Shown one piece after another: positions 1 through 64,000 of a stretch of 64,000 bases of DNA. Source of the DNA: Micromonospora echinospora (lineage in GTDB: Bacteria > Actinomycetota > Actinomycetes > Mycobacteriales > Micromonosporaceae). The position numbers and the translations under genes were made by a program. Below the pieces are notes generated by a model. That model saw only the letters and a list, made by a program, of their open reading frames with translations, was not told the origin of the DNA and made no database searches. The stretch spans positions 6,040,001-6,104,000 of the forward strand of contig NZ_JACHJC010000001.1 of the NCBI RefSeq assembly GCF_014203425.1, written 5' to 3'. Each line of letters starts with the position of its first letter. The first letter of the stretch is position 1.

Positions 1-252
1 TACACCTGGGGCGACGACAGGCTCCGCTGGGAGCTGACGGCGAACGGCGACGGCACCACGCTCACGCTGCGCCACCGGGTCGGCGGTCCCGACCTCGCCG
101 CGATGACGGCCGCCGGCTGGCACCTCTGCCTCGACGTCGCCGCGCGTCTGCTCGACGGCGACCCGGTCGGCCCGATCCGGGGCGCGGAGGCGAAGGACTT
201 CGGCTGGGCGGAGCTACGCGACGCGTACGCCGAACGCCTGGACCGCGACTGA
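1..252 (+). CDS. SRPBCC/AHSA1-type protein, C-terminal part
   Basis: The reading frame is open from the window edge and ends with TGA at 250-252, so only the last 83 residues are visible. They read as the end of a START-like (SRPBCC, Aha1/AHSA1) fold: alternating strands (DDRLRWELTANGDGTTLTLRH) followed by the long C-terminal helix that normally closes the hydrophobic pocket (MTAAGWHLCLDVAARLLDG). In this family the helix lines a cavity for a small hydrophobic ligand, and many actinobacterial members have no known function. A second protein of the same superfamily lies at 7409-7876. Family assignment rests on the C-terminal pattern only. Confidence 0.6.
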   Translation, partial: YTWGDDRLRWELTANGDGTTLTLRHRVGGPDLAAMTAAGWHLCLDVAARLLDGDPVGPIRGAEAKDFGWAELRDAYAERLDRD

Positions 253-261
253 CGCCTGCCC

Positions 262-645
262 TCACCCGGTCCGGCGGCGCAGCCAGCCGGCGGCCCCGCC
301 GACAAGCGTCGTCCCGATGGTGGTGCCGATGGCCACCAGCGCCGCCCCGACCGCCCACAGGCCGGTGTCGTCGGTCGAGGCGGCGTGCACCGCCCACGGC
401 ACGGTGAACGCCACTGTCATCACTGTTGCCACCAGCCAGATGTTCAGCCACCAGCCGGCGACGGCGGCCAGCGCGCCCAGGGTCAGCACCGCGGCGGCGA
501 CCTGCCAGACCGCGTACGGCCCGCTCATGTCGCCGGTCTGCGGGTCCACGGTCCAGCCGGACTCCCAGCTCAGCCAGGCCACCCAGGCGCCGGCCGTGGC
601 CAGCGCCAGGAACAGACCGCCGAGCAGCGTACGTCTCGTTGTCAC
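262..645 (-). CDS. Small four-helix membrane protein, function unknown
   Basis: A 127-residue protein from a GTG at 645, preceded by an AGGA-like ribosome site. The frame is open further upstream, but that extension is arginine-rich and non-hydrophobic, so the internal GTG is preferred. Four hydrophobic segments are visible, roughly residues 6-25, 43-63, 65-85 and 95-118, with a positively charged tail (WLRRRTG). Nothing identifies a substrate or catalytic site. It is divergent from the DrrA-type exporter gene at 773 across about 127 bases, so the two could share a promoter region, but no functional link is evident. Confidence 0.6.
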   Translation of the reverse strand: MTTRRTLLGGLFLALATAGAWVAWLSWESGWTVDPQTGDMSGPYAVWQVAAAVLTLGALAAVAGWWLNIWLVATVMTVAFTVPWAVHAASTDDTGLWAVGAALVAIGTTIGTTLVGGAAGWLRRRTG

Positions 646-772
646 GCCTTCGATCCTGCCCGGGCCGGCGGGGCGGGCGAATGAGCACGCGTACTCGATT
701 TCGCCGCCGCGCACACGGCGGTGTGCGCGGCGTGTGCGCCCGGTGCCAGCGGCCCCGGTCATCGTCGGCGTC

Positions 773-1729
773 ATGAGTTACGCATTCGAGGCAGAGGGCC
801 TGGTCAAGCGGTTCGGTACGACGACCGCGCTGGCCGGGATCGACCTCGCCGCACGCCGGGGGACCGTGCTGGGGGTGCTGGGGCCCAACGGTGCCGGCAA
901 GACCACAGCGGTGCGGATCCTCGCCACACTGTTGCGCCCGGACGAGGGGCGCGCCATTGTCGGCGGCCACGACGTGGTCACCGACGCCGCCCGGGTACGG
1001 CGGCTGATCGGGCTGACCGGCCAGTACGCCTCGGTCGACGAGGACCTGACCGGTACCCAGAACCTGGTGCTGATCGGCCGGCTGCTCGACCTGAGCCGTC
1101 GGGAGGCCCGGGCGCGGGCGGCGGAGCTGCTCGCCTGGTTCGGCCTGACCGACGCGGCCGGACGCCCGACCAAGACGTACTCCGGGGGTATGCGCCGTCG
1201 CCTGGACCTGGCCGCGAGCCTGGTCGGCCGGCCGGAGGTGATCTACCTGGACGAGCCGACGACCGGCCTGGACCCGGCCAAGCGGGAGGAGATGTGGGGC
1301 GTGGTCCGCTCACTTGTCGACGACGGGTCGACGGTGCTGCTGACCACGCAGTACCTGGACGAGGCCGACGCGCTCGCCGACGAGATCTCGGTGATCGACC
1401 ACGGCCGGGTGATCGCGCACGGTACGCCCGGCGAGCTGAAGCGGATCGCCGGCAGCCAGACGATCGTGGTCCGGCCGACCGATCCGGGCCGGATCGGCGC
1501 TGTCGCCGAGATCCTGCGCGCCGCCACCGGGGCCGATCCCGAGCTGCCCCGGCCGGGCGTGCTCACCGTGCCGGTGGACGACGACGCCACGTTCACCGCA
1601 GTGGTCCGCCGGCTCGACGAGGCCGGCATCGGGGTGGTCGAGCTGGCGTTGCGGCTGCCCAGCCTCGACGAGGTGTTCTTCACGTTGACCGGCCACGGCG
1701 CCGAGGAGCCCACGGAGGTGGCGGCATGA
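773..1729 (+). CDS. DrrA-type ABC exporter ATP-binding protein
   Basis: A 318-residue ATPase that would power export of a drug or lipid-like compound. Walker A is GPNGAGKTT near residue 40, the signature is YSGGMRRRLDLAASL, and Walker B is VIYLDEPTTGLDP followed by the H-loop region. The C-terminal extension after residue 220, ending LPSLDEVFFTLTGHG, is typical of the daunorubicin-resistance (DrrA) subfamily. The ATG at 773 is preferred over longer in-frame starts because the family begins a few residues before the FGTTTAL strand. Its stop overlaps the permease start (ATGA), so the two are translationally coupled. Substrate unknown; it may be an antibiotic, but no biosynthetic genes adjoin it. 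Confidence 0.9.
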   Translation: MSYAFEAEGLVKRFGTTTALAGIDLAARRGTVLGVLGPNGAGKTTAVRILATLLRPDEGRAIVGGHDVVTDAARVRRLIGLTGQYASVDEDLTGTQNLVLIGRLLDLSRREARARAAELLAWFGLTDAAGRPTKTYSGGMRRRLDLAASLVGRPEVIYLDEPTTGLDPAKREEMWGVVRSLVDDGSTVLLTTQYLDEADALADEISVIDHGRVIAHGTPGELKRIAGSQTIVVRPTDPGRIGAVAEILRAATGADPELPRPGVLTVPVDDDATFTAVVRRLDEAGIGVVELALRLPSLDEVFFTLTGHGAEEPTEVAA

Positions 1730-2550
1730 CCACGACGACCCGTACGGCGGCGACGCCGTCCCGGACCGGCGCCACCCACACCGCGGCCCGTCCGTTCGGG
1801 CTGGTCCGGCACAGTCTCGCGCTGGCCGGCCGCAGCCTGGTCAAGACGATCCGGACCCCGGAGCAACTGCTCGACGTCACGCTCCAGCCGATCGTCTTCG
1901 TGCTGATCTTCGTCTACCTGCTCGGCGGCGCGGTCGCCGGCTCGCAGCACGAGTACCTGCAGTTCCTGCTGCCCGCGATCATGGTGCAGACCGTGCTGTT
2001 CGCGTCCATCGCGACCGGCGTCAGCCTCAACACCGACGTAGAGAAGGGCGTCTTCGACAGGTTCCGCAGCCTGCCCATCGCCCGGTCCGCGCCGCTCGTC
2101 GGCTCGGTGGTCGGCGACCTGGTCCGGTTCGTGGTCTCCATCGTGGTGCTGCTGGGGTTCGGGTACGCGCTCGGCTTCCGGATCGGCACCGATCCGCTGT
2201 CCGCGCTCGCCGCCTGCCTGCTCACCATCGCGTTCGCGTTCGCGGTCAGCTGGATCGGCGTGCTGCTCGGGGTGCTGATGCGCAGCCCGGGCGCGGTGCA
2301 GGGCACGGCGTTCCTGCTGCTGTTCCCGCTCACCTTCGGCACCAACATGATGGTGCCGACGGACACGCTGCCCGGCTGGTTGCAGTGGTGGGTCGGGGTC
2401 AACCCGGTGGCCGACGTGATGGAGGCGGCGCGGGGTCTGATGATCGGTGGCCCGGTGGCCGGGCCGGTGACCCGGTCGCTGCTCTGGACCGTGGCGATCA
2501 TCGCGGTGTTCGCGCCGCTCGCCGTCCGCGCCTACCGCCGCCGAGCCTGA
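1726..2550 (+). CDS. DrrB-type ABC-2 exporter permease
   Basis: A 274-residue membrane subunit of the ABC-2 family, partner of the ATPase whose stop codon it overlaps. After a Thr/Ala/Arg-rich cytoplasmic leader come about six transmembrane segments, from LLDVTLQPIVFVLIFVYLL to the last helix LLWTVAIIAVFAPLAV. The cytoplasmic motif EKGVFDRFRSLPIARSA is the characteristic DrrB coupling loop between helices two and three, and FPLTFGTNMMVPTDTLPGW is the conserved segment before the last helix. The gene converges on the broken SARP regulator at 2567 with only 16 bases between their ends, so transcripts probably run into each other. Confidence 0.9.
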   Translation: MTTTTRTAATPSRTGATHTAARPFGLVRHSLALAGRSLVKTIRTPEQLLDVTLQPIVFVLIFVYLLGGAVAGSQHEYLQFLLPAIMVQTVLFASIATGVSLNTDVEKGVFDRFRSLPIARSAPLVGSVVGDLVRFVVSIVVLLGFGYALGFRIGTDPLSALAACLLTIAFAFAVSWIGVLLGVLMRSPGAVQGTAFLLLFPLTFGTNMMVPTDTLPGWLQWWVGVNPVADVMEAARGLMIGGPVAGPVTRSLLWTVAIIAVFAPLAVRAYRRRA

Positions 2551-2566
2551 CCGGACCGCACGACGA

Positions 2567-3511
2567 TCACCCGGCCGGGTCGCCGCCCACGAACGCGAGG
2601 GCGTCGGCCCGGCTGCGGCCGTGACCCCGGGCGTACGCGGCGGCGTATCCGTCCTCGCCCAGCTCGGCGCGCAGCCGCTCGGCGAGCCGCTGCGCGTCGG
2701 GGTTGGAGCGGTCCGGCCGCCCGCGCAGCGAGTCGGAGACGCCGAGCAGTTCGGCCGCCCGCTCGTACCGGCCCTCCGCCTCCGCCAGCGCCACCCGGCC
2801 GACCGTGATGATCGCGACCACCGGCATGTCCCGGGCGGCAAGGCTGCGGGTGGTCGCCTCGTCGAGGCAGCGGCGCGCACCCGGCAGGTCACCGCGGGCA
2901 AGCGCCAGATGGCCCGTCTCGGCCAGCAGCAGGGCGCGGAACTGCGGGGCGACAAGCGGCGTCTCGGCTTGGCGGCGCATCGCCTCGGCGAGGCACTCCT
3001 GCGCCTCGTCCAGCGAGCCCTCGGAGCGGGCGATGCTGCCGAGCATCATCAGCCCGAACGCGCCGTCCCGGCCGTCCCGGTCGGTCACGAACCGGCGCAG
3101 CTCGGCCTTGGCGCCGGCCACGTCGCCGGAGCGGGCGCGGATGGCGGCGAGCCAGATCAGCTGGAAGCCCGGCTCCGAGGCCGGGTTGAGTTCCCGGGCC
3201 AGCCGCACCGACTCCTCCAGCGCCGCGGTCGCCGCGTCGAAGTCGCCGCGTTTGGTGAGCGCGTCCGCGTACTCGCTGAGCACGTGCGACAAGCTCATCC
3301 GCTCGCCGACCGCGCGCAGCTCCGCGGCGGCGACGGTCAGGTCACGCAGCATGCCCTCGGCGTCGCCGTCGTTCTCCTTGAACTTGCCGCGCATCCCGAG
3401 CAACGTGCCGTCGGTCCACGGGTCGGGGTGCCCGCGCGCCCGGTCGATCGCCGCGATCCCGGCCGCCGTGTCGTCGCCGAAGATCGACAGCATCGGTGCG
3501 AGCAGCCCCAC
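2567..3511 (-). CDS. Detached C-terminal TPR frame of the SARP regulator
   Basis: This frame could start at a GTG at 3511 and encodes about 314 residues of helical tetratricopeptide-like repeats (for example ALTKRGDFDAATAALEESVRLARELNP and ARSEGSLDEAQECLAEAM). It overlaps the end of the upstream frame by about 170 bases, and the similarity to SARP C-termini begins before the GTG. It is therefore best read as the tail of the same gene rather than a separate one. No ribosome site is convincing at the GTG. If translated alone it would be a TPR protein without a DNA-binding domain. Confidence 0.55.
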   Translation of the reverse strand: MGLLAPMLSIFGDDTAAGIAAIDRARGHPDPWTDGTLLGMRGKFKENDGDAEGMLRDLTVAAAELRAVGERMSLSHVLSEYADALTKRGDFDAATAALEESVRLARELNPASEPGFQLIWLAAIRARSGDVAGAKAELRRFVTDRDGRDGAFGLMMLGSIARSEGSLDEAQECLAEAMRRQAETPLVAPQFRALLLAETGHLALARGDLPGARRCLDEATTRSLAARDMPVVAIITVGRVALAEAEGRYERAAELLGVSDSLRGRPDRSNPDAQRLAERLRAELGEDGYAAAYARGHGRSRADALAFVGGDPAG

Positions 3512-3526
3512 GATCGGATGTTTGGT

Positions 3527-3530
3527 CCCC
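3527..3530 (-). other. Frameshift site in the SARP gene (G run)
   Basis: On the coding strand the sequence is a G-rich run (GGCGGCGGAGGGGACC). The upstream frame reads GGA GGG GAC CAA; the conserved downstream frame needs GGA GGG ACC AAA. One surplus G in the GGGG run explains the break exactly. A homopolymer in GC-rich DNA is also the commonest place for a sequencing error. Confidence 0.75.
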
Positions 3531-5764
3531 TCCGCCGCCCCGCAGGGTCGTGGTCAGCTCGGCGATCTGCTCCGGCGTCGGCCCCTGCTCGCCGCGTGCC
3601 AGCTCCGCGCCGATGCGGATGGCGAGCACCACCGCCCGCTCCTCCGCCGGCGCCGGGCCGGGCAGCGCCAGCGCGCGGGCCAGCACGTCACCGCCGATGC
3701 CGCCGTCGTCGCCCCAGATCACCAGCGGCAACGCCAGCCCCGCGCCGATCCGCAGCGCGGTGTCGGCGTCACTGGCGTCGCAGGCGTAGTGCAGCGCGCC
3801 GACGACGTTCTCCCGTTCCGCCTCCAGCAGCCGCAGCCACGGCAGCTGACCGGCGGTGCGCAGGTGCGGCTCCGCGGTCCGGACCAGCTCCCGGAAGTAC
3901 GCGGCGTGCGCGGCGCGCGCCCCGGCCGTCGCCCCGGCGGCGGCGAGCCGTTCCAGCCCGTACTCCCGGATGGTCTCCAGCATCCGGAACCGCCCGTCGC
4001 CGACGACCTGGAGCAGCGACTTGTCCACGAGCGCGTCGAGCAGCGCGGCGGCGGCCGGGCCGGCGACGCCGGCGGCCGAGTCGGCGGTGACCGACGCCGG
4101 GAAGACCGCGAGCCGTTCGGCGAGCCGCCGCTCGTCGTCGGTGAGCAGCCCCCAGCTCCAGTCCACCACCGCCCGCAGCGTGCGGTGCCGGGGCAGCGCG
4201 GTGCGGCTGCCGCCGGTCAGCAGCCGGAACCGGTCGTCCAGGCCGGCCGCGACCTGCTGCGGCGACAGCGTGCGCAGCCGCGCCGCGGCGAGTTCGATGG
4301 CCAGCGGCAGGCCGTCGAGCCGCCGGCAGATCTCCACCACGGCCGCCACGTTGTCGCCGGTCACCGCGAACCCGGCCCGCACTGCTGCGGCCCGGTCGCG
4401 CAGCAACTGCACCGACGGGTACGCGAGCGCGTCGTCCGGCGTGGCGTCCGCCGGTGGCAGCCGCAACGGCGGTACGGGGTCCAGCGCCTCACCGACGATG
4501 CCGAGCGGCTCCCGGGAGGTGGCCAGCACGCGCAGTCCCGGGCAGCGGCCGAGCAGTTCCTCGGCGAGCCGGGCGGCGGCCTCGACGACGTGTTCGCAGT
4601 TGTCCAGCACGATCAGCGTCTCGTCGGCGGCAATCGTCTCCACCAGGCGGCCGAGCGTGTCGCGGGCCGGCTGGCGTACCGGTTCCAGCGTCCGGTCCCG
4701 GCGGCCGAGCGTGTCGAGCACGGCCCGGGGCACGTCCGCCGGGTCGGTGATCGGCGCCAGCTCGACCAGCCACGCCCCGCCGGGCACGCCGTCGGCGAGC
4801 CGGCCCGCCGCCACGCTCGCCAGCCGCGTCTTGCCTGCCCCGCCCGGCCCGAGCAGGGTGACCAGCCGGTTGCCGGCGAGCAGCCCGGTGAGCCGGCGCA
4901 GGTCCTCGTCGCGCCCGACGAACGTGGTGAGCGCGGCCCGCAGGTTGCCCCGCCGCGCCGCAGCCGTCGGCTGCTGCGGTGGGGCCGCCTCACCACGCAG
5001 CAGTTCCAGATGCGCGGCCCGCAACTGTGGCGACGGGTCGACGCCCAGTTCGTCGGCGAGCCGTTGCCGGATCCGCTCGTACGCCGCCAGCGCCTCGGCG
5101 GGCCGCCCGACGGCGGCGAGCGTGCGCAGGTGCAACTCGGCCAGCCGCTCCCGCAGCGGGTGCGCGGCGGTCAGCTCCTCCAGCTCGGCGACGATCAGCT
5201 CCGGTCGCCCGGTGCGCAGCTCCGCATCGATCCGGTCCTCCTGCGCGGTGAGCCGCAGCTCCGCCAGCCGCGCCACCGCTGCCGCCGCGTACGGCGCGTC
5301 GGTGACCTCGGTCAGCGCCGGCCCGCGCCACAGCGCGAGCGCGTCGCGCAACGTCGTCCGCGCCGTCGCCGCGTCGCCGTCGCGCAGCGCCGTCCGCCCC
5401 TGCCGGGTCAGCCGCTCGAACCGCCCGGCGTCCACGTCGTCCGGGTCGAGGTCGAGCCGGTAACCGGCCGGGCTGCTGCGTACGCCGAGGCCGGGCACCG
5501 CCCGGCGCAGCCGGGACACGAGCGTCTGCACCGCGTTCGCGGTGTCGGTCGGCGGCTCGTCACCCCAGAGCGCCTCGGCCAGCGCGGGCACGCTCACCGG
5601 CCGGCCCGGGTCCAGAGCGAGGCGGATCAGCAGCGCCCGCAGCCGCGCCCCGGCGACGTCGACCGGCCGATCGCCGTCGCGGACCTCAAGCGGCCCGAGG
5701 ATCCCCACCCGCACCATGCCACTCTCTCATCCGCCGTCGAACCGATGGTGGCAAGATCGCGGGC

Positions 5765-6457
5765 GTGACGAGTGTGTCCCGCCCGCTGCCGCGGCTCGTG
5801 CCGGCCGAGGCGTTCGCGGACGTCCCCGCCGACCGGCTCTTGGCGGTGCTGGAGGCGGTCACGATGGTCCTCACGCTCCCCCACCGGGCCGCCGAGCGGG
5901 TGGACGCGCTGGTGGTGGCCACCGGCCAGGGCGAGGACTGGCGTCTCACCGACGCGATCCGCGCCTGGGAGACCGGCCCGGCGCTGCGGCACCTGCTGGT
6001 GGCGAACACCGACTCGGCCGAGCGGACCTACCGCCCGCTCACACTGGACCGGCTGCGCGGGCTCGGCCTGCGCCGGGTCGACGGGGTCGTGCTCCAGGCC
6101 GAGCCGGTCACCGGCACCGGCCGGCAGGCCACCTGGGTCGTGGAGCAGGTGCGGGCGCTGGGCATCGGCAGCGTCGCGCTCGTCGTCTCGCCGTACCACC
6201 TGGTCCGGGTCTATCTCACAGTGCTGCGGGCCTGCGACGACGCCGGCCTGCGGATCCCGATGGTTCCGCTGCCCGTGGCCGTCGCACCGGACGCCCCGGT
6301 GCCGGAGACCGGCGCGGCCGGGTACGACCTGGTGGCCGGCGAGGTCAGCCGGCTGCTCCGCTATCCCGGCCAGGGGTGGATCGCCACCCCGGAACGGCTA
6401 CGCGACTACCTGCGCTGGCTCTGGTCCGAGCACCACCCTCTGCTCACCGGCGCCTGA
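5765..6457 (+). CDS. DUF218/YdcF-SanA-like protein
   Basis: A 230-residue protein from GTG 5765. The pattern LVVATGQGEDWR, LLVANTDSAERTY, then ALGIGSVALVVSPYHLVRVYLTVL fits the DUF218 fold, in which a Rossmann-like core carries the conserved segment seen here as VSPYHLVR. Relatives (ElyC, SanA, YdcF) affect envelope or peptidoglycan-precursor traffic, and some bind S-adenosylmethionine. This copy has no transmembrane segment, so a cytoplasmic location is likely. It is divergent from the SARP gene (ATG 5717) over only 47 bases. Assignment is by pattern only. Confidence 0.55.
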   Translation: MTSVSRPLPRLVPAEAFADVPADRLLAVLEAVTMVLTLPHRAAERVDALVVATGQGEDWRLTDAIRAWETGPALRHLLVANTDSAERTYRPLTLDRLRGLGLRRVDGVVLQAEPVTGTGRQATWVVEQVRALGIGSVALVVSPYHLVRVYLTVLRACDDAGLRIPMVPLPVAVAPDAPVPETGAAGYDLVAGEVSRLLRYPGQGWIATPERLRDYLRWLWSEHHPLLTGA

Positions 6458-6480
6458 ACGTTTACCGCCCGGTCGGCGGG

Positions 6481-7251
6481 CTACGCGTCGGGGATCCGGA
6501 CCGTGAGCACCCGGGTGAGAGTGCGGAAGCCGGCCGCGTCGTACATGCGGCGGGCCGGGTTGCCGTCGACCACCGACAGGCCGACGGACGGCAGTCCCGC
6601 CTCCCGCGCGCCACGCAACGCGTGGACGAGCAGCGCCCGGCCGAACCCGCGGCGCTGCGCGCGGGGCGCGACGCCGAGGTTGAGGATCCAGACGCAGTCG
6701 TCGTCGGTCCACGGCACCGGTCCGGCACACAGCACGTGCCCGGCGCTGCGGCCGTCCGGGTCGATCAGCCGGGCCGAGGCGGGCACCAGTGGCGGCACCG
6801 GCTCACCGGTGTCGAACATCGCCCGCACCTGTTCGGTGTCGCTGGGCTGCCAGCGGCCGTCCGGGTGGTCCGGGCCGTACGCCGCGTCCAGCCCTGTGGC
6901 GAGGTCGTCGTCCCAGCCGGGGGCGCCGAGCGACCAGCCGTCCGGCAGCGCCACCGGCTCGGGCACGTCGGTCAGGTCGTGCCGCATGTCAGTGGCGGCC
7001 CGGCTCAGCTCCAGCCCGTCGGCCACCAGCGCCGCCGCCAGCGCCTCGTCCGGCGTCTCCAGCCGATGCCCGGCGAGGTCATGCCGTACCTGCGCGACGA
7101 GCCGGGTGAGCGGCGCCTTGGGCAGCGGCCGGACGTCGGCCGCGACCCGCGTGCCGTCGTCATCCCGAAGCCGCATCCGGGCCAGCGGCGCGTCGTCGGC
7201 ACCGAACAGCAGCGAGTCGTCAGGGGCGTCGGGGTGCGGTCGTACCGGCAT
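6481..7251 (-). CDS. GNAT-family N-acetyltransferase
   Basis: About 256 residues from the ATG at 7251; the frame is open upstream, but that stretch reads through the palindromic repeat at 7291-7365 and is unlikely to be coding. The C-terminal half has the acetyl-CoA binding signature: VWILNLGVAPRAQRRGFGRALLVHALRGAREAG (the R/Q-x-x-G-x-G/A loop), then GLSVVDGNPARRMYDAAGFRTL. The N-terminal 110 residues look like a degenerate first GNAT domain, giving a two-domain architecture seen in some antibiotic-modifying or mycothiol-pathway enzymes. The substrate cannot be read from the sequence. The stop codon is TAG. Confidence 0.75.
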   Translation of the reverse strand: MPVRPHPDAPDDSLLFGADDAPLARMRLRDDDGTRVAADVRPLPKAPLTRLVAQVRHDLAGHRLETPDEALAAALVADGLELSRAATDMRHDLTDVPEPVALPDGWSLGAPGWDDDLATGLDAAYGPDHPDGRWQPSDTEQVRAMFDTGEPVPPLVPASARLIDPDGRSAGHVLCAGPVPWTDDDCVWILNLGVAPRAQRRGFGRALLVHALRGAREAGLPSVGLSVVDGNPARRMYDAAGFRTLTRVLTVRIPDA

Positions 7252-7290
7252 TCGCGGCAGCGTACCGGGCGCACCCCGGTCCCGCTCCCC

Positions 7291-7365
7291 GTCGACCTTG
7301 GAGTTGTGGCGCCTGAATCGCCCTACTCGGCGACATTCGTCAACCACCACAACTCCAAGATCGAC
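7291..7365. repeat. REP-like palindromic element, copy 1
   Basis: Two 19-base arms, 7291-7309 (GTCGACCTTGGAGTTGTGG) and 7347-7365 (CCACAACTCCAAGATCGAC), are complementary with one G-T mismatch and flank a 37-base loop. A related element with the same arm pattern (GTCGAYCTTGSASTTG) and a similar loop length lies at 23276-23346 between unrelated genes. Both sit in gene-free DNA, as expected of REP or MITE-like sequences or bifunctional terminators. Confidence 0.75.
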
Positions 7366-7408
7366 GAGTGCGCCCGCGAGCGGGTGGGCGCGGGCCTAGG
7401 GTTGGGGG

Positions 7409-7876
7409 GTGAGCAGGATCGATCGGGGCAGCAGGACGATCGCCGCCACTCCGGCAGCGGTGTACGGCGCGCTCGTCGACCGGGCCGCCCTGGAGGCGTG
7501 GCTGCCGCCGGACGGGATGCGCGGGCGGATCGAGCGGTGGGATCCCCGGCCCGGTGGCGGGTTCCGGATGGTGCTCACCTACCTCGACCCGGCGGGCAGC
7601 CCGGGCAAGACGTCGGACGCCACCGACGTGGTGGACGTCGGGTTCGCCGAACTCGTACCGGCGCGCCGGGTGACGCAGACGGCGGTGTTCCAGGCCGACG
7701 ACCCGGCGTACGCGGGCACCATGACCATGACCTGGCACCTCGCGGCGGCCGGCGACGGCACCGAGGTGACAGTCACCGCCACCGGCGTACCGCCGGGCAT
7801 CGACCAGACGGCACACGAGGAGGGCATCGCGTCCTCGCTGGCGCACCTGGCCGCGTACCTCGAACCGGGCGGCTGA
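7409..7876 (+). CDS. SRPBCC (AHSA1-type) protein
   Basis: A 155-residue single-domain protein from GTG 7409. The opening IAATPAAVYGALVDRAALEAWLPPDGMRGRIE is the typical first strand and helix pair of Aha1/polyketide-cyclase-like proteins. A middle sheet (GGGFRMVLTYLD) and the closing helix HEEGIASSLAHLAAYLEPG complete the hydrophobic cavity. Members often act as small-molecule binding proteins or resistance factors; no catalytic residue is diagnostic here. It starts 43 bases after the palindromic repeat and converges on the GNAT gene at 8001-8585. Confidence 0.75.
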   Translation: MSRIDRGSRTIAATPAAVYGALVDRAALEAWLPPDGMRGRIERWDPRPGGGFRMVLTYLDPAGSPGKTSDATDVVDVGFAELVPARRVTQTAVFQADDPAYAGTMTMTWHLAAAGDGTEVTVTATGVPPGIDQTAHEEGIASSLAHLAAYLEPGG

Positions 7877-8000
7877 CCTCGGCGGACGCCGGGGTTGGCG
7901 GCGGTTTTTGCGGGCAGCCGCCGGCGGTGACCGGGCAGCGGGAGGGGCGCGACGGTGCTGCTCGGCGCGCTCTCCTCGTCCCGGCACACGCTGGGGGCCG

Positions 8001-8585
8001 TCAGGCGTCCCCGCGGACGCGGGCGTGCAGGTGCATGTCGTGCCGCCCGTCGTCGTGCACCGCCGCGCTGCGCTTCGTGCCCTCCAGCCGGAACCCGGCC
8101 TTGACCGCCACCCGGCACGACGCGACGTTGCCGGTCGAGTGGTCCAGCCAGAGCCGGTGCAGCCGGCCGTCGCCGAGCGCCCACGCGCTCACCGCCCGCA
8201 ACGCGCCGGAGGCCACGCCCGCGCCACGGGCGGCCGGAACCACCCAGTACGCGCACCCGGCCTCGCCGTCGTCGAGGTTGAAGCCGCCCAGCACCATGCG
8301 GCCCACCACCGCGCCGTCGCGCGTCACCGCCCAGCTCGCGCCCGTCTCCTCCTGCCAGGAACGACGGAGGTGGGCGAACCACTGGAGGACCTGCTCCGGC
8401 GACGCGGGCCGGCGGGTGTGCCAGCGGCGGATCTCCGGATCCTGGTACGCGGCCAGGACGGCGGGCGCGTCCCCGTCCGCCCAGGGGCGCAGGACCAGGC
8501 CGCCCTCGGCGGGCAACGTCGGCTGCGGGCCGGTGGTGAGCGTGCCGGCGGGAACGGCGGGCGGTGTGGACACCGGGAATCGCAT
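8001..8585 (-). CDS. GNAT acetyltransferase, RimJ/RimL-like
   Basis: About 194 residues from ATG 8585 (an upstream in-frame start would add 12 glycine/arginine-rich residues). The sequence LVLRPWADGDAPAVLAAYQDPEIRRWHTRRPASPEQVLQWF is the typical start of RimJ/RimL-type GNATs. AGCAYWVVPAARGAGVASGALRAVSAWAL carries the acetyl-CoA loop, and NVASCRVAVKAGFRLEGTKRSA is the conserved C-terminal strand and helix. These enzymes acetylate protein N-termini, ribosomal proteins or drugs. It converges with the SRPBCC gene upstream, and nothing nearby suggests a partner. Confidence 0.8.
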   Translation of the reverse strand: MRFPVSTPPAVPAGTLTTGPQPTLPAEGGLVLRPWADGDAPAVLAAYQDPEIRRWHTRRPASPEQVLQWFAHLRRSWQEETGASWAVTRDGAVVGRMVLGGFNLDDGEAGCAYWVVPAARGAGVASGALRAVSAWALGDGRLHRLWLDHSTGNVASCRVAVKAGFRLEGTKRSAAVHDDGRHDMHLHARVRGDA

Positions 8586-8693
8586 GCCCGACTCTCCCCC
8601 GCGAACCACCCCGCGTGTCAATCCGGTTCAGATCGTCAGCAACCCTCCGTTGCGAGTGTCGCGAGGGGCCAGCCGCCCGGCTAGGGTGCGCCG

Positions 8694-9128
8694 GTGGCAG
8701 TGACGGCAGCGGGCGCCTTCCGGCGTACGCCAGGGGAACGGGCCGATCAGCGACTCGCCTGGAATCGCGCGGACCAGCCGTTCTTCGCAGCCGGGGCCTG
8801 CCACATCCTGGCCTGGGTGTGCCGGGACACCTATCCGGACCGCCCGATCGGCCTCGCGGGGTTGCGGTTCGCGGGTCAGCGCCAGGTCTTCCACGTGTAC
8901 GCGACCTGGGCGGACTGGGCGTTCGACCACGCCGGATGGAACCCGGAGGCGGACCTGCTCGCCGCCAACCAGGAGTTCGAGCGGCGCCCACTGGACCGGA
9001 TCGCGATCACGGGCGACCTCGCCACGTTCTGCCGGGCCCAGCATCACCGCACGCCGCACCAGTACTTCGGTGACCCACTCGCCCGCGCCCGCGACTATGT
9101 CAACCGGCATCCCCCGCCGTGGGCGTGA
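8694..9128 (+). CDS. Uncharacterised protein
   Basis: A 144-residue soluble protein from GTG 8694, with no signal peptide or membrane segment. It is rich in aromatic and histidine residues (FFAAGACHILAWVCRDTYPDR, FHVYATWADWAFDHAGW, CRAQHHRTPHQYF). Codon use matches its neighbours, with strongly GC third positions, which supports real coding. I do not recognise the family. The divergent start, 108 bases from the GNAT gene at 8585, suggests an independent promoter. Confidence 0.55.
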   Translation: MAVTAAGAFRRTPGERADQRLAWNRADQPFFAAGACHILAWVCRDTYPDRPIGLAGLRFAGQRQVFHVYATWADWAFDHAGWNPEADLLAANQEFERRPLDRIAITGDLATFCRAQHHRTPHQYFGDPLARARDYVNRHPPPWA

Positions 9129-9271
9129 CATCGTCCGGGATCCGGTCGGCCCCGGGCCGGCGCGGCACCGCATACCGGATGTGGGCCCGCTGCCGGGGCG
9201 GGCGCGGACGGGCTGGACCCGCCGTCGTCGGGGCGGGCCCAGCCTCGCGCCGGTCCGGAGGGGCGCGTCGA

Positions 9272-9862
9272 TCAGCGCCGCTTCGGGCTCGGTGACGGGA
9301 CGACGGCGGCGTCGGGCCGTACGCCCGGATTGCTCGGGTCCTGCGGACCGATCGGGACCGGCGACGACGCGGCCGGCGGAGCCGGAAGCGCGCTGTCCGG
9401 CCTGGTCGGGTCCTCCGGGCTGACCGGGACGGGCGACGGCGCGGCCGGATTGGTCGGGTTTTCAGGGCCGACCGGGACCGGCGACGGCGCGGCCGGATTG
9501 GTCGGGTTTTCAGGGCCGACCGGGACCGGCGACGGCGCGGCCGGATTGCTCGGGTCCTCCGGGCCGACCGGGACCGGCGACGGCACGCCCGGCGGCGGAT
9601 CGACGGGCTCGCTCCGGCCCGGCTGCGGGACGCTCGATCCCGGCTGCGGTGAGATCACGGCGTCGTCGCTCCGGCCGGCGTATGCGAACGGCGCGCTGAT
9701 CACGAGCACCGCGAGGACGCCCGCCGCGCCTGCCGCCACCGTGTTGCGTCGACGGCTACGCGCGCGTCGTTCCGCCCTGGTCAATGAGTCCCGCACAGTC
9801 GGTGCCTCCTCGGCGATGTCGGTGAGGGTGGAGCGGAGCAGACCTTCGAACGGATCACTCAT
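9272..9862 (-). CDS. Single-pass membrane protein with Pro-rich repeats, probable anti-sigma partner
   Basis: A 196-residue protein whose ATG overlaps the stop of the sigma-factor gene (ATGA). Residues 1-45 are cytoplasmic and charged (FEGLLRSTLTDIAEEAP, then RAERRARSRRR). One transmembrane helix follows (TVAAGAAGVLAVLVISAPFAYA). The outside part is about 120 residues of proline-rich repeats with unit PSPVPVGPENPTNPAA. The coupling and topology suggest a regulator that holds the SigE-type factor at the membrane. No zinc-binding HxxxCxxC anti-sigma motif is present, so this role is inferred from position only. The repeat tail could span or bind the cell wall. Confidence 0.75.
   Translation of the reverse strand: MSDPFEGLLRSTLTDIAEEAPTVRDSLTRAERRARSRRRNTVAAGAAGVLAVLVISAPFAYAGRSDDAVISPQPGSSVPQPGRSEPVDPPPGVPSPVPVGPEDPSNPAAPSPVPVGPENPTNPAAPSPVPVGPENPTNPAAPSPVPVSPEDPTRPDSALPAPPAASSPVPIGPQDPSNPGVRPDAAVVPSPSPKRR
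9328..9591 (-). repeat. 48-base coding tandem repeat
   Basis: Units of 48 bases begin near 9448, 9496 and 9544, with more diverged ones on either side (about five in all). The units starting at 9448 and 9496 are identical as far as can be read. Each encodes 16 residues around PVPVGPENPTN. The identical copies point to recent expansion by slippage or recombination. Confidence 0.8.
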
Positions 9863-10365
9863 CGCTGCATCTCCAGAAGCTCGCTGTCCGGCAGGATCTG
9901 ACGCAGTCGGGTGACCGCGCGGTGGGTCCGGCTGCGCACCGTCCCGACCGAGCAGCCCAGCAGTTCGGCGACCTGGGCCTCCGGCAGATCCTCGTAGTAG
10001 CGCAGGACCACGACGGTGCGCTGCGCCGGTGGCAGTTGCCACAGCGCCGCCCGCAGCGCCAGCCGGAGGTCCGTACCTCCGGCGGGGTCGGCCACCACCG
10101 GCTCGTGCCCGCCGACCGGCGACTCCCGGCGGCGGCGGAACCGTCGCCACCAGCTCACCTGCTCCCGGTACATGACGGCGCGGAGGTAGCCCTCCGGGTC
10201 GGCGTGCCGGATGGTCCGCCACTTCGGAATGATCTTCGACAGCGCCGACTGGAACAGGTCCTCGGCACTGCTGCGGTCACCGGTGAGCAGGTAGGCGACC
10301 CGTATCAGCGCCGGCGCCCGGCTCGCCACGAATTCGGCCAGCACCGCCCGCTCGTCCTCTTCCAC
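9859..10365 (-). CDS. SigE-family RNA polymerase sigma factor (ECF type)
   Basis: A 168-residue sigma factor. Region 2 is ALIRVAYLLTGDRSSAEDLFQSALSKIIPKWRTI, and region 4 is LPPAQRTVVVLRYYEDLPEAQVAELLGCSVGTVRSRTHRAVTRLRQIL, with the helix-turn-helix that reads the -35 element. It matches the small SigE-type factors abundant in actinobacteria, which usually have no fused C-terminal domain. The downstream membrane protein at 9272-9862 is translationally coupled. The gene is divergent from the aminoglycoside acetyltransferase at 10474, 108 bases away, so that region may carry promoters for both. Confidence 0.9.
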   Translation of the reverse strand: MEEDERAVLAEFVASRAPALIRVAYLLTGDRSSAEDLFQSALSKIIPKWRTIRHADPEGYLRAVMYREQVSWWRRFRRRRESPVGGHEPVVADPAGGTDLRLALRAALWQLPPAQRTVVVLRYYEDLPEAQVAELLGCSVGTVRSRTHRAVTRLRQILPDSELLEMQR

Positions 10366-10473
10366 CGCACCACCCTCTTCTCCTCTTTCACCAGTGACAG
10401 ACGCGCGGGGAAGCCGCCGCTATCCCGAAATCGGCGAGCATGCTGCTCAAGGGTTCCGCCTACACTGCGCCGC

Positions 10474-11265
10474 GTGGACCAGGCCGCACCGCACACAGTC
10501 ACCTCGATCGCGTACGACCTGCGCGCGCTCGGCGTCACCTCCGGTGACGTCCTGCTGCTGCACTCGTCGTACCGAAGCCTTGGCTTCGTCGCCGGGGGCA
10601 CCCACGCGGTGGTGCTGGCGCTGCTGGAGGCGCTCGGTCCGGAGGGCACCCTCGTCGTCCCGACGCAAACGCGCGAGAACACGGATCCGGCCGGGTGGCG
10701 GCATCCGCCCGTACCGGAGGCGTGGTGGCCCGTCATCCGCGAGCAGACGCCCGGCTTCGACCCGGCGCGCACGCCGAGCCGGTGGATGGGCGCCGTCGCC
10801 GAGACGGTACGCACCTGGCCGGGCGCCCGCCGCAGCGATCATCCGCAGGTGTCCTTCGCCGCGCTCGGCGCGCACGCCGCCGACGTCGTGGACGGACACC
10901 GCCTCGACGACGCGCTGGGCGAGCACTCACCGCTGGGCGCGGTCTACCGGCTCGACGGCAAGGTGCTGCTGCTCGGCTGCGAACACAGCTCCAACACCTC
11001 GCTGCACCTGGCGGAATGGCGGCAGGCGTCGCCGCCGCGGGCGGTGACGGGCTCGGCGGTACGGCTGCCGGACGGGACGAGCCGGTGGACCGCGTGGACC
11101 GATGTCGTCACCGACGAGGACGACTTCGACCGGCTGGGCGCCGACTTCGAGGCCACCGGCGGTGCGGCGGTCGGCCGCATCGGAAGCGCGACCGCCCGCC
11201 TGATGTCCCAACGCGCGCTGGTCGATTTCGCGACCGCCTGGATGGCCGCGAACCGCACGGGCTGA
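10474..11265 (+). CDS. AAC(3)-family aminoglycoside N-acetyltransferase
   Basis: A 263-residue enzyme from GTG 10474, within the usual 260-290 range. Family landmarks (Antibiotic_NAT fold) are LLLHSSYRSLGFVAGGTHAVV near the N-terminus, LGPEGTLVVPTQT, the segment RSDHPQVSFAALGAHA, HSPLGAVYRLDGKVLLLGCEHSSNTSLHLAE, and the C-terminal DFEATG. Members transfer acetyl from acetyl-CoA to the 3-amino group of the 2-deoxystreptamine ring. Chromosomal copies are common in Micromonospora relatives and may give intrinsic resistance or act on another amine. No aminoglycoside biosynthesis genes are in the window, so self-resistance is not implied. Confidence 0.85.
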   Translation: MDQAAPHTVTSIAYDLRALGVTSGDVLLLHSSYRSLGFVAGGTHAVVLALLEALGPEGTLVVPTQTRENTDPAGWRHPPVPEAWWPVIREQTPGFDPARTPSRWMGAVAETVRTWPGARRSDHPQVSFAALGAHAADVVDGHRLDDALGEHSPLGAVYRLDGKVLLLGCEHSSNTSLHLAEWRQASPPRAVTGSAVRLPDGTSRWTAWTDVVTDEDDFDRLGADFEATGGAAVGRIGSATARLMSQRALVDFATAWMAANRTG

Positions 11266-11316
11266 CCGCCGGCTCCGTCCGCCGCCCGGCATCACACGAC
11301 GGACGGAGCGCTCGAC

Positions 11317-12351
11317 TCACGAGTGGCGTTGTTCGTTTTCCTCCCCCGGGGGACGCTGCCGGATCGGCTCGGTCGTGTGACCTTCGGACGGCGGTGGCAT
11401 CAGGAGAGCGGTCGGGTCCGCACCCGACGGGACAGCGGGTCCGCTCAACGCCGCGTTCCCGTCGGGATAGGCGGCGCCGCTGTGCTCTCGCAAGTGCTCG
11501 CGAAGCTGGGAGATCATGGCGTCCACCGACGACGGCTCGGTCACACCCTGGATGACCATCGCCTCGTTGGGCGCGATCCCCAGCCAGAGGTCGACAGCCA
11601 CCCGGCCGGAGACGAGCAGTTTGATGATCTGGCGCTGTGTGTAGTGCCCGAACTGTGCACCCATGTTCGGCCCGTTGCCGATGGCTCCTGTGAAGACCCC
11701 ACCGCTGTTGCCGTCGGAGCCGGGTTTCCACTGCTCGTTGAACACGCTCACCCGGTCCGCGGACGTCTCCATCCCGTCCACGTTGCCGAGCGCGTACTCC
11801 TTCGTGGAGTCGCGGATCGTGGCCCCGGTGGCGATGTCGAGCACGCACTCGTACACCGGCAGGCGCCAGTTCGACATGTAGACGATCATGATTTTGTACG
11901 CGGAGTAGCGGAGTTTGCCGTCCCGCCCCCTGTTCCAGTGGAACGGAAGAACCGAGAACAGCTCGGGAATTCCGTAGAAGACGAGATAGGGCCGCCTGCC
12001 CTGGGCAAGCTCAGTGGGGTGGATGTTCAGCCGCCGGTAGCCCATCTGCGCGATAGCTTCCTCGGCCCCGTACAGCCAGGCGTCCATCTCCTGATCGGTC
12101 GCCCGGGGATAGGCGCGCCTGCGCGCCTCCGCGTAGTTCAGGAGCCCGACGAGCCCCAGGACGACGAGCACGGCGCCGCCGACCCCGCAGAGGAACCCCA
12201 GGCAGATCGCCGCGTCACCGACGGCGAACATCACCAGGGCCATCAGCAGGAGTCCGCCACCGAATGCCAGCTTGACGTACTGGGCTACCGGTGTGGACGG
12301 CTCGGGCGCGAAGTACTTGCCGGCTCGCTCTGCGCGTTGTTCAGGATGCAT
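11317..12351 (-). CDS. Two-helix membrane protein of the trypsin/Trypco1 cassette
   Basis: A 344-residue protein; its ATG shares one base with the protease stop (TGATG), so it is translationally coupled. After about 25 residues come two adjacent transmembrane helices (VKLAFGGGLLLMALVMFAVG and AICLGFLCGVGGAVLVVLGLVGLL), then a soluble domain of about 220 residues (YRRLNIHPTELAQGRRPYLVFYGIPELF; YECVLDIATGATIRDSTKEYAL; HYTQRQIIKLLVSGRVAVDLWLG). The tail is low in complexity (Pro/Gly/Ser). I do not recognise the soluble domain. Position makes it the membrane-bound third component, perhaps the effector or the protease substrate; that is inference. Confidence 0.7.
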   Translation of the reverse strand: MHPEQRAERAGKYFAPEPSTPVAQYVKLAFGGGLLLMALVMFAVGDAAICLGFLCGVGGAVLVVLGLVGLLNYAEARRRAYPRATDQEMDAWLYGAEEAIAQMGYRRLNIHPTELAQGRRPYLVFYGIPELFSVLPFHWNRGRDGKLRYSAYKIMIVYMSNWRLPVYECVLDIATGATIRDSTKEYALGNVDGMETSADRVSVFNEQWKPGSDGNSGGVFTGAIGNGPNMGAQFGHYTQRQIIKLLVSGRVAVDLWLGIAPNEAMVIQGVTEPSSVDAMISQLREHLREHSGAAYPDGNAALSGPAVPSGADPTALLMPPPSEGHTTEPIRQRPPGEENEQRHS

Positions 12352-13415
12352 CAGATTCCCTGGTTTCGGCTGAGCCCCTGCCACGTCGGGCACTCGACAG
12401 CAGGAACGTGGTTGATGATTTCGCGGGCGCGATCACTGCCGACGCCCCACAGCGCCGCCTGGAGGTCGCGAAGCCTGAAGCGGTCGGTCGGAATGCCACG
12501 GATTTCGTAGTAGTCTTCGATGATCAGCGCCCAGAGGGCTCGCAAATGGTTGCTCGTGTCGCCGGGCTCGATCTGAATGCCGATCTGCAGCAGATTCTCC
12601 ATCGCCCGGATCACCTCGTACCGGTATCCGCCGGGGCGCCGGCCGCCGAGAGCGGCAAGCACCCGGTAGTAGTAGACATCGACCTCGCGTGGATACATGT
12701 TCACGAGGGTGTTGAAGCGCTCCAGGGCACGTGCGTACGCCCCGTTGTTGAGAGCAGCGATCGCCTCGACGAATTCCGGGTCGACGCGGATCTGCTCCGG
12801 GAGCAGATCCGCCAACGGCGGCCAGGCCTCGGCCAGCGTGGCAAGCGGGATGATCCACGAGATCCGCAGCCTCTTGTCCATGTCGGCGGTCGAAATCATG
12901 CCGACGACGCGGCCGGACGTGACGTCGACAATGGGGCCGCCGCTGTATCCGCGCTGGATCTGGCCGTCGAATCCGGGCAGACCGTTCACCTGAATGAGCT
13001 TCCCGGTCTCATCAGACCCGATCACCTGGACCCGGGTCCGCTGACCGCGGTCGTCCGCCGACGAATACTGTTCCGGAAAGCCGAGCGCGTCGAGCGGCGT
13101 CTCCGGCCGCGGCGGCTCACTGGGCCCGAGCGGCGCCGCGGGCCAGCTCTCCGGAACGTCGACGACTGCCACGTCGGTCCCGTCGTACCGGCCCGGGCTC
13201 CAGCCCGGAACCGCGTAGCGCGCGGAACAGACCTGGCCCGAGCCCCAACCCCCCGGCGCCTCCGCCCAACACCGGACTCGACCCTCGACCACGTGAGCGC
13301 ATGTGAGGGCCACGCCCGGCGCCACGACGAATGCGGTTCCCAGCACCTCCGACGGAGCACCACCATTCGTCGTGGCCCGGATCCGCAGCCGCCAGGGTTC
13401 AGAGGAGGTGATCAT
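12351..13415 (-). CDS. Trypsin-like serine protease with helical C-terminal domain
   Basis: A 354-residue protein. The chymotrypsin-fold triad is visible: His in VALTCAHVVEG (near residue 40), Asp in GRYDGTDVAVVDV, and Ser in IQRGYSGGPIVDV with the oxyanion glycines. There is no signal peptide, so it probably acts in the cytoplasm. After about residue 205 a helical, TPR-like region follows (EFVEAIAALNNGAYARALERFNTLVNMYPREVDVYYYRVLAALGG), likely for partner or substrate binding. It overlaps the Trypco1 gene by four bases and the membrane gene by one. In the published family analysis, Trypco domains are named for co-occurring with such trypsins in predicted NTP-dependent conflict systems. Confidence 0.85.
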   Translation of the reverse strand: MITSSEPWRLRIRATTNGGAPSEVLGTAFVVAPGVALTCAHVVEGRVRCWAEAPGGWGSGQVCSARYAVPGWSPGRYDGTDVAVVDVPESWPAAPLGPSEPPRPETPLDALGFPEQYSSADDRGQRTRVQVIGSDETGKLIQVNGLPGFDGQIQRGYSGGPIVDVTSGRVVGMISTADMDKRLRISWIIPLATLAEAWPPLADLLPEQIRVDPEFVEAIAALNNGAYARALERFNTLVNMYPREVDVYYYRVLAALGGRRPGGYRYEVIRAMENLLQIGIQIEPGDTSNHLRALWALIIEDYYEIRGIPTDRFRLRDLQAALWGVGSDRAREIINHVPAVECPTWQGLSRNQGI

Positions 13416-13753
13416 TTCGGGGCGGAGTCTTCCCGTCGCCAGACCAGTTCGACACCGAAGTTTCCTTCGTACGCGGTCTTCGCGATGACGGCGTTCATCT
13501 CAGCCGTCATCTTCACGGCAAAGGTGAGCTTGACCTCGCTCGGCCCCAGGTCCTCGCGAAACACACGCATGGCCTCCATGGCCGCCGAGCGGACGCTCCG
13601 AAGTGACTCGTCGAAGGATCTCGGCTCGGTGCGGGCACTGCGGCCCACCGGCCCGATGCCGGCGTTTTCGCCATGGATCTCCAGCTCCTGGCCCTCGACC
13701 TCAACGAGAACCGGATCCGCTCCATGCACCGCAAATTGCCTGGTAACTGGCAC
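13412..13753 (-). CDS. Trypco1-domain (CU044_2847-family) protein
   Basis: A 113-residue protein from GTG 13753 with a strong ribosome site (GAAGGAG). Family features are an N-terminal strand (DPVLVEVEGQELEIHG), the helix SFDESLRSVRSAAMEAMRVFREDLGPSEVKLTFAVKMTAE, and the closing pattern MNAVIAKTAYEGNFGVELVWRR, the hallmark of trypsin-co-occurring domain 1. Its role in published systems is inferred to be an adaptor or sensor for the linked trypsin-like protease. It is the first gene of the three-gene cassette and ends in an ATGA overlap with the protease. Assignment is from remembered family pattern. Confidence 0.8.
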   Translation of the reverse strand: MPVTRQFAVHGADPVLVEVEGQELEIHGENAGIGPVGRSARTEPRSFDESLRSVRSAAMEAMRVFREDLGPSEVKLTFAVKMTAEMNAVIAKTAYEGNFGVELVWRREDSAPK

Positions 13754-13874
13754 AGCACTCCTTCAGCTGGAAGGAAAAGAGGGCATCGCGACAATGCAGA
13801 CGACGCGCCAATGCGTCGGGGATCGACCGGCAGCACACCCGCAACTTGCGAGGATCTTTCAACCGGCTTGGAAA

Positions 13875-13908
13875 TGATCCTGGCGTTCGTGCGCTGATGC
13901 CAGGATCA
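13875..13908. promoter_or_regulatory. Perfect 10-base inverted repeat upstream of Trypco1 operon
   Basis: Arms TGATCCTGGC (13875-13884) and GCCAGGATCA (13899-13908) are exact complements around a 14-base spacer, about 120 bases before the Trypco1 start. It could be an operator or a leader hairpin. No regulator gene adjoins the cassette. Confidence 0.5.
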
Positions 13909-14133
13909 GACATTCGGCCGGTTCGATTGTCAGCAACACGACTACTGGTCTCTACTTAGGACTTCGGGTTGAGGATCGGATATGCACCGGCACAGGACTG
14001 GTGACCGGATGGGCGACCCGGACGCCTATTCATCCACCTTTTCCCGACGAGAGGGCACCGATCGGCTGACACCGGCTGAGCGGCGCTGATCCACCCGCGG
14101 CCGAGGGGCTCAGGGGATCACGTTCGGCGGCAT

Positions 14134-14152
14134 CGAAGGCACCCCGCCTTCG
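14134..14152. promoter_or_regulatory. Short hairpin before the lipoprotein gene
   Basis: CGAAGGC and GCCTTCG pair exactly around ACCCC. It lies about 68 bases upstream of the lipoprotein start, so it is either a leader hairpin or an operator; no run of T follows. Confidence 0.35.
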
Positions 14153-14219
14153 GGTACGGTGACGCTTCACGAGTCGCGCCCTTACCGTCGAAAGCCTCGC
14201 CGTTCAGGAGGTGACGCGC

Positions 14220-14834
14220 GTGCGTAGGACCAGCCGCATGTTGTGCTGGCCGCTCAGCGTCTGCCTGATGGCGGCGCCGGCAGCCTGTACGTCCTCAAGC
14301 GGTTCCAGCCAGGATGAGGCCAGACCAGCCGCACCAACTGCGTCTCTGGGCACTGACCCCAGTGCGTCCCCGTCGACTGACGTGAGCGCCGGACAGGAGT
14401 CGTGCACTGTATCCATCGATGCGATCAAGGAGCCGCCGGCGGGTTATCGGCTCGTGGGAGAGGACGTTGCAGTACCTGCACGGCCGGTGCTTCAAGCAGA
14501 GGAATCGGGGGAACCGGACCCGGCAGCCCGGCTGTTCGCCAAGTGGGGGCTGGTCGTACGCGGCGGCGCAGTGGTTGATCTTCGGGTGGCAGCCGGCTGG
14601 GAGGACAAGGCGCGTCTCGGATGGGGCTCGTCAGTGGTGCCAGCCGTGAGCGCCCATGTGCGTGCCTGCGCACCTGTCGATGACCGACCTGAGTGGCTGG
14701 CCTTCGTCGGCGGCACGTGGGTTGCGCGACCAACCTGCCTACCGCTCACCATTCAGTCGCGGGGGCAGACGGCACAAGTACGGCTGGGTATCGGTGTCCC
14801 TTGCGACGGAACCGACCCGCCGAGTTCCTGGTAA
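14220..14834 (+). CDS. Putative lipoprotein, function unknown
   Basis: A 204-residue protein. The GTG at 14220 is chosen because AGGAGG at 14206-14211 lies eight bases before it; an earlier in-frame GTG at 14211 would overlap that site. The start is a lipoprotein signal: charged VRRTSR, a hydrophobic stretch (MLCWPLSVCLMAAPA) and a lipobox ending AAC, followed by a Ser/Thr/Pro linker. The mature part (CTVSIDAIKEPPAGYRLVGEDVAVPARPVL and APVDDRPEWLAFVGGTWVARPTCLPLTIQ) resembles no family I recognise. Codon use is less GC-biased at third positions than in neighbours, consistent with acquired DNA. Confidence 0.65.
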   Translation: MRRTSRMLCWPLSVCLMAAPAACTSSSGSSQDEARPAAPTASLGTDPSASPSTDVSAGQESCTVSIDAIKEPPAGYRLVGEDVAVPARPVLQAEESGEPDPAARLFAKWGLVVRGGAVVDLRVAAGWEDKARLGWGSSVVPAVSAHVRACAPVDDRPEWLAFVGGTWVARPTCLPLTIQSRGQTAQVRLGIGVPCDGTDPPSSW

Positions 14835-14864
14835 GGCTCGCCAGGAACCTCCGCCGTGAGGCGG
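14824..14864 (+). terminator. Double hairpin at the lipoprotein gene end
   Basis: GTTCCTGG (14824-14831) pairs with CCAGGAAC (14841-14848) across the stop codon, and CCGCC pairs with GGCGG at 14851-14864 directly after. Two successive stems without a T run fit an intrinsic-type terminator of a high-GC actinobacterium. Confidence 0.5.
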
Positions 14865-14879
14865 ATTCTCGACAAGGCC

Positions 14880-14926
14880 GAGGAAACGACTGGTGTGGCG
14901 GGCGAGAGCTAGAACCCGCGAACGAC
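14880..14926 (-). other. Degenerate tRNA 3'-end copy, possible old attachment site
   Basis: On the minus strand this stretch contains GCGGGTTCTAGCTCTCGCC and then CCGCCACACCA, resembling the T-arm, acceptor stem and CCA of the tRNA at 17466-17542. With one base of slippage about 80% of positions match over 37 bases, and some similarity continues into the sequence beyond CCA (GGAAACGAC against GGAAAACGGC). Orientation is the same as the tRNA. It cannot fold into a tRNA. Together they resemble the two ends of a 2.6-kb integrated segment. Confidence 0.4.
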
Positions 14927-15122
14927 CCGGTCGGGTGCGGTTCTAGCAGCGAAGCGCGCCTCGTCTCCCTCGATGACCAGAATGAACCACGGCACCTCGC
15001 GCCCGTCCCATGCCGCACCACCGACCAGCCCGTCCGCAACCTCAAAGCCAGCCGGCCCCGCAAGGTGGACCACGGCATGAGGCGGTCAACGCAGAAGACG
15101 ACCCCCGTGAGAGCCTGTCGCG

Positions 15123-15401
15123 ATGTCGCGTGCCCGCCTGGCGCTGACCGCCGGGGTTCTCCTGCTCATCACCTCGTGCCTGCTGCCGTGCCTGCCGTTC
15201 CTGGATCTGTCCGGGATCTCGATGCCCTACCAGGACCCCACCCCCGAGATGCTGGAGAAGCAAGCCGCCGACATCACCGCAGCCGAACACAGACTCGCCG
15301 TCCACACAGCCATCGCCGGTGCACTCGCCGTAATCGGCCTGGCAGCCTTCATCTACGCCTGGAAGCACAGACGGACCCGCAAGGCCGACCACGGAATCTG
15401 A
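15123..15401 (+). CDS. Small two-helix membrane protein
   Basis: A 92-residue protein from ATG 15123. A signal-like first helix (LALTAGVLLLITSCLLPCLPFL) is followed by a short acidic stretch (PTPEMLEKQAADITAAEHRL), a second helix (AIAGALAVIGLAAFIYAW) and a basic tail (KHRRTRKADHG). The first helix could also be a lipoprotein-type signal (LLLITSC). No family recognised. It stands alone between the tRNA-like remnant and the oxidoreductase pair, and the ribosome site is weak. Confidence 0.5.
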   Translation: MSRARLALTAGVLLLITSCLLPCLPFLDLSGISMPYQDPTPEMLEKQAADITAAEHRLAVHTAIAGALAVIGLAAFIYAWKHRRTRKADHGI

Positions 15402-15406
15402 CCAAA

Positions 15407-15451
15407 CGTCAAGCATGTGCTGGGACGGATTCGTCAAGCATGTGGTGGGAC
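15407..15451. repeat. Direct repeat of 20 bases
   Basis: CGTCAAGCATGTGCTGGGAC at 15407-15426 recurs at 15432-15451 with one change (C to G), a 25-base period. It lies just after the small membrane protein gene. It may be a slippage product or a pair of protein-binding sites. Confidence 0.6.
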
Positions 15452-15560
15452 TAGACAGACGCGGTCGAGCCTGTGTCCTCCGCCGGGTTTCGCGGAGCAC
15501 ACCGCGTGGGGCTCGCACCTCCGGAACATCGGCGCGACCGGACTGCGGCAGCCCGGGCTT

Positions 15561-15574
15561 CGTACAGATGTACG
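15561..15574. promoter_or_regulatory. TetR-type operator CGTACA-N2-TGTACG
   Basis: A perfect palindrome with six-base arms and a GA spacer, about 115 bases upstream of the first NmrA-type gene. This arrangement is common for TetR-family operators in front of oxidoreductase genes. No TetR gene lies next to it in the window, so the regulator would be encoded elsewhere or lost. Confidence 0.55.
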
Positions 15575-15689
15575 ATGTGCGGCTTTCGGAATTTCGACCT
15601 AGCCTGCGTGGTGACCGCCGCCGCGCCATTGGCCGTGGAATCGCGGCGGCGGTCTATTGCCCCACTCCAGGTATTCGAGAAGGAGCAAC

Positions 15690-16583
15690 GTGACAATCCT
15701 AGTAACCGGAGCGACCGGCAACGTGGGTCGCCAGGTGGTGGCCGGGCTCGTCCGGGCCGGACGAACGGTGCGGGCGATGACCCGCCAGCCGCAAACGCAC
15801 CGGCTGCCGGACAGGGCTGAGGTGGTCCAGGGAGACTTCGAACGTCCCGGGACCTGGCGAGCGGTGCTGGACGGAGTGCAGTCGGTGTACCTGTTCCCGT
15901 TCGCGTACGCCGCGACCGACCATGGGTTCGTTGATGAGGCGTTGAAGGCCGGCGTCACCCGGTTCGTCGTGCACTCCGCGGCGGCGGCCGGGTTCACACC
16001 CGGAACCGGTGGCGACGGCGCGCTCGGGCGGCACCTGACCGATGAGTGGGTGGCGCACCGCGGGCTGGAAGTGCTGGTGGAGGCCTCGGGTGCCGAGTGG
16101 ACCCATGTGCGGCCGGGGTTGTTGGCCGCCAATGCGCTGCGGTGGGCCGACCGGATCCGAACCGAGCGGGTGGTGCGGGAACCGTACGCGTCGGCCGGCT
16201 ATCCGGTGGTCCATGAGGCCGACGTGGCCGACGTGGCGGTCGCGGCGTTGCTGACCGACGACCATGTCGGTGCCGCGTACACCGTCACCGGCCCGGTGAA
16301 GGTCTCGCAGGCGGAGCAGGTCACCGCGATCGGTGCCGCCATCGGCGTGCAGGTGCGGCTCGAGGAGCTCGATCCGGCCGAGGCGCGCACGCAGTGGCTG
16401 CGCGACGGCTTCGATGAGGAGACCGCCGACTGGATGATCGCGCTGCTCGCCGACGCGGTTGACGGAACAGGTGCGTTGCCGCCGACGGACACCTATCTGC
16501 GGGTGACGGGGCGGCCACCGCGCACGTTCGCCCAGTGGGCCAACGATCACGCCACCGACTTCCGGCCCGAGGCGACGCGATGA
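15690..16583 (+). CDS. NmrA-type NAD(P)-binding oxidoreductase 1
   Basis: A 297-residue atypical short-chain dehydrogenase from GTG 15690, with ribosome site AGAAGGAG. The dinucleotide motif is ILVTGATGNVGRQVV (GxxGxxG) at the N-terminus. RAMTRQP supplies the basic residues that usually select NADPH, and the mid-domain has VQSVYLFPFAYA and EWTHVRPGLLAANALRW. The Tyr-Lys catalytic pair of classical SDRs is not evident, as in NmrA-like redox sensors and QOR2-type quinone reductases. It overlaps the next gene (ATGA), which is a close paralogue. Substrate unknown. Confidence 0.85.
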   Translation: MTILVTGATGNVGRQVVAGLVRAGRTVRAMTRQPQTHRLPDRAEVVQGDFERPGTWRAVLDGVQSVYLFPFAYAATDHGFVDEALKAGVTRFVVHSAAAAGFTPGTGGDGALGRHLTDEWVAHRGLEVLVEASGAEWTHVRPGLLAANALRWADRIRTERVVREPYASAGYPVVHEADVADVAVAALLTDDHVGAAYTVTGPVKVSQAEQVTAIGAAIGVQVRLEELDPAEARTQWLRDGFDEETADWMIALLADAVDGTGALPPTDTYLRVTGRPPRTFAQWANDHATDFRPEATR

Positions 16584-17416
16584 CGATTCTGGTCACGGGT
16601 GCCACCGGCATGGTGGGCCGACACGTCGTCGCCGAACTGGTGAAGACCGGGCATCGGGTCCGCGCACTCACGCGGACGCCGTCGGCGGCGAGCCTTCCGG
16701 ACGGGGTAGAGGTCGTCGGCGGCGACCTGACGGATCCGCCGTCGCTGGAGCCGTCGCTGAACGGCGTCGAGAAAATGTATCTGTTCCCTGTCGGACGGAC
16801 AGCGCGTGAGTTAGTTACCGTCGCGAAGCGGGCCGGCGTGCGGCGCATCGTCGTGCTGTCCGGGGCGCTCGCCGACACCGACGACAGCGAGGACGGATAC
16901 CTGGCGGTCGAACGTGCCGTCGAGGACTCTGGTCTGGAGTGGACGCACGTCCGGCCCGGGGAGTTTGCCGCGAACTGGCTGGACTGGGCCCCGTCCATCA
17001 AGGAAGGTCGGGTGGTTCGCCGCCCGTACGGGGCTGCGGTCACCCAACCCACCCACGAGGCGGACGTCGCCGCGGTCGCCGCGACAGTTCTCATCGAGGA
17101 CGGGCACGCCGGCCGGACCTACACCCTCGCCGGCCCCGAGGCGCTCACCACCGTGGCGCAGGTGCACGCGATCGGCACGGCGATCGGTGCCACGGTGCGG
17201 TTCGAGGAGCTCGATCCGGCCGCGGCCCGGGCCGAGTGGATCGGCAACGGCTATCCAGAGAAGTTTGTCGACTGGATCTTCACCATGTGGGCGGAGTCCG
17301 CGCGTGACCCTGCCCCGACGAACCAGGAGTGGGCAGGCATCGTCCCGCGCCTGACCGGCCGACCCGCACGGACATTCGCGCAATGGGCCACCGACCACGC
17401 GGCCGAATTCCTTTAA
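16580..17416 (+). CDS. NmrA-type NAD(P)-binding oxidoreductase 2
   Basis: A 278-residue paralogue of the preceding protein: same opening (MTILVTGATGMVGRHVV), same EWTHVRPGEFAANWLDW region, same RFEELDPAAAR segment and same ending (RTFAQWATDHAAEFL). It lacks the short insertion of the first copy after VYLFPFA. The pair arose by tandem duplication and is translationally coupled, so they may form a heterodimer or act in sequence. It contains a TTA leucine codon at 16811-16813, rare in this DNA and, in streptomycetes, dependent on the bldA tRNA. The gene ends 49 bases before the tRNA. Confidence 0.85.
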   Translation: MTILVTGATGMVGRHVVAELVKTGHRVRALTRTPSAASLPDGVEVVGGDLTDPPSLEPSLNGVEKMYLFPVGRTARELVTVAKRAGVRRIVVLSGALADTDDSEDGYLAVERAVEDSGLEWTHVRPGEFAANWLDWAPSIKEGRVVRRPYGAAVTQPTHEADVAAVAATVLIEDGHAGRTYTLAGPEALTTVAQVHAIGTAIGATVRFEELDPAAARAEWIGNGYPEKFVDWIFTMWAESARDPAPTNQEWAGIVPRLTGRPARTFAQWATDHAAEFL

Positions 17417-17465
17417 CCGCGGTTCGCCTGGGTCGCCAGCAGCATGGCTGAGCTGGGAAAACGGC

Positions 17466-17542
17466 TGGTGGGGCGGGCGGGGTTCGAACCCGCGACCGAG
17501 GGATTATGAGTCCCCTGCTCTAACCGGCTGAGCTACCGCCCC
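17466..17542 (-). tRNA. tRNA with CAT anticodon (tRNA-Ile2 or tRNA-Met)
   Basis: Seven-base acceptor arms GGGGCGG / CCGCCCC, D-arm with AGCTCAGCCGGTTAGAGC, anticodon loop CTCATAA, T-arm GCGGGTTCGAACCCCGC and an encoded CCA (17466-17468). The anticodon stem context (AGAGCAGGGGACTCATAATC) resembles the E. coli isoleucine tRNA whose C34 becomes lysidine more than its elongator methionine tRNA. The identity cannot be settled by eye. Confidence 0.93.
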
Positions 17543-17666
17543 GTCACCGCGCCGGATCGTAACCCGCCGATCGTTTCGCGGACCACCACCTGCCGGGCGG
17601 AAAGACTACCGCGACAGCACGATGGGCTACGCGAGGATAACAACGCGCAACCCACCGGCCAACGGC

Positions 17667-18902
17667 TCACGCCCGCCGGAGATCGGCGAGGACGGCGCCG
17701 GCTGTACGCCAGCCGCTGGCGAGCGCGCCCTGGATGGACGGGCTGTCCCGGTGGTCCCCGGCCACGTACAGGCCGTCGCCCAGCGCGACCGGCTTGCGCA
17801 GGCGGCCCTGCGGTGGCGGGGCGGCGGGCAGCGCGTCCGGCACGGTGACGGTGGTGAGGTGGGTCCAGTCGGCGGTGGAGCGGCCGTAGAGGCGGTCCAG
17901 CTCGCGGCGGATCACCGGTTCGGGCGGGGTCTGGGGGCCGACCACCGAGGTGGCGACCAGGTGCTGGCCGTCGGGGGCGTACGTGGGTGCGGCCCGGCTC
18001 ACCACCACCGTGTTGGCGATCATTTCCCGCCGGTCGCCGTCGAGCAGCAGGATCGGCTCGTCCAGTGGCGCCGTGCCGGTGCGGTGGTAGTAGGTGGTGT
18101 AGGCGTGCATGCGTACCCGTGGCAGCCCGGGCAGCAGCGTGGCCGCCGCCGGTGGGTCGGCCGCGACCACGACGGCGCGGCAGGTGATCTCGCCGGACGG
18201 GGTGCGGACGCGGCCGGGCGCGACCTCGGTGACCGGGGTGTTCAGGTCGATCAGCTCGGCGGGCAGCGGCGCGGCGAGCGCCCGGGGCAGCGCCGCCATG
18301 CCGTCCGCGGGCAGGCCGATCCGGCCCCGGGCGAAGGAGCGCATGATGACCGCGAGGACGTGGCTGGAGGTGGCCAGCTCGCGGTCGAGCAGCACGCCGG
18401 ACAGGAACGGCCGGAGGAGTTCCTCGATGATCGCGTCGGAGAGCCCGGCGCGGCGCAGCGCCTTCTCGGCTGTGGTCTCGGGTGTGTGGAGCAGCCGCCC
18501 GACCGGCAGCGTCGCGTAGCCGGCCGCGAGCGCGCCGAAGCGCAGCCGGTCGGTCAGTGATCCGATGCCGGCGGTGAGCGTGGCGGGCGCGCCGGCGGGT
18601 TCGCGCAGCGGGTTGACGAGTCGTTCCAGCCGGTCGCCGCGGCGCACCAGCACGCCGGGCGTGAACCAGCCCATCCCGAGAGCGCCGACGTCGACCAGGC
18701 CGGCGAGCCGCGGGTACGCGGTGTTCAGCACCTGGAAGCCGCGGTCCAGCAGGAACCCGTCGACCCGGTCGGTGGCGACCCGCCCGCCGAGCCGGTCGGC
18801 GGCCTCCAGCAGCCGCCACGGCACGCCGGCCCGGTGCAGCCGCCGCGCGGCGGCGAGCCCGGCCAGGCCGCCGCCGACGATCACGACGTCCGTGTCAGGC
18901 AC
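17667..18902 (-). CDS. FAD-dependent amine-oxidase/phytoene-desaturase-like protein
   Basis: A 411-residue flavoprotein from GTG 18902. The FAD-binding dinucleotide fold is at the start (VVIVGGGLAGLAAARRLHRAGVPWRLLEAADRLGGRVAT), including the GGRV motif of the amine oxidase/phytoene desaturase superfamily. The C-terminal flavin motif is LGDGLYVAGDHRDSPSIQGALASG. The central region has no identifiable substrate signature. Its start overlaps the end of the MmpL gene by eight bases, so the two form one unit. An oxidised lipid or carotenoid-like substrate moved by the transporter is possible but unproven. Confidence 0.85.
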   Translation of the reverse strand: MPDTDVVIVGGGLAGLAAARRLHRAGVPWRLLEAADRLGGRVATDRVDGFLLDRGFQVLNTAYPRLAGLVDVGALGMGWFTPGVLVRRGDRLERLVNPLREPAGAPATLTAGIGSLTDRLRFGALAAGYATLPVGRLLHTPETTAEKALRRAGLSDAIIEELLRPFLSGVLLDRELATSSHVLAVIMRSFARGRIGLPADGMAALPRALAAPLPAELIDLNTPVTEVAPGRVRTPSGEITCRAVVVAADPPAAATLLPGLPRVRMHAYTTYYHRTGTAPLDEPILLLDGDRREMIANTVVVSRAAPTYAPDGQHLVATSVVGPQTPPEPVIRRELDRLYGRSTADWTHLTTVTVPDALPAAPPPQGRLRKPVALGDGLYVAGDHRDSPSIQGALASGWRTAGAVLADLRRA

Positions 18903-21036
18903 GGTCCACCCCCGCGCCGGCCCGGTCGCCCTCGCGGTGCGACCGCGACAACCGGCCCGGCCACCAGACCTTCGGGCCGATGTCGTACGCGAGCGCGGGC
19001 ACCAGCAGCGAGCGGACCACTATGGTGTCGAGCAGGACGCCGACGGCGACGGCCACGCCCAGCTCGACGAGCACCACGAGCGGCAGCACGGCGAGCGCGG
19101 AGAACGTGGCGGCGAGCACGATGCCGGCGGAGGTGATCACGCCGCCGGTGACGGCCAGGCCGACGAGCACACCGGCGCGGGTGCCGCGGCGTACCGACTC
19201 CTCCCGGACCCGGCTCATCAGGAAGATGTTGTAGTCGATGCCGAGCGCCACCAGGAAGACGAACGCGAACAGCGGGAACGACTGGTCGACGCCGGGGAAG
19301 TCGAACACGTACCGGAACAGCAGCGCGCACAGGCCGAGCGTGGCCAGGAACGACAGCACCACTGTGGCGATCAGCAGCACCGGGGCGACCAGGGCGCGCA
19401 GCAGCACGGCCAGGATGATCGCGATGACCAGCAGCACCACCGGGATGATCACGTTGCGGTCGCGGACCGAGGCGTCGGCGGTGTCCACGTTGATCGCGGT
19501 GAAGCCGCCGACCACGGCGTCCGCGCCGGGCACCCGGTGCACCGCCTCGCGCAGGTCGCGGATGGTGCGCTCGGCGCCGTTGCTGTCCGGCGCGTCGGCG
19601 AGCGTGACGTTGAGCTGCACCCGCCCGTCGACCACCTTCGGCGGAGCGGCCGGGTCGGGCGGCGCGTTCTCGCCACGCTGGCCGAGCGGCGCGACAGCGG
19701 CCACCCCGGGGACGCCCTGCGCCACCTGGGCGACCTGACGCGCGGTGTCCTGGCTGGTGAAGATGGTGGCGGGGCTGCCGGTGCCGGCCGGGAAGTGCCT
19801 GTCGATGACCTCCTGCCCGGCCACCGAGTCGGTGCGCTGGGTGAACAGCTGGGACTGGCCGAGCGTGGTGGCGCCGAGCTGGGTCACCCCGATCGCGAGC
19901 ACTGCCAGCGCGACGGCGGTGACGATCCAGACGGTACGCGAGCGCCGCGCCACGAAGCCGGCGATCCGCGCCCAGATGCCGTGCTCGGCGCGCGGGTCGG
20001 CCTCGTCGTGCCGGGGCCGCCGGGGCCAGAACGCCCATCTGCCGCCGAGGACCAGCAGCGCGGGCAGGAACGTGAGCATCACCAGCAGCGTGGCGGCGAT
20101 GCCGACGGCGCTCACCGGGCCGAGCGCCCGGTTGGAGTTGAGGCTGGACAGCAGCAGGCAGAGCAGGCTGACGATGACTGTGGCGCCGGAGGCGACGATG
20201 GCCGGCGCGGCGCCCTTCCAGGCGGTCCTCATCGCGTCCCAGGGCCGCTCGTGCCGGTGCAGCTCCTCCCGGTAGCGGGCGATGAGCAGCAGCGCGTAGT
20301 CGGTGCCGGCGCCGAACACGAGCACTGTGAGGATGCCCTGCGCCTGCCCGTTGAGCTTGACGATGTCGTGGTCGGCGAGCAGGTAGACGAAGACGGCCGC
20401 CAGCGAGTACGACATCCCGGCGGCCAGCAGCGGGAAGATCCACAGCACCGGGCTGCGGTAGACGACGAGGAGGATGACCAGGACCACGGTGAGGGTGACG
20501 AGCAGCAGCGGCCCGTCGATCGCGCCGAACACCTCGATCAGGTCGCCGAGCAGCCCTGCGGGTCCGGCCACGTCGACGGTGAGCCCGTCGCGGTCCGGGC
20601 CGGCGATGTCGCGCAGGCGTTCCACCACCGCGCGGATCTGTTCGCCCTCACCGCTTTCGATCGGGACGATCACCTGGGCGGCCTGCCGGTCCTGGCTGAC
20701 GATCGGTGGCGGCAGCGGGCCGACCACGCCGGGCACGTCGGCGAAGCGGGCGGCGTCGGCCTGGATCCGTTGCTGGTCGGCCGGGGTGAGGCCGCCGGCG
20801 CGTTCGTAGACCACGAGCGCCGGGGTGGTCTCCCGGTCGACGAATCCGGCGGCCAGGTCCTGTGCGCGGGTGGCCTCGGCGTCGGTCGGCAGGAAGGAGG
20901 CGTTGTCGTTGGTGGAGACCTCGCCGAGCTTGCCCGAGTACGGCCCGGCGACGCCGCCGATGATCAGCCAGCCGAGCACCACCGCCACCGCGACGAGCGT
21001 CGCGGTCCAGCGGCTGCGTCCTGCGGCCATCTCCAC
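18895..21036 (-). CDS. MmpL/RND-family transporter
   Basis: A 713-residue protein with the MMPL plan: an N-terminal helix (WTATLVAVAVVLGWLIIGGVAGPYSG), a periplasmic loop, five helices, a second helix with its own loop, and five final helices. Both hallmark motifs are present: GAGTDYALLLIARYREEL and its second-half counterpart LGIDYNIFLMSRVREES. The C-terminal IGPKVWWPGRLSR is typical. MmpL proteins use proton flow to export lipids, siderophores or pigments. The start may be GTG 21036 or ATG 21030 (GTGGAGATG). It is followed by the overlapping FAD oxidoreductase. It precedes nothing else in its operon; tRNA-Asn lies upstream. Confidence 0.9.
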   Translation of the reverse strand: MEMAAGRSRWTATLVAVAVVLGWLIIGGVAGPYSGKLGEVSTNDNASFLPTDAEATRAQDLAAGFVDRETTPALVVYERAGGLTPADQQRIQADAARFADVPGVVGPLPPPIVSQDRQAAQVIVPIESGEGEQIRAVVERLRDIAGPDRDGLTVDVAGPAGLLGDLIEVFGAIDGPLLLVTLTVVLVILLVVYRSPVLWIFPLLAAGMSYSLAAVFVYLLADHDIVKLNGQAQGILTVLVFGAGTDYALLLIARYREELHRHERPWDAMRTAWKGAAPAIVASGATVIVSLLCLLLSSLNSNRALGPVSAVGIAATLLVMLTFLPALLVLGGRWAFWPRRPRHDEADPRAEHGIWARIAGFVARRSRTVWIVTAVALAVLAIGVTQLGATTLGQSQLFTQRTDSVAGQEVIDRHFPAGTGSPATIFTSQDTARQVAQVAQGVPGVAAVAPLGQRGENAPPDPAAPPKVVDGRVQLNVTLADAPDSNGAERTIRDLREAVHRVPGADAVVGGFTAINVDTADASVRDRNVIIPVVLLVIAIILAVLLRALVAPVLLIATVVLSFLATLGLCALLFRYVFDFPGVDQSFPLFAFVFLVALGIDYNIFLMSRVREESVRRGTRAGVLVGLAVTGGVITSAGIVLAATFSALAVLPLVVLVELGVAVAVGVLLDTIVVRSLLVPALAYDIGPKVWWPGRLSRSHREGDRAGAGVDRA

Positions 21037-21163
21037 CGTCCTCGAATCGACGCATCAATCGACGCAGCGGGAGTCTAGGTCGACGCCGACCATCCTGCCG
21101 GGCGAACGGTGACTCGGGGGCGGAAACCGGGCAGCCGGGACACGCGAGGGGTGGGAACGACGA

Positions 21164-21190
21164 ACGCCCGCCGGCGGGGCCGACGGGCGT
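21164..21190 (-). terminator. Hairpin downstream of tRNA-Asn
   Basis: ACGCCCG (21164-21170) pairs with CGGGCGT (21184-21190), with further GC pairing possible inside. It lies 14 bases beyond the tRNA 3' end on the minus strand, the expected place for its terminator. Confidence 0.5.
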
Positions 21191-21204
21191 GACATGGAGC
21201 GAAG

Positions 21205-21277
21205 CTCCCCCGATTGGACTCGAACCAATAACCTGCCGGTTAACAGCCGGCTGCTCTGCCAATTGAGCTACAGGGGA
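21205..21277 (-). tRNA. tRNA-Asn (GTT)
   Basis: Acceptor stem TCCCCTG with CGGGGGA, D-arm AGCTCAATTGGCAGAGC, anticodon loop CTGTTAA (anticodon GTT), T-arm ATTGGTTCGAGTCCAAT, discriminator G. CCA is not encoded (CTTC follows), unlike the other tRNA in the window. Confidence 0.95.
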
Positions 21278-21546
21278 CCGTGCACCGCTCGGATCGGATC
21301 TTTCCGCTCCGTGCGACGGGGACAAGAGTACAGGACATCCGGGGGTGGTGCGCCAGGGGGTTACCGGACCGGACCCGACCGGCGGACGCGCCAGAATTAC
21401 GGACAAATCGTCATCTCGGCACAGGGAGGCATGAGCGGAGAGCAGGATGGGTAGTTAGCCGTCGACAGAGAACGCAGGCGCCACGATGGTCGTTCCGCCG
21501 AGCCGGCGGAAATCGGCAGAGAGCGTCAGGTACGGAAGGAGCCGCC

Positions 21547-21930
21547 ATGCGCGGAAAGATCATGTTTCTTGGCGGGCTGGCTGCGGGATTCGTCCTGGGC
21601 GCCCGTGCCGGCCGGGAGAAGTACGAAGAGCTGGTGGTCCGCGGGCGCAAGGTCCTCGACCACCCGACCGTCCAGGAGGCGGCCGGGGTCGCGCAGGCGC
21701 AGGCGACCCGGCTCTACTCCGAGAGCAAGGACAAGCTGGGGCAGACCAAGCTGGGTGAGAAGCTTGCCACCGGCAACGGCGGCAAGCCGGGCATGACCGA
21801 GGCCGACAAGCCGTTCGCGGGCACGCCGGCAGCCGTCGGCAGCCGCGCCAACGGCACGGGCTCGACCAGCGCGTCCGGCTCGACCACGACCGGCACGAGC
21901 ACCAAGCCGTCCACCGGCAACACGCTCTGA
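21547..21930 (+). CDS. YtxH-like small membrane-anchored protein
   Basis: A 127-residue protein from ATG 21547 with ribosome site GGAAGGAG. A short N-terminal helix MRGKIMFLGGLAAGFVLGARAGREKYEEL has the glycine-spaced transmembrane pattern and charged exit typical of YtxH-like proteins. An amphipathic helical middle (VQEAAGVAQAQATRLYSESKDKLGQTKLGEKL) and a Thr/Ser/Gly-rich disordered tail (STSASGSTTTGTSTKPS) follow. Relatives are linked to general stress in Firmicutes; the role in actinobacteria is unknown. It is monocistronic, ended by a strong hairpin at 21942-21975. Confidence 0.75.
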   Translation: MRGKIMFLGGLAAGFVLGARAGREKYEELVVRGRKVLDHPTVQEAAGVAQAQATRLYSESKDKLGQTKLGEKLATGNGGKPGMTEADKPFAGTPAAVGSRANGTGSTSASGSTTTGTSTKPSTGNTL

Positions 21931-21941
21931 CGCAAGCGGAC

Positions 21942-21975
21942 AGCGGGCCGGTCACCTTCGGGTGACCGGCCCGCT
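21942..21975 (+). terminator. Strong hairpin with TTCG loop
   Basis: AGCGGGCCGGTCACC (21942-21956) and its exact complement (21961-21975) form a 15-base stem closed by a TTCG tetraloop, starting 12 bases after the stop codon of the YtxH-like gene. No T run follows, as is usual in this GC range. Confidence 0.9.
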
Positions 21976-22026
21976 CCCGTGTGCCCGGGCGCCGATGTGG
22001 CACATTCTCGGTGGGGAGGTGACCAC

Positions 22027-23211
22027 ATGCCGATGGTCGGACCGGAGACGGCGGATCAGGCGCGGCTGCTGCGCCTGCTGCGCGACGACGGCCCACGGTC
22101 CCGGGTCGAGCTGACCGACCTCCTCGGCCTGCCCCGGGCCCGGTTCGCCGCCGAGGTGGACCGGTTGACCGCGCTGGGCCTGGTGGAGAGCGCCGGCCCG
22201 GCCGCGTCACGGGGCGGGCGACGGTCGTCGCTGCTGCGCATCGGCGCGCAGGTCCGGTTCGGCGCGGTGCTCGTCGGCGGCGGCACGCTGCGGGTCGCGC
22301 TCACCGACGGCGAGCTGAACCCGCTGGCCCGGCACGACGAGCCGGTGGACGTCCGGCTCGGCCCGGACGTGGTGGTCGCCCGCATGGTCGAGCTGCTCAG
22401 CAAGCTGCGGGCCGAGGCGGGACTGACGTCGCTGACCGGCGTCGGTGTCGCGCTGCCCGCGCCGGTCGAGGTCCGCGACGGCACGCCGGTGTCCCCGCCG
22501 GCCCTGCCCGGCTGGCACCGCTTCCCGGTACGCGACACGCTCGCCGCCGAGCTGGGCTGCCCGGTGCAGGTCGACAACGACGCCAACGCGATGGCCCTCG
22601 GCGAACGGCACGCCGGCACCGGCCGCCCGTTCGACGACTTCCTCGCCGTCAAGCTGGGCGACGCGGTCGGCTCCGGGCTGGTGCTCGCCGGTTCGCTCTA
22701 CCGGGGCGCGGCCAGTGGGGCCGGCGACATCGGTCACCTCCAGCTCAGCGAGGACGGGCCGCTCTGCGGCTGCGGCCACAACGGGTGCGTCGAGGCGTAC
22801 TGCGGGGATGCCGCGCTGGTGCGGGAGGCGGTGACGGCCGCGCGGGCCGGGCGCTCGACGGTGCTCGCGGACCGGCTGGCCGAGGCCGGGACGCTGTCGG
22901 TGGCCGACGTGGCGGCGGCGGCCACCGAGGGTGACCCGGCGGCGCAGATCATCGTCCGCGACGCCGCCCGCCGCCTCGGGCAGGTGCTGGTCGGGCTGGT
23001 CAGCTTCGTCAACCCGGCCATCGTCATCATCGGGGGCGCGCCGGCCGGGATCGGGCCGGTCCTGCTCGCGGAGATCCGGGGCGTGGTCTACCGGCGCTCC
23101 ACGCCGTTGGCCACCGGCAGCCTGCCGATCGTCCTGTCCGACCTCGGCGACACCGCCGCCCTGATCGGCGCAGCCCACCTGGTAAGCGACCAGGCCTACG
23201 CCGCCCGCTGA
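22027..23211 (+). CDS. ROK-family protein with winged helix, altered kinase site
   Basis: A 394-residue ROK protein from ATG 22027 (ribosome site GGGGAGGTG). Residues 1-60 are a winged helix (ARLLRLLRDDGPRSRVELTDLLGLPRARFAAEVDRLTALGLVES). The rest is the ROK fold, with the zinc cluster CGCGHNGCVEAYC and VDNDANAMALGERH. It is a clear paralogue of the regulator at 43108-44286. The first phosphate loop is changed (VGGGTLRVALTDG where the paralogue has DLGASSIDVEV), and the second is GDAVGSG rather than GTGIGCG. A sugar-sensing role without kinase activity is therefore likely. The convergent isomerase gene suggests a carbohydrate link. Confidence 0.85.
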   Translation: MPMVGPETADQARLLRLLRDDGPRSRVELTDLLGLPRARFAAEVDRLTALGLVESAGPAASRGGRRSSLLRIGAQVRFGAVLVGGGTLRVALTDGELNPLARHDEPVDVRLGPDVVVARMVELLSKLRAEAGLTSLTGVGVALPAPVEVRDGTPVSPPALPGWHRFPVRDTLAAELGCPVQVDNDANAMALGERHAGTGRPFDDFLAVKLGDAVGSGLVLAGSLYRGAASGAGDIGHLQLSEDGPLCGCGHNGCVEAYCGDAALVREAVTAARAGRSTVLADRLAEAGTLSVADVAAAATEGDPAAQIIVRDAARRLGQVLVGLVSFVNPAIVIIGGAPAGIGPVLLAEIRGVVYRRSTPLATGSLPIVLSDLGDTAALIGAAHLVSDQAYAAR

Positions 23212-23215
23212 CCCC

Positions 23216-23272
<57 letters not shown>

Positions 23273-23275
23273 CCC

Positions 23276-23346
23276 GTCGATCTTGCACTTGCGGCCCACA
23301 TGATGCCGCTTATGCCGTTTCGGGAGGGCCGCAACTGCAAGATCAC
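23276..23346. repeat. REP-like palindromic element, copy 2
   Basis: Left arm GTCGATCTTGCACTTGCGG begins at 23276 and right arm CCGCAACTGCAAGATC ends near 23345. They pair with one internal mismatch around a loop of about 30 bases. The arms match those of the element at 7291-7365 at most positions. It lies between convergent genes, so it may also act as a two-way terminator. Confidence 0.75.
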
Positions 23347-23356
23347 GGGCGCCGAG

Positions 23357-23389
23357 GAGGGGGTGGGGGCGAGGGTGGGGGTTAGGGGG
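23357..23389 (+). other. G-run cluster before the isomerase stop
   Basis: Five runs of three or more G (GAGGGGGTGGGGGCGAGGG, then TGGGGG and TTAGGGGG) within 33 bases on the plus strand fit an intramolecular quadruplex. It mirrors the G-rich minus strand of the hexamer array across the palindrome. Confidence 0.55.
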
Positions 23390-24397
23390 TCAGCCGCGGC
23401 TGGTGAATGCGGCGTCGAAGGCCGCCGACGGGGCGTCGAACGCCAGGCGGCGGACGAACTGAAGTGCCTCCGGCGCGCCGACCAGGCGGTCCATGCCGGC
23501 GTCCTCCCACTCGATCGAGATCGGGCCGTCGTAGCCGATCGCGTTCAGCGCCCGGAAGCAGTCCTCCCACGGCACATCGCCGTGCCCGGTGGAGACGAAG
23601 TCCCAGCCGCGTCGCAGGTCGGCCCAGGGCAGGTGGGAGGAGAGCCGGCCACGGCGGCCGTCCCCGGTACGGACCTTCGCGTCCTTGCAGTCGACGTGAT
23701 AGATCCGGTCGGCGAAGTCGAAGATGAAGTTCACCGGGTCCAGCTCCTGCCAGACGAAGTGCGACGGGTCCCAGTTGAGCCCGAACGCGGGCCGGTGCCC
23801 GATCGCCTCCAGCGTCCGCTTCGTGGTCCAGTAGTCGTACGCGATCTCGCTGGGGTGCACCTCGTGCGCGAACCGCACGCCCACCTCGTCGAACACGTCC
23901 AGGATCGGGTTCCACCTGTCGGCGAAGTCCTGGTAGCCGCGCTCGATCATGGCCGGCGGCACCGGCGGGAACATGGCCAGTGTGTGCCAGATGGACGAGC
24001 CGGTGAAGCCGACGACAGTGCGTACACCGAGCTTCGCCGCCGCCCGCGCGGTGTCCTTGATCTCCTCGGAAGCCCGGCGGCGCACGCCCTCCGGCTCGCC
24101 GTCGCCCCAGATCCGGGCCGGGAGGATGTCCTGGTGCCGCTCGTCGATCGGGTGGTCGCAGACGGCCTGCCCGACCAGGTGGTTGGAGATGGCGAACACC
24201 TGGAGGTTGTGCTTGGCCAGGGTGGCCCGCTTGCGCTCGACGTACGAGTCGTCGGCGAGCGCCTTGTCCACCTCGAAGTGGTCGCCCCAGCAGGCGATCT
24301 CCAGTCCGTCGTAGCCCCACTCGGCGGCGAGCCGGCAGACCTCGTCGAACGGAAGGTCGGCCCACTGGCCGGTGAAGAGCGTGATGGGTCGCGCCAT
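23390..24397 (-). CDS. Sugar phosphate isomerase/epimerase (TIM barrel)
   Basis: A 335-residue AP-endonuclease-2/xylose-isomerase-like barrel from ATG 24397 (ribosome site GGAGAAGGA). Typical strands are [101 protein letters not shown] and [12 protein letters not shown]. The Glu, Asp, His and Glu of these strands form the usual divalent-metal site. Members act on inososes, keto-sugars and 3-keto-glycosides. It lies upstream, on the same strand, of nothing but intergenic DNA, and directly follows the ThuA-DUF1080 gene, which suggests a shared oxidised-sugar pathway. Confidence 0.85.
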
Positions 24398-24571
24398 TGT
24401 CCTTCTCCCCTGTGGTGATGGGGGATTCCGTCGCGGACCGGGGCGAGGACGACCGGAGGCGGCGGCCTGAGGGCACCGGTGGACGCCGGAGCGTCTGCCT
24501 CCCGGGCGGGTTGCGCCTCCCGCCGGGTCACCGGCCACCTCGCGGTCGCCGCCTCCACTCTATGGCCTTCC

Positions 24572-26680
24572 TCAGGGCAGGGTCCAGCGCTGGTTCGCCG
24601 CGCCCGTGCACGTCCACAGGTGCACCGCCGTGCCGTCGGCCGAGTTGTTGCCCGACACGTCCAGGCACTTGCCCGACGACGGATTACGCAGCGTCCCGTC
24701 CGCCTGCGCCGACCAGTTCTGCGCACCCGTGCCGTTGCACGACCACAACTGGATCTTCGTGCCGTTCGCGTTGCCGCCGCCGGAGACGTCCAGGCACTTG
24801 CCCAGCGCCTTCACCGGCCCGTTCGACGTCACCGTCCACGTCTGCGCCGACGAGCCGTTGCAGGTGTAGAGCTGGATCTGGGTGCCGTCCGCCGACGAGG
24901 CGTTCCGCACGTCCAGGCACTTGCCGGCCAGCCCCTTGATCGGGCCGGTGCCGCCGCTGCCGGTCGAGCGGACCAGCGTGAAGTCGTCCACGTCGAACAG
25001 CCCGGAGCCGCTGCCGGTGAACGTCAGGTGCACGGTCTGCGTACCGGACGGCACGCCTGTGAGCGCGGTCGACACGTCGGCGAACGTGGTCCAGCTACCG
25101 GTGTTCGGCACCGCCACCTGGCCGAGCACCGGCCCGGTCGGCGAGCCGGTACGCACCTGGAGCGTGCCGCCCGGGCCGCCGGAGACCACCCGGGCGCGCA
25201 GCGACGTCACACCGGTGAGGTCGAGCCCCGGGTACGCGGCCCAGTCGCCTGGGTCCACGTACCCCAGGGTCTGGCCGCCGTTGGCGCCCGCCTTGGGGTA
25301 CGCGCTGACGCCGCTGGCCGAACCGAACGACTCGGCCTGGACCGTGGTGTTGCCGGTCGGCGGCGGCGTCCCGCCCAGCTCCTTGATCCGGATGTTGCGG
25401 AACGACACGTCGTCGCCGGTGCCGTGGTTCTGGATGCCGACGTGCCCGGCGAGCGACCGCACCGGGTCGGTGTTGGTGAAGTCGTTTATGCGTACGCCGT
25501 TGAGGAAGACCTGCAGCCGCTCGGACTCGACCAGGATCTCGTAGGTGTTCCACTCCCCCGCCGGGTTCAGCGCCGCGTCCCGGGCCGCCAGGTCCGCCGA
25601 CTTGAAGCCGTAGATCGCGCCGGTGGTCCGGTCGGCCGCGTCGGTGGGGTCGATCTGCACCTCGTAGCCGTTGTCCACAGCCGAGTTCGGGTCGCTCGAC
25701 GGCGGGAAGCCGACGAACACGCCCGAGTTGTCGTCGCCGGCCAGCCGCCAGTCCAGCTTCAGCGAGTAGTTGGTGAACTGCTTCGCGCTGTACCAGTACA
25801 GGCCCATGCCGCCCACCGAGGTGAGCGTGGCGTCGGCGTTGGTGAAGCTGCCTGGCCCGGCCTGGGACCAGCCGGTGGTGCCGCCGTTGTAGAGCGCGGT
25901 GTAGCCGGTCTCCGGCCGGCAGTCGGCCTTCGTGCGCCCGGCCGCGTAGCGGATGCCGCCGAGCAGGTGGTTGCGGAACGCCGCGTCGGCGTAGGACGCC
26001 TGGGTGTGGCCGCCGCCGGTGTAGAAGGACCGGCCACCGCTGTACGTCTTGCACCAGGCGTGCGGGTGGTCGCCGCCCATCGAGCCTCCGGAGTACGAGG
26101 ACTCGTCGAGGCTGGCCAGCACGTGCGCGGTGGAGCGGGCGTTGGAGCGGTAGTCGTACCACTCGTCGGTGCGGTTCCACTGCTGCGGCAGGTGCGCGGT
26201 GGCCGCGTGTGCCCGGTCCTCCACCTTGACGGTGGCCGGCTGGATGGCCGGGTGGGAGGCGAACCAGGCGCCGACGAGGTTGCCGTAGAACGGCCAGTCG
26301 TACTCGGTGTCGGCGGCGGAGTGCACGCCGACGTACCCGCCGCCGGCGCCGATGTACGCCTCGAACGCCGACTGCTGGGTGGCGTTGAGGACGTCCCCGG
26401 TGGTGTTGAGGAAGATCACCGCCTCGAAGCGGGCCAGGTTGGCGGTGGTGAACTGGGCGGCGTCCTCGGTCGCGGTGACCGTGAAGTTGTTCGCCGTGCC
26501 CAGCTCGCGCACGGCCTGCGTGCCCGCCGCGATGGAGTCGTGGCGGAATCCGGCGGTCTTGGAGAAGACGAGTACGTCGTAGGGGGCGTCGGCGGCGGCG
26601 GCCGGGCCCGCGGGGACGGTGCAGGCGATGGCGGTGAGGACGGCGGTCACCGCCCCCAGTGCGGTACGCAGGAGTTTCAT
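24572..26680 (-). CDS. Secreted ThuA / DUF1080 / CBM6 / ricin-type protein
   Basis: A 702-residue secreted protein from ATG 26680 (ribosome site AAGGAG). The signal peptide is LLRTALGAVTAVLTAIACTVPAGPAAAA. A ThuA glutamine-amidotransferase-like domain follows (VLVFSKTAGFRHDSI; GGGYVGVHSAADTEYDWPFYG; GRSFYTGGGHTQASY). From about residue 245 comes a DUF1080 domain, the fold of 3-keto-disaccharide hydrolases (YTALYNGGTTGWSQAG; DNSGVFVGFPPSSDP; EWNTYEILVESERLQVFLNGVRIND). A CBM6-like carbohydrate-binding domain spans about 450-570 and a QxW ricin lectin domain the last 120 residues. The chain suggests an extracellular enzyme on oxidised glycosides anchored to a polysaccharide. It lies 17 bases after the sugar dehydrogenase gene, so the two form an operon. 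Confidence 0.9.
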   Translation of the reverse strand: MKLLRTALGAVTAVLTAIACTVPAGPAAAADAPYDVLVFSKTAGFRHDSIAAGTQAVRELGTANNFTVTATEDAAQFTTANLARFEAVIFLNTTGDVLNATQQSAFEAYIGAGGGYVGVHSAADTEYDWPFYGNLVGAWFASHPAIQPATVKVEDRAHAATAHLPQQWNRTDEWYDYRSNARSTAHVLASLDESSYSGGSMGGDHPHAWCKTYSGGRSFYTGGGHTQASYADAAFRNHLLGGIRYAAGRTKADCRPETGYTALYNGGTTGWSQAGPGSFTNADATLTSVGGMGLYWYSAKQFTNYSLKLDWRLAGDDNSGVFVGFPPSSDPNSAVDNGYEVQIDPTDAADRTTGAIYGFKSADLAARDAALNPAGEWNTYEILVESERLQVFLNGVRINDFTNTDPVRSLAGHVGIQNHGTGDDVSFRNIRIKELGGTPPPTGNTTVQAESFGSASGVSAYPKAGANGGQTLGYVDPGDWAAYPGLDLTGVTSLRARVVSGGPGGTLQVRTGSPTGPVLGQVAVPNTGSWTTFADVSTALTGVPSGTQTVHLTFTGSGSGLFDVDDFTLVRSTGSGGTGPIKGLAGKCLDVRNASSADGTQIQLYTCNGSSAQTWTVTSNGPVKALGKCLDVSGGGNANGTKIQLWSCNGTGAQNWSAQADGTLRNPSSGKCLDVSGNNSADGTAVHLWTCTGAANQRWTLP

Positions 26681-26697
26681 CTGGTTCTCCTTCATCC

Positions 26698-27075
26698 TCA
26701 GGGCAGGGTCCAGCGCTGGTTCGCCGCGCCGGTGCACGTCCACAGGTGCACCGCCGTGCCGTCGGCCGAGTTGTTGCCGGACACGTCCAGGCACTTGGCC
26801 GACGACGGGTTGCGCAGCGTTCCGTCCGCCTGCGCCGACCAGTTCTGGGCGCCGGTGCCGTTGCACGTGTACAGCTGGATCTTGGTGCCGTCCGCGCTGG
26901 CGCCACCGGAGACGTCCAGGCACTTGCCGAGCGCCTTCACCGTGGCGTTCGGCGTCACCGTCCACGACTGCGCCGTCGTGCCGTTGCAGGTGTAGAGCTG
27001 GATCTGCGTGCCGTCGGCGGTGGCGGCGTTGCGCACGTCCAGGCACTTGCCGGCCAGGCCCTTCACCGGGCCGGT
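26698..27075 (-). repeat. Ricin-module DNA duplicated at 24572-24950
   Basis: The last 378 bases of this gene and of the following gene (24572-24950) are almost the same: only scattered single-base differences are visible over the first 120 bases. That is far closer than the flanking CBM6 parts. This points to recent duplication or ongoing gene conversion of the lectin module. Confidence 0.85.
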
Positions 27076-29532
27076 GCGCACGGCCGGCGTGGTGAGCGTG
27101 AACGCGTCCAGGTCGTAGAGCGCCCCGCTGCCCCCGGCGAACGTGAGGTAGAGCGTGGTGGTGCCGGCCGGCGGGCTGGTGATCGTGCCGGTCACTGTGG
27201 TGAACGTGTCCCAGGCGCCGGTGACCGGGACGGTGGCGGAGCCGAGGACGGCGCCGGTGGCCGAGCCGGCCCGCACCTGGAGCGTGCCGCCGGCTCCGGC
27301 GGACGAGACCCGGGCGGTGAATCCGGTGGCGTCGGCGAGCAGGTACGGCCGGAACGCGATCCAGTCCCCGTTGTGGATGTCGCCGACGGTCCTGCCGCCC
27401 TCGGCGGTGCCCTTGTCGAACGTGTTGACCCCGGCGGAGGTGGCGAAGTGCTCGGCCTGCCGGTGCCGGGGCTGGAGCGTGTGCTGGGTGTGCGTGGTGA
27501 GGCCGCCGGAGTCGGTGTACTCGGCGTCGAAGACCGCGAAGATGTTCGCCGCGTCGTCGTGCTCACCGTCGACCGGCACGGCGATCGAGCCGGTGCAGCC
27601 GGTCGCCGAGGTGATCTGGTGGCCGTGCTGGTCGTGGCCGAGCACGTAGGTCATCTTGACCTTCGTGCAGTCGATGGTGGCGTCCTCCGGGTCGGTGACG
27701 GTGATCCGGAACGGCACCGTGTCGCCGAAGGAGAACAGCTTGCCGTTGCCGGGCGTCTCGATGACCACAGTCGGGGCGGTGTTGCCGACTGTGACTGTCA
27801 CGCTCGCGGTGCCGGTGGCGCCCTGCGGGTCGCGCACGGTGAGCGTGGCGGTGTACCTGCCGTTCGCGGTGTAGGTGTGCGAGGGGTTCGCCGCGGTGGA
27901 GGTGCCGCCGTCGCCGAACGTCCAGGCGTACGTGAGCGCGCCGCCCTCCGGGTCGGACGAGCCGGTTGAGGAGAACGCGACTGCGAGCGGCGCGGCGCCG
28001 GATGTCCGGTCGGCGGCGGCACGGGCCACCGGGGCACGGTTGGCGCCGCCCAGGTAGTCGAAGCGGTACAGCGCCGAGTTGGCGTCGCCGTTGAAGTAGC
28101 CGGTGCCGTAGTCGAGCACGTAGTACGCGCCGTCCGGGCCGAACGCGGAGTCCATCACCTGTTTGCCGGCCCACGGGAACGTGTCGATGGTGCCGGGTGA
28201 GCCGTCGGCGTTGACGTGGATCGGCTTGATCCAGCCCCGGCCGAACTCGGTGGCGAAGAACTGCCCGTCGAAGGACTGCGGGAACTTCGTGGTGGACGGG
28301 TTCGCCGCGTCGTACCGGTAGACCGGGCCGCCCATCGGCGACTCGGAGCCGCCGCCGAACTCGGGCGGGCTGCCCGCGTCACCGGCGTAGCGGATCCAGG
28401 ACGGCTTCGCCGCCGGCAACGTGGCCAGGCCGGTGTTGCGGAACGAGTTGTTCGTCGGGCCGCCGGTGCAGTTGTACTTCGGCCCGGCGGTGCCGGTGGC
28501 GAAGTCCCATTCGGCGTACGTCTCGGCGGCCGTGTTGGTGCCGGTGCAGTACGGCCAGCCGTAGTTGCCGGGCCCGGTGACCCGGTTGAACTCGACCTGC
28601 CCGGACGGGCCGCGGGCCGTGGTGGTGCCGGCGTCCGGCCCGTAGTCGCCCACGTAGACGACGCCGGTGGCCTTGTCGACGCTGATCCGGAACGGGTTGC
28701 GGAAGCCCATCGCGTAGATCTCCGGGCGGGTCCGCGCGGTGCCGGGCGCGAAGAGGTTGCCGGCCGGGATCGAGTACGTGCCGTTGGCGTTCACCTTGAT
28801 CCGCAGGATCTTGCCGCGTAGGTCGTTGGTGTTGCCGGCGCTGCGCTGCGCGTCGTAGCCGGGGTTGCGGTTGGTGCGCTCGTCGATCGGCGCGTAGCCG
28901 GCCGAGTCGAACGGGTTGGTGTCGTCGCCGGTGGACAGGTAGAGGTTGCCGGCGGCGTCGAAGTCGATGTCGCCGCCGACGTGGCAGCACAGCCCCCGGT
29001 CGGCCGGTACGTCGAGCACGTCGACCTTGCTGGCCTGGTTGAGCGTGAAGTCGGCGTTGAGCGTGAACCGGGAGAGCCGGTTGACGCCCTGCCAGGCGGA
29101 GAAGTCGGTGCCGGTGGCGGGCGCGTCCCCGGCCGGGGTGGACAGCGGCGGCGCGTAGTAGAGGTAGATGTGCCGGTTGGAGGCGAAGCCGGGGTCGACG
29201 CCGACGCCCTGCAGCCCTTCCTCGTCGTGGGTGTAGACCGACAGCGTGCCGATGACTGTGGTGGCGCCGGCCGCGTCGGTGCGGCGCAGCGTGCCGTTGC
29301 GGGCGGTGTGCAGGACCGACCGGTCGGGCAGCACCGCCAGGGACATCGGTTCGCCGGTCTCGGCGACGCCGCGGGCGAGTTCGACCTGCTGGAAGTCGCT
29401 CGCCGTGATGGGGTGGGCGGACGCCGGGACGGGCGCCGCGGCCGCTGTGACGGTGCCGGCGGTGGCCGCGAGCAGCAGCGCTGCTGCGGCGGCGAACGGT
29501 CGTCGGGCACGGGGGTGGTGGTGGCTGGACAT
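26698..29532 (-). CDS. Secreted PQQ-type sugar dehydrogenase with PKD, CBM6 and ricin domains
   Basis: A 944-residue secreted protein. A signal peptide ends near PASAHPITAS. The six-bladed sugar-dehydrogenase propeller covers about residues 45-490 (EPMSLAVLPDRSVLHTARNG; YTHDEEGLQGVGVDPGF; HVGGDIDFDAAGNLYLSTGDD; AMGFRNPFRISVDKATGVVYVGDYGPD). A PKD domain (about 495-590, GGALTYAWTFGDGG), a domain with two possible metal histidines (VLGHDQHGHQ), a CBM6-like module and a C-terminal ricin lectin follow. Enzymes with this propeller oxidise sugars using PQQ or carry related catalysts. It is the first gene before the ThuA-DUF1080 gene, and its upstream region carries a motif shared with the ROK/ABC operon. 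Confidence 0.9.
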   Translation of the reverse strand: MSSHHHPRARRPFAAAAALLLAATAGTVTAAAAPVPASAHPITASDFQQVELARGVAETGEPMSLAVLPDRSVLHTARNGTLRRTDAAGATTVIGTLSVYTHDEEGLQGVGVDPGFASNRHIYLYYAPPLSTPAGDAPATGTDFSAWQGVNRLSRFTLNADFTLNQASKVDVLDVPADRGLCCHVGGDIDFDAAGNLYLSTGDDTNPFDSAGYAPIDERTNRNPGYDAQRSAGNTNDLRGKILRIKVNANGTYSIPAGNLFAPGTARTRPEIYAMGFRNPFRISVDKATGVVYVGDYGPDAGTTTARGPSGQVEFNRVTGPGNYGWPYCTGTNTAAETYAEWDFATGTAGPKYNCTGGPTNNSFRNTGLATLPAAKPSWIRYAGDAGSPPEFGGGSESPMGGPVYRYDAANPSTTKFPQSFDGQFFATEFGRGWIKPIHVNADGSPGTIDTFPWAGKQVMDSAFGPDGAYYVLDYGTGYFNGDANSALYRFDYLGGANRAPVARAAADRTSGAAPLAVAFSSTGSSDPEGGALTYAWTFGDGGTSTAANPSHTYTANGRYTATLTVRDPQGATGTASVTVTVGNTAPTVVIETPGNGKLFSFGDTVPFRITVTDPEDATIDCTKVKMTYVLGHDQHGHQITSATGCTGSIAVPVDGEHDDAANIFAVFDAEYTDSGGLTTHTQHTLQPRHRQAEHFATSAGVNTFDKGTAEGGRTVGDIHNGDWIAFRPYLLADATGFTARVSSAGAGGTLQVRAGSATGAVLGSATVPVTGAWDTFTTVTGTITSPPAGTTTLYLTFAGGSGALYDLDAFTLTTPAVRTGPVKGLAGKCLDVRNAATADGTQIQLYTCNGTTAQSWTVTPNATVKALGKCLDVSGGASADGTKIQLYTCNGTGAQNWSAQADGTLRNPSSAKCLDVSGNNSADGTAVHLWTCTGAANQRWTLP

Positions 29533-29694
29533 GCTGTGCTGTCCCTTCCTGACGCGCGCAGCCAGGACCGGGCGCGCGTCGCGCCGGATGCCGAGCGGGG
29601 GATGCTGCGCCTCGACGAGGCGGCGGTGCGGGGCGGATCGCCTCGACGAGACAGCTAGGTGCTGTGCACGACATTAAAACCTTTCGATCAGTCT

Positions 29695-29746
29695 GTCCAT
29701 AGCTTCTGATCGATCGGCTTACACTTTCGGCGCTACGCAACAAAAG
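29695..29746 (-). promoter_or_regulatory. Two-part promoter motif shared with the ROK/ABC operon
   Basis: Reading on the minus strand, CTTTTGTTG is followed 31 bases later by GAAGCTATGGAC. The same pair with a 30-base spacing occurs at 44375-44425 upstream of the ROK gene. Here it is about 165 bases before the sugar dehydrogenase start. The second block could cover a -10 region. Confidence 0.65.
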
Positions 29747-29752
29747 TAGGTG

Positions 29753-30820
29753 TCACTCGCGGCGGTCGACAGCCCGTTCCACAAGCGCGGCGAGCACCCG
29801 CCGGGCCGGCTCCGCGAGCCCCGCCGCGTCCAGCGCGACCACTGCCGCGTCGGCCCGGGTACGGATCATCCGCTCCACCGCCTCCCGGGCGCCGGACTCC
29901 TCGACGATGCCCCGCACCTCGGCGGCGCCCGCGTGGTCCAGTCCCGGATCGCCGACCAGCTCCCGCAGCCGGGCCACGCCGGCCGGGGAGGCGGACGCCC
30001 GGGCCAGCGCCAGCAGCACCGTCGGCTTGCCCTCGCGCAGGTCGTCCAGGTTGGACTTGCCGGTCACCGCCGGATCCCCGAAGACGCCGAGGACGTCGTC
30101 CCGGAGCTGGAACGCGTCCCCGAGCGGGTCGCCGAACCCGGCGAGCGCCGCCACCTCCTCCGGCGTCGCACCGGCCAGCGCGGCGCCGATCTGCACCGGA
30201 CGGGTCACCGTGTAACGGGCCGTCTTCAGCCGCACCACGGCGAGCGCGCTCGCCACCGTGCCGTCCCCGGCCGCGGCGACCACGTCCAGGTACTCCCCCG
30301 CGATCACCTCGGAGCGCATCCGGGCCAGCAGGACGTGCCCCCGGCGCAGCCGCTCCGGCGGCAACCCGCAGCCGTGGAACATCTGGGCCGACCAGGTGGC
30401 GCAGAGGTCCCCGCAGAGCACCGCCGCCTGCCGGCCGTACGCCGCCGGATCACCGCGCCAGCCGGACCGCTCGTGCAGGTCGGCGAAGAAGCGGTGCAGC
30501 GTCGGCGCGCCCCGGCGGCGGTCACTGCGGTCCACGATGTCGTCGTGGATCAGCGCGAACGCGTGGAACAACTCCAGCGACGCCGCGGCCACCAGAATCG
30601 GCCGCTCGTCCGGGCCGCCGAAACCCCGCCAGCCCCAGTAGCAGAACAGCGGTCGCAGCCGCTTGCCACCGGCCAGCACGAACCGGCGCAGAGCGGTGTG
30701 GACGGCCCCCGTACCGTCGTCCGGCCGACCCGGCCGTCTCGCGTCCAGGAACGCGGCGAGCTCGGCGTCGAAGCGGCCCCGAAGCAGGGCCGGGTCGGTC
30801 GGTGCGACGGTTACGGTCAT
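29753..30820 (-). CDS. Polyprenyl diphosphate synthase (GGPP-synthase-like)
   Basis: A 355-residue isoprenyl chain elongase. The first aspartate motif is LIHDDIVDRSDRRRG and the second is FQLRDDVLGVFGDP. The substrate lysine/arginine cluster GGKRLRPLF lies near residue 52, and KSNLDDLREGKPTVLLALA follows. It condenses isopentenyl units into a C15-C25 allylic diphosphate; the exact length depends on residues before the first DDxxD that cannot be judged by eye. It is the last gene of the Ebo-type operon, ATGA-coupled to the phosphatase-like gene. It would supply the prenyl donor to the UbiA transferase at 35823-36731. Confidence 0.9.
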   Translation of the reverse strand: MTVTVAPTDPALLRGRFDAELAAFLDARRPGRPDDGTGAVHTALRRFVLAGGKRLRPLFCYWGWRGFGGPDERPILVAAASLELFHAFALIHDDIVDRSDRRRGAPTLHRFFADLHERSGWRGDPAAYGRQAAVLCGDLCATWSAQMFHGCGLPPERLRRGHVLLARMRSEVIAGEYLDVVAAAGDGTVASALAVVRLKTARYTVTRPVQIGAALAGATPEEVAALAGFGDPLGDAFQLRDDVLGVFGDPAVTGKSNLDDLREGKPTVLLALARASASPAGVARLRELVGDPGLDHAGAAEVRGIVEESGAREAVERMIRTRADAAVVALDAAGLAEPARRVLAALVERAVDRRE

Positions 30821-32211
30821 GGCGCCTCCCAGGCCAGTCCGGCGAGTTCGAGCAACAACGCCTTCACATCGGTCGCCTCCACCCGGGGCCGGATCGCGGC
30901 CCGGTCGGAGCAGAGCAGCACCGGGCCGTCTGCCGGATCGGCCGGCAGGCGCCCGTGCGAACCACGCACCGCCCGCGCCCCGGCGTCCAGCCCGACCACG
31001 TTCATCAGATAGCGCAGGCCGAGCTTCTTGCGGGCCAGCGCCACCGCCGCGCGGCGTTTCGCCGCGCCCGGAGCGGCCGGGTCGAAGAACAGCTCGGCCG
31101 GGTCGTAACCCGGCTTGCGATGGATCTCCACCAGCCGGGCGAAGTCGGGCGCCCGCGCGTCGTCGAGCCAGTAGTAGTAGGTGAACCAGGCGTCCGGCTC
31201 GGCCACCAGGATCAGCTCGCCCGAGCGGGGATGGTCGAGGCCGTACCCGGCCTGCCCGGCGGCATCAAGCACCTCGGCCACGCCGGGCAGCGCCGCGCAG
31301 AGCTTCGCCACCGCCGGCACGTCCGCCGGATCCCGGACGTAGACGTGCGCCACCTGGTGGTCGGCCACCGCGAACGCCCGTGACGTCCACGGGTCGAGGT
31401 ACTCCATCCCGGCCTGGGTGTAGACCCGCAGGAACCCTTCGGCGCGCAGCAACCGGTTCACGTCCACCGGGCGGGACACGTCGGTGATGCCGTACTCGGA
31501 CAACGCCACAACAGTAGCGTCCCGATCACGGGCGGCATCCAGCAGCGGGCCGAGCACGGTGTCCAACTCCGCCGCCGCGGCGGCGGCCTCCGGCCCGGAC
31601 GGACCGAAGCGTTGCAGGTCGTAGTCCAGATGCGGCAGGTACACCAGCGTCAGGTCGGGGGCGTGGTCGGCGAGGATGCGCTGCGCCGCCCGGCTGATCC
31701 ACGCCGAGGACGGCAGCCCGGCGCCCGGCCCCCAGTAGCTGAACAGCGGGAACGTGCCGAGCGCCTCGGTCAGCGTGTCCCGCAGCTGCGGCGGGTCGGT
31801 CCAGCAGTCCGGCTCCTTGCGCCCGTCGGCGTGGTAGACCGGGCGCGGCGTGACGGTCCAGTCCACGTCCGCGCCCATCGCGTACCACCAGCAGACGTTG
31901 GCGACCCGGTAGCCCGGCTCGGCCCGGCGGGCCGCCTGCCACACCTTCTCGCCGCCGACCAGCGCGTTGTGCTGCCGCCAGAGCAGCACCTCGCCCAGGT
32001 CGCGGAAGTACCAGCCGTTGCCCACCACGCCGTGCCCGGCGGGCAGCTCGCCGGTGAGGAACGTGGACTGCGCCGAGCAGGTCACCGCCGGCAGCACCGT
32101 GCCCAGCTCGGCGGCGAACCCGGCCTCGGCCACCGCGCGCAGCCGGGGCATGTGCGCCAGCAACCGCGGGGTCAGCCCGACCACGTCGAGCACCACCAGC
32201 CGCCGGCTCAT
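30817..32211 (-). CDS. eboF: EboF-like alkaline phosphatase/phosphodiesterase superfamily protein
   Basis: A 464-residue member of the type I phosphodiesterase / nucleotide pyrophosphatase fold. Metal-site segments are VVLDVVGLTPRLL at the start (where most relatives have D-G), the nucleophile region LPAVTCSAQSTFLTGELPAGHGVVGNGWYF, LVYLPHLDYDLQRFGP, VVALSEYGITDV and ADHQVAHVYV. The Thr in AVTCSAQ is the likely nucleophile. No signal peptide is present, so it probably acts inside the cell on a phosphorylated intermediate. It is coupled to genes on both sides. The Ebo assignment rests on gene order. Confidence 0.8.
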   Translation of the reverse strand: MSRRLVVLDVVGLTPRLLAHMPRLRAVAEAGFAAELGTVLPAVTCSAQSTFLTGELPAGHGVVGNGWYFRDLGEVLLWRQHNALVGGEKVWQAARRAEPGYRVANVCWWYAMGADVDWTVTPRPVYHADGRKEPDCWTDPPQLRDTLTEALGTFPLFSYWGPGAGLPSSAWISRAAQRILADHAPDLTLVYLPHLDYDLQRFGPSGPEAAAAAAELDTVLGPLLDAARDRDATVVALSEYGITDVSRPVDVNRLLRAEGFLRVYTQAGMEYLDPWTSRAFAVADHQVAHVYVRDPADVPAVAKLCAALPGVAEVLDAAGQAGYGLDHPRSGELILVAEPDAWFTYYYWLDDARAPDFARLVEIHRKPGYDPAELFFDPAAPGAAKRRAAVALARKKLGLRYLMNVVGLDAGARAVRGSHGRLPADPADGPVLLCSDRAAIRPRVEATDVKALLLELAGLAWEAP

Positions 32212-33458
32212 GCGGTGCCGGCCTTCGTTCGCGACTGCGGGGCTCGCAGGACCGGCTCACTCCTCGCGCTCACGGCGACCCCCGCCGTCGGGGCCAGCCC
32301 GAGCGCGGTCAGCTCGTCGCGGGCGAAGGCCACCTCGGCGGCGATGCCGGCGGCCAGCTCCGCGTCGCCGCGCGGCCGCCGCGCCTCCGGCAGCACCCCC
32401 CAGGTGTACGTCTCGACGTCGAGGTGGTCGCAGCCGGCGGCCGGACCGGCGAACAACGCGGCCAGCGCCTCCCGCAGGACCGGCACCGTGGAGCGCAGCG
32501 GCGGCTCGGGCGGGGCGTGCAGCGGCACGTGGTAGTGCACCCGCCACGCCCCGGGCAGCCGGGCGTCGAGCGCGGCGTCGAGGTCGTCGGCCGCGTACGC
32601 CGGATCGGCCGGGTCGGCGGCGCCCGCGCAACCGGCCGCGCGGGTCTGGTGCAGGAACCTCGGCTCGACGAAGCGGCGCAGCGCCGCGCCCGCCGTCACC
32701 GGATCGGGCGCCTCGACCGCGGCGGACACCTGGACCTTCACCACCGGCAGCCCGGCGGCACGCAGCCCGGCCAGGGCATCCGCCGGCTGCTCCCAGGCGC
32801 ACGCCAGGTGTGCGAGGTCCAGGCAGATCCCGAGCCGGTCGGTATCCATGGCTGAGAATACCTCGCGTGCTTGTCCCGTCGACTCCACCAGGCAGCCGGG
32901 TTCCGGCTCGAAGCCGACCCGGATCACCCGGCCGGTCTCCCGCTGCACCGCGGCCAGCCCGTCGGCCAGCGCGTCGAGCCGCCGCCGGGCGGTCGCGGTC
33001 CGCGCGGCGTCCCACGGCGTACGCCAGGCCAGCGGCAGCGTCGAGACCGACCCGTGGACGGCGTCGTCGGGCAGCAGGTCGGCCAGCACCCGGGCCAGGT
33101 CGAGCGTGTACGCCGATCGCTGCGGCGTGGTCCAGTCCGGGTGGTACACCGCGCCCTTGACCACCGGGGCCTGGAACGCGGCGTACGGGAAACCGTTGAG
33201 CGTGACCACCTCCAGCCCGCGCACCGTCAGCTCGTGGCGCAGCCGGCGGCGGGCCGCCGGGTCGGCGGCGAGCGCGGCGGCCACCGGCGCGGCCAGCCAG
33301 AGCCCGAGCCCGAGCAGGTCGGCGTCGAGCGCCCGGCGCACCGCGACCGCGTACGTGTCGAGCTGGGCGACGATGCCGGGCAGGTCCTCGGCCGGGTGGA
33401 CGTTCGTGCAGTAGCCGAGATGGACAGTGGTGCCGTCGGCGTGACGCAGCCGCATCAT
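32208..33458 (-). CDS. eboE: EboE-like TIM-barrel protein
   Basis: A 416-residue barrel protein. The opening LGYCTNVHPAEDLPGIVAQLDTYAV is the strongest family mark of EboE. Further strands are LEVVTLNGFPYAAF, RVGFEPEPGCLVESTGQAREVF, GICLDLAHLACAWEQPADAL, VVKVQVSAAVEAPDP and DHLDVETYTWGVLPEARRP, supplying Glu, Asp, His and Glu for a metal site as in xylose-isomerase-like enzymes. The start is ATGATG at 33458/33455; the first ATG gives the four-base overlap with the TatD-like gene seen throughout this operon. Chemistry unknown; action on a cyclitol or sugar is likely. Confidence 0.8.
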   Translation of the reverse strand: MMRLRHADGTTVHLGYCTNVHPAEDLPGIVAQLDTYAVAVRRALDADLLGLGLWLAAPVAAALAADPAARRRLRHELTVRGLEVVTLNGFPYAAFQAPVVKGAVYHPDWTTPQRSAYTLDLARVLADLLPDDAVHGSVSTLPLAWRTPWDAARTATARRRLDALADGLAAVQRETGRVIRVGFEPEPGCLVESTGQAREVFSAMDTDRLGICLDLAHLACAWEQPADALAGLRAAGLPVVKVQVSAAVEAPDPVTAGAALRRFVEPRFLHQTRAAGCAGAADPADPAYAADDLDAALDARLPGAWRVHYHVPLHAPPEPPLRSTVPVLREALAALFAGPAAGCDHLDVETYTWGVLPEARRPRGDAELAAGIAAEVAFARDELTALGLAPTAGVAVSARSEPVLRAPQSRTKAGTA

Positions 33459-34306
33459 TCGCCTCCGCGCACTATCGAGTTGCCGGCGAAGGTGGGCGCC
33501 GCGGCCTCCAGGGCGGTCAGGTCGAGCCGGCCGGACTGGCCGTAGAACTCGACCGGGTTGCGCCACAGCACTCGGTCCACGTCGTCGGCGCTGAACCCGG
33601 CCAGCTGCATCGCCTCCCCGGTGGCCCGGGTCAGCAGCGGGTCCGACCGCCCCCAGTCGGCGGCCGAGTTGACGAGCATCCGCTCGGTCCCGTACCGCTT
33701 CAGCAGCTCGACCATGCGCGGCGGCGACATCTTCGTCTCCGGGTAGATGGAGAAGCCCAGCCAGCAGCCGGTGTCCCGGACCAGCTCCACTGTCACCTCG
33801 TTGAGGTGGTCGACGAGCACCCGTTCCGGCGCGATGTCCGACTCGGCGACCACGTCGAGCGTGCGCCGTACGCCGCGTGCCTTGTCCCGGTGCGGCGTGT
33901 GCACCAGGGCGGGCAGGTCGTACGCGACGGCCAGCGCGAGCTGCCCGGCCAGCGCGGCGTCCTCGGCCGGCGTCATCGCGTCGTAGCCGATCTCGCCGAC
34001 CGCCACCACGCCGTCCTTGTCCAGGTAGCGGGGCAGCAGGTCGAGCACCGGGCGGCAGCGCGGGTCGTTCGCCTCCTTCGGGTTCAGCGCCACTGTGGCG
34101 TGGTGCCGGACGCCGAACTGCCCGGCCCGGAACGGCTCCCAGCCGATCAGCGAGTCGAAGTAGTCCACGAAGCTGTCCACGCTCGTACGCGGCTGGCCCA
34201 GCCAGAACGCCGGCTCGACCACCGCGCGGACCCCGGCGGCGGCCATCCGCTCGTAGTCGTCCGTGGTACGGGACGTCATGTGGATGTGCGGGTCGAAGAT
34301 GCGCAT
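33455..34306 (-). CDS. eboB: EboB-like TatD-family metal hydrolase
   Basis: A 283-residue amidohydrolase-fold protein. Metal ligands are visible as FDPHIHM (HxH) at the N-terminus, Glu in GVVAVGEIGYDAMTP, His in LPALVHTPHRDK, His in VLVDHLNEVTVE and Asp in LVNSAADWGRSDP, the TatD arrangement. The substrate in Ebo clusters is unknown. It is one base from the end of eboA and overlaps the eboE start. TatD relatives are otherwise metal-dependent hydrolases, so a hydrolytic step in making or trafficking the Ebo metabolite is plausible. Confidence 0.85.
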   Translation of the reverse strand: MRIFDPHIHMTSRTTDDYERMAAAGVRAVVEPAFWLGQPRTSVDSFVDYFDSLIGWEPFRAGQFGVRHHATVALNPKEANDPRCRPVLDLLPRYLDKDGVVAVGEIGYDAMTPAEDAALAGQLALAVAYDLPALVHTPHRDKARGVRRTLDVVAESDIAPERVLVDHLNEVTVELVRDTGCWLGFSIYPETKMSPPRMVELLKRYGTERMLVNSAADWGRSDPLLTRATGEAMQLAGFSADDVDRVLWRNPVEFYGQSGRLDLTALEAAAPTFAGNSIVRGGE

Positions 34307-34307
34307 G

Positions 34308-34913
34308 TCACGCCTCCGTGGTGGGGATGGTCAGCCGGCGCAGCAGGTCGGCTGCGTCGTCGGGCATGGTCCGGCCGGCGGCGTGCCGCTCGGCGGCGAA
34401 TGCGGCGAGCATCCGCGCCAGCTCGCCGTCGGCGCGGTCGGCCAGGCCGTCGACCACCGCCAGTGGCACGCCGGTGAACACGCACTTGAGCACCGCCTGC
34501 CGCCAGGCCGGCTGCTCCAGGTGCCGGGCGTACGGGCCGAGCGCGGCGGCGACCAGCCGGGTGTCGTTGGTACGGATCGCGTCGTGCAGCAGCGGCACGC
34601 ACTCCGCCCCGATGGGCAGCAGCGGCAGCGCGCGCAGCACGGCGCGTTTCTCGGCGGCGTCGCCCTGCCGGTAGAGCGTCTCAGCGGCGGAGGCGTGACC
34701 GCCGGGCAGCGCGGTCAGCAGCAGCGCCCGCGCCGCCTCGTCGGCCGTCCAGCCGGGCGGGTCGGGCAGCGGCCCGCGACCGCACCGCCGGGCGGTCGCG
34801 GCGAAGAACCGTTCGATCGCCGCGGGTTCGGTCGCGACGCGGCGCAACGCCGCATCCAGCCACTGCGGATCGGGTACGCCCCGAAGCGCGGCGCGCAGTC
34901 GGTCGGGTGTCAT
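34308..34913 (-). CDS. eboA: EboA-family protein
   Basis: A 201-residue all-helical protein from ATG 34913. The pattern LDAALRRVATEPAAIERFFAATARRCGRGPL, DEAARALLLTALPGG, AETLYRQGDAAEKRAVLRALPLLPIG, VPLLHDAIRTNDTRLVAAALGPYARHLEQPAWRQAVLKCVFTGVPL matches the EboA family, which has no known activity. The helix pairs look HEAT-like. A frame extending further upstream would run into the TIM-barrel gene and lacks a ribosome site. Its neighbours on both sides are Ebo genes, which supports the name. Confidence 0.8.
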   Translation of the reverse strand: MTPDRLRAALRGVPDPQWLDAALRRVATEPAAIERFFAATARRCGRGPLPDPPGWTADEAARALLLTALPGGHASAAETLYRQGDAAEKRAVLRALPLLPIGAECVPLLHDAIRTNDTRLVAAALGPYARHLEQPAWRQAVLKCVFTGVPLAVVDGLADRADGELARMLAAFAAERHAAGRTMPDDAADLLRRLTIPTTEA

Positions 34914-34947
34914 GCCGTCTCCCCTCTGCCGGGTGGAAGGTGGTGGA

Positions 34948-35826
34948 TCACCGCCCCTCGCCGCGCGAGGCGGCGGCGCGCAGGAAGTCCAGTGAGCGGG
35001 CGGCGACGGCCGGAGCCGCGTGCGAGTGCCGGGGCAGCTCCACCGCCACCAGCCCGCGGTAGCCGGCGTCGGCCAGGGCGCGCAGCACCGGCGGGAAGTC
35101 GATCTCACCGGCGCCGAACTCCAGGTGCTCGTGCACACCCCGGCGCATGTCGTCGATCTGCACGTTGACCAGATGCGCGGCGACCGCGGCCACGCACCGC
35201 GGCACCGCCAGCGGCTCCAGGCAGCGGCAGTGTCCGATGTCGAGCGTGATGCCGAAGCCGGGCGGCGCGCCGAGCGCCTCGCGCAGCCGCCACCACCCGG
35301 CGATGTCCTCGACGAACATGCCCGGCTCCGGCTCGAAGCCCAGCGCCACGCCCTCGTCGGCGGCCTCGGCGCAGACGGTCGCGCAGCCGGCCACCAGGCG
35401 GTCGGCCGCGACGTCGGGCGGTACGCCGGGCGGGCGTACGCCGGCCCAGAAGGAGACCGCCTCCGCGCCCAGCTCGGCGCCGATCCGCACGGCCCGGCGC
35501 AGGAACTCCACCCGCCGGGCCGGGTCGTCGTGCAGCAGCGTCGGCGCGTGCTTGTGCCAGGGGTCGAGCAGGTAGCGGGCGCCGGTCTCGACCACCACCG
35601 CCAGCCCGAGCGCGTCCAGCCGGCGGCGTACGGCGGCCACCCGGCGGATCAGCCCGGGGGCGAACGGGTCCAGGTGGTCGTGGTCGAGGGTGAGCGCGAC
35701 GCCCGCGTACCCGAGGTCGGCGAGGACCGCCAGCGCGTCGCCGAGGCGGTGGTTGGCGAAGCCGTTGGTGCCGTACCCGAAACGCAGCGCGCCCGGGCCG
35801 GGCAGCGGGTCGGGGACAGCGGTCAT
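34948..35826 (-). CDS. Second TIM-barrel isomerase of the Ebo-type operon
   Basis: A 292-residue sugar phosphate isomerase/epimerase-like barrel, ATGA-coupled to the UbiA gene. Strands and candidate metal residues are RFGYGTNGFANHRLGDALAVLADLGYAGVALTL, AVSFWAGVRPPG, ALGFEPEPGMFVEDI, GITLDIGHCRCLEP, VNVQIDDMRRGVHEHLEFGAGEIDF and LVAVELPRHSH. The FEPEPG segment also occurs in the EboE protein (FEPEPGCLVES), so the two barrels are probably distant paralogues. This gene is not among the six standard ebo genes I know, and marks a variant cluster. Confidence 0.8.
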   Translation of the reverse strand: MTAVPDPLPGPGALRFGYGTNGFANHRLGDALAVLADLGYAGVALTLDHDHLDPFAPGLIRRVAAVRRRLDALGLAVVVETGARYLLDPWHKHAPTLLHDDPARRVEFLRRAVRIGAELGAEAVSFWAGVRPPGVPPDVAADRLVAGCATVCAEAADEGVALGFEPEPGMFVEDIAGWWRLREALGAPPGFGITLDIGHCRCLEPLAVPRCVAAVAAHLVNVQIDDMRRGVHEHLEFGAGEIDFPPVLRALADAGYRGLVAVELPRHSHAAPAVAARSLDFLRAAASRGEGR

Positions 35827-36731
35827 GTCGGCGAGATCAGCCGGGCCAGGCGGCGGCCGAGCGGGGCGGCCCCGGCCACGGCGAGGCCGAGCAGCCGGGC
35901 CCCGGCGCGGGCGGTGAGCGCGCCCTGCAAGGCGGGCAGCCCGGTGATCCCGGCCCCGACGGCGGCGCGCACCCGGGCCGGTGACGGGTCGGCGAGCACC
36001 CGGACCTGCGCCCGGCCGTACCGGGCGGCGTACCCGGCCGCGAGCACCGCCGGCACGAGGTGACCGAGCCCGGCGGTGCGGCCGGAGCCGCTGCGGGCCG
36101 GGGAGCCGGGGCGCGCGGCGGGTGGCGTGGGCCGGGCCGGGGTGGCGAGCGCGACGAGCGCGGTGCCGGCCAGCGTGAGGCCGGGTAGCCGCCGGTCCGC
36201 GCCGGTCACCTCGCGCCGGGACAGCGCGGTCACGGTCCAGGTGTGCGCGGCCACAGTCAGCGCGGCCGGCAGCGCCCGGACCACCCGGCCGCCGGACGCG
36301 CCGAGCAGCACGTCCAGCCCTCGGCAGGCGGCCATCACCGCCGGGCCGGCGGCGGTGTTCTTGGCGCGCAGGTCGTACCCCCAGATCGTGGCGGCGAGCG
36401 GGAGCGCGACCGCTGCCGCCCGGCGGCCCCCGGCGGCGGTGGCGACCGCGAGCCCGGCGGCGGTCAGGCCGGACGCGACGCCGAGCGCCACCGACGGGCG
36501 CACCCGGCCGGACGGGATCGGCCGCTCCGGCCGTTCGACAGCGTCCAGCCGCCGGTCCGCCCAGTCGTTGGCGGCCATCCCGGCCCAGTAGAGCAGCACC
36601 GACGCGCCGGCCAGCGCGGGCGTCCGGCGGCCCAGCGCACCGGCCGCGGCGGCGCCGGAGAGCACGTCCCCGGGCACCGAGAGCGCGGCCGGCGCCCGGA
36701 CCAGCTCGGCCAGGTCGGCCAGGCGGGTCAC
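35823..36731 (-). CDS. eboC: EboC-like UbiA-family prenyltransferase
   Basis: A 302-residue membrane enzyme from GTG 36731, overlapping the end of the inositol-phosphate synthase gene. The first aspartate motif is YWAGMAANDWADRRLDAVERPERPIPSGRV (NDxxD plus the RP-P segment). The second loop is IWGYDLRAKNTAAGP. Eight or more hydrophobic helices fill the rest. UbiA enzymes move a prenyl group from diphosphate to an aromatic or hydroxylated acceptor; here the acceptor could be the cyclitol made by the preceding enzyme. The polyprenyl donor is provided by the last gene of the operon. Confidence 0.85.
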   Translation of the reverse strand: MTRLADLAELVRAPAALSVPGDVLSGAAAAGALGRRTPALAGASVLLYWAGMAANDWADRRLDAVERPERPIPSGRVRPSVALGVASGLTAAGLAVATAAGGRRAAAVALPLAATIWGYDLRAKNTAAGPAVMAACRGLDVLLGASGGRVVRALPAALTVAAHTWTVTALSRREVTGADRRLPGLTLAGTALVALATPARPTPPAARPGSPARSGSGRTAGLGHLVPAVLAAGYAARYGRAQVRVLADPSPARVRAAVGAGITGLPALQGALTARAGARLLGLAVAGAAPLGRRLARLISPT

Positions 36732-37876
36732 GGCGACATCCGGGCGTGCAGGCCGGCGGTGAAGTCCCGCAGCACCGCCCACTGCCCGCCGAGCGCGTGG
36801 CCGGTCGCGCCGAGCGGGTCCTTGAAGAAGAACGCCAGCTCGGTCAGCGGGCCGTGGCGGCCGGCGGCGTGCGCGGCGGCGGTGAGCCGGGACAGGTCCA
36901 GCACGAGCGGCGCGGCGAGCGCCGAGTCGCAGCCGTGCCAGGTGAACTCCATCCGCATGCCGGTGCCCAGGAAACCGGCGAACGTGACCAGGTCCCAGGC
37001 GGTCTTGAAGTCGCCCAGTTCCTCGACGTACTCGATCCGGGTACCACCCTGCGGCAGGTAGCCGAGCGTCTCGGCGAGCACCCGCTGCTTGCTGCCCACC
37101 TTCGCGGCGTTGGCGGCCGGGTCGGCGAGCGTGGCGCCGTCGCCGCCGCCGAGCAGGTTCGTGCCGGACCAGGAGCGCACGGCGAGGTGCCGCATCGCGA
37201 ACATCGGCGCGAGCACCGACTTGAGCAGCGTCTCGCCGGTCTTGCCGTCGTGCCCGGCGTACGGCAGTCCGCGTTCGGCGGCCAGCGCGGCCAGGGCCGG
37301 CAGCCGGGCACCTGTGGACGGGGTGAAGTCCACGTACGGGCAGCCGGCGGTGAACGCCGCGTACGCGTACGCGGAGCTGGGCGGCAGCACGTCGGGCGCA
37401 CTGGTCAGCGCCTCGCGCAGCGTGGCCAGGTCGTGGTGGGCCGGGTGCGGGGCGGGCGCCGGTTCGGTGGCGGCGACGTTGACCACCACCACCCGGTCCA
37501 GCCCGTGCCGGGACCGGAAGTCGGTCAGGTCGCGGACCACAGTGGCGATCCGCTCGCCCTGGTCGCCCTCGACCGGCGCGGGCCGTAGCGCCGCCTCGAC
37601 GGCGGCCAGGTCGGGTGCCACGGCGTCGGCCAGCCGGCCGGGCAGCACCCCGGCGTCGGCGAGCGCCTCGGCGCGTTTGGTGAGCGGGGTGGCGACCACG
37701 TCGTGGCCGCCGAAGACGAGATCGGCGAAGCCCGGCAGGGCGGGCCCGCGCAGGGCGGGCAGCTCGGTCACGCATCCGGTCGGCGCGGTGAGCCCGGCCC
37801 GCAGGGCCAGCCCGCCGACCACGGCGGTGGTGGCGACCGAGCCGCGCGCACCCACCAGCCACACACCCGTACGCAT
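36728..37876 (-). CDS. Inositol-3-phosphate synthase-like enzyme
   Basis: A 382-residue enzyme from ATG 37876 (ribosome site GGGGAGG). The NAD site is GVWLVGARGSVATTAVVGGLAL. Active-site segments are YAGHDGKTGETLLKSVLAPMF (with the conserved lysines), WSGTNLLGGGDGATLADPAANAAKVGSKQ and MRMEFTWHGCDSALAAPLVLDL. The reaction would turn glucose 6-phosphate into an inositol phosphate. It is the first gene of the Ebo-type operon and occupies the place of eboD, a sugar-phosphate cyclase, in other clusters: both make a cyclitol with bound NAD. It may be dedicated to this pathway rather than to phosphatidylinositol or mycothiol. Confidence 0.85.
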   Translation of the reverse strand: MRTGVWLVGARGSVATTAVVGGLALRAGLTAPTGCVTELPALRGPALPGFADLVFGGHDVVATPLTKRAEALADAGVLPGRLADAVAPDLAAVEAALRPAPVEGDQGERIATVVRDLTDFRSRHGLDRVVVVNVAATEPAPAPHPAHHDLATLREALTSAPDVLPPSSAYAYAAFTAGCPYVDFTPSTGARLPALAALAAERGLPYAGHDGKTGETLLKSVLAPMFAMRHLAVRSWSGTNLLGGGDGATLADPAANAAKVGSKQRVLAETLGYLPQGGTRIEYVEELGDFKTAWDLVTFAGFLGTGMRMEFTWHGCDSALAAPLVLDLSRLTAAAHAAGRHGPLTELAFFFKDPLGATGHALGGQWAVLRDFTAGLHARMSP

Positions 37877-37906
37877 CGCGCTACCTCCCCAGGTAAGGCC
37901 GGTCCG

Positions 37907-37981
37907 CCGGTGCGGCCGGGGAATCCCGGTCCGGCCGCACCGGAGGGCCGTGCTGGTCGTGCCGGCGGACACCGGCGGCAC
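37907..37981 (-). terminator. Two hairpins between the Gfo/Idh gene and the Ebo-type operon
   Basis: A 13-base perfect stem (arms 37907-37919 and 37931-37943) and a shorter one (CGTGCCG with CGGCACG, 37957-37981) lie after the ABC operon and before the inositol-phosphate synthase. They probably end the ABC transcript, though the near stem could also form in the Ebo leader, 31 bases from its start. Confidence 0.6.
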
Positions 37982-38085
37982 GCTCCCCGGAGCCGGCCTC
38001 GTCCCCGTCGCGGGGCGCAACCGCGGCGGGCCCTCGCCGGCCGGCGCCGGTGAGTGTCGGCGGACCCCGTGGGGCCCGCCTCAGG

Positions 38086-39291
38086 TCAGGCGGAAGCTTC
38101 GGCCAGAGCGGGTTCCACCTCCGTCCAGGCGGCCCGCTCGGCCGAGCGGGTCACCGCGTCGAGCACGAGCTGGACCTGAAGCGCGTCGGCGAACGACGGG
38201 GCCGGGTCGGCGCCGGTGGCGACCGCCTCGACGAAGTCACGCGCCTGGTGGGTGAAGGAGTGCTCGTAGCCGATGATGTGGCCGGGCGGCCACCACGCGC
38301 CCAGGTACGGGTGCTCCGGCTCGGTCACCAGGATCCGGCTGAAGCCCTGCTCGGCGGCGGGCCGGGTGGCGTCCAGGAACTCCAGCTCGTTGAGGCGTTC
38401 CAGGTCGAACACGACGCTGCCGCGCGAACCGTTGATCTCGACCCGAAGCGCGTTCTTACGGCCGGTGGCGAACCGGGTCGCCTCGTACGTGGCCAGCGCT
38501 CCCCCGTCGAGCCGGGCCACGAACACCGCCGCGTCGTCCACTGTCACCTGGCCCGTCGCGCTGCCGTTGCCGTCGGCCTGCGCGGCCAGGCCGCTCGACC
38601 CGGCGACGAGTGGCCGCTGGCGGACGAACGTCTCGGTCAGCGCGCTGACCCCGGTGATGAGCTGACCGGTGACGTACTGGGTCAGGTCGATGATGTGCGC
38701 GCCGATGTCGCCGAGCGCGCCGGAGCCCGCCCTGTCCTTCTGCAACCGCCACACCAGCGGGAACTGCGGGTCGACGATCCAGTCCTGGAGGTAGACCGCC
38801 CGGACGTGCCGGATCTCGCCGATCCGCCCGTCCGCCACCAGCTGCCGCATCAGGGCGACCGCCGGCACCCGCCGGTAGTTGAAGCCGCACATCGCGCGTA
38901 CCCCGGACGCCTGGGCACGGGCCGCGGCCTCGGTCATCTCCCGGGCCTCGGCGACGCTGTTCGCCAGCGGCTTCTCGCACAGCACGTGCTTGCCCGCGGC
39001 GAGCGCGGCGAGCGCTATCTCGCGGTGGCTGTCCCCCGGCGTGCAGATGTCGACCACGTCGATCTCGTCGGACTCGACGAGCCGCCGCCAGTCGGTGGTG
39101 TAGCCGTCCCAGCCGAGCCGGTCGGCGGCCTCGGCCACCTTCGGTTCGTCCCGGCCGCAGACGAGCGCCATCCGCACCCGGGCCGGCAGGTCGAACACCC
39201 GGTTCACGGTGCGCCACGCCTGGGAGTGCGCGGCGCCCATGAACGCGTAGCCGACCATGCCGACCCGCAGGATGCTGTCGTGACTGGACAA
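38086..39291 (-). CDS. Gfo/Idh/MocA-family oxidoreductase
   Basis: A 401-residue NAD(P)-dependent dehydrogenase. The dinucleotide fold begins RVGMVGYAFMGAAHSQAWRTV, the catalytic EKP-type motif is HVLCEKPLANSVAEAREMTEAA, and the C-terminal sheet carries the substrate-side histidine (HIIDLTQYVTGQLI, GDIGAH). The preferred start is TTG at 39291, with GGGGGAG about eight bases before it; the frame is open further up, but that part lies inside the binding-protein gene. Members oxidise or reduce sugars, inositols and glycoside 3-OH groups. It is the last gene of the ABC operon, 20 bases after the binding protein, so it likely acts on the imported sugar. Confidence 0.88.
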   Translation of the reverse strand: MSSHDSILRVGMVGYAFMGAAHSQAWRTVNRVFDLPARVRMALVCGRDEPKVAEAADRLGWDGYTTDWRRLVESDEIDVVDICTPGDSHREIALAALAAGKHVLCEKPLANSVAEAREMTEAAARAQASGVRAMCGFNYRRVPAVALMRQLVADGRIGEIRHVRAVYLQDWIVDPQFPLVWRLQKDRAGSGALGDIGAHIIDLTQYVTGQLITGVSALTETFVRQRPLVAGSSGLAAQADGNGSATGQVTVDDAAVFVARLDGGALATYEATRFATGRKNALRVEINGSRGSVVFDLERLNELEFLDATRPAAEQGFSRILVTEPEHPYLGAWWPPGHIIGYEHSFTHQARDFVEAVATGADPAPSFADALQVQLVLDAVTRSAERAAWTEVEPALAEASA

Positions 39292-39311
39292 GGTGGGTCT
39301 CCCCCCGTGAG

Positions 39312-40364
39312 TCAGAACCCGAGCTTCAGGTAGTCGCTCGCGTTCTCCTTGGTGATCGTCTCGGAGGCGAGGACGATCTCCTTCGGTACCTGGAGTTCGA
39401 CCAGGTCGGACATGCCCTTGCCCTGGCCGATCAGGCGGGCCAGGGAGATGGCCGAGGAGGCCATCGACGGGCTGTAGGTGACTGTGGCCTTGAGGACCGT
39501 GTTGTCGGCGGCGATGTCCTCCATGGCCTTCTTGGAGCCGGCGCCGCCGACCATGATGAATTCCTTGCGGTTGGCCTGGTTGACCGCCGCGAGCACGCCG
39601 ATGCCCTGGTCGTCGTCGTGGTTCCAGACCGCGTCGATCTTCGGCAGCGCCTGGAACAGGCCGGTGGCGGCCTGCTGGCCGGAGTCCACGGTGAACTCCG
39701 CCGGACGCCGGTTGGCGACCTTGAACCCGTACGAGGCGAGCGTGTCGGCGAACCCCTTCGACCGTTCCTGGGTCAGCTCCAGCGACTCGATGCCGGGGAT
39801 CTCGCCGATCACCGGGTTGCTCACGCCTTTGGCCTTGAGCTGCTCGGCGATGTAGGTGGCGGCGGCCACCCCCATGCCGTAGTTGTCGCCCTTGATCTGG
39901 CACCGGTAGGCGCGCGCGTCCGGGAAGGCCCGGTCCAGGTTCACCACGGGTATGCCGGCCTTCATCGCCTCCAGGCCGAACGCGTTGAGCTCCTTGCCGT
40001 CGTGCGGCAGCAGCACGATCACGTCGGGCTTCTGCGAGATCAGCGTGGACAGCGCCGCCCGCTGGGCCGCCGCGTCCGCGCCGGCCTCGACCGACTTCAG
40101 CTCCACGTCCTGGTACGCCCCGGCCTGCGCCTTGGCGTTGTTGGTGATGGCGGCGATCCAGCCGTGGTCGGCGGCCGGGGCGGAGAATCCGATGCTCACC
40201 TTCTTGCCCGGCTCGGTGTTGGCGCCGGAACCGGCCGCCTTGGTCTGTGCCTCGGTCGGGTTCTGCTCGTTGCTTGTGCAGCCGGCGAGCAGCACCCCGG
40301 CGGAGACGGCGGCCCCGCCGAAGAGCAGCCGGCGGCGGGACAGGTCATGGCGCGGTGTTCTCAT
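39312..40364 (-). CDS. Sugar-binding lipoprotein of an ABC importer
   Basis: A 350-residue periplasmic-binding protein of the ribose/xylose (type I fold) family. The start HDLSRRRLLFGGAAVSAGVLLAGCTS carries both a twin-arginine-like motif and a lipobox, so it may be a Tat-exported lipoprotein. Fold marks are VSIGFSAPAADHGWIAAITNNAKAQA, VIVLLPHDGKELNAFGLEAMKAGIPVVNLDRAF, and DAVWNHDDDQGIGVLAAVNQANRKEFIMVGG. The ligand is unknown. It follows the permease gene by 93 bases, a gap larger than the other overlaps and perhaps containing its own ribosome site or processing point. Confidence 0.88.
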   Translation of the reverse strand: MRTPRHDLSRRRLLFGGAAVSAGVLLAGCTSNEQNPTEAQTKAAGSGANTEPGKKVSIGFSAPAADHGWIAAITNNAKAQAGAYQDVELKSVEAGADAAAQRAALSTLISQKPDVIVLLPHDGKELNAFGLEAMKAGIPVVNLDRAFPDARAYRCQIKGDNYGMGVAAATYIAEQLKAKGVSNPVIGEIPGIESLELTQERSKGFADTLASYGFKVANRRPAEFTVDSGQQAATGLFQALPKIDAVWNHDDDQGIGVLAAVNQANRKEFIMVGGAGSKKAMEDIAADNTVLKATVTYSPSMASSAISLARLIGQGKGMSDLVELQVPKEIVLASETITKENASDYLKLGF

Positions 40365-40457
40365 GACGCCTCCTGGGATGAGGTGGTGGGGTGGTTTCGG
40401 GTGTGGCGGGCCGGACCACAGTCGGTACGACGGCAGCCGGGGTGTGCGCGGGTGGGG

Positions 40458-41546
40458 TCAGGTGGTGGTGGCCCGGTTGCGGGCGAGGAACTGGGTGAGA
40501 CTGCCGAACTGCACCTGCTGGACCAGGACGGCGGCGACGATGATGCCGCCCTTGACCATGTTCTGGGCCTCGGCGGAGAGGTTGTTGATGGCGAACAGGT
40601 TGGTGATCGTAGAGAAGATGATCACCCCGAGCAGGGAGCCGATGATCGTGCCCCGCCCGCCGCTGAGCAGCGTGCCGCCGATGATCGCGGCGGCGATCGC
40701 GTCCAGCTCGTAGAGGTTGGCCATCGCCGCCTGCGCGGAGGTGGCCTGCGCGGTCAGCATGACCGCGGCGATGCCGCAGCACAGGCCGGAGAGCGCGTAG
40801 AGGAGCACTGTGTGCCGGCGGACGTTGATGCCGGCCAGCCGGGCCGCCTCCGGGTTACCGCCGACCGCCACCGTACGGCGGCCGAACGTGGTCCGGTTCA
40901 ACAGCACCCAGCCGGCCGCCACCACCGCGACCAGGATGTAGACCAGCAGCGGGATGCCGAGCACGTTCGTGCTGGCGATGCCGTTGATGAACGTGTTGCC
41001 CGACACCTGGGTCTGCTTGTCGGAGATCTCCGCCGCCAGCCCTCGGGCGGCGACGAGCATGGCCAGCGTGGCGATGAACGGCACCAGCCGCCCGTACGAG
41101 ACGAGCAGCCCGTTGACCACGCCGACGGCGAGCCCGACGGTCAGCGCGGTGAAGATCATGCCGCCCGCGCCGTAGCTCTGCGTGGCCACTGTGGTGCACC
41201 AGACCCCGGCCAGCGCGACGATCGCGCCCACCGACAGGTCGATGCCGCCGCCGATGATCACGAAGGTCATGCCGACGGTGACCACGCCGACCACCGAGGC
41301 GAGTTTGAGGATGGTGAGCGTGTTGCCCCACACCCAGTTCGGGTCACCGTAGAGGTCGGGGCGGGTCAGGATGCCGATGACCACGAGCACCACCAGCACG
41401 GCGAGCAGGCCCAGGTTGCGCTTCGCGCCCTCCCCGCCGTCGCCGCGCCACCAGGAGAGCTTCGCCGGCGCGTCGACCTTGGCGGTCTCCGCTCGCTCCA
41501 CCGGCGGCGACTGCGCGGGCAGCGAGGTGTCAGTGGCTTCGCTCAT
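40458..41546 (-). CDS. Sugar ABC importer permease (RbsC-like)
   Basis: A 362-residue membrane subunit. A 45-residue cytoplasmic leader precedes about eight to ten helices (from NLGLLAVLVVLVVIGILTRP to GGIIVAAVLVQQVQFG). The family motifs are GMTFVIIGGGIDLSVGAIVALAG and the EAA-like loop NPEAARLAGINVRRHTVLLYALSG, with AIIGGTLLSGGRGTIIGSLLG following. It is coupled by an ATGA overlap to the ATPase and would form a homodimeric channel. RbsC/XylH-type permeases carry pentoses, hexoses or polyols. Confidence 0.9.
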   Translation of the reverse strand: MSEATDTSLPAQSPPVERAETAKVDAPAKLSWWRGDGGEGAKRNLGLLAVLVVLVVIGILTRPDLYGDPNWVWGNTLTILKLASVVGVVTVGMTFVIIGGGIDLSVGAIVALAGVWCTTVATQSYGAGGMIFTALTVGLAVGVVNGLLVSYGRLVPFIATLAMLVAARGLAAEISDKQTQVSGNTFINGIASTNVLGIPLLVYILVAVVAAGWVLLNRTTFGRRTVAVGGNPEAARLAGINVRRHTVLLYALSGLCCGIAAVMLTAQATSAQAAMANLYELDAIAAAIIGGTLLSGGRGTIIGSLLGVIIFSTITNLFAINNLSAEAQNMVKGGIIVAAVLVQQVQFGSLTQFLARNRATTT

Positions 41547-43111
41547 GCCGGTGCGCCTTCCATGAGGGACCCCGCCATGACGAGGTCGAGCACGGTGTTC
41601 TCGTCCAGTTCGCCGGCCGGCGCCTCGCGGACCACCCGGCCCTCCCGCATCACCAGCGCCCGGTCGGCCAGGCCCAGCACCTCGGGCACCTCGCTGGAGA
41701 CCAGCAGCACCCCGACGCCACGGGCGGCCAGATCGCGGATCACCTGGTACAGCTCGGCGCGGGCGCCCACGTCCACGCCCCGGGTCGGCTCGTCGAGCAG
41801 CAGCAGCCGGGTGCCCCCGAGCAGCCACCGCCCGACCACCACCTTCTGCTGGTTGCCGCCCGACAGCGTGCGCACCGGCCGCCGTACGTCCCGGGGCCGC
41901 AGCTCCAGCGACGCGGCGATCCGGTCGGCCTCGACGCGTTCCCGCCCGGCGTCGGTGAAGCCGAGGCGCGCGTATCTGCTGAACGTGGCGAGCGTGACGT
42001 TGCGGTAGATCGGTTCGCCGAGCAGCAGCGCCTGGCTCTTGCGCTCCTCCGGCGCCATGCCCATCCCGGCGCGCACCGCCGCGCCCACACTGCCGGGACG
42101 CAGCGTGCTGCCGTCCACCCGGACCGTCCCGGCGTGCGCCCGGCGCGCGCCGAAGATGGTCTCCAGCAGCTCCGACCGGCCCGAGCCGACCAGCCCGGCG
42201 ATGCCGACGATTTCTCCCGCCCGGACCCTGAGCGAGACGTCGGCGAACTCGCCGGGCCGGGTCAGCCCGTCCACCCGCAACAGCTCCGTGCCGCCCCCGT
42301 GGTCGGCCGGGCGCTGCGGGAAGACGTACTCGATGGTCCGGCCGGTCATCCGGGCCACCAGGTCACGGGTCGGCGTCTCGCGGGCCGGCAGGCTCGCCGC
42401 CGTGGTCCGGCCGTCCTTGAGTACGGTGACCCGGTCGCCGATCTCGCGGATCTCCTCCAGCCGGTGCGAGATGTAGATGACCGCGATGCCCTGCGCGGTG
42501 AGTTCCCGGATGATCCGGAACAGGTTCGCCACCTCGTCGTGGGCCAGCACCGCGCTCGGCTCGTCCATGATGATCAGCCGGGCCTCGTGGGACAGCGCCC
42601 GGGCCATGCTGACGATCTGCTTGCCGGCGGCGGGCAGGTGCCGCACCAGCCGTCCCGGCGGGATCTCCGGGTGGCCGAGCCGGGCCAGGATCTGCCGGGT
42701 ACGCCGGGCCATCTGCCCCCGCCTGACGAAGCCGACCCGGCGCGGCTCGTGGCCGAGGAACGCGTTCTCCGCCACCGACAGGTCGTCGACCAGGTCGAGT
42801 TCCTGGTAGATCGTCGCGATGCCGGCGCGCATGGCGGCCTGCGGGTTGGCGAACGCCGCCGGTTCGCCCCGCCACACGACCTCGCCGGAGTCCGGCCGGT
42901 GCACCCCGGCCAGCACCTTGATCAGGGTGGACTTGCCGGCGCCGTTCTGCCCCAGCAGGCAGTGCACCTCGCCGGCCCGCACCTCCAGTTGCACACCGTC
43001 GAGCGCGCGTACCCCCGGGAACGTCTTGACCACGTCGGCGAGGCGCAGTACGACCTCGCCCGCGACGGCGTCCGCGGGCGCCTCGACCAGCGGTTCGCCG
43101 GTGTCGCTCAT
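41543..43111 (-). CDS. Sugar ABC importer ATPase (two-domain, RbsA-like)
   Basis: A 522-residue duplicated ATPase. The first domain has Walker A GQNGAGKSTLIK, a signature that reads LVRHLPAAGKQIVSMARAL, and Walker B LIIMDEPSAVL. The second domain has GLVGSGRSELLETIFGA and signature VRTLSGGNQQKVVVGRWL with LLLLDEPTRGVDVGA. This arrangement, with the second P-loop altered from GKS/T to GRS, is normal for RbsA/XylG/MglA proteins, where one site is degenerate. It overlaps the ROK gene upstream and the permease downstream, so all are made from one message. Confidence 0.92.
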   Translation of the reverse strand: MSDTGEPLVEAPADAVAGEVVLRLADVVKTFPGVRALDGVQLEVRAGEVHCLLGQNGAGKSTLIKVLAGVHRPDSGEVVWRGEPAAFANPQAAMRAGIATIYQELDLVDDLSVAENAFLGHEPRRVGFVRRGQMARRTRQILARLGHPEIPPGRLVRHLPAAGKQIVSMARALSHEARLIIMDEPSAVLAHDEVANLFRIIRELTAQGIAVIYISHRLEEIREIGDRVTVLKDGRTTAASLPARETPTRDLVARMTGRTIEYVFPQRPADHGGGTELLRVDGLTRPGEFADVSLRVRAGEIVGIAGLVGSGRSELLETIFGARRAHAGTVRVDGSTLRPGSVGAAVRAGMGMAPEERKSQALLLGEPIYRNVTLATFSRYARLGFTDAGRERVEADRIAASLELRPRDVRRPVRTLSGGNQQKVVVGRWLLGGTRLLLLDEPTRGVDVGARAELYQVIRDLAARGVGVLLVSSEVPEVLGLADRALVMREGRVVREAPAGELDENTVLDLVMAGSLMEGAPA

Positions 43112-44286
43112 GCTGCTTCTCCGAACGCGAGGTCACTGGCCAGCACGGCAGCGCCGGCGACGCCGGCGCGCGGGCCCAGCTCGGACAGGACGACCGGCAG
43201 GTTGCCGGTGGCCAGCGGCAGCGAGCGGCGGTAGACGACGCTGCGGATCTCGGCGAGCAGGATGTGGCCGAGCTGGGCCAGTCCGCCGCCGATCACGATC
43301 ATCGACGGGTTGGTGAAGCTGACCAGCCCGGCCAGTACGCTGCCGACCCGCCGGCCGCCGTCGCGGATGAGCTGGATGCAGGAGACGTCCCCCTCGATCG
43401 CCCCCTGCGCCACGTCGAGCGCCGTGACCACGCCCCGGGCGGCGAACCGCTCGGCCAGCGCCGGGGAGACCTCGGTGCGGGCCGCGACAGTCGCCTCCCG
43501 GGCCAGCGCGGCGCCGCTGAACACCGCCTCCAGGCAGCCGACGTTGCCGCAGGAGCACATCGGACCGTTCGGGTCGACCTGGATGTGGCCGATGTCCCCG
43601 GCGCAGCCGTCGGTGCCCCGGTAGACCTCGCCGTGCAGGTAGATGCCGCAGCCGATCCCGGTACCGATCTTGATGAACAGGAAGTCGTCGACCGAGTGGG
43701 CCACGCCGCCGTGCCGCTCCCCGATCGCCATGATGTTGACGTCGTTGTCCACCACCGCCGGGCAGCCGTGCTCCCGGGTCAGCAGCTCGCGGACCGGGAA
43801 CCGGTCCCACCCCGGCATGATCGGCGGAGAGACCGGCACGCCGTCGCGGAAGCTCACCGGCCCCGGCACGCCGATGCCGACCGCGTCGAGCCGCTCGTAC
43901 GCGCCGTCCACCTTGGCCTTGTGCAGCAGCTCGTTGACGCGCTGGAGCGTCACCTTGGGGCCGGAGCGGATGTCGGCGGACTCGGTGTAGGCGGCCACCG
44001 GCTCCAACCGGCCGTTGACCACCTCCACGTCGATCGAGCTGGCGCCCAGGTCGACAGCGGCGAACCGTAGGTGCGGGCTCAGTTCGACAAGGGTGGAGCG
44101 CCGCCCGCCCCGGGAGGCGGCCAGCCCGGCCTCGGCCACGTACCCGAGGGAGACGAGCCGCTCCAGCTCGGCGAGCAGGCGCGGGCGGGGCATCTGGAGG
44201 CGGTCGCCGAGTTCGGCGCGGGACACCGCGCCCTCGTCCCGGAGCAGCCGCAGGAGCCGTACGTGCAGGGGGTCGACCGTCCGCAC
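43108..44286 (-). CDS. ROK-family transcriptional regulator of the sugar operon
   Basis: A 392-residue repressor-type ROK protein from GTG 44286 with a strong site GGAGGTGAC. The winged helix covers residues 5-60 (VRLLRLLRDEGAVSRAELGDRLQMPRPRLLAELERLVSLGYVAE). Then come the ATP/sugar fold FAAVDLGASSIDVEVVNG, VVDNDVNIMAIGERHGG, FIKIGTGIGCGIYLHGEVYRG, and the zinc cluster CSCGNVGCLEAVFSG. It is the first gene of the operon and probably represses it, binding near 44375-44425. Its paralogue at 22027 retains the zinc cluster but not the phosphate loops. The cognate sugar is unknown. Confidence 0.9.
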   Translation of the reverse strand: MRTVDPLHVRLLRLLRDEGAVSRAELGDRLQMPRPRLLAELERLVSLGYVAEAGLAASRGGRRSTLVELSPHLRFAAVDLGASSIDVEVVNGRLEPVAAYTESADIRSGPKVTLQRVNELLHKAKVDGAYERLDAVGIGVPGPVSFRDGVPVSPPIMPGWDRFPVRELLTREHGCPAVVDNDVNIMAIGERHGGVAHSVDDFLFIKIGTGIGCGIYLHGEVYRGTDGCAGDIGHIQVDPNGPMCSCGNVGCLEAVFSGAALAREATVAARTEVSPALAERFAARGVVTALDVAQGAIEGDVSCIQLIRDGGRRVGSVLAGLVSFTNPSMIVIGGGLAQLGHILLAEIRSVVYRRSLPLATGNLPVVLSELGPRAGVAGAAVLASDLAFGEAA

Positions 44287-44374
44287 CGGCAGTCACCTCC
44301 GCATCGGAAGTCCGTCACATCGACAGCAGCGATGTGTGTTGTGTCCGACACAGTAGGAGCCTTCCGGGCCGCAT

Positions 44375-44425
44375 GTCCATAGCTTCGGCACGCCTGATGC
44401 AAACTTTTGTCCATACCAACAAAAG
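44375..44425 (-). promoter_or_regulatory. Two-part promoter/operator motif of the ROK/ABC operon
   Basis: Minus-strand CTTTTGTTG and, 30 bases on, GAAGCTATGGAC, matching the region at 29695-29746. TATGGACA occurs twice here (34 bases apart), as for two operator half-sites. The 3' block lies about 90 bases before the ROK start and may overlap a -10 element. Confidence 0.7.
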
Positions 44426-44445
44426 AAGCTCCGGATCATGAAAAC

Positions 44446-44483
44446 GCGCCGCCCCGCCCGAGTACGTCCGGGCGGGGCGGCGC
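44446..44483 (-). terminator. Strong GC hairpin after the YihY gene
   Basis: GCGCCGCCCCGCCCG (44446-44460) and its exact complement (44469-44483) form a 15-base stem with an eight-base loop, 16 bases after the YihY stop. AAAA lies at 44441-44444 on the plus strand, so a short T run follows the stem on the minus strand. Confidence 0.85.
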
Positions 44484-44498
44484 AGTGTGGGTCAGCGG

Positions 44499-45515
44499 TC
44501 AGTGGTGGGAGGACGTGTTGCCCTTCTTGCGCAGCTTGCGGTCGTCGCGCAGCTCGACGTAGGGCTCCTCGTCGGCCGGGTGCCCGGCCGCGATGGCGCG
44601 GCTGCGCTCCAGCTCGGCGTCGAACTCCGCGCCGAGCAGGATCGCCACGTTGCTCAGCCAGAGCCAGACCAGGAAGATGATCACGCCGGCAACCGCGCCG
44701 TACGTCTTGTTGTACGAGCCGAAGTTGCTGACGTAGAGCGCGAAGAGGCCGGACACCACGAGCCAGAGCACCACCGCGAGCACGCCGCCGGGACTGACCC
44801 AGCGGAAGCCGCCGTGCCGGGCGTTCGGCGAGGCCCAGTAGAGGATCGCGAACATCAGGCTCACCAGCACCAGCAGGACCGGCCACTTGGCGATGTTCCA
44901 CACGGTGACGGCTGTCGAGCCGAGCCCGATCGCGTTTCCGGCCTGCTCGGCCAGGCCACCGGTGAACACCACGATCACGGCGCTGATCAGCAGCATCACG
45001 CCGATCACCGCGGTCACGCCGAGGCGTACCGGCAGCGTCTTCCAGATCGGCCGGCCCTCCGGCACGTCGTAGATGCTGTTCGAGGCGCGCATGAAGGCGG
45101 CGATGTAGCCGGAGGCGGACCAGAAGGCCGCGATCAGACCGATGACAGCCGCGACGCTGGCCAGCCCGCCGGCCTGACCGGCCTGGTCGATCGCGCTCTC
45201 GATGATCTTGCGGGTGTTCTCCTCCGGCACGGCCTGCCCGACGGTGTCCCGGACCCCCTCCGTGGCCCGGTCACCGAGCAGGCCGAGCAGCGAGATCAGC
45301 ACCAGGACGCCCGGGAAGATGGAGAGCACACCGTAGTAGGTGAGCGCGGCGGCCCAGTCGGTCAGGCTGTCGTCCTGGAACTCCCGGACGGTCCGCTTGA
45401 GCGTCGCCATCCAGCCCGTCGCCGTCAGATCGGTCGGGCTGTCCGGACCGTCGTCCGGGCCCACCGGCCCCGTGTGGTCGCGCCCGTCACGGGCGGGAGC
45501 CTCGTCGGCGGCCAT
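44499..45515 (-). CDS. YihY/BrkB-family membrane protein
   Basis: A 338-residue protein from ATG 45515 (ribosome site GAGGAGG). The family core is LTDWAAALTYYGVLSIFPGVLVLISLLGLLG, then FWSASGYIAAFMRASNSIYDVPEGRPIWKTLPVRLGVT, and the final helices GAVAGVIIFLVWLWLSNVAILLGAEFDAELER, with six hydrophobic segments in all. The first 40 residues are acidic and the last 25 are highly charged. YihY proteins were long misnamed as ribonuclease BN; their real function is unknown, although envelope roles have been suggested. It stands alone between the strong terminator and a large gene-free region. Confidence 0.9.
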   Translation of the reverse strand: MAADEAPARDGRDHTGPVGPDDGPDSPTDLTATGWMATLKRTVREFQDDSLTDWAAALTYYGVLSIFPGVLVLISLLGLLGDRATEGVRDTVGQAVPEENTRKIIESAIDQAGQAGGLASVAAVIGLIAAFWSASGYIAAFMRASNSIYDVPEGRPIWKTLPVRLGVTAVIGVMLLISAVIVVFTGGLAEQAGNAIGLGSTAVTVWNIAKWPVLLVLVSLMFAILYWASPNARHGGFRWVSPGGVLAVVLWLVVSGLFALYVSNFGSYNKTYGAVAGVIIFLVWLWLSNVAILLGAEFDAELERSRAIAAGHPADEEPYVELRDDRKLRKKGNTSSHH

Positions 45516-46197
45516 GGCACCTCCTCGTCGCTCGTCGTCAGGCACGACATGCCCTGACCGGTGCGGCGATAACCCCCGTCGGCAAAACCGGCCCGTCCGC
45601 CGCCGCCCCGCTCCCGCTCCCCCGCCCCCGCTCTGCATCCATCGGCGCACATGGTCACGCAGCGTGTCCGTCGCTCCGGTGGCTGCAGAGCAAGACCGGC
45701 GGGCACCGCACCCCGCGCTCGCCCGGACGGCACGCACGGCCGAAGATCACGGTGAGTCGTCCTTCCCCCTGGGCCACCACTCGCCACGCTCTCCACGACG
45801 GTCACGAGGAGTGGAACCGCATGGGTGTCAAAAGGCGGTGGAGGCACCCCATGGCGTTCCACTCCGCCGTGCCCGCCGGCCACCGGCGCGCAGCGGGTCC
45901 GGCTCGCGGGCGGTGCCTGCGCCATTTCGGCGAAGCGGCGGTGTCGGCGCACGACCGATGCCGCCACCTCGGCGAAGTGGTGCCGGTCGCGCGATTCCGG
46001 CCCACGAATCGCGTCCCCGGAGCGCTCCGAGGACGCGCGGCGGCATCCGGAACCCGCCCGCCCGGGGGAGCAGCCGCCCGGGACCGGCAGCGGCGAGAGG
46101 CAATACACCCTGAGTGACGACGGCCGATCCGCGGACCAGTTCTTCATCGTTGGAATATCGCCTGGAAGTTCGCTGGGAAGAGATTGTGGAAGCGCCC

Positions 46198-46254
46198 TTC
46201 ACCCGTCGGCGAAGCGGTCGCGAAACAGATTCAGAAATCTGTTTGACGGGTGAA
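46198..46254 (+). promoter_or_regulatory. Nested stem-loop upstream of the TRAP genes
   Basis: An outer pair TTCACCCGTC (46198-46207) / GACGGGTGAA (46245-46254) encloses an inner pair AAACAGAT (46223-46230) / ATCTGTTT (46237-46244), with a 15-base bulge on one side. The sequence is AT-rich and ordered, so it may be an RNA leader structure or an operator. No known riboswitch class is recognised. Confidence 0.5.
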
Positions 46255-46274
46255 ACATTCCCCAACCCGTCACT

Positions 46275-46297
46275 CATTGCAATCACGTTAAGCAATG
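46275..46297. promoter_or_regulatory. Short inverted repeat CATTGC-N11-GCAATG
   Basis: Arms 46275-46280 and 46292-46297 are exact complements, about 40 bases before the proposed GTG start of the TRAP permease. Likely an operator or part of the core promoter. Confidence 0.5.
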
Positions 46298-46335
46298 TTC
46301 CCAACGCCCGCGCAATTCGCGTATCGTGCCCCCTC

Positions 46336-48702
46336 GTGCCGCCCGTTCGCCCCTCCGACGCCACTCCCCCGAAACCCCGGCCGCCGTCCGGCGGACGACC
46401 GGGGTCCGACGTGGACGCCGAGGTGGTGTCGCTCCCGCCGGACGAGGGCAGCGTCGCCGGTCCGGAGTGGTCCGACGACGGGCCGGGCGAGACGCACCAC
46501 CACAGCCGCGCCCTGCCGCACCACCCCCCGGCGGAGACGCGGGACCACACTCCGGCCGGGACGCACGACGCCCCGGACGAGGCGCACGACACCCCGGATC
46601 AGGCCCACCAGGACGCTCGCGAACTGGCCGCCCGGTTCGAGGAGGAGAAGCCGGGCCGGGTGCTCGCCGGAGGAGTCGGCTTCCTCTTCACCGGCGTCAC
46701 CGTCGCGGTCGGGCTGCTGACGCTCTGGCAGGTGTTCTTCCCGCTGGCCCAGGGCAGCAAGTACTACCTCATCTTCTTCCTCGCCGGCATCCTGCCAATG
46801 GTGTTCCTCGCGTACCCCTCGGGGGTGCGGCTGCGGCGCACCAAGGCCGACACGGACGACGCGGACGACGCGGACGACGCGGACGACCGGCGCGGGCCCA
46901 CGCCCGTGGACTGGCTGCTGGCCCTCGCCGCGCTCGTGGTCTGCCTCTACCCGGTGCTGCCGGTCGCCATCGGCGCGGGCGGCGGCGGATACGACGCCTT
47001 CCTGGACCGGCAGGGCCTGCTGGATCCGCTGGACATGGCGTTCGGCACCGGCCTGCTGCTCCTGCTGCTGGAGGCGTGCCGGCGCACCACGGGATGGATC
47101 CTGCCGGCGGTCTGCGTGCTGTTCCTCGGATACGGCTACTACGGCGGGCTGCTGCCGCAGGCCTGGCCGGTGGCGCACGCGGGGCTCGACTTCGGGCAGC
47201 TCGTCGACGCGTTCTACAACTCCGACAGCGGCTTCTACGGCACGCCGCTCGACGTGGCCGCCTCGTACATCGTGCTGTTCACCATCTACGGCGCGGTGCT
47301 CGACCTGTCCGGCGCGGGCCGGTTCTTCGTGGAGCTGTCCGCCGCCGCGTTCCGCCGCTCCCGTACGGCCGCCGGGCGCACCGCCGTCGCGTCGGGCTTC
47401 CTGCTCGGCACGGTCTCCGGCTCCGGCGCCGCCACCACAGTCAGCATCGGCGCGGTGACCTGGCCCATCCTGCGCCGCGCCGGCTACCCGGCCGAGCGCG
47501 CGGGCGGCATGCTCGCCGCCGCCGGTGTCGGTGCGATCCTGTCCCCGCCCACGCTCGGCGCCGCCGCGTTCATCATCGCCGAGTACCTGGGCGTGTCCTA
47601 TCTCCAGGTGCTCGGCTGGGCCACGGTGCCGACGATCCTCTACTACCTGGGCATCCTGCTCTCCGTCGAGATCGACGCCCGGCGCTCCGGGGTCCGCCCG
47701 GTGGTCATCGACACCGGCTCGGCCTGGCGGCTGCTGGCCCGCTTCGGCTACCACTTCCTCTCGCTCCTCGTGATCATCGTGGTGCTGGCGCTCGGCGCGT
47801 CGGCGATGCGCGCGGTGGTCATCGCCACCGCCATCGCCGCCGTGCTGTCCTTCCTGGACCGGCGGCACCGCCTCACGCCGGCCCGGCTGGTGGCGGCGCT
47901 GCGCGACGGCGTACGCGGGGTGCTCGCGGTGAGCGCTGTGTGCGCCGCGGCCGGCATCATCACCGCCACCACCACGAAGACCGGGCTCGGGCCGCAGGCC
48001 GCCGCGCTGCTGATCGACGGCGCGCAGGCGGTCAGCTCGGAGCCGGCAGTGGTGCTGGCGCTGACCGCGGTGCTCGCCGCTGTCGCGCTCAGCCTGCTGG
48101 GGCTCGCGGTGCCGGTCACCGCGTCGTTCGTCATCGGCTGGGTGATCATCGGCCCGGCGCTGCTGAACCTGGGCGTCGCGGCGCCCGCCGCAGCCATGTT
48201 CGTCTTCTACTTCGCGGTGTTGTCCGAGGTCTCGCCGCCGACCGCGCTCGCAGCGGTCGCCGCCGCCGCCGTCACCGGCGGCCGCCTGGTGCCGACCATG
48301 TGGCAGACCCTGCGGTACGCGCTGCCGGCGTACCTGATCCCGCTGGCCTTCGTGATCACGCCGACCGGCCTCGGGCTGCTCGGCATCGGCGGGGTTGGGC
48401 GGATCGCGACAGCCGGTCTGGTCTCCGCGCTCGGCGTGGCGGTGCTGGCGGTCGCGGCCGGCGGCTGGCTGCCCGGCGTGGGCCCGGCCGGCGTGCCGGA
48501 GCGGATCGTCGGCGCGGTCGCCGGGCTGGTGCTGCTCTGGCTGGAACCACTGCCCATGGCGATCGGCGCGGCGCTCGCCGCGCTCGCGGTCGCGGGCGTG
48601 TACGTCCGACGTGGCGCCGCCGGGCACGCCGGCCGCCCGGCGGTCGAAAAATCCGTGGACCTTGGGGAGGAGAAAGAGTGGGACGTATCGACGCGAGGAT
48701 AG
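46336..48702 (+). CDS. TRAP transporter fused permease (TAXI type)
   Basis: About 788 residues if it starts at GTG 46336; the frame is open earlier, but that part lies in the AT-rich leader. No ribosome site precedes the GTG, so the mRNA may be leaderless. An unusual N-terminal tail rich in His, Asp and Pro (GETHHHSRALPHHPPAETRDH) precedes about 18 helices of the 4TM-12TM fusion permease. Core motifs are GSGAATTVSIGAVTWPILRRAGYPAERAGGMLAAAGVGAILSPPTLGAAAFIIAEYLGV and EVSPPTALAAVAAAAVTGG. A tandem 9-base coding repeat gives DDADDADDADD near residue 180. It takes up a carboxylate-type substrate with the TAXI protein next to it, using an ion gradient. Confidence 0.85.
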   Translation: MPPVRPSDATPPKPRPPSGGRPGSDVDAEVVSLPPDEGSVAGPEWSDDGPGETHHHSRALPHHPPAETRDHTPAGTHDAPDEAHDTPDQAHQDARELAARFEEEKPGRVLAGGVGFLFTGVTVAVGLLTLWQVFFPLAQGSKYYLIFFLAGILPMVFLAYPSGVRLRRTKADTDDADDADDADDRRGPTPVDWLLALAALVVCLYPVLPVAIGAGGGGYDAFLDRQGLLDPLDMAFGTGLLLLLLEACRRTTGWILPAVCVLFLGYGYYGGLLPQAWPVAHAGLDFGQLVDAFYNSDSGFYGTPLDVAASYIVLFTIYGAVLDLSGAGRFFVELSAAAFRRSRTAAGRTAVASGFLLGTVSGSGAATTVSIGAVTWPILRRAGYPAERAGGMLAAAGVGAILSPPTLGAAAFIIAEYLGVSYLQVLGWATVPTILYYLGILLSVEIDARRSGVRPVVIDTGSAWRLLARFGYHFLSLLVIIVVLALGASAMRAVVIATAIAAVLSFLDRRHRLTPARLVAALRDGVRGVLAVSAVCAAAGIITATTTKTGLGPQAAALLIDGAQAVSSEPAVVLALTAVLAAVALSLLGLAVPVTASFVIGWVIIGPALLNLGVAAPAAAMFVFYFAVLSEVSPPTALAAVAAAAVTGGRLVPTMWQTLRYALPAYLIPLAFVITPTGLGLLGIGGVGRIATAGLVSALGVAVLAVAAGGWLPGVGPAGVPERIVGAVAGLVLLWLEPLPMAIGAALAALAVAGVYVRRGAAGHAGRPAVEKSVDLGEEKEWDVSTRG

Positions 48703-49697
48703 TGGCGGGCGTCGGGGCACTTGTCCTGGTCGCCGCCGGTGCCGCCGGCTGCGGGGGCCGTCAGGACAGCGCGACGAAGGACGACGCCGCCCGCGAGGTC
48801 AGCTGCAAGGTCACCAAGGACACCCGGGTCGGCATCGCCACCGGCAACGCCACCGGCGTCTACTACGTGGTCGGCAACGCGCTCGCCGGTGAGCTGAGCA
48901 AGACCACCGACGGCAAGCTCACCGGTACGGCGGCGGAGACCGGCGCCTCGGTGCAGAACGTCGAACAGCTCGTCGCCGGCCAGTACGACGTGGCGTTCTC
49001 GCTGTTCGACACCGCTGTCAACGCGGTGCAGGGCAAGGGGAGCTTCACCGCGCCGCAGCCGGTCAAGGCGCTGGCCCGGATCTACGACAACTACACCCAG
49101 GTGGTCGTACGGGCCGACGCGGGCATCACGTCGGTGGCCGACATGAAGGGCAAGAAGATCTCCACCGGCTCGCCGAAGTCCGGTACCGAGGTCATCGCCA
49201 ACCGGCTGCTCACCGCCGCCGGGCTGGACCCGGCAAAGGACGTCCAGGCGCAGCGGCTGGACCTCACCAAGACGGTCGACGGTATGAAGGACGGCAGCAT
49301 CGACGGCTTCTTCTGGTCCGGCGGCGTGCCGACCGGCGGGGTCACCGACCTGTTCACCACGTCCGGCGACAAGGTGAAGTTCGTCGACATCAGCCCGCTG
49401 CTGCCGAAGATGGCCGAGCTGAACCCGGCGTACCAGGCGGGCACCATCGGCAAGGACATCTACCGGACCCCGGCCGACGTGCCCACCATCGTGGTGCCGA
49501 ACGTGCTGCTGGTGCGGGACAACCTCGACGCCGACGTGGCCTGCGCGATCACCCGGACGGTCTTCGACTCCAAGGACGCGCTGGCCCAGGCGAACCCGGC
49601 GGCGAAGGGCATCGAGCTGGGCAACGCCCGCAAGACCGACCCGGTGCCGCTGCACCGCGGCGCGGAGCGGGCACTGAGCGACCTCGGCGCGAGCTGA
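48678..49697 (+). CDS. TAXI-family TRAP solute-binding lipoprotein 1
   Basis: A 339-residue binding protein from GTG 48678, overlapping the permease end by 25 bases (ribosome site GGGGAGGAG). The signal and lipobox are LVLVAAGAAGCGG. TAXI-family segments are RVGIATGNATGVYYVVGNALAGELS, ETGASVQNVEQLVAGQYDVAFSLFDTAVNAV, ARIYDNYTQVVVRADAGITSVADMKGKKISTGSPKSGTEVIANRLL and DGSIDGFFWSGGVPTGGVTDLF. It delivers the solute to the TRAP permease. The ligand is unknown, with glutamate-like acids common in the family. A paralogue is encoded at 52512-53483. Confidence 0.9.
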   Translation: MGRIDARIVAGVGALVLVAAGAAGCGGRQDSATKDDAAREVSCKVTKDTRVGIATGNATGVYYVVGNALAGELSKTTDGKLTGTAAETGASVQNVEQLVAGQYDVAFSLFDTAVNAVQGKGSFTAPQPVKALARIYDNYTQVVVRADAGITSVADMKGKKISTGSPKSGTEVIANRLLTAAGLDPAKDVQAQRLDLTKTVDGMKDGSIDGFFWSGGVPTGGVTDLFTTSGDKVKFVDISPLLPKMAELNPAYQAGTIGKDIYRTPADVPTIVVPNVLLVRDNLDADVACAITRTVFDSKDALAQANPAAKGIELGNARKTDPVPLHRGAERALSDLGAS

Positions 49698-49704
49698 CCT
49701 GAAC

Positions 49705-49738
49705 GGGCCGGGTCCGGACGCGCGTCCGGGCCCGGCCC
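49705..49738 (+). terminator. Hairpin between TAXI-1 and the kinase gene
   Basis: GGGCCGGG pairs with CCCGGCCC and, inside, CCGGAC with GTCCGG, with one mismatch, starting eight bases after the TAXI stop. It may end or attenuate transcription before the kinase gene, 25 bases further on. Confidence 0.65.
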
Positions 49739-49762
49739 GCCCGACCCGACCCGGAGACCCCC

Positions 49763-52126
49763 GTGCCGCTGCCCCATCCGGCTCGCGTACGCCGGCACCA
49801 CCGCTCCGCGGACCGAACCGGACGCCTGCGCTCGGTCCGCGTCCAACTGCTGGCCCCGATCCTGGTCGCCACGGCCGGGCTGGTCGTGCTCGGCGCGGCG
49901 CAGACCGACGCCGCGCTGGACGCGTCCACCGACGCCGACCGGGCTCGCGTGCTCGCCGGCACCGCCACCGCGACCGTACGCCTGGTGCACGAGCTGGAAC
50001 GCGAGCTCGGCGAGACGGCCGCGCTGCGCCAGCGTGGCGGCACGTCCGGCCGCCCGCTCGTGGACGCGCAGCGGCGCCGGGTGGACACCGCTGTCGAGCG
50101 CTACCGCGCGGCGCAGGGTGACGCCCGCCGGGCCGCCCCCAACCTGACAGCCGTGCTCAACGACGCCAGCCGGCGCCTGGACAAGCTCGCGCCCACCCGG
50201 GAGCAGGCGGTGGCCGGCGCGGACGCCGATCCGGCATACGTGTCCCTCGTGGAGTCCTTGCTCGCGGTCGCGGACGCGCTGCCGAGCCAGCTGCGCGACG
50301 CCGACCTGGCCAACCAGGCCCGTGAGGTGGCTTCGGTGGCCGCCCAGGAACACCTCTCCGCGCTGGAACGCGACCTGCTGCGGGCGGTGTTCGTCAGGGG
50401 CGGACTGGAACGCGGCGAGCTGGCCCGGCTGGGCCGGCTGCGGGGTGCGCGGGAGCAGCGGCAGGCCGAGTTCCTGCGGATCGCCGCCGGACCGGCGAAG
50501 ACCGCCTGGTACCGCGTGGTCGACGGCGCGGACGTGACAGCGGCCCGGCGGATGCGCGACACGGTGCTCGACACCGACGGCACGCCGGAGGCGCTGAAGA
50601 CCGACGGTGACGCCTGGTACGTGGCGCAGAGCGGCACGATCCGCCGGTACAACCTGCTCGGCCGGGACCTGTCCGACGGGCTGGACCGGGACGCGGCCGA
50701 CCTGGCCGCCGCGGCCCGGCTGCGCGCGGTGCTGACCGCCGGGGCGACGAGCACCGTCGCGCTCGGCTCGCTCGTCACCGCCGTGCTGCTGGCGGTACGC
50801 ACGAGCCGCCGGTTGCGCCGGCTGCGGGTGGCCGCGCTGACCATGGCGAACCGGGAACTGCCGGAGCGGATCACCGCGATCGCCGCTGGCGAGCGGGCGC
50901 CGGCCGATGGTCCGGCGACCCGGATGACCGACGGGATCCGGCGGGGTCAGGACGAGGTGGCGCAGGTCGCCGAGGCGTTCGACACGGTGAACCGGGCCGC
51001 GCTGCGGCTCGCCGGGCAGCAGGCCGAGTTGCGGCTGGACGTGACCCGGATGGCGGAGGCGCTGGCGCGGCGCATCCGTACGCTCATCACCCGGCAGTTG
51101 CGGCTGCTCGACGACTTCGAACGCGAGGAGACCGACCCGGACGCGCTGGCCCGGCTCTTCGCGCTGGACCACCTCGCCGCCCGGCTTCGGCGCAACGGGG
51201 AGAACCTGCTGGTCCTCGCCGGTGGCGAGCCGGGCCGGGGGCACGAGGGCGCGTTGCTGCTGGACGACGTGGCACGGGCGGCTGCCTCCGAGATCGAGGA
51301 CTACCCGCGGGTGGAGATCGACGTGCCGACCGCGGCGGTGCACGGCGCGGCGGCCGGCAACCTGGTGCACCTGCTGGCCGAGTTGCTGGAGAACGCCACC
51401 GTCTACTCGCCGCCGGAGGCCCGGGTGCTGGTGGACGGCCGGCGCACCGTCGACGGGCTGGTGCTGCGCGTGCACGACCAGGGCATCGGCATCAGCGAGA
51501 GCCGGCTGGCCGAGATCAACGACCGGCTCGCCGCGCCGGCGATGCTCTCCAGCGCCGCCGCCGGCAGCATGGGCCTGCACGTGGTGGCCCACCTGGCGGC
51601 CCGGCACGGGATCCGGGTGCAGTTGCACAACCCCGGCGCCGGCACGGTGGCGCAGGTGGACGTACCGGAGTCGGTGCTGACCCGGGTCGAGTCGGTGGCG
51701 TCCCGGCCGCCGGCCGAGCAGCGCCCGCACCGGCGCGGCGCGCCGTGGTTCAAGAACGCGCCTGTCCTGCGGCCGCAGGTCGGCTCCCGCGACCTGGTCA
51801 CCAGCGCCCCGGCGGCCGGAGGGCCGGTGCGCGGCGTCGCCACGGTACGTGCGCCGGGTGGCGCGCTGCTGGCGCCGAGCACGGCGCGGATCAGGCCGGT
51901 GAGTGTGCCCCCGGCGCCGGTGTCGACCACCGCCGCCGGGCTGCCGCGGCGGCCGCTGGGCGGGCATCTGCCGGGGTCGATGCCGCCCGCCGCCGCGCCG
52001 CCGCCCGCGACCGACCTGCTCGACCCCGAAGTGGTACGCGCCCGGCTGTCCGCCCTCGCCGAGGGGGTGGCCAGCGCGACGCGCCGTGCCCCGAACGTCA
52101 CACCACCCAACGGGAGAAGACCATGA
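49763..52126 (+). CDS. NIT-domain sensor histidine kinase, conservon (CvnA) type
   Basis: A 787-residue membrane kinase from GTG 49763. Order: a basic leader, helix one (LLAPILVATAGLVVLGAAQ), an extracellular nitrate/nitrite-sensing-like helical domain (residues 50-315), helix two (STVALGSLVTAVLLAVRTSRRLRRLR), a HAMP-like linker, then a dimerisation helix with the LFALDHLAARLRRNGENLLVLAGG box. The ATPase domain follows (LLAELLENATVYSPP, VHDQGIGIS, GSMGLHVVAHLAARHG) and a 130-residue Pro/Ala-rich tail. In Streptomyces conservons such kinases work with a roadblock protein, a DUF742 protein and a small GTPase. Here only the roadblock gene follows, ATGA-coupled. Confidence 0.88.
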   Translation: MPLPHPARVRRHHRSADRTGRLRSVRVQLLAPILVATAGLVVLGAAQTDAALDASTDADRARVLAGTATATVRLVHELERELGETAALRQRGGTSGRPLVDAQRRRVDTAVERYRAAQGDARRAAPNLTAVLNDASRRLDKLAPTREQAVAGADADPAYVSLVESLLAVADALPSQLRDADLANQAREVASVAAQEHLSALERDLLRAVFVRGGLERGELARLGRLRGAREQRQAEFLRIAAGPAKTAWYRVVDGADVTAARRMRDTVLDTDGTPEALKTDGDAWYVAQSGTIRRYNLLGRDLSDGLDRDAADLAAAARLRAVLTAGATSTVALGSLVTAVLLAVRTSRRLRRLRVAALTMANRELPERITAIAAGERAPADGPATRMTDGIRRGQDEVAQVAEAFDTVNRAALRLAGQQAELRLDVTRMAEALARRIRTLITRQLRLLDDFEREETDPDALARLFALDHLAARLRRNGENLLVLAGGEPGRGHEGALLLDDVARAAASEIEDYPRVEIDVPTAAVHGAAAGNLVHLLAELLENATVYSPPEARVLVDGRRTVDGLVLRVHDQGIGISESRLAEINDRLAAPAMLSSAAAGSMGLHVVAHLAARHGIRVQLHNPGAGTVAQVDVPESVLTRVESVASRPPAEQRPHRRGAPWFKNAPVLRPQVGSRDLVTSAPAAGGPVRGVATVRAPGGALLAPSTARIRPVSVPPAPVSTTAAGLPRRPLGGHLPGSMPPAAAPPPATDLLDPEVVRARLSALAEGVASATRRAPNVTPPNGRRP

Positions 52127-52515
52127 ACCCACCCGCTTCCACCGGGCTCGACTGGCTGCTGGCGAACTTCGCCGAGCAGGTGCCGGACGTCTCGCACGCG
52201 CTCGCGGTCTCCGAGGACGGGCTGCGGTTGGCGTCGTCGCCGGATCTCTCCACGGACCAGGTCGACCAACTCTCGGCGGTGATCAGCGGCCTGGCGAGCC
52301 TGACGGTGGGCGCGGCGCGGCTGATGTCCGCCGGCCGAGTGCGCCAGCAGATCGTCGACATGGACGGCGGTGTGATGCTGGTGATGGCGGTCGGCGAACG
52401 GGCGCTGCTCGGCGTGCTGGCCGCGCCCGGCTGCGACCTGGGCCAGATCGGTTACGAGACGGCGACGCTGGTGCAGCGGGTGGCGGAGGCGCTGGAGCCG
52501 GCGGTCCGCCGGTGA
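52123..52515 (+). CDS. Roadblock/LC7-domain protein (CvnB type)
   Basis: A 130-residue single-domain protein. The roadblock fold is shown by LDWLLANFAEQVPDVSHALAVSEDGLRLASSPDLSTDQVDQLSAVISGLASLTVGAARLM, VRQQIVDMDGGVMLVMAVGERALLGVLAAPGCDLGQIGYETATLVQRVAEAL. In conservons such proteins are thought to regulate the small GTPase encoded two genes on. No GTPase or DUF742 gene is present here. It overlaps the kinase stop (ATGA) and the start of the second TAXI gene (GTGA), so the three form one translational unit. Confidence 0.9.
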   Translation: MNPPASTGLDWLLANFAEQVPDVSHALAVSEDGLRLASSPDLSTDQVDQLSAVISGLASLTVGAARLMSAGRVRQQIVDMDGGVMLVMAVGERALLGVLAAPGCDLGQIGYETATLVQRVAEALEPAVRR

Positions 52516-53483
52516 GCCGCCGCCCGGTGCGGCTGGTGGCGGCGCTGCTGGCGACGGTGCTGGTGGCCGGCTGCGGCGCCGAGGACACCACTCCACAGGC
52601 GTGGCACGGGGGGCGGATCTTCCTGGCCACCGGCAACACCACGGGGGTCTACTACCAGCTCGGCGGCGGGTACGCCGACCTGATCACCCGGCACGTGCCC
52701 GGGTACGAGGCGCGCGCGGAGCCGACAGGCGCGTCGGTGGAGAACATCACCCGGGTGGCCAGCGGTGACATGGAGATCGCGTTCAGCCTGGCCGACACGG
52801 CGGCGGACGCGGTCGACGGCCGCGGGGCGTTCGACAAGCAGCCGCAGCCGGTACGTGCGCTGGCCCGGGTCTACAGCAACTACACGCACGTGATCGTCCG
52901 TACCGACGGCAAGATCGAGAGCTTCACCGACCTGCGCGGCAAGCGCGTCTCGACCGGTTCGCCGAAGTCCGGGACCGACATCATCGCCGGGCGTCTGCTC
53001 ACCGCCGGCGGCATCGACCCGAACACCGGCATCCAGCGGCTCAACCTGTCGTTACCGGAGACGGTCAAGCGGATGCGGGCGAACACCCTGGACGCCATGT
53101 TCTTCTCCGGCGGTCTGCCCACGCCCGGCGTGAAGGACCTGCTCTCCTCCGCGCCCGGGAAGTTCCGGCTGCTGCCGCTGAACGAGCTGATCGAGCCGTT
53201 GAGCGCCCGGTTCGGCGGCGTCTACACCACCGCCACGCTGCCGAAGGAGGTCTACGGCACGGCGGCGCCGACGCCCACCATCACGGTGGCGAACGTGATC
53301 CTGGTGGCGGCGGACATGCCGGAGCAGCTCGCGTACGACCTGACGCGGGTGCTCTTCACCTGGCAGGGCGACCTGATCCAGGTGCACCCGGAGGCGGCGA
53401 ACTTCAACCGGGCCAGCGCGGCCGCGACCGGCCCGATCCCGCTGCACCCGGGCGCGGCCCGGTTCTACCGCGACGGCGGCTGA
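52512..53483 (+). CDS. TAXI-family solute-binding lipoprotein 2
   Basis: A 323-residue paralogue of the first TAXI protein, from GTG 52512. Lipobox LLATVLVAGCGAE; then GRIFLATGNTTGVYYQLGGGYADLITRH, EPTGASVENITRVASGDMEIAFSLADTAADAVDG, ARVYSNYTHVIVRTDGKIESFTDLRGKRVSTGSPKSGTDIIAGRLL and TLDAMFFSGGLPTPGVKDLL. All core positions of the family fold are kept, including PKSGT. No second permease is present. Because it is coupled to the kinase and roadblock genes, it may be the receptor that presents solute to the kinase sensor domain; that is inference. Confidence 0.9.
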   Translation: MSRRPVRLVAALLATVLVAGCGAEDTTPQAWHGGRIFLATGNTTGVYYQLGGGYADLITRHVPGYEARAEPTGASVENITRVASGDMEIAFSLADTAADAVDGRGAFDKQPQPVRALARVYSNYTHVIVRTDGKIESFTDLRGKRVSTGSPKSGTDIIAGRLLTAGGIDPNTGIQRLNLSLPETVKRMRANTLDAMFFSGGLPTPGVKDLLSSAPGKFRLLPLNELIEPLSARFGGVYTTATLPKEVYGTAAPTPTITVANVILVAADMPEQLAYDLTRVLFTWQGDLIQVHPEAANFNRASAAATGPIPLHPGAARFYRDGG

Positions 53484-53498
53484 GCGCGGGGCGGTCCC

Positions 53499-54038
53499 CT
53501 ACGGCGTCCAGTCGCGCCGCAGCAGGCCGTAGAGCGCCATGTCGACGAAGCCGTCGCCGTCGTACCCGCGTTCCCGCAGGGTGCCCTCGTGGACGAAGCC
53601 GCACCGCTCGGCGGTACGCCGCATCGCCGTGTTGCCGGCCAGCGTCTCGATCTCCAGGCGCCGCAGGTTGCGGTTGCGGAAGCCGTACCGGCAGAGCAGC
53701 CGGATCACCTCGGTGCCGTGACCCTGGCCGCGCGCCTCGGGCAGCAGCGTGATGCCGAGGTGGGCGAGCCCGTCGAACGTGTTGATCCCCCACAGCACGC
53801 CGGTGCCGAGGAACGTGCCGTCGGCGACGGTCTCGGCCAGCAGTGACACCGGAGCGCCGGCTTCCGGCTGCTCGGCGGCGCGCTTCTCCAGCCGGGCCCG
53901 GACCTGCCCGACGTGGTGCGGCAGGAACGGCTCGTCGTCGGTGATCAGGTGCAGCTCCGGGTCGCTGTGCAGGCGGAACAGGTCCGGCGCGTCGTCGGGG
54001 GTGGGCGGGCGCAGACGGACGCGCTCGGTGGCGAACAT
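53499..54038 (-). CDS. GNAT acetyltransferase, RimJ/RimL-like
   Basis: A 179-residue GNAT enzyme from ATG 54038. Family features are RVRLRPPTPDDAPDLFRLHSDPELHLI at the start, FLGTGVLWGINTFDGLAHLGITLLPEARGQGHGTEVIRLLCRYGF with the RGQGHG acetyl-CoA loop, and NLRRLEIETLAGNTAMRRTAERCGFVHEGTLRERGY at the end. This is the usual signature of ribosomal-protein or peptide acetyltransferases. It is divergent from the ABC ATPase over 78 bases that contain the TetR palindrome, so it may share its control. It converges with the TAXI-2 gene at 15 bases. Confidence 0.88.
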   Translation of the reverse strand: MFATERVRLRPPTPDDAPDLFRLHSDPELHLITDDEPFLPHHVGQVRARLEKRAAEQPEAGAPVSLLAETVADGTFLGTGVLWGINTFDGLAHLGITLLPEARGQGHGTEVIRLLCRYGFRNRNLRRLEIETLAGNTAMRRTAERCGFVHEGTLRERGYDGDGFVDMALYGLLRRDWTP

Positions 54039-54083
54039 CCCGCGACGCTAACCGCGGAAGGCCGGGTCGACAACCGGATTTGG

Positions 54084-54111
54084 CCACCCTACCGACCGGT
54101 CGGTAGGGTGG
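54084..54111. promoter_or_regulatory. Perfect 28-base palindromic operator (TetR type)
   Basis: CCACCCTACCGACC (54084-54097) is mirrored exactly by GGTCGGTAGGGTGG (54098-54111). It ends five bases before the ATPase ATG, so a bound repressor would block transcription or translation start. It also lies about 46 bases from the GNAT start. The TetR encoded at 55863-56420 is the natural candidate. Confidence 0.9.
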
Positions 54112-54116
54112 TGGGC

Positions 54117-55041
54117 ATGACGCCGCTCGTGCTCGCCACCGCCCTGACCAAGACCTACGGGACACGTGACGCCCTGCGCGCGCTCGACCTCGCCGTCGCG
54201 CCGGGCAGCCGGTTCGTCGTGCTCGGCCACAACGGCGCCGGCAAGTCGACACTGCTGGAGATCATCGCCACCCTGCGCACCCCGACGTCGGGCTCGGTCA
54301 GCGTCGGCGGCTTCGAAACCGTGACGCAGGCACGGGACGCGCGGCGCCTGATCGGCCTGGCGCCGCAGTCGAACGCGCTGGACCCCCTCGCCACCCCGGC
54401 GGAGGTGCTCGACTTCCACGGCGTGGCGCTCGGGCTCGGACGCCGGCAGCGAGCACACCGGACCCGGGAGCTCGTCGACCTGTTCGGGCTGGGCGAGCAC
54501 CGGTCGTCCCGGGTGGCAAAGCTCTCCGGCGGCACCCGCCGCAAGCTGGACCTGGCGGTGGCGCTCGTCGCCGAGCCGGCAGTGGTGATCCTGGACGAGC
54601 CGACCACCGGCCTGGACCCGCTCGCGCGCATCGACTTCTGGACCGAACTGACCCGCCTCAACCAGGGCGGCACCTCCCTGCTCATCTCGACCCAGGATCT
54701 GCACGAGGCGGACGTGCTGGCCACGGAGATCGCGGTGCTCCGGGAGGGCCGGGTGGTCGCCCAGGGCTCACCGGCATCGCTCAAGGGACGCGTGGGCGTC
54801 CGTACGCTGACGCTCGACCTGTCCGACGCCGCCGCCGCGACCGCACTCGCCGCCGCGTCCGAAGCCGGCTTCCGCGCCGACCCCGACCATCCGGAACGGG
54901 TACGCCTCAGCGTCCCGGACGACCCGCGCGCACTGACCGCTGCCCTGCACGAAGCCGGCGCGATCGCCGCCGACATCACCCGGCTCCACCTCGCCGAGCC
55001 CTCCCTCGACGACGTCTTCGTCGCCCTCGCCGCCCGCTTAG
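54117..55041 (+). CDS. ABC exporter ATPase, stop codon lost by one inserted T
   Basis: The family-like part runs from ATG 54117 for about 307 residues: Walker A VLGHNGAGKSTLLE, signature VAKLSGGTRRKLDLAVAL, Walker B VVILDEPTTGLDP, and the DrrA-like end EPSLDDVFVALAAR. A normal stop would follow at once: the bases after GCC CGC are TTAGG, and removing one T gives CGC TAG, in line with the permease 33 bases on. As written the frame reads TTA GGC and stays open to 56420 through the permease and TetR. Coordinates here end at the presumed original stop. The exporter pair and TetR form a drug-resistance-type operon. Confidence 0.75.
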
Positions 55042-55074
55042 GCGTGACCCACCGCACCCGAAAGGCCCGACACC

Positions 55075-55866
55075 GTGCTCCCGCTCGCGCTCACCCCGCC
55101 CCGCCGCTCCCCGGCCCCGGTCGTCCTCGCGGCGATCAGACGCTCGACCCGGGCCGTGCTCCGCACCCCGGCGCTGCTCGTGGCCCCGGTCGCCCAGTCC
55201 CTGTTCTTCCTGCTCGTCTACGCCGGACAGCTCGACGCCGTGGGCAGCACCTACCTGGGTGGGACGAGCTTCATCGCGTTCCTGCTGCCGCTGATCCTGC
55301 TCACCGGCGTCGCCACCGGCGCGGGCGCGGCCGGCACGCTCGTGCTGGGCGACATCACCAGCGGATACCTGGACCGCCTCCGGCTCGCCCACGGGACCAC
55401 GACGCCGTTCCTCGTCGGCCCGGTCGTCGCCGCGCTGATCGCGGTCGTGCTCCAGATGGCGGTGACAGTGGCCGGGGCCACCGCGATCGGCTACCGGCCG
55501 GCGAGCTGGTCGGGCGTCGCCGGGATGCTGCTGCTGATGCTCGCGCTGGGCCTCGGCGTCGCGCTGCTGAGCACGGCGCTCGCCATCCGGTCGGGCTCGG
55601 CGTCCACCACCAACCTGGTCACGCTCGTCGTGTTCGGCCTGTCGTTCTTCACCGGCGTGTTCGCGCCGGTCGACGAACTCGCCGGCTGGATGCGGGTGAT
55701 CGCCACGGTCAACCCGCTCACCTATATCGTCGACACCGCCCGGCAGCTCGGCGGCGGCACGCCGCTCACCGCGGCCCCGATCGGCGTCGCGGCGCTCGCC
55801 GCCCTCGCCGTCGCCGGAACCGCCGCCTGCGCCCTCGCCCTTCACCACGCCAGGAAGAACCGATGA
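55075..55866 (+). CDS. ABC-2 type exporter permease
   Basis: A 263-residue membrane protein from GTG 55075. Six or so helices: VLRTPALLVAPVAQSLFFLLVYAGQL, GTSFIAFLLPLILLTGVATGAGAAG, FLVGPVVAALIAVVLQMAVTVAG, WSGVAGMLLLMLALGLGVALLSTALAI, NLVTLVVFGLSFFTGVFAPVDELAGW (the conserved ABC-2 segment) and IGVAALAALAVAGTAACALAL. ITSGYLDRLRLAHGTTTPFLVG is the coupling loop found in DrrB-type permeases. It overlaps the TetR start (ATGA). A normal exporter would be this protein with the preceding ATPase. Confidence 0.85.
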   Translation: MLPLALTPPRRSPAPVVLAAIRRSTRAVLRTPALLVAPVAQSLFFLLVYAGQLDAVGSTYLGGTSFIAFLLPLILLTGVATGAGAAGTLVLGDITSGYLDRLRLAHGTTTPFLVGPVVAALIAVVLQMAVTVAGATAIGYRPASWSGVAGMLLLMLALGLGVALLSTALAIRSGSASTTNLVTLVVFGLSFFTGVFAPVDELAGWMRVIATVNPLTYIVDTARQLGGGTPLTAAPIGVAALAALAVAGTAACALALHHARKNR

Positions 55867-56420
55867 GCCCCACCGACACCCGCACCCAGATCATGGACGC
55901 CTTCGCCGAACAGCTCGCCGCGACCGGCTACCAGGGCATCTCCCTGGTCGCCGTGGGCCGCAGCGTCGGCATCCAGAAGCCGTCCATCTACCACCACTTC
56001 CCGGGCGGCAAGGAGGATCTCTACATTGCGGTGGCGGAGCGGTACATCCGCGACGTCGGCGCGCAGATCTCCGCGGCGCTGGCCGGCCCCGGCGACGTGC
56101 CGCACCGGCTGCACGCGCTCGCCACCGTCGCCGCCGGGCAGCACGGCGACGCGATCACCTTCGAGCAGCGCATCTACGACACGCTGCCGCTCGTCTCCGC
56201 CGAGACCAGCGAGCACGTCTCGGGCCTCTACGTCGCCCTGATGCTGACGCCGGTGACCCGGTTCTTCGCCGACGCCCGCGCCGAGGGCGCCGTCACCGGC
56301 GAACCGGAGTTCCTGATGAACGCGTTCCTGCACCTGGCCCGCGCGGCCGACCTCACCGACGAGACCGGACCCGCCCGGGTCGTCGCGCTGTTCCTCGACG
56401 GCGCCCGCCCACGTGCCTGA
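55863..56420 (+). CDS. TetR/AcrR-family repressor
   Basis: A 185-residue regulator from ATG 55863. The N-terminal helix-turn-helix is TQIMDAFAEQLAATGYQGISLVAVGRSVGIQKPSIYHHFPGGKEDLYIAVAERYI, the standard TetR pattern. The rest is helical and would form the ligand pocket (DAITFEQRIYDTLPLVSAETSEHVSGLYVALMLTPVTRFFADARAEGAV). The 28-base palindrome before the ATPase is the likely operator, so the repressor would control its own operon and be released by the exported compound. It shares the ATPase frame through the lost stop. Confidence 0.88.
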   Translation: MSPTDTRTQIMDAFAEQLAATGYQGISLVAVGRSVGIQKPSIYHHFPGGKEDLYIAVAERYIRDVGAQISAALAGPGDVPHRLHALATVAAGQHGDAITFEQRIYDTLPLVSAETSEHVSGLYVALMLTPVTRFFADARAEGAVTGEPEFLMNAFLHLARAADLTDETGPARVVALFLDGARPRA

Positions 56421-56451
56421 ACCAGAGGTCGACGTCCTGAAGGTGTAGACC

Positions 56452-56994
56452 TCAGACGTCGGTGGGGGTGGTGGCGGCCCGCGCCGCCGCTACCAGCCGT
56501 GCGGTCTCGGCGGCCACGTCCTCGTCGTCCGCGGGCGTCCCCGGGTCGTAGCGGACCGTCCAGGTCAGGCCGTCGACCCCGGGCACCCGCCGGGCCGCGA
56601 TCCGGCCGGAGCCGCCGGGCATCTCGTGGTGCGAGGTGTACGCCACCGAGCCGGTGACCCGGTCCCGGACCTGGTGCGGCAGGTCACCCGGGTCGACGAG
56701 CAGGTACGTCTCGGGGTTGCTGTCCGCCACCACCAGGTATCCGTCGCGCTCGGCGACCGGCTCGGCCGGGGTGACTGTCAGTTCCCGGCCGGACCAGACC
56801 GCCTTGAGGATGTCGTGCCAGCCGAGGCGGTCCACCCGGCCCGGCAGCCAGAGCCCGCGGTTGCTGGCGACCAGCACGCCGTCGTTGCCGCCCTCGCCGG
56901 TGCCGGCGGCGGCCCACGCGAGCACCCGCTCGTCGGCGGCCAGCGGCGGCCGGTCGGCCGACGGGAGTTTCGGCCGGCGGTTGAACAGTCCCAT
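56452..56994 (-). CDS. Uncharacterised protein following dnaG
   Basis: A 180-residue soluble protein; ATG 56994 shares a base with the dnaG stop (TGATG), with an alternative GTG three bases earlier. The sequence LAADERVLAWAAAGTGEGGNDGVLVASNRGLWLPG and RLGWHDILKAVWSGRELTVTP resembles a beta-rich small-molecule or membrane-binding domain with a bPH-like look, but I do not recognise it with certainty. The C-terminal helix (EDVAAETARLVAAARAA) ends it. Coupling to primase suggests only co-transcription; no replication role is evident. Confidence 0.7.
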   Translation of the reverse strand: MGLFNRRPKLPSADRPPLAADERVLAWAAAGTGEGGNDGVLVASNRGLWLPGRVDRLGWHDILKAVWSGRELTVTPAEPVAERDGYLVVADSNPETYLLVDPGDLPHQVRDRVTGSVAYTSHHEMPGGSGRIAARRVPGVDGLTWTVRYDPGTPADDEDVAAETARLVAAARAATTPTDV

Positions 56995-58865
56995 CACAAT
57001 CCTCCGGCGGCCTGCTCGCGCAGTGCCCGTGCGTGCTGTTCCAGCGAGAGCAGTTCCCCGAACAGGGCGAAGTACTCGTCCTTGTTGCTCACCGGGTTGA
57101 TCCGCTGGATCTTCGACTTGAGGTCACGGATGCGGCCGGTGACCGAACTCCACTGGAGCCGCGCCATGGTGATCGAGACGTACCTCGGGTCCGGCTCGCC
57201 GTCGATGCGCAGCGGATCCACCGCCAGCTCACCGATGAGCGCCTGCCCGGCCAGGTCGTCGCAGGCGTCGCGGACCCGCTCGATCCAGACCGCGCCGCCG
57301 GTGGCGGCGGACGCGCCGCCCGCCGCGGCCACCGCGGCGCGTACCGAGACGTGCACCGGGTGCTGGTAGTCGGTCACCTCGACCGCGTCGAACATCGGAC
57401 CGGCCAGCACCGGCTCCTGCAACGCCAGCTTCAACGCCTCCCGCTCCACCATGGAGCGCGGGCTGTCCACAGCGGGCGCAGTCCGGCCGGGGCGCGCGGA
57501 CGCGCCAGGCGTCCCGGGCGCCGGTTGCCCGTGCGCCGCGCCGAGCACCGCGCGCTGCACGGGCTCGATCTCCATGCCGAGGTCACCGGCGAGCTTGCGC
57601 ACGTACTCCGGGCGCTTCTCCCGGTCCTTGATCTTCGCCACGAGAGGCGCGGCGCGGCGCATGGCCTCGACCCGGCCGTCGACGGTGTCCAGGTCGAACC
57701 GGCTGATCACGTGCCGGAGCGCGAAGTCGACGAGCGGTTCACGGCGGGCCACCAGGTCGCGCACGGCCAGGTCGCCCTTGGCCAGGCGCAGATCACACGG
57801 GTCCATGTTGTCAGGGCTGACCGCGATGAACGTACGCCCGACGAAGCGCTGGTCGTCCTCGAACGCACGCAGCGCGGCCTTCTGACCGGCGGCGTCACCG
57901 TCGAAGGTAAAGATGATCTCGCCGGCCCGCTCGTCGCTGTCGAACAGCACCCGGCGCAGCACCGAGATGTGGTCGCCGCCGAACGCCGTGCCGCAGGTCG
58001 CCACCGCTGTCGGCACGTCGGCGAGGTGACAGGCCATCACGTCGGTGTAGCCCTCGACCACCACCACCTTGCCCTGCTTGGCGATCTCCCGCTTGGCCTG
58101 GTCGATGCCGTAGAGGACGTGCGACTTCTTGTAGATCGGCGTCTCGGGGGTGTTCAGGTATTTCGGGCCGTCGTCGTCGTCGAAGAGCTTGCGGGCGCCG
58201 AAGCCGATCACGTCGCCGGTGATGTCCCGGATCGGCCACATCAGGCGGCGGCGGAACCGGTCGATCAGCGAACCGGAGCGGGCCGGCCGGGACAGGCCGC
58301 CGGTGACCAGCTCGTCGTGGGTGAAGCCCTGCTGACGCAGGTGCTTGGTGAGCAGGTCCCACCCGTCGGGGGCGAACCCGCAGCCGTACCGCTCGGCGGC
58401 GGCCCGGTCGAAGCCGCGCCCGGCGAGGAACTCGCGGGCCGGACGGGCGCCGGCGGTGGTGAGCTGGGCCCGGTAGAAGTCGACGGCGGCGGCGTGCGCG
58501 GCCACCAGGCGCTGCCGCTGCCCCTGCTGCGGGCGGGCACGCGGCGTGGACCGGTCTTCCTCGACGTAGCGCAACTGGATGCCGGCGCGGTCGGCCAGCC
58601 GCTCCACCGACTCGACGAAGCTGAGGTGCTCGGCGTCCATCAGGAACTTGATCGCGTCGCCGCCGACCCCGCAGCCGAAGCAGTAGAACACGTTGCGGGC
58701 GGGCGAGACGTTGAACGACGGGCTCTTCTCGTCGTGGAACGGGCAGAGCCCCTTGAGGTTGCCGCCGCCGGCCGACTTGAGCGTCACCACGTCGGAGATG
58801 ACATCCGCGATGGCGGTGCGCTCACGGACCAGCGCGATGTCCTCGTCCCGGATCCGCCCCGCCAT
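56994..58865 (-). CDS. dnaG: DNA primase DnaG
   Basis: A 623-residue primase that makes RNA primers at the replication fork. The zinc-binding domain is GLCPFHDEKSPSFNVSPARNVFYCFGCGVGG (C-H-C-C) at residues 38-70. The catalytic core shows WPIRDITGDVIGFGARKL, and the TOPRIM region has VVVVEGYTDVMACHLADV and ITFDGDAAGQKAALRAF with the metal-binding acidic residues. The C-terminal helicase-binding domain starts near residue 450. The start is ATG 58865 rather than upstream GTG codons, because MAGRIRDEDI is the usual beginning in actinobacteria. Housekeeping gene, the best anchor of the right side of the window. Confidence 0.97.
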   Translation of the reverse strand: MAGRIRDEDIALVRERTAIADVISDVVTLKSAGGGNLKGLCPFHDEKSPSFNVSPARNVFYCFGCGVGGDAIKFLMDAEHLSFVESVERLADRAGIQLRYVEEDRSTPRARPQQGQRQRLVAAHAAAVDFYRAQLTTAGARPAREFLAGRGFDRAAAERYGCGFAPDGWDLLTKHLRQQGFTHDELVTGGLSRPARSGSLIDRFRRRLMWPIRDITGDVIGFGARKLFDDDDGPKYLNTPETPIYKKSHVLYGIDQAKREIAKQGKVVVVEGYTDVMACHLADVPTAVATCGTAFGGDHISVLRRVLFDSDERAGEIIFTFDGDAAGQKAALRAFEDDQRFVGRTFIAVSPDNMDPCDLRLAKGDLAVRDLVARREPLVDFALRHVISRFDLDTVDGRVEAMRRAAPLVAKIKDREKRPEYVRKLAGDLGMEIEPVQRAVLGAAHGQPAPGTPGASARPGRTAPAVDSPRSMVEREALKLALQEPVLAGPMFDAVEVTDYQHPVHVSVRAAVAAAGGASAATGGAVWIERVRDACDDLAGQALIGELAVDPLRIDGEPDPRYVSITMARLQWSSVTGRIRDLKSKIQRINPVSNKDEYFALFGELLSLEQHARALREQAAGGL

Positions 58866-58961
58866 GACCGCCACCCCCTCGGCGTACATCCTGCCCTGCC
58901 GGACCGACGATCCGGCGGCCGGGGGGACGGGCGTGTGGCCGACCTCGCCCGCCCCGCCGGT

Positions 58962-59207
58962 TCAGGCAGAGCGGGCGGCGGCGGGGTCGCCGATGCGCGG
59001 GAACGGCTCGATGGAGAAGACCACCTCGACCGGCACCTCGAAGTACGCGGCGATGCGCAGCGCCAGGTGCAGGCTGGGCCGGAACTCGCCGCGCTCCAGG
59101 TAACCGACGGTCTGGTAGTGCACACCGAGCGCGTCGGCGAGCTGCCGCCGGGAGATGCCCCGTTCGGCGCGCAGCACCGCGATCCGGTTGTGCACGGTCT
59201 CGCTCAT
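58962..59207 (-). CDS. Small XRE-family regulator
   Basis: An 81-residue single helix-turn-helix protein from ATG 59207 (ribosome site GAGAGGG). The DNA-binding unit is NRIAVLRAERGISRRQLADALGVHYQTVGYLERGEFRPSLHLALRIAAYFEVPVEVVF, the compact XRE fold close to YozG-like proteins. It lies 10 bases after the permease gene in the same operon, an arrangement common for exporters regulated by a tiny repressor. The inverted repeat TGTAG-N8-CTACA upstream of the ATPase gene is a candidate binding site. Confidence 0.88.
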   Translation of the reverse strand: MSETVHNRIAVLRAERGISRRQLADALGVHYQTVGYLERGEFRPSLHLALRIAAYFEVPVEVVFSIEPFPRIGDPAAARSA

Positions 59208-59217
59208 CGACGCCCTC

Positions 59218-60069
59218 TCATCCGACCCGCTGCATGGCCCGCTCCCGCCGGGCCGCGACCCGCGAGCCGGACTCCCGGCGGGCCATCCGGCGCAGCACCA
59301 CCGGGGCAAGCACGAGCCCGAGCACCGCCCAGGCGCCGAGCACGCCGACCGTCTCCAGGTGCCGCCAGGAGCCGCCGAGTTCGACAGCCGCCAGGTCGCC
59401 CGGGAGCAGCGCCGAGCGCATGCCCAAGCCTAGCCAGTAGAGCGGGAACACCTGGGCGACGCCCTGGAGCCAGCCGGGCAGGCCGTTGATCGGATAGAAG
59501 ATGCCGGACAGGGCGATGAGACCGAAAATCGGCATCACCACCAGGCCCATGTTGCGCGGGTTCTCGATCAGTGAACCGATCACCGCGCCCAGCGGCAGCG
59601 TCGCCACCAGTCCGAGTGGCACCACCCAGGCGAGCGTGAGCCAGGCGCCGGGGTCGCCGAGCCGCAGCCCGTCGAGGAAGAACAGGCCGGGGGTGAGCTG
59701 GATGACCACGCCGATCAGCGCGACCGCCGAGACCAGCACGATCTTGCCGACCAGGTAGCCGAGCATGCCGTCCGGGATGGCCTTGGCGCGCAGCAGCGTG
59801 CCGTCCTCCCGGTCGATGACGAGCTGGTTGGCCAGCCCGAGCAGGCCGCCGAAGAGCAGGCCCATGCCGAGCGCGCTGGGCAGCGTACGGGCGCCGAGGG
59901 AGAAGTCCGTGCCGGGCACCGTCGAGCCGCGCATCCAGAACACGGCGACCAGCAGCACCACTGTGGGGAAGAAGTAGGTCCAGAGATCCTGGCCGTTGGT
60001 GAACGTGGCACGCAGCTCGATCACGCCGCGCCGCAGCCCGGCCCGCAGCGCGTTGGTGGTCGGGTTCAT
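59218..60069 (-). CDS. ABC-2 exporter permease
   Basis: A 283-residue membrane protein from ATG 60069, overlapping the ATPase stop (ATGA). Six transmembrane segments run from LWTYFFPTVVLLVAVFWM to LETVGVLGAWAVLGLVLAPVVL. The middle carries LVIDREDGTLLRAKAIPDGMLGYLVGKI, a coupling-loop-type segment, and GLVVMPIFGLIALSGIFYPINGLPGWLQGVAQVFPLYWLGLGM, the characteristic C-terminal segment of ABC-2 drug exporters. It is followed by the XRE regulator. Confidence 0.88.
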   Translation of the reverse strand: MNPTTNALRAGLRRGVIELRATFTNGQDLWTYFFPTVVLLVAVFWMRGSTVPGTDFSLGARTLPSALGMGLLFGGLLGLANQLVIDREDGTLLRAKAIPDGMLGYLVGKIVLVSAVALIGVVIQLTPGLFFLDGLRLGDPGAWLTLAWVVPLGLVATLPLGAVIGSLIENPRNMGLVVMPIFGLIALSGIFYPINGLPGWLQGVAQVFPLYWLGLGMRSALLPGDLAAVELGGSWRHLETVGVLGAWAVLGLVLAPVVLRRMARRESGSRVAARRERAMQRVG

Positions 60070-61040
60070 CGGTTCGCCTCCTGCTGCCACACCCGTTCGG
60101 CCCGGCCGGTACGGATGCCGGTCTCCTCCTCGTGCACGAGCGTCAGGTACGCGTCCTCCAGGCTGGCCCGGCGCACCTCCAGCTCGCGTATCCGGTCGCC
60201 GTGCTCACGGAACAGGTCGCGCAGGAAGGCGGTGGCGTCGGCGGTGGCGTGCACGTACCGCTCGCCGTCGCGGGTCCAGCGGACCTCGGCGTCCCCGGCG
60301 ACGCGCCGGGCGAGCTGGTCCGGTGAGCCCTCGGCGATGATCCGGCCGCCGGCCAGGATGAGGATGCGGTCGGCCAGCTTCTCCGCCTCGGCCAGGTCGT
60401 GCGTGGTCAGCATGATCGTGGTTTCGTCCAGGTCGGCCAGGCGGTGCACCAGCTCGTGGAACTCGCGCCGCGCGGCCGGGTCGAAGCCGACAGTCGGCTC
60501 GTCCAGGAAGAGCAGTTCCGGCCGGCCGACGATGCCGACCGCCACGTCGAGGCGGCGGCGCTGGCCACCGGAGAGCCGGGCCACCCGGCTGCCGGCGTGC
60601 GCGCTCAGCCCGACGGTGTCCAGCAGGTCGTCCACGGGCCACGGGCGCGGGATCCGGTCGGTGGCGTACGGCGCGTAGAAGTCGCCGAGGTGGGCGAGCA
60701 GGTCCCGCACCCGCCACTTGCCGTGGTCGCGCCAGGACTGGAGCACCACGCCCAGCCGCGCGCGCCACCGCTCGTCACCGCGGGCCGGGTCGGCGCCGAG
60801 CACCCGCACCGCGCCGGCCGAGGGCAGCCGGAAGCCTTCGAGGATCTCGATGGTGGTGGTCTTGCCCGCGCCGTTGGGCCCGAGCAGCGCCAGCACCTCG
60901 CCCCGCCGGGCGGTGAGGTCGACGCCGTGCAGCACGTCGACGGCGCCGTAGCGCATGCGCAGATCCCGCACGTCGAGGACGAGATCCTCGTCGGGAGGTC
61001 GGGGGGACGCGACGGCCCCCGGGAGTTCGACCGCAGTCAT
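60066..61040 (-). CDS. ABC exporter ATPase
   Basis: A 324-residue ATPase from ATG 61040. Walker A LLGPNGAGKTTTIEI, a Q-loop (VVLQSWRDHGKW), signature VARLSGGQRRRLDVAVGI, Walker B LLFLDEPTVGFDP and the H-loop (IMLTTHDLAEAEKLADRI) are all present. A C-terminal regulatory extension follows after residue 240 (DAEVRWTRDGERYVHATADATAF). It belongs to the CcmA/DrrA-like group. It pairs with the permease and precedes the XRE regulator. The upstream 40 bases hold an inverted repeat and probably the promoter. Confidence 0.9.
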   Translation of the reverse strand: MTAVELPGAVASPRPPDEDLVLDVRDLRMRYGAVDVLHGVDLTARRGEVLALLGPNGAGKTTTIEILEGFRLPSAGAVRVLGADPARGDERWRARLGVVLQSWRDHGKWRVRDLLAHLGDFYAPYATDRIPRPWPVDDLLDTVGLSAHAGSRVARLSGGQRRRLDVAVGIVGRPELLFLDEPTVGFDPAARREFHELVHRLADLDETTIMLTTHDLAEAEKLADRILILAGGRIIAEGSPDQLARRVAGDAEVRWTRDGERYVHATADATAFLRDLFREHGDRIRELEVRRASLEDAYLTLVHEEETGIRTGRAERVWQQEANR

Positions 61041-61049
61041 GCCTCGGAA

Positions 61050-61067
61050 TGTAGCATCCCTACTACA
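61050..61067. promoter_or_regulatory. Inverted repeat TGTAG-N8-CTACA before the ABC operon
   Basis: TGTAG (61050-61054) and CTACA (61063-61067) are exact complements, only 10 bases upstream of the ATPase start on the minus strand. A repressor here, most simply the XRE protein of the same operon, would block it. Confidence 0.55.
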
Positions 61068-61084
61068 AGTCGAGGTACCCCCAC

Positions 61085-62719
61085 TCAACGGCGACGGCTG
61101 TGGAACCAGCGCGTGACGGGGGCCGGATTCTCCTCCTCGTACGACCGGGCGGCGTTGACCGCGGCGGCCAGGCCGGAGCGGCGCGGTCGGGGCCCGGCGC
61201 GCAGCATCGGATCGGCCGCCATCTCCCGGAGCACCGCGACGGCCAGACCGAGCATCACCACGACGAACGGCAACGCGACCAGGATGGTCGCCTGCTGCAA
61301 CGCGGCCAGGCCCCCGGCCAGCAGCAACGCCGCCGCCACCGCACCGATCAGCACGCCCCACAGCACCACCACCGCGCGGTGCGGCCGCAACGCGCCGCGC
61401 GAGCTGAGCGAGCCGAGCACCAGCGACGCCGAGTCGGCGCTGGTGACGAAGTAGAGACCGATCAGCACCATGGCGAGCACGCTCGTCAGCGTGGCCAGCG
61501 GCAGCGCCTCCAGCAGCCCGAACAGCGCCTGCTCGGAACCGGCTTCCACGTCGGCCACCAGGTCCCGGGTGCCGGTGGTCTGGGTACGCAGGGCGGTCCC
61601 GCCCATCACCGCGAACCAGACGGTGCTCGCGCCGCTGGGCACCAGCAGCACCCCGACGAGGAACTGGCGGACCGTACGACCGCGCGAGATGCGGGCGATG
61701 AACGTGCCCACGAACGGCGCCCAGGAGATCCACCACGCCCAGTAGAAGATGGTCCACGAGCCCAGCCAGGCCGGGTCGGAGAACGCCCCGGTACGCGTCG
61801 ACATGCGCACCAGGCCGCTCAGGTAGTCACCGACCGAGGCCGGCAGCACCTCCAGCGTGTAGACGGTCGGGCCGGCCACGAACACGAACAGCATCAGCAC
61901 GACGGCGATCAGCACGTTGGTGGTGGACAGCCACTTGACGCCCCGGTGCAGGCCGGAGAAGGCGGAGGCGACGAAGGCGAGCGTGAGGGCGCCGATGATC
62001 GTCAGCTCGACGGCCCGGCTGTCCGGCACGCCGGCCACCAGGTCCAGGCCGGCCGCCACCTGGAGCGCGCCCAGCCCGAGGCTGGTCGCGGAGCCGAACA
62101 CGGTGGCGAAGACGGCGAGCAGGTCGATCGCCCGACCGAGCGGGCCGTCGGTCCGCGCGCCGAGCAGCGGCGCGAACGCGGACGAGATCCGGTTACCGCG
62201 CCCCTTGCGGAACGTCGAGTACGCCAGGGCCAGCGCCGCGATCGCGTAGATGCCCCACGGGTGCAGCGTCCAGTGGAAGAGCGTGTACTGCATGGCGGTC
62301 GCGGCGGCGGCGCCGGTCTGCGGCGCGACCCCGGAGGCCGGCGGCGGCGTGGCGTAGTGCTGGATCGGTTCGGCGACGGCGAAGAACACCAGGCCGATGC
62401 CCATGCCGGCGCTGAACATCATGGCGATCCAGGCCAGCGTGTCGAACTCCGGCTCGTCGTCGTCGGCGCCCAGCCGGATCCGGCCGAACCGGGAGGCCGC
62501 CACGACGACCGCGAGCACCAGGAACGCGTCGGCCGCGACCACGAAGAACCAGCCGAACGTGCTGATCGTCCAACTCAGCCCGGCCGCGCCGAACGACGCC
62601 AGGGAACCACGCGCGAACACGCCCCAGGCCACCACGGCCAGCACGCCGGCCACGCCGAGCCCGAGCACCACCCGGTCGGCCGGCTGCGTCCCGGCCCGCT
62701 CCCCCGCATCTTCCCCCAT
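61085..62719 (-). CDS. BCCT-family betaine/choline/carnitine transporter
   Basis: A 544-residue transporter from ATG 62719 with about 12 helices. Landmark segments are FDTLAWIAMMFSAGMGIGLVFFAVAEPIQHYATPPP and FHWTLHPWGIYAIAALALAYSTFRKG, and the conserved helix-eight region GSWTIFYWAWWISWAPFVGTFIARISRGRTVRQF with its tryptophan box. The sodium- or proton-coupled uptake of betaine-type compounds protects against osmotic stress. The C-terminal tail (PVTRWFHSRRR) is basic, as in osmosensing members such as BetP, but short. It ends 45 bases before the ABC ATPase start on the same strand. Confidence 0.92.
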   Translation of the reverse strand: MGEDAGERAGTQPADRVVLGLGVAGVLAVVAWGVFARGSLASFGAAGLSWTISTFGWFFVVAADAFLVLAVVVAASRFGRIRLGADDDEPEFDTLAWIAMMFSAGMGIGLVFFAVAEPIQHYATPPPASGVAPQTGAAAATAMQYTLFHWTLHPWGIYAIAALALAYSTFRKGRGNRISSAFAPLLGARTDGPLGRAIDLLAVFATVFGSATSLGLGALQVAAGLDLVAGVPDSRAVELTIIGALTLAFVASAFSGLHRGVKWLSTTNVLIAVVLMLFVFVAGPTVYTLEVLPASVGDYLSGLVRMSTRTGAFSDPAWLGSWTIFYWAWWISWAPFVGTFIARISRGRTVRQFLVGVLLVPSGASTVWFAVMGGTALRTQTTGTRDLVADVEAGSEQALFGLLEALPLATLTSVLAMVLIGLYFVTSADSASLVLGSLSSRGALRPHRAVVVLWGVLIGAVAAALLLAGGLAALQQATILVALPFVVVMLGLAVAVLREMAADPMLRAGPRPRRSGLAAAVNAARSYEEENPAPVTRWFHSRRR

Positions 62720-62806
62720 GCCCCATCCTGGGCAGAGCGGGCACCCGGGAGGGACGAAACGCCCGACCCCGTACCGGGGAGCGGGACAGGGCGCGGGCGG
62801 GGCGGG

Positions 62807-63643
62807 TCAGGCCGGGACGGCGGCGGCCTCCTCGGCCTCGACGGCCGCGTTCCAGGCCGGCTTGGTGGAGCGCCAGCCCTCGTCGTCCATGCCCTGCCGC
62901 CAGTAACCGGAGATGGACAGGTCGCCCCGGGGCACGCCCCGCTCGACCCGCAGCAGCCGCCGCAGTTCCTTGACCGCGCCGGCCTCGCCGTGCACGAACG
63001 CGTGCACCCGGCCGGGCGGGAACTCCAGCGCCCGGACCGCCTCGACCAGCGGCTCGCCGTAGCGGCGGCCGTCGCGGTGCAGCCAGCGCACCTCGACCTC
63101 GCCGGCACTGGTCAGCGGCAGCTCGTCGGCCGGGCCGCTCACCTCGACGTACACCTTCGCGGGCGCGCCCGCCGGCAGCCGCTCCAGGGCGGCGGCGATG
63201 GCCGGCAACGCGCTCTCGTCGCCGGCCAGCAGGTGCCAGTCGGCCGCCGGGTCCGGCGCGTACGCGCCGCCCGGCCCGGTGAACAACACCCGGTCGCCGG
63301 GGCGCAGCGCCGCCGCCCACGGCCCGGCCAGCCCCTCGTCGCCGTGGTGCACCACGTCCACGGTCATCTCACCGGCCGCGGCGTCCCAGGCCCGCACCGT
63401 GTACGCGCGCAGCCGCGGCCACTGCTCCGCCGGGAACTCCCGCTTGATCGTGGCCAGGTCGACCGGGTACGGGTAGGTCACCCCGGCCGGCGGGAAGACG
63501 AACTTCACGTAGTGATCGGTGTACGCGCCGACCGGCAGTCCGGCCAGCTCCGGACCGCCAAGCACGAGCCGGATCAGGTGCGGGGTGGGCCGCGTGGTCC
63601 GGACGAAAGTGGCGGCGGTGAGCATCTTCGGGCGGTCCGTCAT
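62807..63643 (-). CDS. Siderophore-interacting protein (ferric-siderophore reductase)
   Basis: A 278-residue flavoprotein of the ViuB/SIP family. The FAD-binding motif RLRAYTVRAWD and VDVVHHGDEGLAGPWAAALRPGDRVLFTGPGGAY are the family signature. The NAD(P)-side domain has DWHLLAGDESALPAIAAALERLPAGAP and RVHAFVHGEAGAVKELRRLL, with the C-terminal ISGYWRQGMDDEGW motif. It reduces ferric siderophores in the cytoplasm to release iron. The iron-box palindrome five bases upstream of the start suggests repression by DmdR/IdeR when iron is ample. Confidence 0.92.
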   Translation of the reverse strand: MTDRPKMLTAATFVRTTRPTPHLIRLVLGGPELAGLPVGAYTDHYVKFVFPPAGVTYPYPVDLATIKREFPAEQWPRLRAYTVRAWDAAAGEMTVDVVHHGDEGLAGPWAAALRPGDRVLFTGPGGAYAPDPAADWHLLAGDESALPAIAAALERLPAGAPAKVYVEVSGPADELPLTSAGEVEVRWLHRDGRRYGEPLVEAVRALEFPPGRVHAFVHGEAGAVKELRRLLRVERGVPRGDLSISGYWRQGMDDEGWRSTKPAWNAAVEAEEAAAVPA

Positions 63644-63647
63644 GCTG

Positions 63648-63665
63648 CTTAAGCTAGCCTAAGTT
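63648..63665 (-). promoter_or_regulatory. Iron box (DtxR/IdeR/DmdR-type)
   Basis: CTTAAGCTAGCCTAAG with flanking TT forms a near-perfect palindrome (minus strand AACTTAGGCTAGCTTAAG) that matches the TTAGG-N-TAGCCTAA type of actinobacterial iron box. It is right upstream of the siderophore-reductase start. Confidence 0.75.
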
Positions 63666-63692
63666 CACGGGTCCGGTCCCGGAGCGGTGCGG

Positions 63693-64000
63693 TCAGCCCG
63701 GCGACACCAGGCGGGCGTGCCAGGCCAGCGCGGCCGGATCGGTGAGCGAGGCGACCTGGTCGATCACCACGCGCAGCCGGGCGGCGTCGTCTGCCGCGTC
63801 CCGCCACAGCGGCGCGAACACCGGGTCGAGCACGTCGGGCGCCCGGTCCAGCAGCGCCGTCACCAGCCCGGCGAGGACGTCGCGCTGCCGCGCGTACCGG
63901 CCCTCGGCACCGGGGCGGCGCATCACGTACCGCAGGGCGATGCCCTTGAGCAGCGCGCACTGCGCCCGGATCCGGCGCGGCACCACCAGGTCGGCGGCGT
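63693..64000 (-). CDS. dgt: Deoxyguanosinetriphosphate triphosphohydrolase, C-terminal part
   Basis: Only the last 102 or so residues are in the window; the gene continues past its right edge. The helices LVVPRRIRAQCALLKGIALRYVMRRPGAEGRYARQRDVLAGLVTALLDRAPDVLDPVFAPLW and RLRVVIDQVASLTDPAALAWHARL are typical of the C-terminus of dGTPase-like HD-domain proteins, where the final ASLTD-AL-WH segment is well conserved. Proximity to dnaG agrees with the dgt-dnaG association common in actinobacteria. The HD catalytic residues are not visible here. Confidence 0.8.
   Translation of the reverse strand, partial: AADLVVPRRIRAQCALLKGIALRYVMRRPGAEGRYARQRDVLAGLVTALLDRAPDVLDPVFAPLWRDAADDAARLRVVIDQVASLTDPAALAWHARLVSPG

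What the first reader, a model, noticed from the sequence alone, without database searches (positions are those of the whole stretch)
29753..37876. Eight-gene Ebo-type operon with an inositol-phosphate synthase in place of EboD
EboA, B, C, E and F homologues, a GGPP-synthase-like gene and an extra TIM barrel are translationally coupled behind an inositol-3-phosphate synthase. Ebo clusters are linked in cyanobacteria to metabolite export, but their product is unknown. A cyclitol maker, a prenyl-chain maker, a UbiA transferase and a phosphatase together predict a prenylated cyclitol. The swap of cyclase would explain what EboD supplies.
Basis: partly seen in the sequence, partly recalled or inferred. 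Interest (0 to 1): 0.75.

Follow-up and report, generated by a model that had tools for sequence, protein, structure and literature searches.

The report
Ebo operon with swapped cyclitol-making enzyme
A soil bacterium carries a version of a widespread but unexplained gene cluster in which the usual ring-forming sugar enzyme is replaced by an inositol-phosphate synthase plus a helper enzyme, a swap that recurs in unrelated microbes and so points to what the cluster builds.

Summary
The operon is real. Eight genes on the minus strand (37876-29753) of a Micromonospora-like genome encode MIPS, a UbiA prenyltransferase of the NCBI 'SCO3242' family, a xylose-isomerase-like TIM barrel, EboA, EboB, EboE, EboF and a polyprenyl synthase; five of seven junctions overlap by 4 nt. 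In 123 EboE-anchored loci, MIPS lies near 32, EboD near 71, neither near 20, both near none. The genome has five MIPS-family genes; two pass the mycothiol cut-off, this one does not. MIPS comes with the TIM barrel (one exception, L036). The pair also occurs in Gemmatimonadota, where an EboD cluster shares its prenyltransferase lineage with the MIPS clusters, and beside a reduced Ebo set in three haloarchaea. So MIPS+TIM, not MIPS alone, stands in for EboD. The polyprenyl synthase is not core. The prenyl-cyclitol idea was published in 2016. New here, as far as searched: the recurrent swap, its reach into archaea, and a strong link of MIPS-type clusters to sugar-oxidation genes (GSDH, ThuA, 3-keto-disaccharide hydrolase). 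Best reading: a prenylated inositol-type membrane lipid. The product is inferred, not shown.

The parts
36728..37876 (-). myo-inositol-phosphate synthase (MIPS), 382 aa; stands in a cluster that lacks EboD
   Evidence: PF07994/PF01658; 236 bits to A. fulgidus mIPS 1u1i; K259, K263, K291, K352 match its four catalytic Lys (roles recalled) and are kept in at least 96% of 34 cluster MIPS rows; not mycothiol INO1
35823..36731 (-). UbiA-superfamily prenyltransferase, SCO3242 family (EboC counterpart), GTG start, 302 aa
   Evidence: NF045897 377.5 bits, cut-off 260; NF035940 EboC 117, cut-off 250; N55, D56, D59, D63, Y119 and K124 kept in at least 96% of 93 rows
34948..35826 (-). xylose-isomerase-like TIM barrel that travels with MIPS, 292 aa
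   Evidence: PF01261 133 bits; near 29 of 30 MIPS-type and 0 of 71 EboD-type EboE loci; 48% identical to the Gemmatirosa gene
34308..34913 (-). EboA-domain protein, 201 aa, predicted all-helical solenoid
   Evidence: NF035938 167 bits, cut-off 50; AlphaFold2 mean pLDDT 96
33455..34306 (-). EboB, TatD-like metallohydrolase, 283 aa
   Evidence: PF01026; H7, H9, E105, H136, H139, H167, D217 kept in at least 96% of 102 rows
32208..33458 (-). EboE, xylose-isomerase-like TIM barrel, 416 aa
   Evidence: NF035939 405.8 bits, cut-off 250
30817..32211 (-). EboF, type I phosphodiesterase/phosphatase family, 464 aa
   Evidence: PF01663 214.5 bits
29753..30820 (-). trans-polyprenyl diphosphate synthase, 355 aa; operon member in Micromonospora, not a core ebo gene
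   Evidence: PF00348 161 bits; no NCBIfam cut-off passed; attached in L044 and L045, in the stretch of L025 and L051 only
26698..29532 (-). GSDH beta-propeller with PKD, CBM6 and ricin-lectin domains, with a signal-peptide-like N-terminus (read by eye); recurrent neighbour of MIPS-type clusters
   Evidence: PF07995 etc.; GSDH within 11 kb of EboE in 18 of 27 Actinomycetota loci, 0.45 expected
24575..26698 (-). ThuA + 3-keto-disaccharide hydrolase + CBM6 + ricin lectin (start not fixed)
   Evidence: ThuA in 17 of 37 MIPS-type and 0 of 70 EboD-type loci
23393..24556 (-). AP_endonuc_2 TIM barrel, weakly IolE-like (start not fixed)
   Evidence: PF01261, TIGR04379 41.7 bits, cut-off 290; relatives beside the Gemmatimonadota clusters L009 (440 bits) and L166 (472 bits)
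38086..39201 (-). Gfo/Idh/MocA sugar/cyclitol dehydrogenase (start approximate)
   Evidence: levoglucosan dehydrogenase model 355 bits, cut-off 650; iolG 123 bits, cut-off 355
39312..43132 (-). sugar-type ABC importer: binding protein, permease, ATPase

Best explanation
This is an Ebo-type biosynthetic operon of a second chemical type. MIPS cyclises glucose 6-phosphate to inositol phosphate (inferred from family and intact active site). The co-travelling TIM barrel then changes that cyclitol (inferred), and together the two fill the slot that EboD fills elsewhere (comparative evidence). The UbiA enzyme attaches a polyprenyl chain, in Micromonospora probably made by the adjacent synthase (inferred), giving a prenylated cyclitol lipid. 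EboB, EboE and EboF (hydrolase, isomerase/dehydratase, phosphatase or phosphodiesterase) finish or trim the head group, and EboA, a predicted helical solenoid, may scaffold them at the membrane (inferred). The lipid serves steps outside the cytoplasm (inferred); here its recurrent partner is a sugar-oxidising set (GSDH, ThuA, 3-keto-disaccharide hydrolase) with secretion-type signals read by eye.
For: Exclusivity: 32 MIPS, 71 EboD, 20 neither, 0 both among 123 EboE loci. Recurrence: on a tree of EboB+E+F the MIPS state needs two changes, Actinomycetota and Gemmatirosa, and Gemmatirosa groups with EboD types. In Gemmatimonadota the UbiA of the EboD cluster L054 nests among UbiAs of MIPS clusters, with EboF 76% and EboE 62% identical between L054 and L009. 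In four MIPS-type Gemmatimonadota genomes (G467, G476, G701, G760; completeness not told) the best EboD-like hits are 35-38% identical, 109-138 bits, the level also seen in actinobacterial genomes without EboD. A haloarchaeal version pairs MIPS with UbiA, EboB, EboF and two TIM barrels in three genera, with no EboD, EboA or full EboE hit. Active-site residues are intact. No mycothiol role. The window's genome has only AroB-level EboD-like scores (122 and 144 bits; intact EboD genes about 490-680). Linked enzymes: GSDH near 18 of 27 loci against 0.45 expected; ThuA 17/37 and 3KDH 14/37 in MIPS types, 0/70 in EboD types.
Against: No product, substrate or activity is known for any MIPS-type cluster. 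MIPS product keeps its phosphate while sugar phosphate cyclases lose theirs (family knowledge), so the two cannot feed an identical next step without EboF or another phosphatase. UbiA enzymes usually C-prenylate aromatics, and EboC homologues farnesylated 8-hydroxyquinoline-2-carboxylic acid in vitro (PMC9235831, parts 1-2 of 4 read). MAG G396 holds both cyclases on separate contigs. Two Actinomycetota loci have neither cyclase (L026, and the broken L052). MIPS of the three groups lie on separate branches among non-ebo MIPS, so transfer of MIPS as part of a module is not shown. No MIPS case appeared among the 80 best all-phyla loci, so outside Actinomycetota the type looks rare. The 37 MIPS-type loci are not independent (17 of 28 Actinomycetota loci are one family).
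Confidence: 0.5

Rival explanations
1. The MIPS-type cluster makes something chemically different from EboD-type clusters; it only shares the EboA/B/E/F toolkit, and the inositol phosphate enters a phospholipid-like product rather than replacing a C7 cyclitol.
For: MIPS and EboD use different folds and substrates and keep or lose phosphate (family knowledge); the UbiA of the window fails the EboC model; the neighbourhoods differ, ThuA/3KDH 17 and 14 of 37 versus 0 of 70.
Against: UbiA, EboE and EboF of the Gemmatimonadota EboD cluster are close to those of MIPS clusters, which suggests that the downstream enzymes accept either supply.
Confidence: 0.22
2. The pathway aromatises an inositol- or valiolone-type ring through TIM-barrel isomerase/dehydratases and prenylates it to a new quinone-like redox lipid that serves the secreted dehydrogenases.
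For: UbiA chemistry and the in vitro aromatic prenylation by Ubi-297 (PMC9235831); weak IolE similarity of a haloarchaeal cluster TIM (50 bits) and of the neighbour at 23393-24556 (42 bits), though the window's own core TIM matches hydroxypyruvate isomerase best (41 bits); GSDH linkage; no PqqE over cut-off in this genome, so the GSDH may not rely on self-made PQQ.
Against: No oxidoreductase (other than the cyclase), methyltransferase or oxygenase in the core operon; missing PqqE does not prove that PQQ is not taken up; GSDH-family proteins need not use PQQ.
Confidence: 0.12
3. Ebo proteins form a metabolite-export machine; the cyclase is needed for a carrier or signal, and the cluster type follows the exported compound.
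For: [quoted passage not shown] three Streptomyces plasmid copies lie beside secondary-metabolite-type genes, and SCO3242/SCO3243 are listed with the CDA cluster in PMC3610822 (passages).
Against: No transporter in the core set; this window and 20 of 37 other MIPS-type loci have a GSDH sugar-dehydrogenase neighbour.
Confidence: 0.14

Closest known systems
ebo cluster, eboABCDEF (Yurchenko 2016, PMC5133447)
   Same: EboA, EboB, UbiA, EboE, EboF genes side by side; predicted isoprenoid-cyclitol product
   Different: no EboD in cluster or genome; MIPS and an extra TIM barrel instead; UbiA outside the EboC model; polyprenyl synthase attached
SCO3242 family prenyltransferase region of Streptomyces coelicolor (NCBIfam NF045897; SCO3243 is listed as myo-inositol phosphate synthase in PMC3610822)
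   Same: same prenyltransferase family; the same cluster type was read in three Streptomyces plasmid records
   Different: no relative of the adjacent prenyl synthase was found in the Streptomyces loci fetched; the S. coelicolor locus itself was not fetched; not described as an ebo variant in the papers found
scytonemin-linked ebo genes of Nostoc (PMC6282210)
   Same: ebo genes tied to extracytoplasmic oxidation; a ScyD/ScyE-family gene also stands upstream of MIPS in S. camelliae, with distant relatives near the ebo loci L100 and L107 of cyanobacteria
   Different: EboD type; indole-alkaloid context
Archaeoglobus-type MIPS (1u1i)
   Same: family and four catalytic lysines
   Different: no ebo link known to me

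Membership tests
canonical ebo cluster | EboA present | tested here: met
   NF035938 167 bits, cut-off 50; the stricter subfamily NF035937 is not reached (82.5 of 320)
canonical ebo cluster | EboB (TatD-like) present | tested here: met
   PF01026 39 bits; aligns with EboB of both types
canonical ebo cluster | EboC equivalog | tested here: not met
   NF035940 117.4 of 250; SCO3242 family 377.5 of 260
canonical ebo cluster | EboD present | tested here: not met
   absent from the operon; best genome hit 144 bits with an EboD profile
canonical ebo cluster | EboE equivalog | tested here: met
   NF035939 405.8 of 250
canonical ebo cluster | EboF, PF01663 lineage | tested here: met
   PF01663 214.5 bits; aligned with EboF of both types, 104 rows
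myo-inositol-phosphate synthase | both Pfam domains and the four catalytic lysines | tested here: met
myo-inositol-phosphate synthase | makes inositol 3-phosphate | not testable with these tools
   MIPS relatives with other products exist (6k96, five-membered-cyclitol-phosphate synthase, 42 bits)
mycothiol INO1 | TIGR03450 cut-off | tested here: not met
   20.4 of 638; two other genes pass
GGPP synthase | chain-length-specific model | tested here: inconclusive
   NF041003 115 of 500, mycobacterial farnesyl/geranyl model 302 of 600

The most novel reading that the evidence does not exclude
Ebo-type clusters supply a prenylated cyclitol lipid that extracytoplasmic oxidation systems built on secreted beta-propeller proteins depend on: GSDH with ThuA and 3-keto-disaccharide hydrolase for the MIPS type in actinobacteria, Gemmatimonadota and haloarchaea, and ScyD/ScyE-type proteins in scytonemin makers. 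The cyclase (EboD, or MIPS plus TIM barrel) sets the head group, and so the partner system.
Probability: 0.2. Interest if true: 0.85.

Novelty: new variant of a known kind. Interest (0 to 1): 0.62.

Why it matters
The product of ebo clusters has been unknown since they were named. A natural replacement of EboD by an enzyme family with a well-studied reaction turns 'what does EboD supply' into a defined test: compare the lipids of MIPS-type and EboD-type clusters and feed labelled inositol. The swap recurring in Actinomycetota and Gemmatimonadota, with a MIPS-containing relative in haloarchaea, makes it a pattern rather than a curiosity, and the tie to sugar-oxidation enzymes gives a physiological lead outside scytonemin.

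Tried and rejected

Rows dropped: tree used 83 of 92 loci with all three proteins (nine near-duplicates left out); UbiA tree used 85 rows after the same list was left out and fragments of 200 aa or less were dropped; MIPS tree left out eight near-identical Streptomyces rows; TIM tree left out the same rows and the split L142 gene. The context count used 37 MIPS-type loci (window not counted) and 70 EboD-type loci (L054 left out). The GSDH chance count left out the window's own genome and G244. Of 48 plasmid records with an EboE match, 12 loci were typed.
Full report
Observation. The window lies in a 7.13 Mb single-contig genome. The nearest named relatives of its MIPS are Micromonospora chalcea and M. 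tulbaghiae (93-96% identity, names given by sources). The operon runs on the minus strand from 37876 to 29753. Start codons and gaps were read from the sequence: MIPS 37876-36728, UbiA 36731-35823 (GTG), TIM barrel 35826-34948, EboA 34913-34308, EboB 34306-33455, EboE 33458-32208, EboF 32211-30817, polyprenyl synthase 30820-29753. Five of seven junctions overlap by 4 nt. Pfam and NCBIfam support the assignments, with two corrections: the UbiA gene belongs to NCBI's SCO3242 family and not to its EboC model, and the prenyl synthase passes no chain-length model.

Is the MIPS a housekeeping gene? No. The genome has five genes over the PF01658 cut-off. Two pass the mycothiol INO1 cut-off, at 566972 and 252516 of the contig; the operon MIPS scores 19.8 there. 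The closest solved relative is the A. fulgidus enzyme, 236 bits over 370 residues. Its catalytic lysines K274, K278, K306 and K367 (roles recalled; positions from the printed alignment) match K259, K263, K291 and K352 here, each kept in at least 96% of 34 MIPS rows from clusters. The genome has two DHQ-synthase-family genes over cut-off, which score 122 and 144 bits with an EboD profile on which intact EboD genes reach about 490-680 bits. So no EboD was found in the genome.

Survey. Three sets of EboE-anchored loci were typed with profiles built here. Of 12 loci from plasmid records, 5 have MIPS and 7 EboD. Of 28 loci from 26 other Actinomycetota genomes (EboE in 27 of 396 searched, the window's own included), 25 have MIPS, 1 has EboD (L033) and 2 have neither; 24 of the 28 hold all seven core genes. 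A Gemmatimonadota search (EboE in 5 of 395 genomes) adds three distinct loci: two MIPS (L142, L145) and one EboE with neither (L143); its other two are Gemmatirosa and L054 again. In all: 123 loci, 32 MIPS, 71 EboD, 20 neither, 0 both. The window itself is a further MIPS case.

What travels with MIPS. The TIM barrel is near 29 of 30 MIPS-type EboE loci and 0 of 71 EboD-type ones; L145 has it too, and L142 has it in two pieces. The exception (L036), and the one Actinomycetota locus that has TIM but no MIPS (L026), are second copies in genomes (G383, G123) that also hold a complete cluster. L052 is broken. So the unit that stands in for EboD is MIPS plus TIM.

How often did the swap happen? On the EboB+EboE+EboF tree (83 loci) the MIPS/EboD state needs two changes: the Actinomycetota clade (29 MIPS rows and L026, support 100) and Gemmatirosa, which groups with EboD-type clusters of Deinococcus (L011), L033, L117 and L129. 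EboB of Gemmatirosa is 71% identical to that of the EboD-type L033 but 44% to the window's. Inside Gemmatimonadota the UbiA of the EboD-type cluster L054 falls among the UbiAs of MIPS clusters (sister to L166 at 89/86; the six-row clade 100/100), with EboF 76% and EboE 62% identical between L054 and L009. Thus closely related downstream enzymes are found with either cyclase. A genome-wide check found no EboD-level hit in G467, G476, G701 and G760, and found that MAG G396 carries, besides its EboD cluster, a TIM-MIPS pair with the end of another UbiA on a separate contig. Those are two clusters, not one: the two UbiA fragments are only 53% identical where they overlap. Because G396 is a MAG, mixing of genomes cannot be excluded. 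In G701 the MIPS cluster (L166: TIM, MIPS, UbiA, EboF, EboB) is apart from its EboE (L143).

Archaea. Plasmids of Halobaculum salinum, Natronococcus sp. CG52 and Halocatena salina carry TatD-like EboB, two TIM barrels, UbiA, MIPS and an EboF-type gene in one neighbourhood. Profiles give MIPS 450-458, EboB 325-341, EboF 342-365, UbiA 159-171 and TIM 158-183 bits, no EboA or EboD hit, and EboE only as a weak cross-match to the TIM barrels (33-41 bits). A Halomarina MIPS of the same branch sits among glycosyltransferases instead. The MIPS tree keeps the three groups apart, with non-ebo MIPS beside the haloarchaeal and (weakly, 84/83) the Gemmatimonadota ones, so MIPS may have been recruited more than once. 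The TIM barrels of all three groups lie on one side of a branch (100/100) from the other TIM paralogues used; the haloarchaeal ones are 29-37% identical to the window's, the Gemmatimonadota ones 46-48%.

Neighbourhood. Beside the operon lies a GSDH beta-propeller with PKD, CBM6 and ricin domains and a signal-peptide-like start (26698-29532; the signal was judged by eye), then a ThuA + 3-keto-disaccharide hydrolase protein with the same binding domains (24575-26698) and a weakly IolE-like TIM barrel (23393-24556). On the other side are a levoglucosan-dehydrogenase-like Gfo/Idh/MocA gene, a sugar-type ABC importer and a ROK regulator. The genome has three GSDH genes in all. GSDH lies within 11 kb of EboE in 18 of 27 Actinomycetota loci, with 0.45 expected from GSDH numbers and genome sizes. 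These are not independent: 12 of the 18 come from one family (f5), the others from three (f1, f18, f33). Among 37 MIPS-type loci ThuA is near 17, 3-keto-disaccharide hydrolase near 14, GSDH near 20; among 70 EboD-type loci the counts are 0, 0 and 9, the last at 36-73 bits to this query (a laxer search gave 12 of 71). The locus lengths are similar (medians 19.9 and 21.2 kb). Both low-scoring GSDH genes from EboD loci that were tested are true PF07995 members (L060, L080), so GSDH linkage is not confined to the MIPS type. In Gemmatimonadota a single protein next to TIM-MIPS carries 3-keto-disaccharide hydrolase, ThuA and GSDH together (L165); Natronococcus has a GSDH-cupredoxin protein close by and Halocatena a ThuA gene. 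S. camelliae has a ScyD/ScyE-family gene directly upstream of MIPS, with distant relatives (51-54 bits) near the cyanobacterial ebo loci L100 and L107. Three Streptomyces plasmid copies lie beside secondary-metabolite-type genes, and PMC3610822 (passages read) lists SCO3242 and SCO3243 among CDA cluster genes.

How it most likely works. Shown: gene order, family membership, intact catalytic residues, exclusivity with EboD per cluster, co-travel with the TIM barrel, recurrence. Inferred: MIPS makes inositol phosphate; the TIM barrel isomerises, epimerises or dehydrates it; UbiA joins a prenyl chain; EboF removes a phosphate or splits a phosphodiester; the product is a membrane lipid acting outside the cytoplasm. 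Chain length is open. The synthase has DDIVD as its first Asp-rich motif with Phe five residues before it, a pattern I recall from archaeal-type GGPP synthases; no call tested this.

Relation to print. PMC5133447 (passages, section 12 part 1 of 2, and section 16 read) named ebo, proposed an isoprenoid-cyclitol, and noted that actinobacterial EboA can be fused to a xylose-isomerase-like domain; 'inositol' does not occur in its main text. PMC6282210 (passages and sections 7 and 8 read) showed that ebo mutants of Nostoc fail to move the scytonemin monomer to the periplasm and suggested a cyclitol lipid carrier; 'inositol' does not occur there either. PMC9235831 (parts 1-2 of 4 read) showed in vitro farnesylation of 8-HQA by EboC homologues. 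PMC9655573 (one passage) reports indole products from E. coli bearing the EDB cluster of P. fluorescens NZI7, which PMC6282210 says contains a full ebo cluster. The exchange described here was not found in the searches listed under Tried and rejected.

Verdict. A real, well-bounded variant of a known cluster type.

Noticed in passing
L018, G000:C1:4760600-4772000: A second close MIPS paralogue of the same genome (399 bits to the operon MIPS) lies in a different gene set with a phosphopantetheine-binding protein, condensation domain, PLP decarboxylase, two acyl-CoA dehydrogenase-like proteins, AMP ligase and inositol monophosphatase family protein: an orphan cyclitol natural-product cluster by the look of it.
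   Followed up: partly
G000:C1:4473584-4474504: A divergent fifth MIPS-family gene (161 bits to mycothiol INO1, cut-off 638) of unknown role.
   Followed up: no
G000:C1:252516 and 566972: Two genes pass the mycothiol INO1 cut-off in one genome.
   Followed up: no
L147/L154, L148/L155, L157: Haloarchaeal plasmids carry a reduced MIPS-type Ebo set without EboA, EboD and full EboE, with two TIM barrels.
   Followed up: partly
L006:8689-9891: ScyD/ScyE-family gene directly upstream of MIPS in Streptomyces camelliae.
   Followed up: partly
L165:1838-4885: One Gemmatimonadota protein holds 3-keto-disaccharide hydrolase, ThuA and GSDH domains next to TIM-MIPS.
   Followed up: partly
L076, L082, L088, L090, L092, L093, L113, L124 and others: EboE homologues with no other ebo gene detected nearby, including Terrabacter (L092) and a Nanopelagicales MAG (L093); some lie on short contigs.
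   Followed up: no
L052 (G244): A decayed cluster: UbiA and EboE are in pieces and no MIPS or TIM was found.
   Followed up: no
G000, whole genome: No PqqE over cut-off (best 50 of 381 bits) although three GSDH-family genes are present.
   Followed up: no
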